A stretch of 33,736 nucleotides of DNA, taken from positions 1 to 33,736 of the forward strand of contig JACVJD010000028.1 in assembly GCA_015711825.1 (NCBI GenBank), in the 5' to 3' direction. A program made the translations under genes and the position numbers. The stretch comes from Candidatus Solincola daggyaiensis. GTDB taxonomy: Bacteria; Actinomycetota; Geothermincolia; Geothermincolales; RBG-13-55-18. The notes under the pieces are model-generated. The model was not told where the DNA came from. It ran no database searches and worked only from the letters and a program-made list of their open reading frames with translations. Positions 1 to 33,736 of the stretch are shown here, piece by piece (within the stretch, counting starts at the first letter, position 1; every line of letters begins with the position of its first letter).

Positions 1-108
1 CAGGTCGCCGAGTTTGACGTTCACTTTGACTATTCTTTTGGCGTGGTTGCGCTGCGCATGCTTCAGGCAGATGGCGGCAATGCTCTCGGTCACTCCGAGC
101 TCGTGCAT
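1..108 (-). CDS. hypA: HypA, hydrogenase nickel-insertion protein (N-terminal part only)
   Basis: This is the first 36 codons of a minus-strand gene that runs off the left edge. The translation begins MHELGVTESIAAIC and ends VNVKLGDL. The MHE start, whose His2 binds nickel in HypA, and the late VxVKLGDL beta-strand are the N-terminal signature of the HypA/HybF family. HypA delivers nickel to the large subunit of NiFe hydrogenases, and to urease in some bacteria, together with HypB in the cytoplasm. The ATG is preceded by a purine-rich GAAGAAGGGAAG tract that can serve as ribosome binding site. The zinc-binding half lies outside the window, so integrity cannot be judged. Its presence implies a NiFe hydrogenase elsewhere in the genome. 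Confidence 0.85.
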   Translation of the reverse strand, partial: MHELGVTESIAAICLKHAQRNHAKRIVKVNVKLGDL

Positions 109-493
109 CTGGCTTCCCTTCTTCCTCGCCCGATTTGTTTTTCCGATCAAGCTAAGCATAGTCCAAGGAGACCTCGGTATAAAGGATGCCGGTCATGGCC
201 GGGGAAGGCTTTCCTCCTTTGGAGTTCGAGATCGCCGGGAGCCCGCCGAGACGGGCATCGAGGTGGGCACCGGTTGGCAGGGGGGGTGGTTTTGGTGTAA
301 AAATATACGGGACCGTTTATCGAACGGCGATAAAAGATGCAGCATAAGACGAGATAGGAGATGGACCAGGGTGAGCACCATCCCCGGTGCGACCGTCGTT
401 TGCGGGACGGAAAAGACATCCCCTCTCAATAGCGGCCGGAGTGCTTTGGCGCCCTGTTCCACCGCACGCGAGTAGAGACCGGGAGGTAAGAGG
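109..493. other. Divergent intergenic region between hypA and the CoA-transferase genes
   Basis: These 385 bases separate two divergently transcribed genes and should carry both promoters. A TTGGCA at 274-279 followed 18 bases later by TAAAAA (298-303) is a weak plus-strand promoter candidate. Around 309-333 lies GGGACCGTTTATCGAACGG, a partial inverted repeat that resembles the repeat in the cpaE-tadA gap. Open frames here lack a ribosome binding site and look random. Confidence 0.5.
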
Positions 494-1552
494 ATGAGCC
501 ATGCCAACGAGAGACTGTTCGACCACCAGCTCGCCCGGGAGGTGAAGCTGAGGAAGTCGAGGGCGGAGAGGGACAAGCGCATGCCCTTGAAGGACGCCAT
601 CGCCGAGTTCGTGCAGGATGGCGACTCCATAGTGGAGACGGGGTTCGCCTACGTGCGCGGTCCCATGGCGGCGTTCTGGGAGATAGGACGCCAGCGTAAG
701 AAGGACCTCGTGGGTATCTTCACCCCCGGCGGCATGAACACCGCATGGCACGAGTTCGGGGGCATGGAGGGATGCCACGTGGCCTACGTGGGGGTGGAGA
801 TGAGGGGGCTGATATCCCCCTTCCGTCGCGGGGTGCAAAACGGAACCCTCAAGGTATATTCCGAGTGGAGCCACGGCGGCCTGGCGCTCTCGCTGCTGGC
901 GGCGGAGAAGGGCCTGAACTACGTGGCCTGCAAGTCCATGCTGGGCACGGATATCATGAAGACCAACCCCTATATTAGGGAGGCGGAGGACCCCTTCACG
1001 GGCGAGCCGGTTTGCCTGGTGCCGGCCATGTACCCCGACGTGGCCATCATCCACGTGCACCACGCCGACAAATTCGGCAACGGCCGCATATGGGGTCCGG
1101 CGGTCAACGATACCTCCATCTGCATCGCCGCGCACAAGGTCATCGTGACCTGCGAGCGCATCGTGGACACTCTGGACATACGCACCAATCCCTACCAGGT
1201 GATCGTCCCGCACTACTGCGTTGACGCGGTGTGCGAGGTCCCCTACGGCGCCTATCCCGGCGACATGCCGGGGATGTACTACTTCGACCGCAGGCTGCAG
1301 GAGCGCGTGGTGCGCTTAGAGTGGAAGACTCCGGAGAGCACCAAGGAGTGGTACGAGAAGTACATCCTGGGCACCAAGGACCACTTTGAGATGATCCAGC
1401 TCATCGCCGAGGACGAGGGCATGAACGTCATCGATTACCTCAAGAAGCTGGAGCAACTCGCCTGTGACGCTTCCTTCTACGGTCTGGGGACCTGGGGGAT
1501 CGGCGGCGAGCGGGAGTGGAAGTACGAGGAAGTGGCCAAGCGGGCCATTTAA
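494..1552 (+). CDS. CoA-transferase subunit A (GctA/IpdA type)
   Basis: This is the alpha subunit of a class I CoA-transferase (CoA_trans family) of the glutaconate CoA-transferase type, 352 residues. Recognisable segments are FTPGGMN near residue 75, the central PDVAIIHVHHADKFGN strand, and HKVIVTCERIVD followed by VPHYCVDAVCEVPYGAYP. The last two are shared by Acidaminococcus GctA and by actinobacterial IpdA, which acts in cholesterol ring degradation. The ATG follows a good GGGAGGTAAGAGG site. The next gene begins 13 bases after the stop, so both subunits should be made together in the cytoplasm. The family moves CoA between carboxylic acids, or in IpdAB hydrolyses a ring of a CoA-ester steroid intermediate. 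The substrate cannot be told from sequence alone. No steroid genes lie nearby, so a dicarboxylate or amino-acid-derived acid is equally plausible. Confidence 0.85.
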   Translation: MSHANERLFDHQLAREVKLRKSRAERDKRMPLKDAIAEFVQDGDSIVETGFAYVRGPMAAFWEIGRQRKKDLVGIFTPGGMNTAWHEFGGMEGCHVAYVGVEMRGLISPFRRGVQNGTLKVYSEWSHGGLALSLLAAEKGLNYVACKSMLGTDIMKTNPYIREAEDPFTGEPVCLVPAMYPDVAIIHVHHADKFGNGRIWGPAVNDTSICIAAHKVIVTCERIVDTLDIRTNPYQVIVPHYCVDAVCEVPYGAYPGDMPGMYYFDRRLQERVVRLEWKTPESTKEWYEKYILGTKDHFEMIQLIAEDEGMNVIDYLKKLEQLACDASFYGLGTWGIGGEREWKYEEVAKRAI

Positions 1553-1565
1553 GGAGGATGTGAGG

Positions 1566-2333
1566 ATGAACGAGGTACAATACACCCCCCGGGAGTTGCT
1601 GGCGTGCGTCGCCGCGCGCCTTATCAGCGACGGCGAGAGCGTCTTCGTGGGCACCGGACTGCCCCTGGTGGGAGCCCTGCTCGCCCATAAGCTGCATGCC
1701 CCCAACATGATGGCCATCTACGAGTGCGGGGCGGTGGACCCGGAGCCCCGCGTGCTACCCTGGTCGGTGGCATGCTCCTGGACCTATCACAAAGCGCCTA
1801 CCATTCTCTCCATGACCTCGGTCTTCGGGCACAGCCGCGCCGGCTATGCCGACGTGGGTTTTTTGGGCGGCGCCCAGATCGACATGTACGGCAACATCAA
1901 CGCCACCTGCATCGGGGATTACGACAACCCCAAGGTGCGACTGACGGGCTCGGGCGGCGCCAACGACATCGCCTCGCTGTGCGGCAAGGTGATCTTCATG
2001 GGGCTGCACCTGCCGGAACGCTTCCCCGAGAAGTGCGACTACATCACCACCCCCGGCTTCCTGGACGGCCCGGGAGCCCGCGAGAGGGCCGGGCTGGTGG
2101 GGGGCGGGCCCTGGCGCGTGATCTCCCACCTGGGGGTGATGGGATTCGACGAGGAGACCTGCCGCATGAAGCTCATCTCCTACCATCCCGGCGTTACTCC
2201 CGATGTGGTGCAGCAGTTCACCGGCTTCGAGCTCATCATCCCTGACGACGTGACCGAGACCCCCAAGCCCACCGAGGAGGAGCTGCGCGTCCTGCGCGAG
2301 GAAGTGGATCCCAACCAGCTGTTCGTGTTCTGA
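1566..2333 (+). CDS. CoA-transferase subunit B (GctB/IpdB type)
   Basis: This is the beta subunit of the CoA-transferase, 255 residues. The frame is open further upstream, but the ATG at 1566 is chosen because an AAGGAGGATGTGAGG site precedes it and the earlier codons overlap subunit A. The FVGTGLPLVGALLAHK segment (residues 27-42) and IYECGAVDPEP (51-61) fit the family. Glu53 aligns by eye with the catalytic glutamate (Glu54) of Acidaminococcus GctB that forms the glutamyl-CoA thioester, which argues for a working transferase rather than an IpdB-like hydrolase lacking it. Other family features are GGAQIDMYGNIN and the GSGGANDIAS loop. It ends at a strong hairpin, so gctA-gctB is probably a two-gene unit. 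Confidence 0.85.
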   Translation: MNEVQYTPRELLACVAARLISDGESVFVGTGLPLVGALLAHKLHAPNMMAIYECGAVDPEPRVLPWSVACSWTYHKAPTILSMTSVFGHSRAGYADVGFLGGAQIDMYGNINATCIGDYDNPKVRLTGSGGANDIASLCGKVIFMGLHLPERFPEKCDYITTPGFLDGPGARERAGLVGGGPWRVISHLGVMGFDEETCRMKLISYHPGVTPDVVQQFTGFELIIPDDVTETPKPTEEELRVLREEVDPNQLFVF

Positions 2334-2352
2334 CAACGCCGCCATAAAAGGA

Positions 2353-2380
2353 GGAGGGGGGCGATGCCCCCCTCCTTTCT
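2353..2380 (+). terminator. Rho-independent terminator after the CoA-transferase operon
   Basis: GGAGGGGGGC (2353-2362) pairs perfectly with GCCCCCCTCC (2366-2375) across a GAT loop and is followed by TTTCT. It lies 20 bases after the gctB stop. The T-tract is short, but the ten-pair all-GC-rich stem is strong. Confidence 0.75.
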
Positions 2381-2461
2381 ATCGCTCACCGCCGGGATCG
2401 CGGGGGCAGGGTTGGGCGGTTCAACGTCTGATCTCGCCGCCCTCGCGGCCCGCTTTACGAC

Positions 2462-3796
2462 TTACCTGATTGATTTCCAAAAAAAGGTTGTTGTGGGGAT
2501 GATCTCGCCGCCCTCGCAGTACACCGCCCAGAGTCGCCGGGGTGGGCGCAGGAAGTCCCCGAGGTTTACTCCCTGGGCGGCCAAGCTTTCCCAGTTCCCG
2601 TGCAGGAGCATGATCACCTGCTCGTAGTTGAGGCTTTCCAGCTTGCCCAGCATGTCGAGGCTGTTGTAGCGCGCGGCGAGCTGCCGAAGGAAGGACTGGA
2701 AGTCGGCCCGGGACTCTGCGGCGGCCGTCTTATCTCCCTCGGGCGCTTCTGTGGCCTGCTCTCCGGGCGCTAACCCGCCACCCTCGCTTTCCCGGACGTT
2801 TTTTCCTGCCGTGTCGGGTTGCGTGGCTGGGGGCTTGGGAGGGCTCGCGCCCTGGTAAGGAGCCAGCCCGGCGGCCAGCTCTCTGAGCAGCGATTCGCTT
2901 ACCTTAAGGCTCTCCTCGCCTCCAAGGGAGGCGAGCGCCATGGCCGGCGGGCGCTGGGGGTCGGGGAAGAGGAGATAATCCTCCGGACCGCTCAAGGACA
3001 CCAGCCAGCATTCCCTGCCGTTCACCTTGGCCAGCTCGGCATGGCACGGCAACAGCGTATCGCCGCCCGCCTGCGCCAGGGCCGTTTCTATGGCCGCCTC
3101 CAAACTCTCGGGATTACCGCCATGCGACGCCGCCGAGGCCGCCAGCTCGTGCGTCAGCTCACGCTGAGCGCTGCGCAGGTCCGCCTCGCTGAGGGCGCCC
3201 ATGGTGGCCGGGTACCAGTAGGCGGAATAGAACTCCAGCCTTGCCCCGAGGTCTTCGCGATAGCCCTTGAGCTCCTCCTCGTCGTATTCCCTTCCCGCGA
3301 CCGCGAGGGAAGGGGTAGGGGACAGGGAGGCTATCACGGTGCCCTGCAGCGCGTCGGCCTCTTCCGCTGACGCCCTTCCCGCCGGATTACCCTCCTCGGA
3401 TAAATAGTCACGGCTTTCCTGGGGCGTGGAAACCGCCTCCTCCGACACCGGCGCTTGTTCTCCCCTCCATAGCGTGAAAGCCACGCCGGCTATCACCGCC
3501 ACGGCCAGCATGGATATGGCGGCGGCGGCGAGCTGGGCCCGGCGATGAAAGGCCGGCGCCGTCGCCGGCTCGGACAGCTCTCGCCGCACCCGCCGCAGCA
3601 ACTCCTCTCTCTCCCTGGGTGTGGGGGAGATGGACGGGAAGGAGGACAGCTCGCCGAGCATGGCCTGCATGCGCCGGTGCCGCAGCGCACAGGAGGGGCA
3701 CGAGGTGAGATGTCTCTCCAGCTCCTCTCCAAGGGCAGCGGAGAGCTCGCCGTCCAGGAACGGCCCCAGGGATCTGGTCGCTTTTCTGCAATTCAT
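2462..3796 (-). CDS. Anti-sigma factor: zf-HC2 domain, one membrane helix, large outer domain
   Basis: This 444-residue protein begins with a zinc-binding anti-sigma domain: Cys3, then His29-x3-Cys33-x2-Cys36, the zf-HC2/ZAS pattern that holds an ECF sigma factor inactive. A hydrophobic helix at about 88-109 (AAAISMLAVAVIAGVAFTLW) follows an Arg-rich stretch, so the N-terminus is cytoplasmic and about 330 residues lie outside. The outer part has a folded-looking segment (about 165-310), a Pro/Glu/Ala-rich linker (about 315-370) and a last domain of about 80 residues starting near FQSFLRQLAARYNS. I recognise no family for the outer part. It lies 80 bases downstream of the sigma gene on the same strand, the usual operon order. 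Signal sensing by the outer domain is inferred from architecture. Confidence 0.8.
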   Translation of the reverse strand: MNCRKATRSLGPFLDGELSAALGEELERHLTSCPSCALRHRRMQAMLGELSSFPSISPTPREREELLRRVRRELSEPATAPAFHRRAQLAAAAISMLAVAVIAGVAFTLWRGEQAPVSEEAVSTPQESRDYLSEEGNPAGRASAEEADALQGTVIASLSPTPSLAVAGREYDEEELKGYREDLGARLEFYSAYWYPATMGALSEADLRSAQRELTHELAASAASHGGNPESLEAAIETALAQAGGDTLLPCHAELAKVNGRECWLVSLSGPEDYLLFPDPQRPPAMALASLGGEESLKVSESLLRELAAGLAPYQGASPPKPPATQPDTAGKNVRESEGGGLAPGEQATEAPEGDKTAAAESRADFQSFLRQLAARYNSLDMLGKLESLNYEQVIMLLHGNWESLAAQGVNLGDFLRPPRRLWAVYCEGGEIIPTTTFFWKSIR

Positions 3797-3876
3797 CTAA
3801 TCCGCCTCAGTCTTCAAAGCTCTCTTCCGGCGGGCGGTGACCCATTATTCCCCTTGCGCGAGATTAGATGTCGCAA

Positions 3877-4488
3877 TCACGGAGACTGTTCCCAGTAATC
3901 GCGCAATTCCAGGGCGAGGCGGTTGCGGGCGCGGTTAAGGCGCGATTTCACCGTTCCCAGGGAGATGTCCAGGATCTCCGCCACCTCCTTGTAATTGTAA
4001 CCGCTTATATCGTGAAGGTAGATTATCTCCTTGAACTTGTAAGGGAGTCGCGCAACGGCTTCCCTCACCGCCTTCTGCACCTCGGCCCGCTCCATGCTCG
4101 CCTCCGGTGCGTCCAGGCCGTCATCCGCCAGGCGCTGCTCCATCTCGGGAAGGTCGTCACCGGGGGATTCGGATAGGGAGATGTTGCGGCGCGACTTTCG
4201 CGCGTAGTCATGGCATGCGTTGAGCGAAACGCGGTAAAGCCAGGTGGAGAACTTTGCCTCCCCCCGGAAGGAACCCAATTTGCGCAGCAGGAGCACGAAG
4301 ACCTCCTGGCACACGTCCGCGGCATCGCTGCGGTTACCCAGCAGGCGGTAGGCCATGTTCATGACGGCCGGCTGATATCGCGTCGCCAGCTCCTCGAAGG
4401 CGGAGGCGTCACCCGCGAGGAAATCACGCACCAGTTCCTCGTCCGTGGGCCTTTCCCGTTCATTTCCGTCGCTCTCGTCAAGGGGCAT
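3877..4488 (-). CDS. ECF-type RNA polymerase sigma factor
   Basis: This 203-residue sigma-70 family protein contains only regions 2 and 4. Region 2 spans about residues 26-100, with FEELATRYQPAVMNMAYRLLG, DAADVCQEVFVLLLRKL and FSTWLYRVSLNACHDYARK. An acidic linker follows. Region 4 (about 143-195) is LPYKFKEIIYLHDISGYNYKEVAEIL with helix-turn-helix residues ISLGTVKSRLNRARNRL. The ATG follows GAAGGAAAG. An extended -10 element (TGCTAGAAT) sits about 36-44 bases upstream. The partner anti-sigma gene is directly downstream. It resembles the broad SigE/SigW-like ECF group. The regulon is unknown, and the divergently placed iorA is only a candidate target because its promoter looks like a housekeeping one. 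Confidence 0.92.
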   Translation of the reverse strand: MPLDESDGNERERPTDEELVRDFLAGDASAFEELATRYQPAVMNMAYRLLGNRSDAADVCQEVFVLLLRKLGSFRGEAKFSTWLYRVSLNACHDYARKSRRNISLSESPGDDLPEMEQRLADDGLDAPEASMERAEVQKAVREAVARLPYKFKEIIYLHDISGYNYKEVAEILDISLGTVKSRLNRARNRLALELRDYWEQSP

Positions 4489-4523
4489 AGGTTCTTTCCT
4501 TCGTGGGGATCACGGTCCATGTA

Positions 4524-4532
4524 ATTCTAGCA
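4524..4532 (-). promoter_or_regulatory. Extended -10 promoter of the sigma/anti-sigma operon
   Basis: On the minus strand this reads TGCTAGAAT, an extended -10 (TGn plus a near-consensus hexamer). No good -35 is visible. The predicted transcript start is near 4517, giving a leader of about 28 bases. I see no GGAAC-type ECF -35 at the proper distance, so autoregulation is not supported here. Confidence 0.5.
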
Positions 4533-4583
4533 TAAGGGAACTCCCTCGCCCCCGACGCGACAGGGCGTGCGGGGGCGGGAACC

Positions 4584-4592
4584 TGTTATAAT
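4584..4592 (+). promoter_or_regulatory. Extended -10 promoter of iorAB-gpgS-phosphatase operon
   Basis: The sequence TGTTATAAT is a perfect extended -10. Transcription would begin near 4599 and leave an untranslated leader of about 78 bases before the TTG start of iorA. No -35 consensus is visible at 17 bases upstream, as is usual when the TGn extension is present. Confidence 0.6.
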
Positions 4593-4676
4593 TCCAGCGT
4601 GTGGCGGGGAAGGCGCGAGACCTCTCCGCGAGCGCCCGCGAAGGTCCAGGGCGCGCGACAAAGGGAGGAAAGGAAC

Positions 4677-6479
4677 TTGAAAAGGGTCCTGCTTTCGGGA
4701 AACGAGGCCGTGGCCATGGGGGCATGGTGCGCCGGGGTGCGCGTGGCCGCCGCCTATCCCGGCACCCCGTCCACGGAGATATTGGAGGAGCTGTCGCGGC
4801 TCCCCGGGGTCTACTGCGAGTGGTCGCCCAACGAGAAAGTGGCGCTGGAAGTGGGCATAGGATCCTGCCTGGGAGGGGCCAGGACCCTGGTGGCCATGAA
4901 GCACGTGGGCCTGAACGTCGCCGCCGACCCCTGGATGACCCTGCCTTATATAGGGGTCAACGCCGGGCTGGTGCTGGCGGTGGCCGACGACCCCGGCATG
5001 CACTCCTCCCAGAACGAACAGGACAGCCGCTACTATGCGCGCATGGCCAAGGTCCCCATGCTGGAGCCCGCCGACAGCGCGGAATGTTTCGAGATGGTGG
5101 GCGCGGCCCTGGAGCTTTCGGAGAGATACGACACCCCGGTGATGCTGCGCCTGGAGACGCGCGTCAGCCATTCCCGCACCGTGGTGGAATATCGCGAGGA
5201 CAGGCGCGGCGTGGACCTCACCTACGAGAAGGACGCGGTCAAGAGGGTGATGATACCGGGGCATGCGCGCCTGCGCCACCCGGTGGTGATAGAGCGCCTG
5301 GCAAGGCTGCAGCAGGAGTCGGAGCGCTCTCCTTTCAACCGGGCGGAAATGCGCTCGACGCGCATCGGCATAGTATCCTCCGGCGTATGTTACCAGTACG
5401 TGAGGGAGGCTTTCCCCGAGGCCTCGGTGTATAAGCTGGGCTTCGTTTATCCCCTTCCCGAAAAGGCGCTGCGCGAGTTCGCCTCCCATTTCCGCCGCCT
5501 CTACGTGGTGGAGGAGATGGAGCCATGGATAGAGGAAAACCTCAAGGCCATGGGTCTGGACGTGGTGGGAAAGGCCCGCGTTCCCAGGGACGGGGAGCTC
5601 AATCCCGACGTGGTGGCGCGCTCGCTTTGCGAGCTCATGGAGATGGACACGGGGGTCAAGGGAGGGGGGTGGTCACCTCCCCTGCCGCGAGCGAAGCCGC
5701 CCGAAGAGGCTTCCCTCCCCGCCCGCCCGCCGGTGATGTGCCCAGGGTGCCCTCACCGCGGGCTCTTCTATGCCCTCAGGCGCAACAAGGCGGTGGTCTC
5801 CAGCGATATCGGGTGCTACACCCTCAGCGTGCTGCCGCCGCTATCGGGCATCGACTGCCAGGTGTGCATGGGGGCGGGGGTGGGTATGGCGCTGGGGTTG
5901 GAGAAGGCCTTCGCCTCCAGCGAGACCAACGCCGACAAGGCCGGGAAAGTGGTGGGGGTGCTGGGGGATTCCACCTTCATCCACGGTGGGATAACCGGCC
6001 TCATAGACATGGTCTATAACCGTACTCCCTCCACCATCGTGATCCTCGACAACCGCACCACCGCCATGACCGGGTTCCAGGATCATCCAGGGACGGGCCG
6101 CACCCTCATGGGGGAGGAGACGCACGCCCTGGACCTGGCGGAGCTGGCGCGAGCGGTGGGGGTGGAGTCGGTGAGGATAGTGGATCCCTGGGACCTCGCG
6201 CAAACGGAGGCCGCCATCGCGGAGGAGATGGCGGCGCCCCGCACCTCGGTGATCGTCTCGCGGCGCCCATGCGTGTTGCGTGAACGCCACCAGGGCGCGC
6301 CTTACAGGGTTGACGCGGGGAAATGCGACGCCTGCAAAAGCTGCCTGCGCCTGGGGTGTCCCGCCCTGGTGATGCGGGGCGATTCGGCAGCGGTGGACGA
6401 GGACCTCTGCGTGGGATGTTCGCTGTGCGCCCAGCTATGCAGGCGGGGCGCCATAGAGGAGGTGGGCGAGGGTGCCTGA
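4677..6479 (+). CDS. iorA: Indolepyruvate:ferredoxin oxidoreductase, alpha subunit
   Basis: IorA oxidatively decarboxylates aryl-2-oxo acids (indolepyruvate, phenylpyruvate) to aryl-acetyl-CoA and reduces ferredoxin, in the cytoplasm. The frame opens earlier, but the TTG at 4677 is the likely start: GGGAGGAAAGGAAC lies just before it, and 600 residues is the usual IorA length. The N-terminal half is the pyrimidine-binding domain (AAYPGTPSTEILEEL). CPGCPHRG opens the thiamine-diphosphate domain, which carries GDSTFIHGGITGLIDMVYN. The last 56 residues form a two-cluster ferredoxin domain with Cys near 550, 553, 556 and 561 (the C-x2-C-x2-C-x4-C-P type of IorA) and 578, 581, 584 and 588. iorB overlaps its end. 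Such enzymes serve amino-acid fermentation, or run in reverse for aromatic amino acid synthesis. Confidence 0.93.
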   Translation: MKRVLLSGNEAVAMGAWCAGVRVAAAYPGTPSTEILEELSRLPGVYCEWSPNEKVALEVGIGSCLGGARTLVAMKHVGLNVAADPWMTLPYIGVNAGLVLAVADDPGMHSSQNEQDSRYYARMAKVPMLEPADSAECFEMVGAALELSERYDTPVMLRLETRVSHSRTVVEYREDRRGVDLTYEKDAVKRVMIPGHARLRHPVVIERLARLQQESERSPFNRAEMRSTRIGIVSSGVCYQYVREAFPEASVYKLGFVYPLPEKALREFASHFRRLYVVEEMEPWIEENLKAMGLDVVGKARVPRDGELNPDVVARSLCELMEMDTGVKGGGWSPPLPRAKPPEEASLPARPPVMCPGCPHRGLFYALRRNKAVVSSDIGCYTLSVLPPLSGIDCQVCMGAGVGMALGLEKAFASSETNADKAGKVVGVLGDSTFIHGGITGLIDMVYNRTPSTIVILDNRTTAMTGFQDHPGTGRTLMGEETHALDLAELARAVGVESVRIVDPWDLAQTEAAIAEEMAAPRTSVIVSRRPCVLRERHQGAPYRVDAGKCDACKSCLRLGCPALVMRGDSAAVDEDLCVGCSLCAQLCRRGAIEEVGEGA

Positions 6480-7074
6480 CGCGGTGCTGGCGGGCGTAGG
6501 AGGTCAGGGGAACGTGCTCTCGGCCAAGGTTCTCGCCGAGACGGCTTTGCGCATGGGCTACGACGTCAAGACCAGCGAGGTGCACGGCATGGCCCAGCGC
6601 GGGGGCAGCGTGATCTGCATGGTGCGCTGGGGGGAGAGGGTGCACTCACCGTTGGTGCCGGAAGGCAGGGCGGCTTTTCTCCTCGCCTTCGAGCTGCTGG
6701 AGGGCATGCGCTTCCTGCGATATCTTTCGGGAGAGGGCACCGCTATCGTCAATCTCTACCGGCTGGATCCCCTGCCGGTGCTGCGCGGTGACGCCGAATA
6801 CCCCCAGGAGGCCCTCCAGGTGATACGCGCTTGCGCCGCCCGAACCCTGGAGATGGACGCGCGGGCCATGGCCGCGGAGGCGGGAAACCCACGCGCCGCG
6901 GGCTCGGTATTGCTGGGCGCGCTTTCCGTGCACCTGGATTTTCCGCAGGACGCCTGGCGGGAGGCAATAGTTTCCAGCGTGCCCTCGAAGGCGGTGGAGG
7001 TCAACCTGAGGGCTTTCTCGGCGGGCGCAGAATACGCAACGGCGGTCAACCGCCCAGGGCGCGGAGGGGGGTGA
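6472..7074 (+). CDS. iorB: Indolepyruvate:ferredoxin oxidoreductase, beta subunit
   Basis: This is the gamma-type (POR_C-like) partner of IorA, 200 residues. It opens with the glycine-rich AGVGGQGNVLSAKVLAE and continues with EVHGMAQRGGSVICMVRWG, both diagnostic of the family. It starts at GTG inside the last codons of iorA, an 8-base overlap, with GAGGAGGTGGGCGAGG as ribosome binding site, so the two subunits are translationally coupled. The usual IorB length is about 190-200 residues. The gpgS-like gene begins 4 bases after its stop, so all are one transcript. Confidence 0.92.
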   Translation: MPDAVLAGVGGQGNVLSAKVLAETALRMGYDVKTSEVHGMAQRGGSVICMVRWGERVHSPLVPEGRAAFLLAFELLEGMRFLRYLSGEGTAIVNLYRLDPLPVLRGDAEYPQEALQVIRACAARTLEMDARAMAAEAGNPRAAGSVLLGALSVHLDFPQDAWREAIVSSVPSKAVEVNLRAFSAGAEYATAVNRPGRGGG

Positions 7075-7078
7075 AAGG

Positions 7079-8095
7079 TTGGAGGGAAAGAGGCGCGACG
7101 AGGAATGCTACGCTTTCAGCCGCCTGGAAAGATGCTCATGGTATGACGCCAATACCTTCCACCATACGCGTTTCGAAGACCTCGGAGAGCTGATGCGGCT
7201 CAAGGAGGAGTCGGGGAAGACGGTCAGCGTATGCCTTCCCAGCCTCAACGAGGCGGCGACCATAGGGGAGATCGTTACCGTCACCCGCGTGGAACTGATG
7301 GAAAAGGTCCCTCTGGTGGACCAGCTCTGCGTGGTGGACGGGGGCAGCGATGACGGCACGGTGAAGGCGGCGGAAGAGGCCGGCGCGGAGGTCTTCCGCC
7401 AGGATGAGATCCTCCCCGGCCTTTACGAGCCCCAGGGCAAGGGAGACGCGCTCTGGCGCAGCCTCTACTGCCTGAGGGGAGATATCATCATCTGGATGGA
7501 CTCGGATATCCGCAATTTCCATCCCCGATTCGTCACCGGGCTGGTGGGTCCTTTGCTCACGCGCCCCGACGTGCGCTTCGTCAAGGGATATTACCAGCGG
7601 CCCATCAAGGCCGAGCACCGGCTCTTGCCCACCGGCGGCGGCAGGGTTACGGAGCTGGTGGCGAGGCCGCTTTTGAGCCTCTTCTTCCCTGAGCTCAGCG
7701 CCCTTATCCAGCCCCTTTCGGGCGAGTACGGAGGGGAGCGGGAGGTCCTCGAGAGCATACCCTTTTTCTCGGGTTACGGGGTGGAGATAGGCATGCTCAT
7801 GGACATCCACACCCGTTACGGCATGGGGGTCATCGGGCAGGTGGACCTGGTGGAGAGGCAACACCGCAACCAGTCCGTGCCCGCCTTGGGAAGGATGGCC
7901 TTCCAGATCGTCCAGGCGGTGTTCATCCGGCTGCAGGAGTTGGGCAGGATGGAGTTGCGCGAGGGATACAACGTGGAGATGACCCAGGTGGAGTACCGAG
8001 ACGGCGAATATCTGCTGGAAAAGAAAACGCTTCCCGTGCAGGAGAGGCCGGCCATGGTCGAAGTGGAGGAATACCGCAGGCGCTTTGTATCTTGA
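7079..8095 (+). CDS. gpgS: Glucosyl-3-phosphoglycerate synthase
   Basis: This GT-A fold retaining glycosyltransferase (GT81, GpgS family) makes glucosyl-3-phosphoglycerate from NDP-glucose and 3-phosphoglycerate. The product is a precursor of the compatible solute glucosylglycerate or of methylglucose lipopolysaccharide. Visible motifs in 338 residues are CLPSLNEAATIGEIV (52-66), CVVDGGSDDGT (84-94), the metal-binding DSD at 141-143 in WMDSDIRNFHPRFV, GGGRVTELVARPLL in the acceptor region, and HRNQ near 260. These match mycobacterial GpgS closely. The start is TTG with GGAGGGGGG nine bases upstream, and only 4 bases separate it from iorB. A HAD phosphatase follows at 8171, completing the two-step pathway. 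A mannosyl-3-phosphoglycerate synthase is less likely given the GGRVTELVARPL motif. Confidence 0.88.
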   Translation: MEGKRRDEECYAFSRLERCSWYDANTFHHTRFEDLGELMRLKEESGKTVSVCLPSLNEAATIGEIVTVTRVELMEKVPLVDQLCVVDGGSDDGTVKAAEEAGAEVFRQDEILPGLYEPQGKGDALWRSLYCLRGDIIIWMDSDIRNFHPRFVTGLVGPLLTRPDVRFVKGYYQRPIKAEHRLLPTGGGRVTELVARPLLSLFFPELSALIQPLSGEYGGEREVLESIPFFSGYGVEIGMLMDIHTRYGMGVIGQVDLVERQHRNQSVPALGRMAFQIVQAVFIRLQELGRMELREGYNVEMTQVEYRDGEYLLEKKTLPVQERPAMVEVEEYRRRFVS

Positions 8096-8170
8096 CGGGG
8101 AGCGGTTCGCTGCATCGGCCCTTGAGCGGTTCACGCGCCGTGCGATGAGAAGTAGGGGAGGAAGCCGGGA

Positions 8171-9097
8171 ATGGCCTTTGACGCTGACAGGGCGCGGGAG
8201 CTCGAGGAGGCGGCCCGGGAGCTGGGGCCTTCCTCGCGCTGGAGTCGCGTGCGCGAAGGGCTTGATGAGGTGCGCGTCATCTACACCGATCTTGACGGGA
8301 CCATGATGGGGCCCATGGGCAACTTCCTGCTCAACATCAGGCGTGAATACACCCTCCGCCCCGTCCGCGCCCTGGTGGAGGCGCTGGCGAGAGGCGTGGA
8401 CGTGGTGCCGGTCTCGGGGCGCAGCGGCAGACAGCTAATGGAGACGGCGCGCGTCCTGGGGATGAGAAACTACATCGCCGAGCTGGGGGTGGAGATCGTC
8501 TATGACCTGGGCGAGCGGGTGATCATAAACGGCGGCGCGTTGGGCGATTCCTGCCCCGACCTCTATGCGGCGATCATGGAGACGGGCGCCGCCGATTTTC
8601 TCCTCTCGCGCTACGCGAAGCGCATCGAGTACCATACCCCATGGTCGGATTTCCGCGACTGCACCCCTCTCTTCCGTGGACTGGTGGACGTGGATGAGGT
8701 GAACCGCCTTCTGGACGAGAGGTTCCCGGGCCTGGTCCTGGTGGATAACGGCGTGCTGCCCCGCACCAGCCCAACCCTGGAGGTGGACGAGCTGCGCGCC
8801 TACCATCTCATGCCCAAGGGGGTTACCAAGGAGAGGGCGGCGGCGCAGGATATGCGCCTGCGGGAGTTCCAAAGCACTCAGGCCATAGCGGTGGGGGATT
8901 CGGCCGCCGACCTTCCCTTCGCGCGTGAGGTGGGGGCCTTTTTCCTGGTGCGCAACGGCCTGTACGGCAACCCTCAGCTGCTGGAGGAATTAACCGCGTA
9001 CGACAACGTCATCGTCACCGAGGGCTTCCTCAACGAGGGATGGGCGGAGGCGGTGGAGCTTGCCGTGCTGGGAGGAAGCGGCGCAGATACTGGCTGA
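8171..9097 (+). CDS. HAD-superfamily phosphatase, probable glucosyl-3-phosphoglycerate phosphatase
   Basis: This 308-residue Cof/MPGP-like HAD hydrolase has all four motifs. Motif I is YTDLDGTMMG, with nucleophile Asp40 and acid Asp42. Motif II is VPVSGRS, motif III the Lys in HLMPKGVTK, and motif IV GDSAADLPFA. A cap domain lies between motifs II and III, as in mannosyl-3-phosphoglycerate phosphatases. The ATG follows GGGGAGGAAGCCGGGA. It lies 75 bases after gpgS, and dephosphorylation of glucosyl-3-phosphoglycerate to glucosylglycerate is inferred from that neighbour. It is not the histidine-phosphatase type (GpgP/Rv2419c) used by mycobacteria, so the two-enzyme set looks more like that of thermophiles. 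An unrelated sugar phosphatase remains possible. Confidence 0.75.
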   Translation: MAFDADRARELEEAARELGPSSRWSRVREGLDEVRVIYTDLDGTMMGPMGNFLLNIRREYTLRPVRALVEALARGVDVVPVSGRSGRQLMETARVLGMRNYIAELGVEIVYDLGERVIINGGALGDSCPDLYAAIMETGAADFLLSRYAKRIEYHTPWSDFRDCTPLFRGLVDVDEVNRLLDERFPGLVLVDNGVLPRTSPTLEVDELRAYHLMPKGVTKERAAAQDMRLREFQSTQAIAVGDSAADLPFAREVGAFFLVRNGLYGNPQLLEELTAYDNVIVTEGFLNEGWAEAVELAVLGGSGADTG

Positions 9098-9371
9098 TGG
9101 CTCCGCGGTATTCCCCTTGCCGGGCTACTTTCATTTCAAATAACGCGACACGGTTTCGGTATGCTGCCGCAAAAACCCCCTTTTGCCGTGTTGAATAGGT
9201 CTTACGACTTATATCTTCAGAAATCCGTCTTGAAAGACGATAAAAATTCAGGACGGCAAAAAACAAACGGCGAAAAGGATCGGCCTCTAAGGGCGGTTCG
9301 ATTTCGCTTTTACCTGGTTATAGCGTGCGCTTTTTGTCGGGCCCGGGAGGCAAAGTCGAGCGGCTAGGGGT
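9098..9371. other. Intergenic region before the HD-GYP gene
   Basis: This stretch is AT-richer than its neighbours. GCAAAA (9169-9174) pairs with TTTTGC (9181-9186) around a C-rich loop. CGTCT-TGAA-AGACG near 9228-9241 forms a tetraloop hairpin, and the alternative pair CCGTC/GACGG (9227-9257) would exclude it. No known riboswitch consensus could be completed and no coding frame is convincing. The promoter of the HD-GYP gene must lie here. Confidence 0.4.
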
Positions 9372-11522
9372 GTGGCCTTGGATCTGAGGAAGAAACTGGT
9401 CTTCTTTACCCGTCTGATCAGGCTGCTGGCTTTCGTGTTCCTGGTGGTGCAGTACCTGTTGGTGCGCGAGCGCTACCAGGCCTCGCAGATCATACCGGTC
9501 ATCGCGGGGCTCGGCGTTTTCTATATCATCATGGACCGCGTGATCTTCCGCGTCCCCGAGGAGAGGTTCAAGCTGGCCTCGCTCAGCCTTATGCTCTTCG
9601 AGATGTTCCTGGTGTCTTTGCTCATCTATTTCACCCGCTCCCGCCCCATAAGGGAATTCGAATACCTCTACGTGCTGCCGGTGGCGAACGTCGCCCTGTG
9701 GTTCGGGATGCGCGAGGGCATAGCATATGCCGCCGTCGCCGCGGCGGAGTTCTCCCTCACCCTCGCGCTGGCGGGGAGGATCGAGTGGCCCGCCTCCGCG
9801 GGCGGCATCCTAGGGACGAGCATTTTTATGATCGTCGCCGCCTACATCATGGGCTTCATGGCCGATTTCGCGGAACGCGAGAGCGCCGAGAAGGCGCGGC
9901 GTATGGTGGAGCTGACCACCGTCTCGGGCTTTGCCACCCTTTTCGATTCCACCTTGCTGGAGGGCAAGGTCTACACCAACCTCTGCAACGCCGTCTCCCG
10001 CAGCGTCAATCCCGACGTGGTCCTGGTGTTCAAGCTTGAAAAGGACGGCGAGCGCCTCGCCGTCGCGGCGTGTGACGGGGTGAGCGAGAGCGAGGCCGAC
10101 CTGGAGATACCGGTGGGATACGGGGTCATAGGGAGGGTGCTCGAGGAGAAGGAGCCGGTGCTGCTCATGGACACGGATACGGAACGGGAATTCCGGCACC
10201 TGCTGGAATCCCAGCGTATCCGCTCCGCCGTTTATGCCCCTATGAAGTGGCGAGACGAGGTCTATGGCGTGGCCCTGGCGGGAAACCAGGAGCGCGACAG
10301 CTTAAACGAAAACGACCTCAATCTCATCTCCGCCCTCGCGGTGCAGGCGGCCCTCGCGGTGCACAACTCCCGGCTCTATTCCGACCTGGAGGACCGCATC
10401 GGCGAGCTGCACGCCATCTTCGAGATCGACAAGGCCATAACCTCCGCCATAGACCTGGAGACGGTGCTGCAGCAGATCGTGCAGATGAGCGTGGGCCTTA
10501 TGGACGCGAGGATAAGCTCCATCATGCTACTGGACGAGGAGAGCGAGGAGCTGGTGATAGCCGCCGCGCAGGGGCTCTCGGAAAGCTACATAAAGAAAGG
10601 CCCCATCAAAGTGGGAGAGAGCATAGCGGGCAAAGTGATACAGGAGGGCAGGCCCATCGCGGTGGAGGACATCCGCCGCGACTCCAGGCACGCCTACGCG
10701 GAACAGGCGCGCCTGGAGGGACTGTGCTCCCTCCTCTCCGTTCCCCTCAGCCTTAAGGACCGCGTCATCGGGGTCTTGAACATCTACACCGACGAACCCC
10801 ACGTCTTTAACCCGCACGAGATCAACCTCTTCACCAGCCTGGCGAGCCAGGCCGCCATCGCCATCGAGAACGCCCGCCTCTTCGAGAGCCTGGAGGAGAT
10901 CTATATAGAGGTGATCACGGCCATGGCCTCCGCCATCGACGCGCGCGACGCCTATACCCATGGCCATTCCCAGCGGGTAACGGAGTACGCCGTGGCCATC
11001 GCGGAGGAAATGGGCCTCGCCCCCGCCGAGGTGGACATAATCAGGAACGCCAGCATCCTGCATGACGTGGGCAAGATCGGGATAAAGGAGGAGATCCTCA
11101 AGAAGCCGGGAAGGCTGAGCGAGGAGGAGAGAAGGGAGATGGAATACCACCCCTTCATCGGGACCAAGATCCTGCACTCGGTCAGGTTGCTTGAGCCGGT
11201 CATGCCCCTGGTCTATCACCACCACGAGAGGTTCGACGGCACCGGCTACCCCGACGGCCTGCGGGGAGAGGAGATCCCTCTGGGGGCCAGGATAATCTCC
11301 GTGGCGGACGCCTTCGAGTCCATGACCTCGGACCGTCCCTACCGCAAGGCCATGCCGGTGGAGGATGCCCTGGCGGAGCTCAGGCACAACGCCGGCAGGC
11401 AATTCGATCCCCGGGTGGTGGAGGTCTTTATGCGGCTCGCGGACGAGGGGAAGATAGAGCTGGAATGGTCGCAGAGCCGCGTCATCGCCCTCAGCGACAG
11501 GTTCGGCCGCGCCGGCATGTAG
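9372..11522 (+). CDS. Membrane-anchored GAF-GAF-HD-GYP protein, probable c-di-GMP phosphodiesterase
   Basis: This 716-residue protein begins with about five hydrophobic segments (residues 10-165) placing the sensor in the inner membrane. A GAF domain follows at about 185-335, a second at about 348-503, and an HD-GYP domain at about 510-705. The HD-GYP domain is complete: HDVGKIGI (564-571), the HHHERFDGTGYPDGLRGEEIP stretch (616-636) and SVADAFESMTSDRPYR. These residues bind the metal centre that hydrolyses cyclic di-GMP to pGpG or GMP. The start is GTG with only GGCTAGGGG before it. A TTG two codons later is an alternative. There is no GGDEF domain here or in the window. The gene stands alone between two intergenic regions. 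What the GAF domains sense is not shown by the sequence. Confidence 0.88.
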   Translation: MALDLRKKLVFFTRLIRLLAFVFLVVQYLLVRERYQASQIIPVIAGLGVFYIIMDRVIFRVPEERFKLASLSLMLFEMFLVSLLIYFTRSRPIREFEYLYVLPVANVALWFGMREGIAYAAVAAAEFSLTLALAGRIEWPASAGGILGTSIFMIVAAYIMGFMADFAERESAEKARRMVELTTVSGFATLFDSTLLEGKVYTNLCNAVSRSVNPDVVLVFKLEKDGERLAVAACDGVSESEADLEIPVGYGVIGRVLEEKEPVLLMDTDTEREFRHLLESQRIRSAVYAPMKWRDEVYGVALAGNQERDSLNENDLNLISALAVQAALAVHNSRLYSDLEDRIGELHAIFEIDKAITSAIDLETVLQQIVQMSVGLMDARISSIMLLDEESEELVIAAAQGLSESYIKKGPIKVGESIAGKVIQEGRPIAVEDIRRDSRHAYAEQARLEGLCSLLSVPLSLKDRVIGVLNIYTDEPHVFNPHEINLFTSLASQAAIAIENARLFESLEEIYIEVITAMASAIDARDAYTHGHSQRVTEYAVAIAEEMGLAPAEVDIIRNASILHDVGKIGIKEEILKKPGRLSEEERREMEYHPFIGTKILHSVRLLEPVMPLVYHHHERFDGTGYPDGLRGEEIPLGARIISVADAFESMTSDRPYRKAMPVEDALAELRHNAGRQFDPRVVEVFMRLADEGKIELEWSQSRVIALSDRFGRAGM

Positions 11523-11589
11523 GCCGTCGAATACGCAAAGCCCCTCGCGTCTTTTGTTGCCCCGCATCATGCGCCGCCGTCGCTATTGA

Positions 11590-11598
11590 TGATAGAAT
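11590..11598 (+). promoter_or_regulatory. Extended -10 giving a leaderless transcript
   Basis: The sequence TGATAGAAT is an extended -10. Its last base is six bases before the ATG at 11605, so the predicted first transcribed base is the A of the start codon. No Shine-Dalgarno sequence is present, which agrees with leaderless translation. Confidence 0.5.
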
Positions 11599-11604
11599 CG
11601 AGCT

Positions 11605-11748
11605 ATGAGCATCTGGAAAAGGATAAAGCGGTTCTTTGTGGGGAAGAGATTCCTCTGCGACGACTGCGCTTTCGATTACCCGTCGGCATGCTCACGCCCG
11701 GAGCGCCCTAACGCGACCTCCTGCCCCGATTACCGTAAGCGTTTCTAG
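11605..11748 (+). CDS. Small four-cysteine protein, function unknown
   Basis: This 47-residue basic protein starts MSIWKRIKRFFVGKRFLC and ends SCPDYRKRF. It has four cysteines, in a Cys18-x2-Cys21 pair plus Cys29 and Cys40, suggesting a small zinc-binding knuckle. Codon third positions are mostly G or C, like true genes nearby. No ribosome binding site precedes the ATG, but a -10 element is placed for leaderless transcription. An amphipathic basic N-terminus (KRIKRFFVGKRF) could touch membrane or nucleic acid. It lies 82 bases after the HD-GYP gene. I recognise no named family. Confidence 0.6.
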   Translation: MSIWKRIKRFFVGKRFLCDDCAFDYPSACSRPERPNATSCPDYRKRF

Positions 11749-11767
11749 CCGGTCTATTGATTGGAAG

Positions 11768-11792
11768 CTCGGGCGTCCATCGCCCGGGGGGC
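11768..11792 (+). terminator. GC-rich hairpin after the small cysteine protein
   Basis: CGGGCG pairs with CGCCCG around TCCAT, extendable by weaker pairs, 20 bases after the stop of the small gene. It lies between convergent genes. There is no T-run directly after the stem, so termination is uncertain. Confidence 0.35.
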
Positions 11793-11868
11793 ATTCCGGG
11801 AAAAAGCGTTTTAGGCGAAGGCCTTCTACGGAGACGGTCTGCGGTCATGAGCGCGCCGTCGCCCGATC

Positions 11869-12273
11869 TCACTCCAGTGGTTTTTCCGCGTAAGCCTTGG
11901 CCTCGGTGTAGCGGCAGAGATAGCCGATCCTTTCGAAAACGTAGGTGTTGACGATCTTTCTCACCGGCACGCCTATCTTGACCGGGCGCCCCGTGGCGTC
12001 GCGTTCCAAGGTGATGGGGCCGTCCAGGCGCGCTCCCCGCTCCTCGAGCAGCTTCCGGACCAGCTCGGTTACGCGTTCCATGTTGCCGCGCGACTGGCTG
12101 TATTCAATCGCCGCCTCCATGGCGGCGTCGTCCGCGGTTCCCCTCAGGGCGATATGGTTCCAGATCACCGGCCCGCACTGGGTGATGAGAAAGCCGATCA
12201 CCGCCGCCACGATCAAGATGTTGAGGACGTAGGTCCAGACCTGCCCGCTCTCTTTTCCCAAGGCCTTCATCAT
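11869..12273 (-). CDS. Small single-pass membrane protein, last gene of the murJ operon
   Basis: This 134-residue protein begins MMKALGKESGQVWTYV and has one membrane helix at about 13-36 (YVLNILIVAAVIGFLITQ). The frame is open upstream into murJ, but the ATG at 12273 is chosen because GAGAGGTGAGC precedes it. After the helix come charged helical segments (TADDAAMEAAIEYSQSRG) and a beta-rich end. The N-terminus, with short basic/Gly-Gln residues directly before a helix, is loosely reminiscent of Flp/TadE-type pilins, but the conserved Glu-Tyr pair is missing. I do not recognise the family. It starts 58 bases after the murJ stop on the same strand and probably shares the transcript. Confidence 0.65.
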   Translation of the reverse strand: MMKALGKESGQVWTYVLNILIVAAVIGFLITQCGPVIWNHIALRGTADDAAMEAAIEYSQSRGNMERVTELVRKLLEERGARLDGPITLERDATGRPVKIGVPVRKIVNTYVFERIGYLCRYTEAKAYAEKPLE

Positions 12274-12331
12274 GCTCACCTCTCTGCTCAAGTATCTCCT
12301 TCGACGCATGGTGCCGGGTTCCTTTAGCCCC

Positions 12332-14002
12332 TCAGGCCTTTCTCCCGCGGAAAGCATGCCCCAGCCGGCCGGCCAGCATCTCCCGCAGCGATTTCAGCTC
12401 CTCCATGCGCAGGGCATGGGCGACGACGAGAAACGTCGCCAGCCCTAAAGCCATGGGCAGGAGCATCTCGAGAAGATCCTTCGCCAGGCCGGCGAAGGGA
12501 AAGAGCCGGCCCACCAGGTTCAGGCCTGCATACACCACCACGGCCATGGCCGCCGAGGCGGCGAGCAACTTGGCGGCGGTGGCGGCAAGGCGGCGCCCCC
12601 CCAAAGGGCCCAGGCGCAGGCGAAGCACCGTGCCGTCTATGAGCATGGAGAACAGGTAGGCGACGCTGAACCCCAAGGCGAGGCCCCTTACTCCCATGAG
12701 GCGGAAGAAAAGCAGGTTGGCCCCGATGTTTATGGCCACCACGAAGCAATTGATGATCATGGGAGTGCGGGTGTCCTGCATGGAGTAAAAGGTCTTGGTG
12801 AACAGCATGTCTATGGAATAGGGGATCAGGCCCAGGGAGAAGAAGAAGAGCACCCCGGATAGAAGCTCGGTGTCCCCAGAGGTGAAGAAGCCGCGCTGGA
12901 GGAGAAAGCGGATGATGGGCTGGTTGAGCATGAGGTAGATGACCGCGCAGGGCACGATGATAAGAGCGGTGGAGCGGATACCGCCGTTCACGGTCTCGTT
13001 GAAGCGTTGCCGGCGGCGCAGGGCGGCATGCTCGCTCAAGGCGGGGAAGATGGCGGTGATGATGGAGACGGCGAAGATGCCGTAGGGTAGCTGGAAGAAC
13101 ATCTGCGCGTATTGGTATGAGGGCACGCCCCCGTCCACCTTTATGGCCAGCGCGAAGACGAACCAAGTGCCGATCTGCCAGAGGAGGATGTACCCGAGAA
13201 GAGGTAAGGCCAGGCGCCCGATCCTGCGAATGGCGGGGTGTTTGAGGTCGAAGGAGAAGGTATAGCGCAACCCGACGCGAAAGAGCACGGGGAGCTGCAC
13301 CAGGGCTTGCGCCACCACCCCCAGGGTGGTGCCCGTCGCCAGCACCACCAGATGCAGCCGGTTGTCGCGAGGACCTGGAAGGAAATGGAATACCACCACC
13401 GTTCCAATGACCGTCAGGTTGTTGACGATGGGCGCGAAAGCGGGGGCGGTGAAGTGCCGGTGGGCGTTCAGTATCCCGCCGAAGATGGCGCTGAGGCCGT
13501 AGAAGATGATCTGGGGTATGAAGAAACGCAGGAGGAAGGCGGCCTGGTCACGCACCACCTGGGTGGTGACGTCGCCGGCGGAATAGGATCCGAAGGCGGT
13601 CATGAGGCGTATGATCAGCGGGCTCGCTGCGATGCCCAGGGCGGTGACCGCCGCCAGGATGACCAGGGAGATGTTGGTGACCGAGCTCGCGACGTGCCAG
13701 GCCTCGTCGCGGGAGCGCGTGCTGAGGTATTCCACGAACACGGGGATGAAAAGGGAGGCGATGATGCCCCCCATCACCAGGTCATAGATCATGTTGGGCA
13801 TGGAGTTCGCGAGGTTGTAGGTGCTGGGGAGATTGGTGCTGCCGTAGCGGAGGGTGAGGCCAAGTACGTAGGCCAATCCGGCATAGCGCAGGAAGCCGGT
13901 GACGCGGCTGATGGCGGTACCTACCGCCATCACCGCCGCGTTCCTGGCGAAGGTCCGGGTTTCGTCCCTGGCGAGAAGAGGGGCTTCAGGGTCCGCGTTC
14001 AT
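12332..14002 (-). CDS. murJ: MurJ/MviN lipid II flippase
   Basis: This polytopic membrane protein of the MOP/MATE-like superfamily has 556 residues and about 14 hydrophobic segments. It flips lipid-linked peptidoglycan precursor across the cytoplasmic membrane. Typical MurJ stretches are AISRVTGFLRYAGLAYVLG near residue 31, NSMPNMIYDLVMGGIIASLFIPVFVEYL near 68, and SIDMLFTKTFYSMQDTRTPM in the second half. Its ATG overlaps the stop of the upstream secreted-protein gene by 4 bases, so translation is coupled. In mycobacteria and streptomyces MurJ likewise follows a large secreted protein. It lacks the long cytoplasmic kinase-like extension of mycobacterial MviN. Confidence 0.93.
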   Translation of the reverse strand: MNADPEAPLLARDETRTFARNAAVMAVGTAISRVTGFLRYAGLAYVLGLTLRYGSTNLPSTYNLANSMPNMIYDLVMGGIIASLFIPVFVEYLSTRSRDEAWHVASSVTNISLVILAAVTALGIAASPLIIRLMTAFGSYSAGDVTTQVVRDQAAFLLRFFIPQIIFYGLSAIFGGILNAHRHFTAPAFAPIVNNLTVIGTVVVFHFLPGPRDNRLHLVVLATGTTLGVVAQALVQLPVLFRVGLRYTFSFDLKHPAIRRIGRLALPLLGYILLWQIGTWFVFALAIKVDGGVPSYQYAQMFFQLPYGIFAVSIITAIFPALSEHAALRRRQRFNETVNGGIRSTALIIVPCAVIYLMLNQPIIRFLLQRGFFTSGDTELLSGVLFFFSLGLIPYSIDMLFTKTFYSMQDTRTPMIINCFVVAINIGANLLFFRLMGVRGLALGFSVAYLFSMLIDGTVLRLRLGPLGGRRLAATAAKLLAASAAMAVVVYAGLNLVGRLFPFAGLAKDLLEMLLPMALGLATFLVVAHALRMEELKSLREMLAGRLGHAFRGRKA

Positions 14003-16029
14003 CCGGGCGCCTTTCCTCGCGAGTGTCTGCCCCCGCGCGGCCGGCGTAGGAGGCGGCGCGAGAGCGCAGCCAAGGCCACCAGTCCGGCCACCACCGCCAG
14101 CAGGATGATGGCGAGGGTGTTGATGATGGAGGTGTTGACGGTGGTCGATGTGTCGTCGATGACCAGCTCCCCCGCTTCCAGCACTATGTCCACGATGAAA
14201 GAGCCCTTGCGGTGGGTGTTCACGTCGAAGGTGAAACGGTTCTCGCGCGGCTCGATGGTCACGGTCATGGAGCCGCCGCCGGAAAAGGTGAGCGCGGGGT
14301 TTTCGAGGCGCAGGGTGACCCCGCTGAGGGGATAATCCAGGGCGCTGTTGACATCGATGTTGAGCTTGCCCTGGGTGCTTGAAAGGGTGAAGGAGCGCTT
14401 CTGGCTTATGCTGACCCGTGAGACCTCGCCTCTCACCACCGCCTCGATGCTCGCCAGGTATGCCCGGGAGGCGGTATTGTCGCCGTCGCGCGCGAAGCGG
14501 TGGTTCTCCGCCACCAACAGGGAACGGTCGAGCGCCGTCCTGGTGGGCTGCTCCGGGGGGATGATGGCCGTGAAGTCCGCCACCAGGGATTTTTTACCCG
14601 CCAGTTCATCGAGGAAAGGCGACTCCGAATCCTCGTAGACAGGTGCCTGCAAAGCCACGTCTTCCAGGGGGAACTGGTCCGCGTTGAGCTCCGACAGGCG
14701 TCGGGTCTGCAGCCAGGGGCAAGCGTTGACGGCCCCGTAGAAGGCGTCGAGGAAATCGCGGGAAGGCGTGAAGGAAGGCGGAAAGGCCAGCACGCATGAG
14801 CGCACGGCATTGGGCCTCTCTCGCTGCAATACCGCAAACTCGGCGAAGAGGTTCTGGATTATGTGCGCATCGTCTCCCGCCGACATGCTCTCCAGATATG
14901 CATAGAGGGTCTCGTCGCATACGAAGGCCTTGAGCAGCAGCCCGTCGGAGTTCACGAAACGCACCGGCTGCGCGAGGGTGGTCCCCTCCATAAGCCGGCG
15001 GCCCGCGGCGCTGGAGCGCACCTCCTCGGCTCCCACCACCGCGAAGCCCACCCCTTCCTCTACCAACCGTCCCAGGGTGCCGTCGCTCAGGCGAAATGCG
15101 GGCGACACGAATCCCCCCGCGGCCGCCCCCGTCTTTCCGGCGGCCTCGATGCCTTTGCTCAACTGGCGGGATAAGTCATCTTCCCAACCCCTCGAGGCCA
15201 GCAGATCCAGATCGGCGAAGGAATAAGGGGAGGCGAGGAAGTCGACACGGTTCTCGCCGGCCAGGAGGGCGAGGTCGGCAAGGGCTGAAGCCGCCCCGGA
15301 CTGGTGCGGCTGGGCATCGGCTTGGGTTGATGAGAGGTTCTCCAGCTCCTCGTAGGTGCTTCCGGGTATGACCAGGCTGGTGCTGACGGAGGAGAACTTC
15401 TTGAGCGCCTTGGTCAGGGCATAAATGTAGCCGACATCGCTTTCGGAGGCGGAGCAAGCGGCGGCCAGAGCGCCGTCAAGGGCGTTTCCCTGCGCGTCGG
15501 CGGGGGGGAGAAAATCAAAGGTCCAGAGAAGGGAGAGGTTCAAGGGGTAACCGGCGGCAGGGTCCATGATCACCAGGAAATTGGAGTCCGAGGCGACGGT
15601 ATCACCCCCGCCGGACACCCTGACCTCGAAAGGGTAAACCCCCGGCGGCAGCCCCATGGTCGCGAGGTCGAGCACGTACATCTTGTCGGTCCAGCCGTCC
15701 TCGCGGCTTATGGTCTCGAGATCCCTCCATACTATGGGCTTGCGGCGAGTGCCGCTTCGGAAGGCGGCCAGAGAGGAGCGCGTGGTCGCGGAGGGGTAAA
15801 TGAGCAATTCAAGATAAAGGGTCTCCTCCCTGTCGCCTTCCGGCAGCTCGAGACGCAGGTCCAGGTAGGCTTGTGCTCCCGGCTGGTAGTAAAAGGAATT
15901 CATGCGCGCGGTGACTTTGGTAGCCGGCTCTTGGGCGAGGGAGCCCGTGCCGGCCGCGTGAAGCATGCCCAGGAGGAGCGCGGTGAGCGCAGCTGCCAGG
16001 AGCGCGCCTTTCAGCGCCGGGCCCCTCAC
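13999..16029 (-). CDS. Large secreted, membrane-anchored protein upstream of murJ (DUF6049/Rv3909-like)
   Basis: This is a 676-residue exported protein. The start is GTG at 16029, whose last bases form the TGA stop of the GNAT gene (GTGA overlap); the longer open frame upstream is only a shadow of GNAT. A signal peptide covers residues 1-30 (GALLAAALTALLLGMLHAAG). A large beta-rich, then alpha/beta exterior follows. A C-terminal helix at about 638-660 (IINTLAIILLAVVAGLVALAAL) and an Arg-rich tail anchor it. Topology and position match actinobacterial DUF6049 proteins such as Rv3909 and SCO3894, next to MurJ. I cannot verify homology without a search. The middle region, with LAFPPSFTPSRDFLDAFYG, suggests a polysaccharide-deacetylase/GH57-like barrel. 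A role in cell-wall assembly with MurJ is inferred from position. Confidence 0.72.
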   Translation of the reverse strand: MRGPALKGALLAAALTALLLGMLHAAGTGSLAQEPATKVTARMNSFYYQPGAQAYLDLRLELPEGDREETLYLELLIYPSATTRSSLAAFRSGTRRKPIVWRDLETISREDGWTDKMYVLDLATMGLPPGVYPFEVRVSGGGDTVASDSNFLVIMDPAAGYPLNLSLLWTFDFLPPADAQGNALDGALAAACSASESDVGYIYALTKALKKFSSVSTSLVIPGSTYEELENLSSTQADAQPHQSGAASALADLALLAGENRVDFLASPYSFADLDLLASRGWEDDLSRQLSKGIEAAGKTGAAAGGFVSPAFRLSDGTLGRLVEEGVGFAVVGAEEVRSSAAGRRLMEGTTLAQPVRFVNSDGLLLKAFVCDETLYAYLESMSAGDDAHIIQNLFAEFAVLQRERPNAVRSCVLAFPPSFTPSRDFLDAFYGAVNACPWLQTRRLSELNADQFPLEDVALQAPVYEDSESPFLDELAGKKSLVADFTAIIPPEQPTRTALDRSLLVAENHRFARDGDNTASRAYLASIEAVVRGEVSRVSISQKRSFTLSSTQGKLNIDVNSALDYPLSGVTLRLENPALTFSGGGSMTVTIEPRENRFTFDVNTHRKGSFIVDIVLEAGELVIDDTSTTVNTSIINTLAIILLAVVAGLVALAALSRRLLRRPRGGRHSRGKAPG

Positions 16030-16925
16030 CGGCCCCACCCCATGCTGTCCGGCTTGCGGCTCATGATCAGGCGGCGTTCCGGTATCTCCTCGAAGCCCAG
16101 CTTGCGATAAAGGGATCTCGCCGCCCCGTTTTCCTCCTGGGTGTTGACGCATATCACCCCCGCGCCCATGGCGCTCAGGGAATCGATGAGGCGGCGGGAA
16201 AGGGCCTCCCCGATCCCTTTGCCCTGGCAAGCGTCTCTTACCCCCAGTCGCTGCAGGTATCCGAAGCGTCCGTTGGTTCCCCCGATGGCGTATCCGGCGA
16301 GGCGACCGTTCTCCCTTGCCAGGAGAAAGAGGTTTCGCGAGCAAGAGGAGGCCACCGCGTCCAGAGTACGCGCGTCGAGCCTCCAAAAAGCGTCGAACGC
16401 ACCGGCATCAAGCTCCAGGACTTCCTCCCGGTGGCGTTTCCGGAAGCGGATGAACTCCACCCCTTTGACGCCATGGGGTTCCCCGTCCGGAGGTCGCGAC
16501 CTTCTTTCCAGCAGAACGATGCGGTAGAGCGGCATGAAACCCCAGGCGGCGAATTCCTCCGCCTCCCCCTCGCCGAGAGGCCTGGTGACGAAAAGGGCGA
16601 CTCCGCCTTGGAAGCTCCTCACGGCGGCCTCGCGCACCAGGGCTCTCCGCGCCTCTCCGTGTCCCTTCAGGTACCATAATGCCGTGACGTCGCCGTGGCT
16701 TCTCCAGTTCCCAACCAGCACGAAGTGGGACGTAGATCGACCGGTGCCCCGGAGGCTGTATATGCGTCCACCGCAAGAGCGCATGAATTCCAGATAATGC
16801 TGCTTGTTACGGAAGAAGTAACTCCTCTTGACCTCGAGCCAGAAGGACTTGAAGCTCTCGGGGGGGACCTCCTCTATGCCCTCGGCGTCGTAGCGCATAT
16901 CGACAGGGTCTATTATCGGGACCAC
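16026..16925 (-). CDS. GNAT-family N-acetyltransferase with an extra N-terminal half
   Basis: This protein is about 299 residues. The C-terminal half (about 150-290) is a GNAT domain, with acetyl-CoA-binding motif A LGVRDACQGKGIGEALSRRLID and motif B VNTQEENGAARSLYRKLGFEE. The N-terminal half (RSYFFRNKQHYLEFMRSCGGRIY, ALWYLKGHGEA) may be a degenerate second GNAT fold, as in tandem GNATs, but lacks a clear motif A. The GTG at 16925 is the best start, with AAAGGAA directly before it. This is not firm: the spacing is short, and a later ATG at DMRYDAEG is possible. It begins 23 bases after the TauE-like gene and overlaps the next gene by 4 bases. The substrate is unknown. Confidence 0.75.
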   Translation of the reverse strand: MVPIIDPVDMRYDAEGIEEVPPESFKSFWLEVKRSYFFRNKQHYLEFMRSCGGRIYSLRGTGRSTSHFVLVGNWRSHGDVTALWYLKGHGEARRALVREAAVRSFQGGVALFVTRPLGEGEAEEFAAWGFMPLYRIVLLERRSRPPDGEPHGVKGVEFIRFRKRHREEVLELDAGAFDAFWRLDARTLDAVASSCSRNLFLLARENGRLAGYAIGGTNGRFGYLQRLGVRDACQGKGIGEALSRRLIDSLSAMGAGVICVNTQEENGAARSLYRKLGFEEIPERRLIMSRKPDSMGWGR

Positions 16926-16948
16926 TTCCTTTCCGCTGCCGGGGCGGC

Positions 16949-17737
16949 CTAGACCATCCCCATGATCTCCCGGGTCATGAATATTATACCGATGGCCAGG
17001 AGAAGGAAGGAAAAGAGCAGCAGAACCCGCCGGTTGCGGGCGCGGAGGGTGAAGAAGGAGCCGGTGAAGGCGCCGGGCATGACCCCCAAGGTCAGGGCCA
17101 GTACCAGGGTCCAGTCCACGTGCCCGAGAAAGCTGTGGATAACGCTTCCGGGCACGGAGAGGGCGGTGATGACCACCAGGGAGTTGCCAAGGCATTCCTT
17201 GAGCTCGAGTCGCAATAAAAAGAAAAAGGCGGGCACCAAGATGACCCCTCCGCCCAGTCCCAGGAAGCCGGAGAAGAATCCGGCCGCAAAGCCGATGGCC
17301 CCCAGCTTCCATAGCGGTGCCGACGTGCGTTGCGGCGTCGATCTCAGCCTCTCGTAGGGGTCCTTTCCCAGTGCCGCCTTTGCGGTACGCCAGGATAAAT
17401 AGACGATGACCAGAGCGGTGACCATCATGATGTAGCGGGTATCCATGAGCGCGGTGACCGACGACCCTATGCCGGTGCCCGCTAAGCCGAAAAGGGCGCA
17501 TATGGCGACGATGCGACGATCTACCTTTCCCGCGCGCCAGTAGTTGAACGACCCCACCAGGGCGGAGGGAAAGGTGATGGGAAGCGGCGTGCCCAGCGCG
17601 ATGTCCGCGGAGCGCTGCAGCAGCATGCGTATGCCCGGGGTGGTGATTATACCTCCCCCCACACCGAAGGCGCCCGAGGTAAAGCCGGCTGCGAATCCCA
17701 GGATGACCGCGAAGAAGAACTCATAGGCACGGAACAA
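16949..17737 (-). CDS. TauE/SafE-family membrane permease
   Basis: This 262-residue polytopic protein (about 8 helices) belongs to the TauE/SafE (DUF81) family of sulfite, sulfonate or organic-anion exporters. The two family repeats are visible: AAGFTSGAFGVGGGIITTPGI near the N-terminus and AAGFFSGFLGLGGGVILVPAFFF in the middle, each with the Gly-rich FGVGGG/LGLGGG core. The start is TTG at 17737 with GGGGAGGG six bases upstream. The longer open frame overlaps the deacylase gene and reads as low-complexity junk. It starts 20 bases after the YbaK-type gene. The substrate is not predictable from sequence. Confidence 0.85.
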   Translation of the reverse strand: MFRAYEFFFAVILGFAAGFTSGAFGVGGGIITTPGIRMLLQRSADIALGTPLPITFPSALVGSFNYWRAGKVDRRIVAICALFGLAGTGIGSSVTALMDTRYIMMVTALVIVYLSWRTAKAALGKDPYERLRSTPQRTSAPLWKLGAIGFAAGFFSGFLGLGGGVILVPAFFFLLRLELKECLGNSLVVITALSVPGSVIHSFLGHVDWTLVLALTLGVMPGAFTGSFFTLRARNRRVLLLFSFLLLAIGIIFMTREIMGMV

Positions 17738-17757
17738 ACGCTTCCCTCCCCGGGCGC

Positions 17758-18222
17758 TCAGTGGATGATATCCACGACTTCCGCGTCCGCCGCCCTCACC
17801 AGGTCGTAGGATCTTATCTTGAGTATCATCCCCGGCTCGCCACCGCCCGTGTACACCACATCCTCGCGCAAGGCCTGCAGGTCGATGTAGGTGGGCATCT
17901 GGGATCTCAGGGCCACGGGCGGGGTGCACCCGATAAGGTATCCCGTCAACTGGCGCACCTCGTCAGCGTTCAGGAGGCGCAGCCGCCTGGCGCCCACCTC
18001 CGCCTTGAGCTTGGAATAATCAACGGTGGCGTTTCCAGGGATCAAGGCCATGACCGGTTTGCCGTCCGCCAGGAAGAACACCGATTTGACCACCTGGTGT
18101 GGCTGTAATCCGAGCACGGCGGCGGCGCGGGCGGCGGTACGGGCGGATTCAGGCATCCTGCTCAGCTCGTGGGGAATGTTTGCCGTCTGCAGGTAATTGT
18201 GAACGTCCACGCTGCTGAGCAA
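17758..18222 (-). CDS. YbaK/ProX-type aminoacyl-tRNA deacylase
   Basis: This 154-residue protein of the YbaK/EbsC family hydrolyses mischarged tRNA, typically Cys-tRNA(Pro) or related species. Family features are VVKSVFFLADGKPVMALIPG, whose Lys46 corresponds to the essential lysine of Haemophilus YbaK, then LTGYLIGCTPPVAL (the Gly-x-x-Pro-Pro motif) and VYTGGGEPGMILKIRSYDL near the end. The start is TTG with GGGAGGTAGCA before it. It is the first gene of the murJ operon. Its link to a cell-wall operon has no evident functional reason. It could also be a general regulatory YbaK homologue. Confidence 0.88.
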   Translation of the reverse strand: MLSSVDVHNYLQTANIPHELSRMPESARTAARAAAVLGLQPHQVVKSVFFLADGKPVMALIPGNATVDYSKLKAEVGARRLRLLNADEVRQLTGYLIGCTPPVALRSQMPTYIDLQALREDVVYTGGGEPGMILKIRSYDLVRAADAEVVDIIH

Positions 18223-18303
18223 TGCTACCTCCCTATGGTGTTTTCCGTCCTGGCGAAGGCGGTCTACCGGCAGCCGGCGGCTGTTGGATGGATCCTTGCA
18301 CGC

Positions 18304-18312
18304 ATTATAGCA
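18304..18312 (-). promoter_or_regulatory. Extended -10 promoter of the ybaK-murJ operon
   Basis: The minus strand reads TGCTATAAT, a perfect extended -10. A transcript start near 18297 would give a leader of about 75 bases. No -35 consensus is evident. The same style appears before iorA and the sigma gene. Confidence 0.6.
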
Positions 18313-18376
18313 TAGTAAGCATTCCGCATTTCACCGCTCGCCGGGGATGGCGAGTAGGAGCGGAACGGCGCACGGG

Positions 18377-18565
18377 CTACTTTAGACCGCCCTTCCTCCC
18401 GATTTCCTGGTAAAACTTGGAACCATAGCGCTCTTTGGTGGTCTGCCCGCCCTTGCGGCCGCCCTTCTGCCCTATTTTCTGGTAGAACTCCGTGCCGTAT
18501 CGTTTGAGCGTCGTCTTTCCGCCTTTTCTCCCCGCTTCGCTTCGGGTCAGTTTCTTGTTCGCCAT
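18377..18565 (-). CDS. KGG-repeat general stress protein (GsiB-like)
   Basis: This 62-residue basic, hydrophilic protein contains two near-identical repeats of about 24 residues of the form GRKGG-x-TT-x3-RYG-x2-FYQ-x-IG-x-KG. That is the stress-induced KGG motif of GsiB-type and LEA group 1-like (Em) proteins. Such proteins are disordered, accumulate under desiccation, heat or stationary phase, and are thought to protect macromolecules. The ATG follows GCGAGGAGGGATCGCCC. A SigB-type promoter pattern lies about 70-95 bases upstream. It is monocistronic. Confidence 0.85.
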   Translation of the reverse strand: MANKKLTRSEAGRKGGKTTLKRYGTEFYQKIGQKGGRKGGQTTKERYGSKFYQEIGRKGGLK

Positions 18566-18634
18566 GGGCGATCCCTCCTCGCTGCATTCTGGCTGGCGTG
18601 TTTGGTCAGCGACTCAAGCCCTACAAAAGATGTT

Positions 18635-18660
18635 TTACCCAAAGCGACGCCGGTTTAACC
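18635..18660 (-). promoter_or_regulatory. SigB/SigF-type stress promoter before the KGG gene
   Basis: On the minus strand GGTTAA is followed, after 14 bases, by GGGTAA. This is close to the general stress consensus GTTT-N12-17-GGGTAT used by Bacillus SigB and mycobacterial SigF. The predicted start is about 62 bases before the ATG. gsiB, a relative of the downstream gene, is a classic SigB target in Bacillus subtilis, which supports the reading. Confidence 0.55.
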
Positions 18661-18738
18661 AAGCGAGTCGGCGGCACCGGGCGGAGCCTTTTCGCCTTTC
18701 TCGGCGCGCAAGGCCTGAGCGCATGGCCGCCCTCGTCG

Positions 18739-19371
18739 TTAGTCGCCCGCATTGGCGGTCTGGGCTTTGTCGCCGCGATTGTAAACCCAGATGCCGGCGA
18801 TGAGCGCCAGCATGGCCCCGGCCGAGACGAGGGTGAGCCACAAGGGGATGGCGGAGAAGGCGTAAACCACCGCGCTGACCACCACTCCCGCTATCAGTAC
18901 CCCGGCGAAGATGGAGGCCATGGCCGGCCAGAAGGGGACGTCGAAGACGAAGGCGGCCAGCGCGCCGGTCCATGCCCCCGTCCCGGGAAGGGGGATGGCC
19001 ACGAAGATGCACAGGGCAGGGTACCTCCAGCGTTCATAGGTCTTGCCGTGTTTTCTGCGCGTTCGGGAGAAAAGCCAGGAGAAAACGCGATCCATGATCC
19101 TGGACCTTCGGCGCAGCCAGTCGGAGAAAGGGCCGAGGAAGAGGAGGATGAAAGGTATGGGGATCATGTTCCCCACCACCGCCCAAAGATAGGTGTGCCA
19201 GATGCTCATCTTCCAGCTCAGGTAAGCGATGGGGATGGCGCCCCTGAGCTCGAAGACGGGTACCATGGCGATGATGGCGGTGCGAAGCCAGATCGGGATA
19301 CCCCCGTACCAGTTCGATAACGCGGCAAGGGCAGCGGGTCTGTACCTTGCGGAAAGCGCTCTCCACATCAT
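18739..19371 (-). CDS. Small multidrug export family (PF06695) membrane protein
   Basis: This 210-residue integral membrane protein shows PVFELRGAIPIAY (38-50), GNMIPIPFILLFLGP (67-81) and PLPGTGAWTGALAAFVF (127-143), the signature of the Sm_multidrug_ex family. Despite the name, a transport role is weakly supported in the family. About five hydrophobic segments are seen, with an Arg/Lys-rich loop in the middle (RTRRKHGKTYERWR). It starts at tandem ATG codons after AGGGATAG. It is isolated from its neighbours by intergenic stretches and probably monocistronic. Confidence 0.82.
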   Translation of the reverse strand: MMWRALSARYRPAALAALSNWYGGIPIWLRTAIIAMVPVFELRGAIPIAYLSWKMSIWHTYLWAVVGNMIPIPFILLFLGPFSDWLRRRSRIMDRVFSWLFSRTRRKHGKTYERWRYPALCIFVAIPLPGTGAWTGALAAFVFDVPFWPAMASIFAGVLIAGVVVSAVVYAFSAIPLWLTLVSAGAMLALIAGIWVYNRGDKAQTANAGD

Positions 19372-19922
19372 CTATCCCTGTTCCTTTCCCGCGATGCTCG
19401 GTGGGCTTCCGTCGCCTCGCGACTTTCCCTCTGTCCTGAACCGCGGTTGCAGCCGCGGCATAGCTCCCGCGGCAGAGCCGTACCTCGAGAGTTACGCTCC
19501 ATCTTAACACCTGGCCCTTGGTCGTAAAATGCGGATTTTGCGGGCTTAGGGAGGGCTCGAGGATGTCGCCCTTGGCCTAACCGCCCGCTTTTCCCTGCCG
19601 CCGTCTCATCCACGTGTCTTTTGCCCCCGCTTGCGGGAGAGGGGGCCGACATTCAAGTCTTGTTCCCGCAAGCGTTCCCATGTTGCTCCGCCTGCCCCTG
19701 AAGGCAGCCCGCGCGTTGCCCGGGCTCATGACATCTTCCACCCCGTGATCCCGGAGGCTTATGAGTTGCTCGGGTTCACGGGGAAACCGCGGCGGGTGCG
19801 GAATGGGGCACAAAGCGAGCAACTCTTGACCGACCTTTCCCGTTTGCCCGCTTTGTACAGGAGGGAACCATGGGGCGAGGCGCGACCGAGACGGTTAAGG
19901 ACGACATTTCCACCTAGAGGCC
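19372..19922. other. 551-bp intergenic region with iterated GC palindromes
   Basis: There is no convincing gene here. Three CCGCGG palindromes occur at 19441, 19453 and 19467 and can form alternative stems in the leader of the export-family gene. A CCCCC/GGGGG stem with an inner CCCGC/GCGGG alternative lies near 19623-19645. A 15-codon open frame at 19870-19917 (plus) has an excellent AGGAGGGAACC site but no recognisable product. It may be a vestige or a short peptide. Confidence 0.4.
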
Positions 19923-20330
19923 TCAAAGACGGATGTCCTTGCCGATCCAGCCGTCGTAGGCGACCTTCCAGTTCTCTCCCTCCCTTCGCAAGAGGAAGGT
20001 GGTCTCCTTGTATCCCGCTCCATCCGTGGGCTGGGTGTAGCCCAGGATTATCTCCACCCGGACCTTAGCCTCGTCCCCCTCCACCTCTGCGTAGGTGATA
20101 TCTCCCACGCCGCTGGTGGTGCCGGGGTTATAATCCCTCTCGCTCTCCCAGTAGTACCTGACAGCCCGCAACAGCTCGTCCCTTTGGGCCGGGGTGGCGT
20201 TCCCGGTGCCGTAGCAGGAGAGAGAAAGGAGCGAAAAGACGAGGCAGAGCGCGAGCAGCGGCACCGCCGTGGCGAGAATGCTCGTCGGCGCGCCGTATGC
20301 GCGTTTCATGAGGTCGTTCCGGTCCTCCAT
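19923..20330 (-). CDS. Small exported protein, probable lipoprotein
   Basis: This 135-residue protein has an N-terminal hydrophobic signal (ILATAVPLLALCLVFSLLSLSCYG) that ends in a cysteine resembling a lipobox (SLSC), though position -3 is unusual. The mature part, about 90 residues, has a helix (PAQRDELLRAVRYYWESER) and a beta-sheet end that includes KETTFLLRREGENWKVAYDGW. This pattern occurs in NTF2-like or DUF4878-like lipoproteins (inference). The start is uncertain: ATG at 20330, or ATG at 20309 with an MKRAYGAP N-terminus. Neither has a strong ribosome binding site. Confidence 0.7.
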   Translation of the reverse strand: MEDRNDLMKRAYGAPTSILATAVPLLALCLVFSLLSLSCYGTGNATPAQRDELLRAVRYYWESERDYNPGTTSGVGDITYAEVEGDEAKVRVEIILGYTQPTDGAGYKETTFLLRREGENWKVAYDGWIGKDIRL

Positions 20331-20555
20331 CTCTTGGATCCGCCGCCTTTCCCCTGCCGGAATCCTTGCTGGGCCCGTCGCCTTGCGACCACCCCTTGGT
20401 CCTCCACCTCCTCAGGCCGCCGTCTCACCGTGAGAAAGCTTCCCGTAATGGTTATTCTATATTATTTATGTCGATCCCCCCGCAAACCCTCTACCCGTGC
20501 GCTTCCCCGCGATTTTCGCGCCCGGCAACTGCCGAACTCCTATGTCGGCACTCCG

Positions 20556-23072
20556 CTAAAGCAACGTGACCGGGTCCACATCCACGGCGAGCGAGATATC
20601 CTCGTGCGCTATCCCTTGCTGCTTGCAATAGGAGCGGCGAAAGGCATCGTACGAGGAGAGGGCGTTCCTCAGCCTGTCTGCGAGCCTCTCCAGAAAAGCC
20701 GTTTTGAGGGTAAGGTGAAAGCGGTATCGCCCCTTAAGCTTCGCCAGCGGCGCTGGAGCGGGCCCCAGCAGCTCCCCCTCGTGGGGGCGGACGAGAGGCT
20801 TCAGGATCTCCCCCAGTCCCTCGGCGGCGGCGCGGGCATGCTCCTCCCGCTCCGAGCTTATCACCAGGTTGACCAGGCGGCTGTAGGGGGGGTAGAAGGC
20901 CTCGCGGCGGAAGGCGAGCTCCTGGCGATAGAAAGCCTCGGCATCTCCCCGCACCGCGGAACGGATGGCGTAATGCTCGGGGTTGAAGGTCTGCACGATG
21001 ACCCTACCAGGCAGCGCTCCCCTTCCCGCCCTTCCACTCACCTGGGTAAGGAGCTGGAAGGTCCTCTCCCCGGCGCGGAAGTCCGGCAGCCCCAGGGAGG
21101 TGTCTGCGTTGATCACCCCCACCAGGGTGACGTTGGGTATGTCGAGCCCCTTGGCGATCATCTGGGTGCCCAGAAGGATCTGCGCCTTACGGGATTTAAA
21201 GTCTTCCAGCATGTCCCAGTGAGCGTGCTTGTGCCGCGTGGTGTCGGCGTCCATACGGATGCAGCTCATCTGGGGCAGCAGCCTCCGTAGCTCCTCCTCC
21301 ACGCGCTCGGTGCCGATGCCCGCGTAGCGCACCACGTTCTTCCCGCACTGGGGGCAGATGAAAGGCTCGGATATGCTCCAGTTGCAGTGGTGGCAGAGCA
21401 AGTAGGTCTCCCGGGCGTGGAAGCATAGGCTCACGGAGCAGTTGCGACATTGGAATATATAGCCACATTCATGGCACTGCAGGAAGCGGGCGAAGCCGCG
21501 GCGGTTGAGGAAAAGGATGGCCTGCTCCCCTGTCTCATATGTCCTCACCAGGGCGTTTACCAGGCGGGGCGAGAGGATGGTGCGCAGGCCGGGCACGCTC
21601 AGCTCCCGCATGTCCACGATCTCCGCCCCGGGCAAGGGCCGGTCGTCCACGCGCCGCGCGAGCCTCAGGTAGGTGTAGTCGCCTTTTTCGGCGGCGTGGC
21701 GGCTTTCCAGCAGGGGAGTGGCGCTTCCCAGCACCAGCACCGCCCCGCTCAGCCGCGCCCTCTCCTCCGCGACCTCCCTGGCGTGGTAGCGCGGCGTGGA
21801 GTTCTCCTTGTAAGTGGACTCGTGCTCCTCGTCTATCACGATCAGGCCGAGGTCGTCCAGGGGGGCGAAGAGGGCGGAACGCGCCCCGATGACCACGCGG
21901 TAGCGCCCTTCTCTGATGCCTCGCCACTGGTCGTAACGCTCCCCCAGCCCCAAGCGTGAGTGCAGGACCGCCACCTCGTCGCCCAGCCTCCCCTTGAAGC
22001 GCTGCACCATCTGGGGCGTAAGCGCGATCTCCGGGACCAGCACCAGGGCGGTGCGGGACCGCGCCAGCGCGTGCTCGATGGCGTGGAGGTACACCTCCGT
22101 TTTACCGCTGCCGGTGATGCCGTGGAGAAGTACGACGCCGCCCCCGCTCTTGTCCATCCTCTCCCCGATGGCCCTAAGCGCCTCCTCTTGCTCGGGGTTG
22201 AGCACGTGGGGCTCGATGTTGGGAAAGGAGCGGGTGGCGAAGGGATCGCGCAGCCTCTCCTCGAGGCGGAGGGACACGAGCCCGGCCTTCTCGGCGTCTT
22301 TGAGCGCGGCGGTCGAGGTTTTGGCCACGCGCTGCAGCTCGGGAACGGTGAGGACGCCGCCGTGGTCCCGCAGCGCCACCAGCAAGCGCAGGCGCGCGGG
22401 GGCGCGGGCGAGGCTCTCAGGATCCTCGATGGCTCTCCGCCCAGCGGCGGTGATCTCCGCAATGCGCACGTTTACCCGTGATACCCTGGGCCGCGGAATG
22501 GCGAAACGGCGCTTGACATGCCCCTTATCCAGCAAGGCTTTCAACGCCTGGGAGGAGAAGGCGTTTCCCAGACATTCCTTGAGCTCCTGGAGCGGAAGTT
22601 CGCCCTCACTAGCGGCCAGAGCGCGGATGATGTCGCGGCGGCGCGCCGCCCTCGCGGGGACGGCTTCCAAGGCCTCTCCCGCGTCCACCGCCAGGGATAT
22701 ATACTCCACCACGCGGCGGGAGCGTCCCGGCGGCATCACCAGGCGCAGCGCCTGGTTGAGGGAGCTGAGATAGCGCTCCGATATCCATTCGCATAGGCGC
22801 ACCATATCCTCATCGAAAACCGGCGGCTCGTCCACCAGCGCCTCGATGGCGCGTATCCTGGGGATATCCGGGGGCCGGCAGGCGCCTAGAACGTAACCCA
22901 CCTGCAGGGTGTTGATAAGCGGCACCAGCACAATGCTCCCCGTGCGCACCTCGCCCTCCAGTTCCGGCGGCACGAGGTAAGTGAGGGGACGATCGAGCTG
23001 ACGCGAGGGCGCGTCTATAAGAACGTTTACGAAGGTCCCCGTCTCGGTCCCCGTTCCCTTCAATCCGGACAT
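20556..23072 (-). CDS. priA: Primosomal replication-restart helicase PriA
   Basis: PriA is a superfamily 2 helicase that reloads the replicative helicase at stalled forks. From the ATG at 23072 it is 838 residues. The N-terminal 3'-end-binding domain is at 13-65 (FVNVLIDAPSRQLDRPLTYLV). Walker A GITGSGKT is at 318-325, followed by the IDEEHESTYKE motif. Four CxxC pairs of the zinc module lie between CHECGYIFQC and CPQCG. Helicase motifs GTQMIAKGLDIPNVTLVGV and QVSGRAGRG follow. All helicase motifs are intact, unlike mycobacterial PriA, which has lost them. The longer open frame upstream encodes Arg/Pro-rich junk. The ATG has no ribosome binding site but sits at the predicted transcript start. 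Confidence 0.93.
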   Translation of the reverse strand: MSGLKGTGTETGTFVNVLIDAPSRQLDRPLTYLVPPELEGEVRTGSIVLVPLINTLQVGYVLGACRPPDIPRIRAIEALVDEPPVFDEDMVRLCEWISERYLSSLNQALRLVMPPGRSRRVVEYISLAVDAGEALEAVPARAARRRDIIRALAASEGELPLQELKECLGNAFSSQALKALLDKGHVKRRFAIPRPRVSRVNVRIAEITAAGRRAIEDPESLARAPARLRLLVALRDHGGVLTVPELQRVAKTSTAALKDAEKAGLVSLRLEERLRDPFATRSFPNIEPHVLNPEQEEALRAIGERMDKSGGGVVLLHGITGSGKTEVYLHAIEHALARSRTALVLVPEIALTPQMVQRFKGRLGDEVAVLHSRLGLGERYDQWRGIREGRYRVVIGARSALFAPLDDLGLIVIDEEHESTYKENSTPRYHAREVAEERARLSGAVLVLGSATPLLESRHAAEKGDYTYLRLARRVDDRPLPGAEIVDMRELSVPGLRTILSPRLVNALVRTYETGEQAILFLNRRGFARFLQCHECGYIFQCRNCSVSLCFHARETYLLCHHCNWSISEPFICPQCGKNVVRYAGIGTERVEEELRRLLPQMSCIRMDADTTRHKHAHWDMLEDFKSRKAQILLGTQMIAKGLDIPNVTLVGVINADTSLGLPDFRAGERTFQLLTQVSGRAGRGALPGRVIVQTFNPEHYAIRSAVRGDAEAFYRQELAFRREAFYPPYSRLVNLVISSEREEHARAAAEGLGEILKPLVRPHEGELLGPAPAPLAKLKGRYRFHLTLKTAFLERLADRLRNALSSYDAFRRSYCKQQGIAHEDISLAVDVDPVTLL

Positions 23073-23078
23073 GGGACA

Positions 23079-23084
23079 ATTATA
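23079..23084 (-). promoter_or_regulatory. -10 element giving a leaderless priA transcript
   Basis: A perfect TATAAT on the minus strand ends six bases before the priA ATG, so transcription should start at or next to the A of the start codon. No -35 match and no Shine-Dalgarno sequence are present. Confidence 0.55.
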
Positions 23085-23094
23085 AAGGCCGCTG

Positions 23095-23190
23095 CCGACG
23101 AGGAGGTCCGCTTTTATCCCCACCTCAAGGTGATACGCGACCACTCCTTCCAGACCTGCGTGGCGGAACCGACGAGGAGGTCCGCTTTTT
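23095..23190. repeat. Two direct copies of a 21-bp sequence upstream of priA
   Basis: CCGACGAGGAGGTCCGCTTTT occurs exactly at 23095-23115 and again at 23169-23189, 74 bases apart. Both are followed within three bases by TCCCCAC. The first copy covers the -35 area of the priA promoter. They could be binding sites or remnants of a small duplication. Confidence 0.8.
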
Positions 23191-23399
23191 TGTCCCCACG
23201 GCAAGGGCGAGAGGGAGAGGGCGCGGCGAGGAGAGGCCTTCCTCCCCCTCGCCTTTTCGCTCCGGCGTTCTCCTCTTGGGGAAAAACGTGAAGGAAAAGG
23301 CGAGGAAACGGCTTTCCCCACCTTTGCCCTCTCGCTGCTCTTCCTCGCGTGATGGCGGAGCAGCTGCGCAGATGCCGCCTGGATTCCCCCGCTACTAAG
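23191..23399. other. Remainder of the priA-prepilin peptidase intergenic region
   Basis: A hairpin at 23225-23253 (GGCGAGG/CCTCGCC with an inner GAGG/CCTC) is followed on the plus strand by TTTT. It looks like a plus-strand terminator without an upstream plus-strand gene. No coding frame is credible. Confidence 0.35.
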
Positions 23400-23870
23400 C
23401 TAGCTTCCCGGCAAGGGAGTGAGAAAGAAGGCGCAGAGTGCCGCGGAGAGGGAGAGAAAGGCCGCGTAGGGAAGGGTTTTCGAGGCGGCTCTTGCGTCGC
23501 TCTCCGGCGTTCCGTGACGCGGCAGGCGGCGGGAGACGATGAGCAAGCCCCCCGCGACGCCCGCCGCCGAGGCTCCCAGAAAGAAAGCCGGCCAGAGCAT
23601 GGAAGGACCTGTGAGCAGGCCGATCACGGCCAGAGCCTTTACGTCTCCCCCTCCCACGACGCGCAGGGAATACGCCGGCAGCAGCACCATGAAACCGAGT
23701 AGCATCCCCCACAGGCCTCGGCCCAGGACCCGCAAGCCGTTGCAGGCCAGCACGACACTTCCGCCTGCCAGAAAGGCGAGGACGAGCGCGTTGGGGACTC
23801 TGCGGTAACGCAGGTCATAATAGCTCACCGCAGCGGCGAAAGCCGAAAGCGCAAGAGCCCTGAACATCAT
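23400..23870 (-). CDS. tadV: Prepilin peptidase (TadV/CpaA, A24 family)
   Basis: This aspartic membrane peptidase processes Flp prepilin in the cytoplasmic membrane. It has about 156 residues and roughly five to six helices. Both catalytic aspartates are present, in SYYDLRYRRVPNALVL near the N-terminus and in RVVGGGDVKALAVIGLL (the GxGD motif). The short form lacks the methyltransferase domain of PilD, as usual for Tad systems. GTG, ATG, ATG occur in tandem at 23873-23865 with GGCGAGG just before them, so the exact start may shift by one codon. It ends the tad cluster, 111 bases after flp and behind a GC hairpin. Confidence 0.88.
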   Translation of the reverse strand: MMFRALALSAFAAAVSYYDLRYRRVPNALVLAFLAGGSVVLACNGLRVLGRGLWGMLLGFMVLLPAYSLRVVGGGDVKALAVIGLLTGPSMLWPAFFLGASAAGVAGGLLIVSRRLPRHGTPESDARAASKTLPYAAFLSLSAALCAFFLTPLPGS

Positions 23871-23941
23871 CACCTCGCCATCTCACCTTCTCTTACCCGT
23901 ACTCGACAAACCCCGACGGCGGAGCTTTCTCCACCAAGCGC

Positions 23942-23962
23942 GCGGGGGTGAGGCGCCCCCGC
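23942..23962 (-). terminator. GC hairpin between flp and the peptidase gene
   Basis: GCGGGGG pairs with CCCCCGC around a seven-base loop, about 20 bases past the flp stop. There is no T-tract in the direction of transcription. It may act as partial terminator or as 3' stabiliser keeping flp mRNA more abundant than the downstream peptidase mRNA. Confidence 0.45.
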
Positions 23963-23981
23963 CCGCTTTTCCCTTTCTCGA

Positions 23982-24161
23982 TCATCCCAGGGCGCCCATC
24001 AGTTGCTGGAAGATCTTGTTAAAGAAGCTCTTGATCACGTCGGTGCCGCCTGCCCAGGCGATCAAGGCTCCCGCCACCGCGGCCGCCCCCAGTATCACCA
24101 GGGCGTATTCGGCGGTTGTCTGCGCGCTGTCATCCCGCACCAGCTCCAAGACCTGTCGCAT
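23982..24161 (-). CDS. flp: Flp-type pilin subunit
   Basis: This 59-residue pilin begins MRQVLELVRDDSAQTTAEYALVIL and continues as one hydrophobic helix through GAAAVAGALIAWAGG, ending in DVIKSFFNKIFQQLMG. The Ala-Glu-Tyr (Glu18-Tyr19) at the head of the helix is the Flp/TadE signature. The prepilin peptidase would cut a few residues before it, perhaps after Ala13 or Ser12, although the usual Gly is absent. An AGGAGGTGACGCGCG site precedes the ATG, the strongest ribosome binding site in the cluster, as expected for a major subunit. It lies between tadC and the peptidase gene. Confidence 0.88.
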   Translation of the reverse strand: MRQVLELVRDDSAQTTAEYALVILGAAAVAGALIAWAGGTDVIKSFFNKIFQQLMGALG

Positions 24162-24254
24162 CGCGCGTCACCTCCTTTCGCACCTCGTCCGTCGTCGTCA
24201 AGCCGTTGCGCAAGAAAAGATCGTCGCATGTCCGCTTATCCCGAGCGGGCTTTT

Positions 24255-25112
24255 CTACATGGCGTTTCCCAGGATGATCCCGCCGACGGTCAACAACATG
24301 AAGGAGGGCAGGATCATGAACACGAGCGGGAAGAGGATGTAGATGGATATCCTGGCCGCGCGCACCCTTTCGCGCTCCCGCCTGGCGTTTCTGAACTCCA
24401 CCGCCAGCTCCTCCAAGATATCGGCAATGGGGGCGCCGCCCTCATCCGCCCTAAGCAGGGTGCGGCAGAAGCGGCGCATCTCGCTGCCGGGATGAGAGGC
24501 GGCTCGGCGCAGGGCTTCCGAGACGCTTTCCCCCAGCTTTATGCGCTCCACGATCCTTTGCATCGCCGCGCGTGTAGAGGGGTGGCCGCAAGCCCGCAAA
24601 GCATGTTCCAGGGCGGCATGGAGGCCCTCGCCCGCGAAGCAGAGTACAGCCATGAGATCGACCATCTCGGGAAGGTCGTTGGCCAGCTCCTCCCTGCGCC
24701 TGCGCGCTTGCCGCTTGAGGACCAACACCGGCGCGTGATATGCGGCCGCGGAGAGGAGGGGGCAGAGAAGAAGACATGCGGAGCCCAGGGGAAGCGCAAG
24801 AACCACGCAGGCCAGGGTCAAGGCGAGGCGGAGTCCCCTCAGAAAAGAAGGAGTCCAGGCGCTTCCCGATTCTTCAAGCAAATCCGCGGCACCGCCTCCC
24901 GCCTTTTCCGGGAACGCTTCGCCCAATAGCGTGATGGCCCGCCGCGCAGAAGAGAGCAATCCGTGTCGGGAGCGCGTTTTCTCCCTATCATCCTCGCCTT
25001 CTTCGATCCCCAGCAAGGTCAGGGCCTTGAAACGCCTACGGAGACCCTGAAGAAAGTGAAGGCATAGCGACAGCACCGAAAACGCCGCAAGAGCCGTTAT
25101 GAAAAACTCCAT
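24255..25112 (-). CDS. tadC: TadC, Tad pilus inner-membrane platform protein
   Basis: This 285-residue type II secretion F-domain protein has N-terminal and central helices (about 1-20, 95-125) and a C-terminal pair (about 245-283). The cytoplasmic T2SF domain shows LANDLPEMVDLMAVLCFAGEGLHAALEHA and LGESVSEALRRAASHPGSEMRRFCRTLLRADEGGAPIADILEELA. TadC forms with TadB the membrane platform on which TadA works. The ATG directly follows the tadB TAG stop, so translation is coupled. Confidence 0.9.
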   Translation of the reverse strand: MEFFITALAAFSVLSLCLHFLQGLRRRFKALTLLGIEEGEDDREKTRSRHGLLSSARRAITLLGEAFPEKAGGGAADLLEESGSAWTPSFLRGLRLALTLACVVLALPLGSACLLLCPLLSAAAYHAPVLVLKRQARRRREELANDLPEMVDLMAVLCFAGEGLHAALEHALRACGHPSTRAAMQRIVERIKLGESVSEALRRAASHPGSEMRRFCRTLLRADEGGAPIADILEELAVEFRNARRERERVRAARISIYILFPLVFMILPSFMLLTVGGIILGNAM

Positions 25113-25976
25113 CTACACCCCCTGGTTGACCATTTTGCGGATAATCAGGAAAGCCCCTGCGTTGAGTGCCACCGCCACCGCCGCCATGAGGTTCCCGGCT
25201 GGGGTAGAGAGCAACGGGCGCAGGGAGCGAGGATTGAGCACCCCCTGCAGAGCCACGAAAGCGAGGGGCAGCGAGGCGACGAGGTAGCCTGAAGCGCGGC
25301 TTTGCGAGGTGAGCATGCGCGTCTCCCTTTTCACCTCCAAACCTTCTTGCACCCGCCCGCGCAGGCGGTCGAGGATGCGGGGAAGGTCTCCCCCCTTGCC
25401 GTGCAGCAGGGCGAGTATGGTGAAGGACAGGCGGAGGGACGGGGAGGGAGCGCGCTCGGCGGCGCGCGCGAGCGATTCCTCCAATCCCGCGCCCAAGCCG
25501 ACGTCTCGCACCACCAGCGTCACCTCCGCGGCGATCTCCGACCCCACGTCTTCGCGGCTCGTTTCCAAGGCCTGCAGGAGCGATAAACCCGAACGCAGCG
25601 ACTGGTTGAGGGAGTCTATCAATTCCAGTGTCTGCTCCTCTAAGGCCATGAGCGACCTGGCGCTCTTACGGCTTTTCGCGAGGCGGCGGGCGGCCGCGTA
25701 CGCGGGCCACGAAGAGGCGGCGAGAAAGGGATTGTGGGTGATCAGCAATATCATCGCTGACGCAGAGACCAGCAACGCCGCCCTCCCGCGCCGCGAACCG
25801 GATATAGAGGCCAGGCGCCGGAAGTGGGTGCGCAGAGAGCTCAAAGAGAGCCTGGCGGGTTCTCCTCCGCCGAAAAGGAGTCCTCGCGCCCTCTCTTTCC
25901 TGCGGGCTTTACGCCACATGCAGAGAGCGACGACGGCCACGGCTGAAAGGGAGAAGGAGATGATAAGGCCGCTCAT
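25113..25976 (-). CDS. tadB: TadB, Tad pilus inner-membrane platform protein
   Basis: This 287-residue paralogue of TadC has membrane helices near residues 3-20, 65-95 and 240-283, and a cytoplasmic T2SF domain with LELIDSLNQSLRSGLSLLQALETS and LSFTILALLHGKGGDLPRILDRLRGRVQEGLEVKRE. The ATG overlaps the stop of tadA by four bases. Order and coupling tadA-tadB-tadC are the standard Tad arrangement. Confidence 0.9.
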   Translation of the reverse strand: MSGLIISFSLSAVAVVALCMWRKARRKERARGLLFGGGEPARLSLSSLRTHFRRLASISGSRRGRAALLVSASAMILLITHNPFLAASSWPAYAAARRLAKSRKSARSLMALEEQTLELIDSLNQSLRSGLSLLQALETSREDVGSEIAAEVTLVVRDVGLGAGLEESLARAAERAPSPSLRLSFTILALLHGKGGDLPRILDRLRGRVQEGLEVKRETRMLTSQSRASGYLVASLPLAFVALQGVLNPRSLRPLLSTPAGNLMAAVAVALNAGAFLIIRKMVNQGV

Positions 25977-27343
25977 GGGCGCGGCGCCACCTCCTCCACT
26001 TGCGCCTCGAAACGCGGTGGCGAGGCGGATTCCGTGATCCAGGGCCTGCTGCGGCGCGCGGTTGGCCGCTCCACGCCGCTTTCACCTTGACAATGCTCAA
26101 CGGCGGGAAGCGCGGGAGGGGATGGGGGCCATGCGTCGACCCGCCGTCCGCCGTCTCTTTGTCTCCCGCGCGCTTGCACCAGGTTCGTTTCCGGTCCGCC
26201 TTCGGCATCGGCAGCGGCGAAGACGCGGCGTAAGCAGGGCCGTGAACGGTGGTCGCGATCCATATACGCGACCTCCACCACACGCCGTTCCCCCGCGGCG
26301 CCGCGCTCCATGTGCACCATAACCTCCACGGCCTGGGCGATCTGCTCCCTGACCGCATGCGCGGGCAGGCCTACCCCTGCGGTAAGGGCCATGGTCTCCA
26401 GCCTCGAGAGCGCATCCACGGGGGAGTTGGCGTGAACGGTGGTCAGAGATCCGCGGTGGCCGGTGTTGAGAGCTTGCAAGAGGTCGAGCGCCTCGGCTCC
26501 GCGGACCTCCCCGATGATGATGCGGTCAGGCCGCATGCGCAGGGCGTTGCGAAGAAGGTCCCGCAGCGTGACCTCCCCCTTACCCTCGAGGTTGGGAGGC
26601 CGCGTTTCCAGGGGGATGACATGTGGTTGCTGCAGTCGCAGCTCGGCCGCGTCCTCCAGGGTGATGACGCGTTCATCGCGGCCTATGCGGGAAGAGAGGG
26701 CGTTGAGAAGGGTGGTCTTGCCCGTGCCGGTTCCTCCCGAGATGACCACGTTTTTCCGCTCCTCCACTGCCCGGGACAAGAACTCCGCCTGCTCAAAGGT
26801 CATAGCGCCGGTATCCACCAGTTCCTCCATGGTGAAGGGTCGGCGGCGGAACTTGCGTATGGTCAGCACGGGGCCCAGTAGCGACAGGGGAGGAAGCACC
26901 ACGTTCACCCGGGAACCGTCGGGTAGGCGGGCGTCGACGTACGGGGAGGCCTCGTCCACGTGCAGGCCAAGCGGCCCGATGATGCGGTCGATAATGCGGT
27001 AAACCTCCTGTTCCCCTTCCAGGATCACCTCCGAGGGTTGGATGCGCCCATCCCTTTCCACATATACGCACCGGGGCCCGTTGACCATGATCTCGGTGAT
27101 GGACTCGTCGCGCATGAGGGGCTCAAGGGGCCCGAGGCCCAGGACGTCGTCGATGAGCCGGGCAAGGAGGGCCTGCATCTCGGCTGCTTCGAGCACCAGC
27201 CCTTCCTCCCACGCCGCCTCGCGCGCCGCGCGCAACAATGCCTTCCTCAAGCCGTTGCTGCCATGATGGGAAAGAGGGGACAAATCGCCCGTGGGAAGCC
27301 GTTCCTTTACCCTCTCTTTCAACAAGGAATACATCTCTCTCAT
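25973..27343 (-). CDS. tadA: TadA/CpaF secretion ATPase of the Tad pilus
   Basis: This GspE/VirB11-type ATPase powers pilus assembly. From the ATG at 27343 it has 456 residues. The N-terminal domain includes LGLGPLEPLMRDESITEIMVNGP (68-90). Walker A ISGGTGTGKTT is at 201-211. The Asp box (VITLEDAAELRLQQPHVIPLETR), Walker B (RIIIGEVRGAEALDLLQALNTGH) and HRGSLTTVHANSPVDAL follow. An ATG two codons earlier is possible. GGGGGGAT serves as ribosome binding site for the chosen start. The final 80 residues or so are Pro/Arg/Gly-rich and non-conserved in appearance. It is preceded by a 306-bp gap after cpaE. Confidence 0.92.
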   Translation of the reverse strand: MREMYSLLKERVKERLPTGDLSPLSHHGSNGLRKALLRAAREAAWEEGLVLEAAEMQALLARLIDDVLGLGPLEPLMRDESITEIMVNGPRCVYVERDGRIQPSEVILEGEQEVYRIIDRIIGPLGLHVDEASPYVDARLPDGSRVNVVLPPLSLLGPVLTIRKFRRRPFTMEELVDTGAMTFEQAEFLSRAVEERKNVVISGGTGTGKTTLLNALSSRIGRDERVITLEDAAELRLQQPHVIPLETRPPNLEGKGEVTLRDLLRNALRMRPDRIIIGEVRGAEALDLLQALNTGHRGSLTTVHANSPVDALSRLETMALTAGVGLPAHAVREQIAQAVEVMVHMERGAAGERRVVEVAYMDRDHRSRPCLRRVFAAADAEGGPETNLVQARGRQRDGGRRVDAWPPSPPALPAVEHCQGESGVERPTARRSRPWITESASPPRFEAQVEEVAPRP

Positions 27344-27649
27344 ATCCATCCCCCCGGAACACTCATCGGACAAATATCCTCGCGTGGAACAAAAGCACGC
27401 CACCTATTGCCATCTCGCGGGGATCTTTCTGTCTCGGGAGTCTCCCGTATCTCCGTCCCCCGCATTGCTTAGTTGCTCGATGGCTTCGTTTAAACGGTCC
27501 CTTTACGCCGGTCGGTGAACAGTGGTTACCCGTTCCGCTGCAGCATGTTCTCAAGGGCTTCGTTTCAAAACGGTCGCCTTTCACGGCCTGGGCCTCGGGG
27601 ACATGCGCGGGGTTCCCGTATCGCTTTGCGCGGTATCGCCCATGGGCGT
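27344..27649. other. cpaE-tadA gap with an imperfect direct repeat
   Basis: GGCTTCGTTTAAACGGTC (27482) and GGCTTCGTTTCAAAACGGTC (27556) recur 74 bases apart. Each is centred on a CGTTT/AAACG inverted repeat, and both continue into CCTTTACG or CGCCTTTCACG. On the minus strand these could fold into small hairpins in the tad mRNA. A 96-codon minus-strand frame (27653-27363) fits the gap and overlaps the cpaE stop, but its basic, repetitive product and irregular codon use argue against a protein. Confidence 0.45.
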
Positions 27650-28930
27650 TCACCCCATGTTGAAAAAGTCCGTTCTACCCGGTATTTCCTTATCGCCCCC
27701 GGTCCTGGCTCCAAGCTTGTTTTTTCGCCGCCTGCCGAGCATTCCCAAGCGCGCATGGATGCCTGCTCCGCTTGAAGCCGGCGGGGCAAGTCCCAAGGTG
27801 CAGGCAAGGGAAACGGCGGCCCTCCCCACCTCCGATTCGGGGCGAGGCAGCTCTCCGAGTTCGCGGAAATCGAGGCCGGAGCGCATGTCGTCGGGGAAGA
27901 CAGCGGCTATCTGCAAGCCGGTGGCGCGACCCAGTTCCTCTATGCCCAGGGTGTGATTGCCGCCGTTTCGATTGACCAGCAACCGCATGCGTGACGCCTC
28001 CATGCCGATACGACGCATGAACTCGGCGGCATCCCTCGCGCACGCCGCGGAAAGGACGTCGGGGAGGGTAACCAGCATGACCTGGGGTAGTAAAGGCACG
28101 GTAAGAGATAGCTCCCCACCCCAGGGACTCTGCAGGTCTACGACCACTAGGTCGAAAAGAAAAAGCAGGTTGCGAAGGAGCGGCATTATGCTGCGGGTCA
28201 TATTGGAAGCGTCCTTATCATAGCCGCGTCCCGAAGGAAGGAGGTAAAAGCCGGAGGGATGCTTATAAAGAGATATACGCAGGAGGTCCCAGGATATGTC
28301 CTCCGCCAGAGGCGCCAGTTCTGCAAATGTCTTTCCATCAAGTGAAGGTTTAATATTTGACAATTGAGACCGGAACCCCCCCATCTCCATAAGCAGCACC
28401 CTTTTATCCATTGCTGCGGCAGCAGCGAAAGAGCAGGATATAAAGGTATTTCCAACTCCACCTTTACAGCCCGTGAAGATAAGGAAATCTGTTTGAGAGA
28501 CTCTTGATGTCCTTTGCCTAGGGGAACTGAATACCGCATTATTATAAACATCTACTTTAGCTTTAATATATTGATAGACGCCGTCTATTTCCCGCGTTTC
28601 CCTCTCCAGGGCCCCACCTACTCGCAGGGGAAGATGCATGATCCTCACCAACTCAACCCCATCGGCCCCTTCCCCTTCACTCAGCAGCATCAAAGTGACG
28701 GGCGAGCTTAAGAGCGGGGACGACCCCTCGGGTATTCCCTCATGAACCATCTCCTCAAGGAGATAAGGGGAGGCGATGAGGAGAGGGGGTTTGAAGCGGG
28801 ACAATAGCCTGAGCAGGTCGGGAACGGAGCGTGCGACTCCGCATATATCCATGGACGGGTGTGCCTCCATGGAGGAGATTATGTCCGGAAAATCCTCGCC
28901 CGCACTTAAGGCCACCGCCGTCGTGATCAT
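27650..28930 (-). CDS. tadZ: CpaE/TadZ-like pilus localisation protein
   Basis: This 426-residue protein has an atypical receiver-like N-terminal domain (about 1-110), a linker, and a ParA/MinD-type ATPase domain (about 148-390). The P-loop at 156-163 is KGGVGNTF: the signature Lys is kept, but the usual GKT Lys is Asn. P-loop variation is known in the CpaE/TadZ family and suggests altered ATP hydrolysis. LFDLVVVDLQSP is the Walker B strand. TadZ marks the polar site of Tad pilus assembly. The ATG has an ideal AGGAGGTGATGACGCG site. The linker and P-loop region is coded by AT-rich DNA unlike the rest. It is first in the tad cluster. Confidence 0.85.
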   Translation of the reverse strand: MITTAVALSAGEDFPDIISSMEAHPSMDICGVARSVPDLLRLLSRFKPPLLIASPYLLEEMVHEGIPEGSSPLLSSPVTLMLLSEGEGADGVELVRIMHLPLRVGGALERETREIDGVYQYIKAKVDVYNNAVFSSPRQRTSRVSQTDFLIFTGCKGGVGNTFISCSFAAAAAMDKRVLLMEMGGFRSQLSNIKPSLDGKTFAELAPLAEDISWDLLRISLYKHPSGFYLLPSGRGYDKDASNMTRSIMPLLRNLLFLFDLVVVDLQSPWGGELSLTVPLLPQVMLVTLPDVLSAACARDAAEFMRRIGMEASRMRLLVNRNGGNHTLGIEELGRATGLQIAAVFPDDMRSGLDFRELGELPRPESEVGRAAVSLACTLGLAPPASSGAGIHARLGMLGRRRKNKLGARTGGDKEIPGRTDFFNMG

Positions 28931-28953
28931 CGCGTCATCACCTCCTATTGATA

Positions 28954-28982
28954 AACATATTATATTATATATAGTTTGTCAA
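28954..28982 (-). promoter_or_regulatory. Promoter of the tad pilus cluster
   Basis: On the minus strand TTGACA (28982-28977) is followed 17 bases later by TATGTT (28959-28954). The spacer is an AT-rich run that contains TATAAT. Transcription would start near 28947, right before the AGGAGG of cpaE. This AT island stands out in GC-rich surroundings. Confidence 0.65.
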
Positions 28983-29067
28983 ATTTAATATGTTAATCAT
29001 ATGCATGGAGGAACTCGAGGTGGCCAAACTGCGTCATGTCATTTAGTCCGTGTGGCGAGTGGGCGGG

Positions 29068-29095
29068 CGGGCATATCCGCTTGCCGGACTGCCCG
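29068..29095. other. Two-tier hairpin between the divergent tad and lipoprotein genes
   Basis: CGGGCA (29068-29073) pairs with TGCCCG (29090-29095) and inner TCCG with CGGA around a five-base loop. It lies just upstream of the candidate lipoprotein promoter. It could be a regulator site or a terminator of a short plus-strand transcript. Confidence 0.4.
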
Positions 29096-29097
29096 GT

Positions 29098-29126
29098 TTG
29101 AAATGATGCGGTCTTAATGATATCGT
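29098..29126 (+). promoter_or_regulatory. Candidate promoter of the first lipoprotein gene
   Basis: TTGAAA (29098-29103) lies 17 bases before TATCGT (29121-29126). The transcript would start near 29133, giving a leader of about 80 bases. The -10 is imperfect. A TTGTCA at 28976, overlapping the tad -35 on the other strand, is a second candidate. Confidence 0.35.
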
Positions 29127-29211
29127 CGCTGTGATGAAGAAGGCGCAGGTCATCAAAGCGATACCCGGCGCGAGAAGAGGTGCGAAGGGAAACGAGGTGA
29201 AAGAGAGGATT

Positions 29212-29961
29212 ATGCGCAGGAAGCGCGCCTTGCGACGGTCGGCCGTGCCCTCGTCGTTTTTACTGCTTGCGTTGGCCTCGATTACCTTGGTTGCCTTGGG
29301 GTGCGGTGGCCAGGGCAAGGCGGTGGAAAACGCCGGCGAGATGACCATAGAGGAGCTGTGGGCCAGAGCGCAGGAGGCCGATTCGGAGATCCGGTCCTGG
29401 CACATGGAGATCGCCAGCTATTACGAGAACACGCAGTACGGAAGCGGCCAGATACAGAGCATCATCATGGAAGTGAGCGGCGACGACGTGCACGAGCAGG
29501 ATCTGCTTCTGGGCCAGGTCTACTCCGAGTACATGCGCGTGGGGGGAAGGCAGTACAACAAGAACATGGCCAACGGAGCATGGGAAGAAGTGCCTGCCGA
29601 GGCCGGATCGAACTCGGCAAAGGAATATTCCTCCCAGTTCCTGGAACTACCTTCGCTGGCGGAGTCCCAAGCGCATCTGGGCCAGGAGGAGGTCGGGGGC
29701 TCGAAGGCGGAGCACTTCCGTTTCACCCTCGCTCCCGAGGCGGTAAAGGCCATGTTCGCCGGCCGCCCATCCTTCGATTTCAGCCAGAACAAGGGCGGGG
29801 AGGTGGAGGTGTGGATCGACAGCGACGAGTTCTACCTCCTGCGCTACGAGATAATCATCCGCAACGTCATCATCCCGGAGAAGATCGGCAACGGCGATAT
29901 AAGGTTCGTGGTGAATATCAGCCGTGTCAACGAGACCATAGAGATCAATCCGCCCATCTGA
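29212..29961 (+). CDS. Lipoprotein, LppX/LolA-like (copy 1)
   Basis: This 249-residue exported protein has a basic N-terminus (MRRKRALRRS), a hydrophobic signal and a lipobox ending in GC (LVALGCGG). The mature part shows IEELWARAQEADSEIRSWHMEIASYYEN, then a series of beta-strands with VGGRQYNKN, GGEVEVWIDSDEFYLLRYE and a final INPPI. This half-barrel pattern resembles LppX/LprG (PF07161) and LolA-type lipid-binding lipoproteins of actinobacteria (inference from layout). The ATG at 29212 follows GAGAGG. An upstream GTG at 29197 is possible. The third gene along, at 31705, is a clear paralogue. Confidence 0.8.
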   Translation: MRRKRALRRSAVPSSFLLLALASITLVALGCGGQGKAVENAGEMTIEELWARAQEADSEIRSWHMEIASYYENTQYGSGQIQSIIMEVSGDDVHEQDLLLGQVYSEYMRVGGRQYNKNMANGAWEEVPAEAGSNSAKEYSSQFLELPSLAESQAHLGQEEVGGSKAEHFRFTLAPEAVKAMFAGRPSFDFSQNKGGEVEVWIDSDEFYLLRYEIIIRNVIIPEKIGNGDIRFVVNISRVNETIEINPPI

Positions 29962-30156
29962 AAGCGCGCTTCACGCGCATCGTGGTCACGCACGACGGGA
30001 TGGCCGAAAGGGTAAACGCCGGCGATGGCAAAGATGACTTTCATGGAAGACGGCATACGTAAAGATTTTACCGCTTATGGTAATACATCCCTGAATAGCC
30101 TCAAGGCGTTCAACCCTCCCACGCGGGCGTCCTTACCACCCGGAGGTTGAGGCCCC

Positions 30157-31305
30157 GTGGCTGCCCGGCGTTCCCTCATCATGGTGGCTGCGGGAGCGGC
30201 TTGCGTTATCGCTCTCGCCGTGATTTTGACGGTATGGCTGCATTCCCCAGGCGGGCGCATCGCGATAGGAGAAGGGGACTGGCCCATGCCGGGGGGAGGC
30301 CCCGCCCACCTCTCCTATCTTCCCCTGGCTCCCGGAGGCCAGTTGAAGGAACGGTGGAGCACCAGGCTGGAGAGCGAACCCGTCGGCCCCCCAGCGATGG
30401 CGGCGGGGCGGGCCTACGTCGCTTGTGAAGACGGATATCTTTATTGCCTGGACCTGGAAACGGGGCGCCCTTTCTGGAGACATGACGCGGGAGCGAGCAT
30501 AACCTCCATGCCCGCGGTTTATGACCGGGGAATACTATTGGCCACCTCGGACGGCAGGGTCCGGAGCCTTTCGCCCGGTGGAGAGCTTGCATGGGAGGCG
30601 GAGGTCGGCGGCTCCGTATCCTCGACCCCCATCCCGGACGGGGGAAAGGTGTTTTTCGGGTCCGCGGACGGTTACCTCTACTGCCTCGACGCGGCAAGCG
30701 GCGAGATGCGCTGGTCCTTCCGTGCCGAGGGTCCGGTTGAGGTATCGCCCTGCCTGTACCAAGGGCAGGTTTTCGGGGTCTCGTACGAGGGCGATCTTTT
30801 TGCCCTGGATGCGGTCACCGGTCGCCTGGTATGGACCTTCCAGTCGCACGCCATACCCGTGACCTGTCCCGTCGCGGACGAGGGAAGGGTCTTTATCGCC
30901 GCCGAGCTCGAGGCCTACTGCCTTGACGCCCAGAGCGGGAAGCTCCTATGGAAGTACGCAACCGGGCCCACAGTGATATCAAACCTGGCGCTGAGAGGAA
31001 CTCAGTTGACCATGGTGATCGGTGGCGAGGGGTTGGTATCGAGCACGCTCGCCCTGGATGCCAGGACGGGGGACAGGATGTGGAGCGTCGCCTCCGGCGA
31101 AACCTCATCCCATACTCTGCTCTACGCCTCCAATAAGGATGTTTATCTCTGCGCCAGAGATCAACTCATGGCGCTATCCGCAGAATCGGGTGTCCCAAGC
31201 TTTGAGGTCGAGTTGCCGGATGCCATACCGCATACCCTGGCTATGACGGAGGAACTGGTTCTGGTCGGGACTGGAAACCGCAAGGTCTATTGCTACGCGG
31301 AGTAG
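30157..31305 (+). CDS. Membrane-anchored PQQ-type beta-propeller protein
   Basis: This 382-residue protein has an N-terminal anchor (about 7-28, LIMVAAGAACVIALAVILTVWL) and then repeated propeller blades, each carrying a variant of the YCLD-x2-TG-x3-W signature: GYLYCLDLETGRPFW, GYLYCLDAASGEMRW, GDLFALDAVTGRLVW, AYCLDAQSGKLLW and LALDARTGDRMW. Such PQQ-like/BamB-like proteins act as interaction platforms outside the membrane, and most bind no PQQ. The start is GTG after CCCGGAGGTTGAGGCCCC. It sits between two paralogous lipoproteins on the same strand, with gaps of 195 and 399 bases. Confidence 0.85.
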   Translation: MAARRSLIMVAAGAACVIALAVILTVWLHSPGGRIAIGEGDWPMPGGGPAHLSYLPLAPGGQLKERWSTRLESEPVGPPAMAAGRAYVACEDGYLYCLDLETGRPFWRHDAGASITSMPAVYDRGILLATSDGRVRSLSPGGELAWEAEVGGSVSSTPIPDGGKVFFGSADGYLYCLDAASGEMRWSFRAEGPVEVSPCLYQGQVFGVSYEGDLFALDAVTGRLVWTFQSHAIPVTCPVADEGRVFIAAELEAYCLDAQSGKLLWKYATGPTVISNLALRGTQLTMVIGGEGLVSSTLALDARTGDRMWSVASGETSSHTLLYASNKDVYLCARDQLMALSAESGVPSFEVELPDAIPHTLAMTEELVLVGTGNRKVYCYAE

Positions 31306-31704
31306 AATACTCATCCTGAAAGGCTTTTCCACGGCGTCAACAACGTGGCACCTCCCAGCTGAGAGGCATGGTGGGGAGTCGAGGAGACGCCAGGTCGCGG
31401 GCGCGAAAGTGCATGATGGGAGTGGCGGAACGGCGCAGCATGTTTACGGCTTGATGCCGAAGAGCAATCGCCCAGGTCCCACCGGGCCACGGTTCATGTC
31501 TATCCAGGCGAGGCGGGAGGGAGCGAGGACGAAGGATCGCATGGCATAAGAACCGCGTGTGGCGGGCTGGGTGGCCGGCCGACGGGGAAAGGCCTTTTTG
31601 CGGCAAAGGGTAAAGCCGGGAAGCAGGCCGCCGATAAGGGAAAAGAAAAACCTGGAGTGAAAGCGGTAAAGAGGATGAAAAAGAAAGACGAAGGGGTGAG
31701 GTTG
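31306..31704. other. 399-bp intergenic region with possible degraded coding remnants
   Basis: On the minus strand a 32-codon frame (start near 31542, product starting MRSFVLAPSRLAWIDMN) and, after a frame change, a second frame with MLRRSATPIMHF and RARDLASPRLPTMPLSW have GC-rich third positions like real genes. They may be two pieces of a decayed gene or repeat. I cannot identify it. The promoter for the second lipoprotein should also be here but none is clear. Confidence 0.3.
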
Positions 31705-32421
31705 ATGAGAAAAAGGCGGCTTAGGATCAGGATCCCGTTGGCCGTGCTTTTGGCCGTTTCCTGCCTGCTTTTCCTTGTTGCGGGCTGCGGCAAGGGCGAG
31801 CCCGGCGTGCAGGAACTGTGGGACAAGAGCGAGACGGCGGAGCAGAACATCAGCTCGCTGCATATGGAGGTCGCCATATATTACCAGAACACGAAATTCG
31901 GTGGAGGACAGATCCAAACTACCTCCATCGACGTCAGCGGCAATAACGTGCATTCCACCAGCGCCATCTTCGGCCAGAGCTTCAGCGAGGTCGTGGTGGT
32001 GGGCGGCAAGCAATACGGTCGCTTCGCCGGCAGCGAGAATTGGCAGGAGCAGCCGGTGACCATGAGTGGCCGCACGGCCACGGAACAGCTGGAGGGGTTT
32101 TCGCGCCTGCCGGAGACCGCGTCCTCCTCGCAGAACCTCGGCCTGGAGAAGATAAACGGCGTTGACGCATATCACCTGTCTTTCACCCTTTCGCCCAACG
32201 AGGTCTCCTCCCTCTTCAAGAACGTGCGTTCGGAGCAGCTCGCCTCCAACACCGGGGGCAAGGTCGATGTATGGGTGGAGAAGGAAAGCGGCTACCGGGT
32301 CAAGTACGAGGCGGTGGTCAGCAACGCCTTGATAACGGACCAGATAGGGTATGGCGACATACGCATCGTCACCATCCTGACCAACATCAACCAGCCCATT
32401 TCGATCACCCCGCCGGTTTAA
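31705..32421 (+). CDS. Lipoprotein, LppX/LolA-like (copy 2)
   Basis: This 238-residue protein is a paralogue of the lipoprotein at 29212. Shared stretches are ELWDKSETAEQNISSLHMEVAIYYQNTKFGGGQIQ, a VGGKQY strand, NTGGKVDVWVEKESGYRVKYE, and the ends IGYGDIRIVTI and ITPPV. The lipobox is canonical (LVAGC). The ATG at 31705 follows GGGGTGAGG. The C-terminal strand pattern is that of LppX/LolA-type lipid carriers (inference). An imperfect hairpin at 32425-32443 and a strong terminator at 32585 follow. Confidence 0.8.
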   Translation: MRKRRLRIRIPLAVLLAVSCLLFLVAGCGKGEPGVQELWDKSETAEQNISSLHMEVAIYYQNTKFGGGQIQTTSIDVSGNNVHSTSAIFGQSFSEVVVVGGKQYGRFAGSENWQEQPVTMSGRTATEQLEGFSRLPETASSSQNLGLEKINGVDAYHLSFTLSPNEVSSLFKNVRSEQLASNTGGKVDVWVEKESGYRVKYEAVVSNALITDQIGYGDIRIVTILTNINQPISITPPV

Positions 32422-32584
32422 AGGCCCCGAAAACCCTGCGGGGAAAGCGTGCCCTGACCTTTCATGGCCCCATGGCCCGTAACCCCAGCGGGGGTGGAGA
32501 GGGAGGAAAAGCGGTCTGGGTGAATGCCCTCCATGGCATTACCCCGTCCATGGATGGATATGCGCGGAAGGTCGCATTAATCCA

Positions 32585-32619
32585 GGAGGAACCCGGTCGA
32601 ATGCCGGGTTCCTCCCTTT
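32585..32619 (+). terminator. Strong intrinsic terminator after the lipoprotein operon
   Basis: GGAGGAACCCGG (32585-32596) pairs perfectly with CCGGGTTCCTCC (32604-32615) around a seven-base loop, followed by CTTT. It lies 164 bases after the lipoprotein stop and is the best hairpin in this region. Confidence 0.75.
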
Positions 32620-32829
32620 CCGGATCGCTAAGGTAAAAAGGAGAGCTGTGGGCAGAGCTGCTGAAGCGGGTCGAATTCCGGGCTCTTCCCGTCATGGCTC
32701 TGAATCCTGTATGAGGTCGCCTAGGGTTAAGGCGGAGGTTTGCGTGGCACAGCTCGAAAGCAGGTGGTTTCAACTTGGGCGCATGTTATGGGGCTTTGTT
32801 TACCCGGCGCTTATTAAGTTACCGAAGAT

Positions 32830-32845
32830 GTTACATACATGTAAC
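32830..32845. promoter_or_regulatory. Operator-like palindrome
   Basis: GTTACAT and ATGTAAC flank a two-base centre: a perfect 7+2+7 dyad. A further TGTTAC half-site lies 4 bases after it, at 32850. This is the form of sites bound by dimeric TetR- or GntR-type repressors. No such regulator is coded in the window. Confidence 0.5.
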
Positions 32846-33410
32846 GGAATTGTTACGATTTTTTCAAAAATCACCCTCCGGTGTGAAAAAATCAACCTAT
32901 ATGATCGATATATTAATCATCCTGTGGAGCCCAGCGGAGAATGCGCTGGGTACATGCACTTCGGCAGGGAAGGGAAGCATGGATGGCCCGATACGGGCGC
33001 TTGAGGGAGTGAACGCGATAGGGGTTATGGGATAAGAGCGCAACGAGAAAGAGCCCTGGATGGATACGAGGAAAAGAGAGGCCGCAATGGTGAAAGCAGG
33101 GCCGGCTCCCGATTTCGGCACGAGCTGTTATGCATTGCCCGCACGGAATATCGCGTATGGTCGCCATGCGAACCCACCATATCTACCGCTAAATGATGAT
33201 CAAAATCTCAGCCCGTCTTTCCTGAAGTCTTCGCCTTTCGATACGTTGCTTTTCCGTGGAGGCTATCGCCTCCTCTCTTACTGCGTGTTGTTCAAGGGGC
33301 CTGCGCCAAAAGAAGCAATGGGCAAGTTAAAAAGCAAGTTCCTCGATAACCGTTCTGTTCGTGGCGACGGCACCATTGGCTATACGGATCCGGAATCGAC
33401 CAGGCATGTC

Positions 33411-33470
33411 ACCCGGCATGGCTACGCTCCACGCAAACGGCAAAACAAATACATGCCGGGTCGTTTGTTT
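33411..33470 (+). other. Interleaved inverted repeats, possible RNA pseudoknot
   Basis: ACCCGGCATG (33411-33420) pairs with CATGCCGGGT (33452-33461), and AAACAAA (33443-33449) with TTTGTTT (33464-33470). The order A-B-A'-B' is that of an H-type pseudoknot. It lies about 100 bases upstream of the last gene, so a leader-RNA control element is possible. It matches no riboswitch class I know. Confidence 0.35.
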
Positions 33471-33572
33471 ACGATGGCCGGGCGGAGAAATGCTTTCGCT
33501 TTGGCTAGCGTGGTGTAAATGCGCATGAAAGCATCAAGCACCTATGGGAGAAAAGACTAGGGGGAGATGGAG

Positions 33573-33736
33573 ATGCTGCTCAGCAGGAACGTCCAGAAGG
33601 CCGTGAACCTTATAGTGGTGGTCATGCTGGTGGGGCTGATCGCCGCCGGGGGGATAATGGCTTTACCCGCCAGAAGCCCCATGGGGCCAATGTTGGGAAA
33701 ACTCTTCAATTCCAAGGATATCCTGGTCAACTTCAT
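33573..33736 (+). CDS. N-terminus of an unidentified membrane protein (cut by the window)
   Basis: The first 54 codons are present. The sequence begins MLLSRNVQKAVNLIVVVMLV, giving a short basic N-terminus and one membrane helix (residues 12-31), then LPARSPMGPMLGKLFNSKDILVNF. The ATG at 33573 (or 33567, two codons earlier) follows AGGGGGAG. Codon use has returned to the GC-rich type of real genes. The fragment is too short to name. Confidence 0.7.
   Translation, partial: MLLSRNVQKAVNLIVVVMLVGLIAAGGIMALPARSPMGPMLGKLFNSKDILVNF

Follow-up and report, generated by a model that had tools for sequence, protein, structure and literature searches.

A candidate cell-envelope module beside a Tad pilus locus in Candidatus Geothermincolaceae, with a membrane-anchored propeller, an LprG-fold lipoprotein and a giant solenoid

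The window, that is, the whole analysed stretch of 33,736 nucleotides from Candidatus Solincola daggyaiensis, ends in a cassette of plus-strand genes that is divergent from assembly genes of a Tad (type IVc) pilus. A preliminary description had assigned the DNA to Actinomycetota and had placed two lipoprotein genes around a propeller gene on one strand; the relatives are indeed Ca. Geothermincolia (Actinomycetota), and Lpp1, the propeller gene and Lpp2 were all located at the positions given for them. That three-gene frame was too narrow, because the cassette runs on into a giant solenoid gene that had been missed and adjoins the Tad locus. The features are as follows:

23400..23873, minus strand, prepilin peptidase (TadV-like; PF01478, 63.6 bits)
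24255..25112, minus strand, TadC-like T2SSF protein (PF00482, 76.7 bits)
25113..25976, minus strand, TadB-like T2SSF protein (PF00482, 48 bits)
25973..27403, minus strand, CpaF/TadA ATPase (PF00437, 205.1 bits)
27650..28930, minus strand, TadZ/CpaE-like ATPase, the divergent neighbour
29197..29961, plus strand, Lpp1, LprG/LppX-like lipoprotein (start GTG 29197 or ATG 29212; lipobox Cys codon at 29302)
30157..31305, plus strand, PQQ_2-type beta-propeller, N-terminally membrane-anchored, with eight blades counted by eye from the sequence
31705..32421, plus strand, Lpp2, LprG-fold lipoprotein (lipobox Cys codon at 31786; the longest frame starts at 31657, ATG 31705 being the likelier start)
32830..32856, no strand assigned, three GTNAC boxes with an 11-bp period, an MtrA-box-like operator upstream of the giant repeat gene
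33567..33736, plus strand, start of the giant alpha-solenoid gene (C6), cut by the contig end

The Tad/Flp components found are thus a CpaF ATPase, two T2SSF proteins, a prepilin peptidase and a TadZ-like ATPase, the last named by context, with a CbiA score of 22.1 bits that lies under the cut-off of 25.4. Within the cassette the genes are widely spaced, with intergenic gaps of 195, about 400 and 1145 bp, and therefore co-transcription cannot be assumed. Overlapping open reading frames, for example 29301-30062 on the plus and 31444-32175 on the minus strand, were taken as high-GC shadow frames.

Lpp1 and Lpp2 share 37% identity over 251 columns (E 2e-65) and are the only two matches within their own genome; they are paralogues, as had been proposed. 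Alignment A1 has 16 family-f1 rows, and 15 of them, both window lipoproteins included, contain the lipobox Cys; the remaining row starts at a contig end. Absent from alignments A1 and A2 and from the tree are the Lpp2 of G011, which is broken by N, the Lpp1 of G001 and G002, a third copy in G003 (C33) and a fragment in G014 (C131). In the tree a branch supported at 100/99 sets Lpp1 apart, and Lpp2 is not one clade (2 changes). Values of dN/dS between 0.14 and 0.27 for Lpp1, the propeller and Lpp2, in comparison with two genomes of the same genus, indicate purifying selection on all three genes. Family profiles are less telling: Lpp2 reaches 17.7 bits with PF07161 (LppX_LprAFG), under the gathering score of 24, and Lpp1 has no Pfam match, PF07161 included. 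Among 24 aligned relatives, PF07161 is matched by 12 at E<=0.01, the best at 1.7e-6, and DUF6612 by 13, the best at 4.7e-8. No LolA model is among the Pfam matches listed for either protein at E<=1, and membership of the LolA family was rejected. Searching the PDB with sequence profiles of the lipoproteins yielded no meaningful match (E 0.36 or worse).

The structure model of Lpp2 (pLDDT 89.7) resembles mycobacterial LprG (3mh9, VIA Z 16.5, rmsd 4.1, 182 aligned residues), LprF (4qa8, Z 15.9, rmsd 3.6, 178 aligned) and LppX (2byo, Z 14.8, rmsd 3.6, 167 aligned); Foldseek gave E 3.1e-11 against LprG 3mh8, and LprG entries bound to PIM and TAG are among the matches. The assignment of the LprG/LppX fold to the Lpp2 model is thus strong by fold and weak by sequence, whereas that of Lpp1 would follow from its homology to Lpp2. 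The likeness to LprG, LprF and LppX extends over the whole mature protein and includes the lipobox and the Actinomycetota as hosts, but identity is only 13-16% and both window proteins miss the PF07161 gathering score. It is from lipid traffic in the mycobacterial envelope that LprG/LppX proteins are chiefly known. LolA/LolB and RseB have a related fold and are not the best matches (VIA Z about 7-12.6; RseB/MucB 9.2-10.8), and LolA is a soluble carrier, while the window proteins carry lipoboxes. Of the proposed LppX/LolA likeness the LppX half therefore stands, and LolA is left as a second-tier fold match.

The propeller scores 152.6 bits with PQQ_2 (PF13360; gathering score 27.6), and a single N-terminal hydrophobic segment is present in all eight aligned propeller sequences, in agreement with the membrane-anchored, PQQ-type and BamB-like propeller of the preliminary description. 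Likeness to BamB (YfgL) consists in a PQQ_2-type propeller tethered to the membrane, a probable scaffold; membership is a different matter and was rejected, because the BamB model TIGR03300 gives 129.1 bits against a cut-off of 285.2. Membership of the Rv3212 family was likewise rejected (35.5 bits, cut-off 150). The window propeller also differs from BamB in its N-terminal hydrophobic anchor and in its setting, as Omp85 (PF01103) was matched in none of 30 class genomes, the own genome included, with control matches in 7/14. This fits the earlier view that the bacterium probably lacks a classical outer membrane.

Conserved linkage had been named as a check, and it was found. Twelve readable loci were chosen by tadZ, and in each of them the cassette position is divergent from tadZ; the check for the whole series tadZ-cpaF-tadB-tadC-prepilin peptidase covered the window, L044, L051 and L053. 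Propeller, Lpp2 and giant gene follow each other in the same order in 11 of the 12 loci, and all three are missing from the twelfth (G012), which keeps the Tad genes, Lpp1 and a downstream B-box-like gene on one contig. Lpp1 is optional (present in 7/12, missing from 5/12), so that the conserved unit is propeller-Lpp2-giant solenoid and not the flanking lipoprotein pair. It should be noted that the ORF caller skips genes under shadow frames: the Lpp1 of G007 was counted from other searches, and cpaF was uncalled in G006 and G010, the latter being recovered by a separate search. A class-wide association of LppX-like proteins with giant genes was considered and rejected: in each of the three f4/f6 genomes read, they adjoin a DnaB-like gene (named by eye) and not giant genes.

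The profile of the giant family matches the window at 33573-33734 (81.1 bits). Only 2 of the 11 giant genes at this locus (L044, L051) could be read to a stop codon without N, the other nine being broken by a contig end or a run of N; the intact relatives encode anchored alpha-solenoids of 1261 and 1532 residues with repeats of about 23 residues, and a single N-terminal hydrophobic segment is found in 7/7 giant proteins. The family is near-universal in the class (30 of 31 genomes) and absent from the 136 other Actinomycetota genomes sampled (E<=1e-10, search within Actinomycetota). The solenoid model is moderately confident (mean pLDDT 68.1) and matches ARM/HEAT-type folds weakly (Foldseek best E 1.5e-4, VIA Z <=8.3). 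Stacked short helix pairs are shared with importin-alpha and designed repeat proteins, whereas the 23-residue unit and the N-terminal membrane anchor set the giant protein apart. Of the Pfam models, MgtE_N alone exceeds its cut-off in both giant proteins scanned, and HTH_69 and Chap-C do so narrowly in one of the two, in each case with no stretch significant by itself; no NCBIfam model passed its cut-off for three family members. None of the scanned proteins is a convincing member of a Pfam or NCBIfam family.

Upstream of the giant gene, the window contains direct-repeat boxes of the form GTNAC N6 GTNAC. Exactly one three-box site occurs in 9 of 15 f1 genomes, and all nine sites lie upstream of a giant-repeat gene; the exact site is absent from the other six genomes. 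In two of these, G005 and G013, a site with two boxes precedes the giant gene, and in G011 there is no such site. Most readable giant genes of f1 are preceded by an MtrA-box-like element. The sites described for MtrA of Streptomyces and Mycobacterium are direct repeats of 5-6 nt that are 5 nt apart (PMC5650626), compared with three GTNAC boxes at an 11-bp period here. Uniqueness of the GTNAC pattern to the group had been considered and was rejected: at least one match occurs in 32 of 149 phylum genomes, six of them class members, and in 26 of the 136 genomes outside the class, and the matches in G016 (C120) and G019 (C9) have no adjoining giant-gene frame in the 2-3 kb stretches read. The best MtrA-like regulator of the own genome scores 260.8 bits with NF040689 (cut-off 300), a cut-off passed by none of the 15 f1 genomes, and also by only 1 of 14 control genomes. 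Rfam gave no match in the window or in eight named loci; hence none of the listed RNA families matches the long leader that precedes the giant gene. The promoter and terminator scan was uninformative (4 promoter-like elements against 2.3 expected, 1 terminator-like against 4.2 expected).

The best explanation, to which we assign a probability of roughly 0.4, is a cell-envelope module of Ca. Geothermincolaceae that lies divergently beside the Tad pilus locus and in which Lpp2 and the propeller would most likely act as partners of the solenoid in the envelope or as factors for its assembly. Propeller, Lpp2 and solenoid are all predicted to be exported and membrane-tethered. The solenoid would be a long protein with a structural or adhesive function, situated on the membrane's outer face, with the propeller as its protein-protein scaffold; Lpp2, together with Lpp1 where present, would bind lipid or another hydrophobic ligand in the LprG-type fold, and may help to place the solenoid in the envelope or couple it to membrane lipid. 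A role of the module with the Tad pilus is suggested by position only. This explanation is favoured because the unit is kept in order and is jointly missing from G012, because Lpp2 has the LprG fold and all three families have N-terminal anchors or a lipobox, because the giant family is class-restricted in the sample and its genes are preceded by the three-box site in 9 of 15 f1 genomes, and because giant genes adjoin Tad genes or lie within about 10 kb of them also in f4 (G019), f6 (G023) and f7 (G030). The good conservation of gene order over the whole region, which weakens adjacency as evidence, the long intergenic gaps, the separate position of the LppX-like proteins in the f4/f6 genomes read, the f1 genomes without the exact site together with its pattern outside the class, and the limited confidence of the solenoid model argue against it.

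Lipid trafficking by the cassette, as proposed in the preliminary description, is possible. Lpp1 and Lpp2 would, like LprG, extract lipid from the cytoplasmic membrane and hand it on, with the propeller as scaffold; the lipid-bound LprG entries would fit, as would the TAG binding of LprG and its transfer of TAG between membranes (PMC4709180), and a weak one-faced hydrophobicity of the strands, the contrast being reached by 65 of 2000 shuffles. Against this, mycobacterial LprG is described in the same source together with the MFS protein Rv1410, whereas the cassette contains no transporter gene and has the propeller and the giant solenoid instead; MurJ, about 15 kb away, is the only lipid transporter among the subset of contig ORFs scanned. 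With the BamB cut-off missed, no BamA-type Omp85 in the 30 class genomes and hence no acceptor outer membrane suggested, a lipid-carrier complex is unlikely. An envelope sensor, in which LprG/RseB-type folds detect misfolded proteins or lipid and pass the signal to the regulation of envelope stress, would be in line with RseB/MucB among the fold matches, with the MtrA-box resemblance of the operator and with ECF sigma genes beside giant clusters in f4, f6 and f7; yet LprG, LprF and LppX score clearly higher and the cassette contains neither an anti-sigma nor a kinase gene, which makes it a distant prospect.

Position beside tadZ in all 12 loci, tadZ being itself the criterion of choice, and the closeness of giant to Tad genes in three further families could also mean that propeller and lipoproteins are Tad pilus accessories, replacing pilotin- or alignment-type proteins in a cell without outer membrane, with the solenoid as a pilus-linked adhesin or guide. 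However, G012 has Tad genes without the three cassette genes, the tandem giant clusters of f1 are located elsewhere, near a MurA-like gene (named by eye), and the 19 kb beside the giant cluster of G024 (f4) contain a sigma factor and weak CpaF-type matches (32-33% identity) and no match to TadZ, TadB or TadC, so that we consider this explanation improbable. Gene order from priA to the B-box gene is conserved wherever contigs reach, and as order is well kept in the family, adjacency alone may reflect shared ancestry only. Unrelated envelope genes held together by slow rearrangement are nevertheless very unlikely, as the three genes are jointly absent in G012 and their order is kept at genus-level divergence (identity outside the genus 49-61% for Lpp2, 38-46% for TadZ).

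On a wider scale, the envelope module might belong to an envelope apparatus of the Geothermincolia, a more tentative proposal that we regard as doubtful: giant anchored solenoids, built from dozens of repeats of 23 residues and with genes that lie beside Tad genes and as tandem triplets, would be switched by an MtrA-type regulator and, in the Geothermincolaceae, assembled or lipid-loaded by the propeller and the LprG-fold lipoprotein. No description of such an apparatus was found in the open-access literature searched. If true, the LprG fold would be used outside mycobacterial-type envelopes, where it would partner a giant surface protein instead of shuttling lipid together with a transporter. 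With the fold linked to a propeller and a giant solenoid family next to pilus genes, in a class without detectable Omp85, the locus makes it possible to ask concretely what the LprG fold does in the absence of a mycobacterial outer membrane.

The genome holding the window (2.996 Mb, 95% complete; the window is an entire contig) has among its named relatives Ca. Solincola tengchongensis and Ca. S. sediminis, both classified in the family Ca. Geothermincolaceae of Ca. Geothermincolia, and the window probably comes from a member of this group. The three same-strand genes of the preliminary description, encoding a lipoprotein (Lpp1), a propeller and a second lipoprotein (Lpp2), are present on the forward strand, and comparison with two same-genus genomes gave dN/dS values of 0.21-0.27, 0.14-0.19 and 0.14-0.15, respectively, so that all three are genuine genes under purifying selection. 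The paralogy of the lipoproteins likewise holds (37% identity, E 2e-65), and a search of their own genome returned Lpp1 and Lpp2 only. Divergently, on the opposite strand, lie genes for TadZ-like, CpaF, TadB, TadC and prepilin peptidase proteins, followed by priA. The AT-rich divergent stretch between tadZ and lpp1 (window 28948-28982) carries promoter-like sites on both strands, each matching at 10 of 12 positions. In the relative G002, an N-terminal coding stretch of cpaF seems to be repeated in tandem with 150-bp spacing (L044:12545-12845, forward strand; tblastn pieces). Other genes on the contig, and the start of the giant repeat gene C6, are:

Window 2462-4488, reverse: ECF sigma factor gene, then zf-HC2 (anti-sigma type) protein gene
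Window 12332-14002, reverse: MurJ-type lipid II flippase gene
Window 13999-16386, reverse: DUF6049 protein gene, with the MurJ-type gene directly after
Window 33567-33736, forward: first 56 codons of C6; the window ends within the gene

TadZ was found in 13 of the 15 genomes of the window's family, f1 (completeness of the two lacking it, 78% and 62%). Twelve loci were readable, G009 being left out because its TadZ abuts the edge of a contig of 3.9 kb. The order propeller-Lpp2-C6 is present in 11 of these 12 loci. In the twelfth, that of G012 (89% complete; the locus is on a single contig), Lpp1 is followed by a B-box-like membrane protein; propeller, Lpp2 and C6 are all absent from this locus, and the best propeller match elsewhere in that genome is weak (E 5e-12). 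Lpp1, which forms one supported side of the lipoprotein tree (100/99), occurs in 7 of the 12 loci and is missing from all five g4 and g5 loci that could be read. Linkage is therefore conserved for the propeller and Lpp2, but the flanking lipoprotein pair is not constant, and the lipoprotein-propeller-lipoprotein arrangement is one version of a larger unit that includes C6. Adjacency by itself is moderate evidence for such a unit, because the gene order of the whole region is well kept wherever contigs reach.

A lipobox is present in 15 of the 16 aligned lipoproteins, the remaining one starting at a contig end. The structure model of Lpp2 (built from 14 sequences, mean pLDDT 89.7) matches LprG best (Foldseek E 3.1e-11; VIA Z 16.5, rmsd 4.1, 182 aligned), followed by LprF (Z 15.9) and LppX (Z 14.8), with a Bacteroides LolA-type protein (12.6), RseB (10.8) and other LolA proteins (up to 9.8) ranking behind, so that the predicted fold clearly belongs to the LprG/LprF/LppX group. 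Of the label "LppX/LolA-like", the first half thus stands for the fold of Lpp2, although its sequence score lies below the PF07161 cut-off of 24 (17.7 bits; Lpp1 gave no match); against the SCO4651 lipoprotein family the two reached 23.2 and 21.5 bits (cut-off 65). The strand hydrophobicity contrast is weakly above that of shuffles (65 of 2000 reach the observed value). The propeller was correctly described as membrane-anchored and PQQ-type: PQQ_2 (152.6 bits) and Beta-prop_ACSF4 (170.6 bits) both exceed their cut-offs, and a hydrophobic N-terminal anchor is present in 8 of 8 sequences. By eye, eight blades can be read, with the N-terminal strand closing the ring. It differs from BamB in falling short of the TIGR03300 cut-off (129.1 vs 285.2 bits).

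C6 is intact in two relatives (1532 aa, L044:2140-6738, reverse; 1261 aa, L051/L062, the latter at 11448-15230, forward). A single N-terminal hydrophobic segment (7 of 7 proteins) is followed by repeats, most of them 23 residues long, with the pattern LDPxVIAxxVNxNxxFLxxLIGx. For the L062 protein, residues 1 to 420 were modelled as a regular helix-pair stack (mean pLDDT 68.1; 77-87 per 10-residue block over 81 to 290, below 50 at both ends). PDB matches were limited to designed solenoids or ones of a general ARM/HEAT-like kind, with a best Foldseek E of 1.5e-4 and VIA Z values not exceeding 8.3; for repeats, such matches may reflect nothing but a shared arrangement. Pfam returned helical-repeat-type matches to C6 without any individually significant stretch, and none of the giant-repeat proteins scanned exceeded an NCBIfam cut-off. 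Elsewhere in the window's genome, contig C32 ends in the C-terminal portion of a giant gene (L120:7221-9179), which is probably the other end of the window's C6, split because repeats break assemblies. With a 7-row profile, the family was detected in 30 of 31 class genomes, the sole miss being 62% complete (G008); among 149 sampled phylum genomes, 13 were positive at E<=1e-10, all class members (others 0/136).

Members of the solenoid family of about 800-1000 residues are encoded in three-gene tandem clusters (L117, L119, L121 with the third gene cut, L122, L123, L152). In f4 (G019) and f7 (G030), the cluster adjoins both Tad genes and a gene for an ECF sigma factor, an arrangement seen in L119 and L123; in f6 (G023) it directly neighbours the sigma gene, with the Tad genes about 10 kb off. 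A further f4 genome (G024) also has the sigma gene next to its cluster, but the next 19 kb hold weak CpaF-type matches only. The first giant protein of L119 and L123 carries additional N-terminal sequence, which on visual inspection could be anti-sigma-like. Beside giant-repeat genes in f1, f4 and f7 there recurs a protein whose N-terminus is Cys-rich (B-box-like) and whose C-terminal part is hydrophobic. In the window's genome, a 297-aa protein with a possible lipobox is encoded between this B-box gene and the end of the giant gene (L120:6367-7260, reverse; no match in Pfam or NCBIfam). In f4 and f6 genomes, an LppX-like lipoprotein has a comparable location near genes that by eye are DnaB-like and alpha/beta-hydrolase-like. 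The positions are:

L119:4041-12701, L123:3545-12251, L117:4560-13428, L122:5297-13441: giant-repeat genes in tandem sets of three
L120:4390-6066, reverse; L053:10659-12101, forward; L119:2234-3898, reverse; L123:12360-13490, forward: B-box-like protein
L147:4935-5723, L149:4449-5237, L151:8916-9731, all reverse: LppX-like lipoprotein (f4/f6)

Three GTNAC boxes with an 11-bp period lie between Lpp2 and C6 (window 32830-32856), a pattern absent from 100 shuffled versions of the window. Exactly one three-box site is found in 9 of the 15 genomes of f1. In eight of them it separates lpp2 from C6; in the ninth, G012, it precedes that genome's tandem C6 cluster by about 250 bp. The two-box form has a site in 13 of 23 scanned sources, each upstream of a C6-family gene, the tandem clusters in L116, L117 and L122 being among them. 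Outside the family, the GTNAC pattern matches in 32 of 149 phylum genomes, six of them class members, and two class matches are located away from C6 genes. The boxes agree with the direct repeats of 5-6 nt, five apart, given for S. coelicolor MtrA in PMC5650626. MtrA-like regulators match in all 15 genomes of the family and back MtrA-type control weakly, because none exceeds the MtrA cut-off and the same model matches 12 of 14 control genomes (one over cut-off).

The preliminary description envisaged an envelope lipid or lipoprotein trafficking complex in a bacterium that probably lacks a classical outer membrane; the latter expectation agrees with the finding of Omp85 in none of 30 class genomes (control positive in 7 of 14). 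Lipid transfer by the module would accord with the fold of Lpp2, as LprG binds and transfers triacylglyceride, but LprG is described as acting with Rv1410 (PMC4709180), whereas this system shows no sign of a transporter partner or of an acceptor membrane, and we therefore consider lipid transfer unlikely. For the same reason, a role of propeller and lipoprotein as partners of the solenoid in the envelope, or in its assembly there, is rated higher, at a probability of 0.4. We infer both the step from fold to ligand and that from linkage to interaction. Taken together, the results support an exported, membrane-tethered module next to the Tad locus, in which a propeller and an LprG-fold lipoprotein are combined with a giant solenoid.
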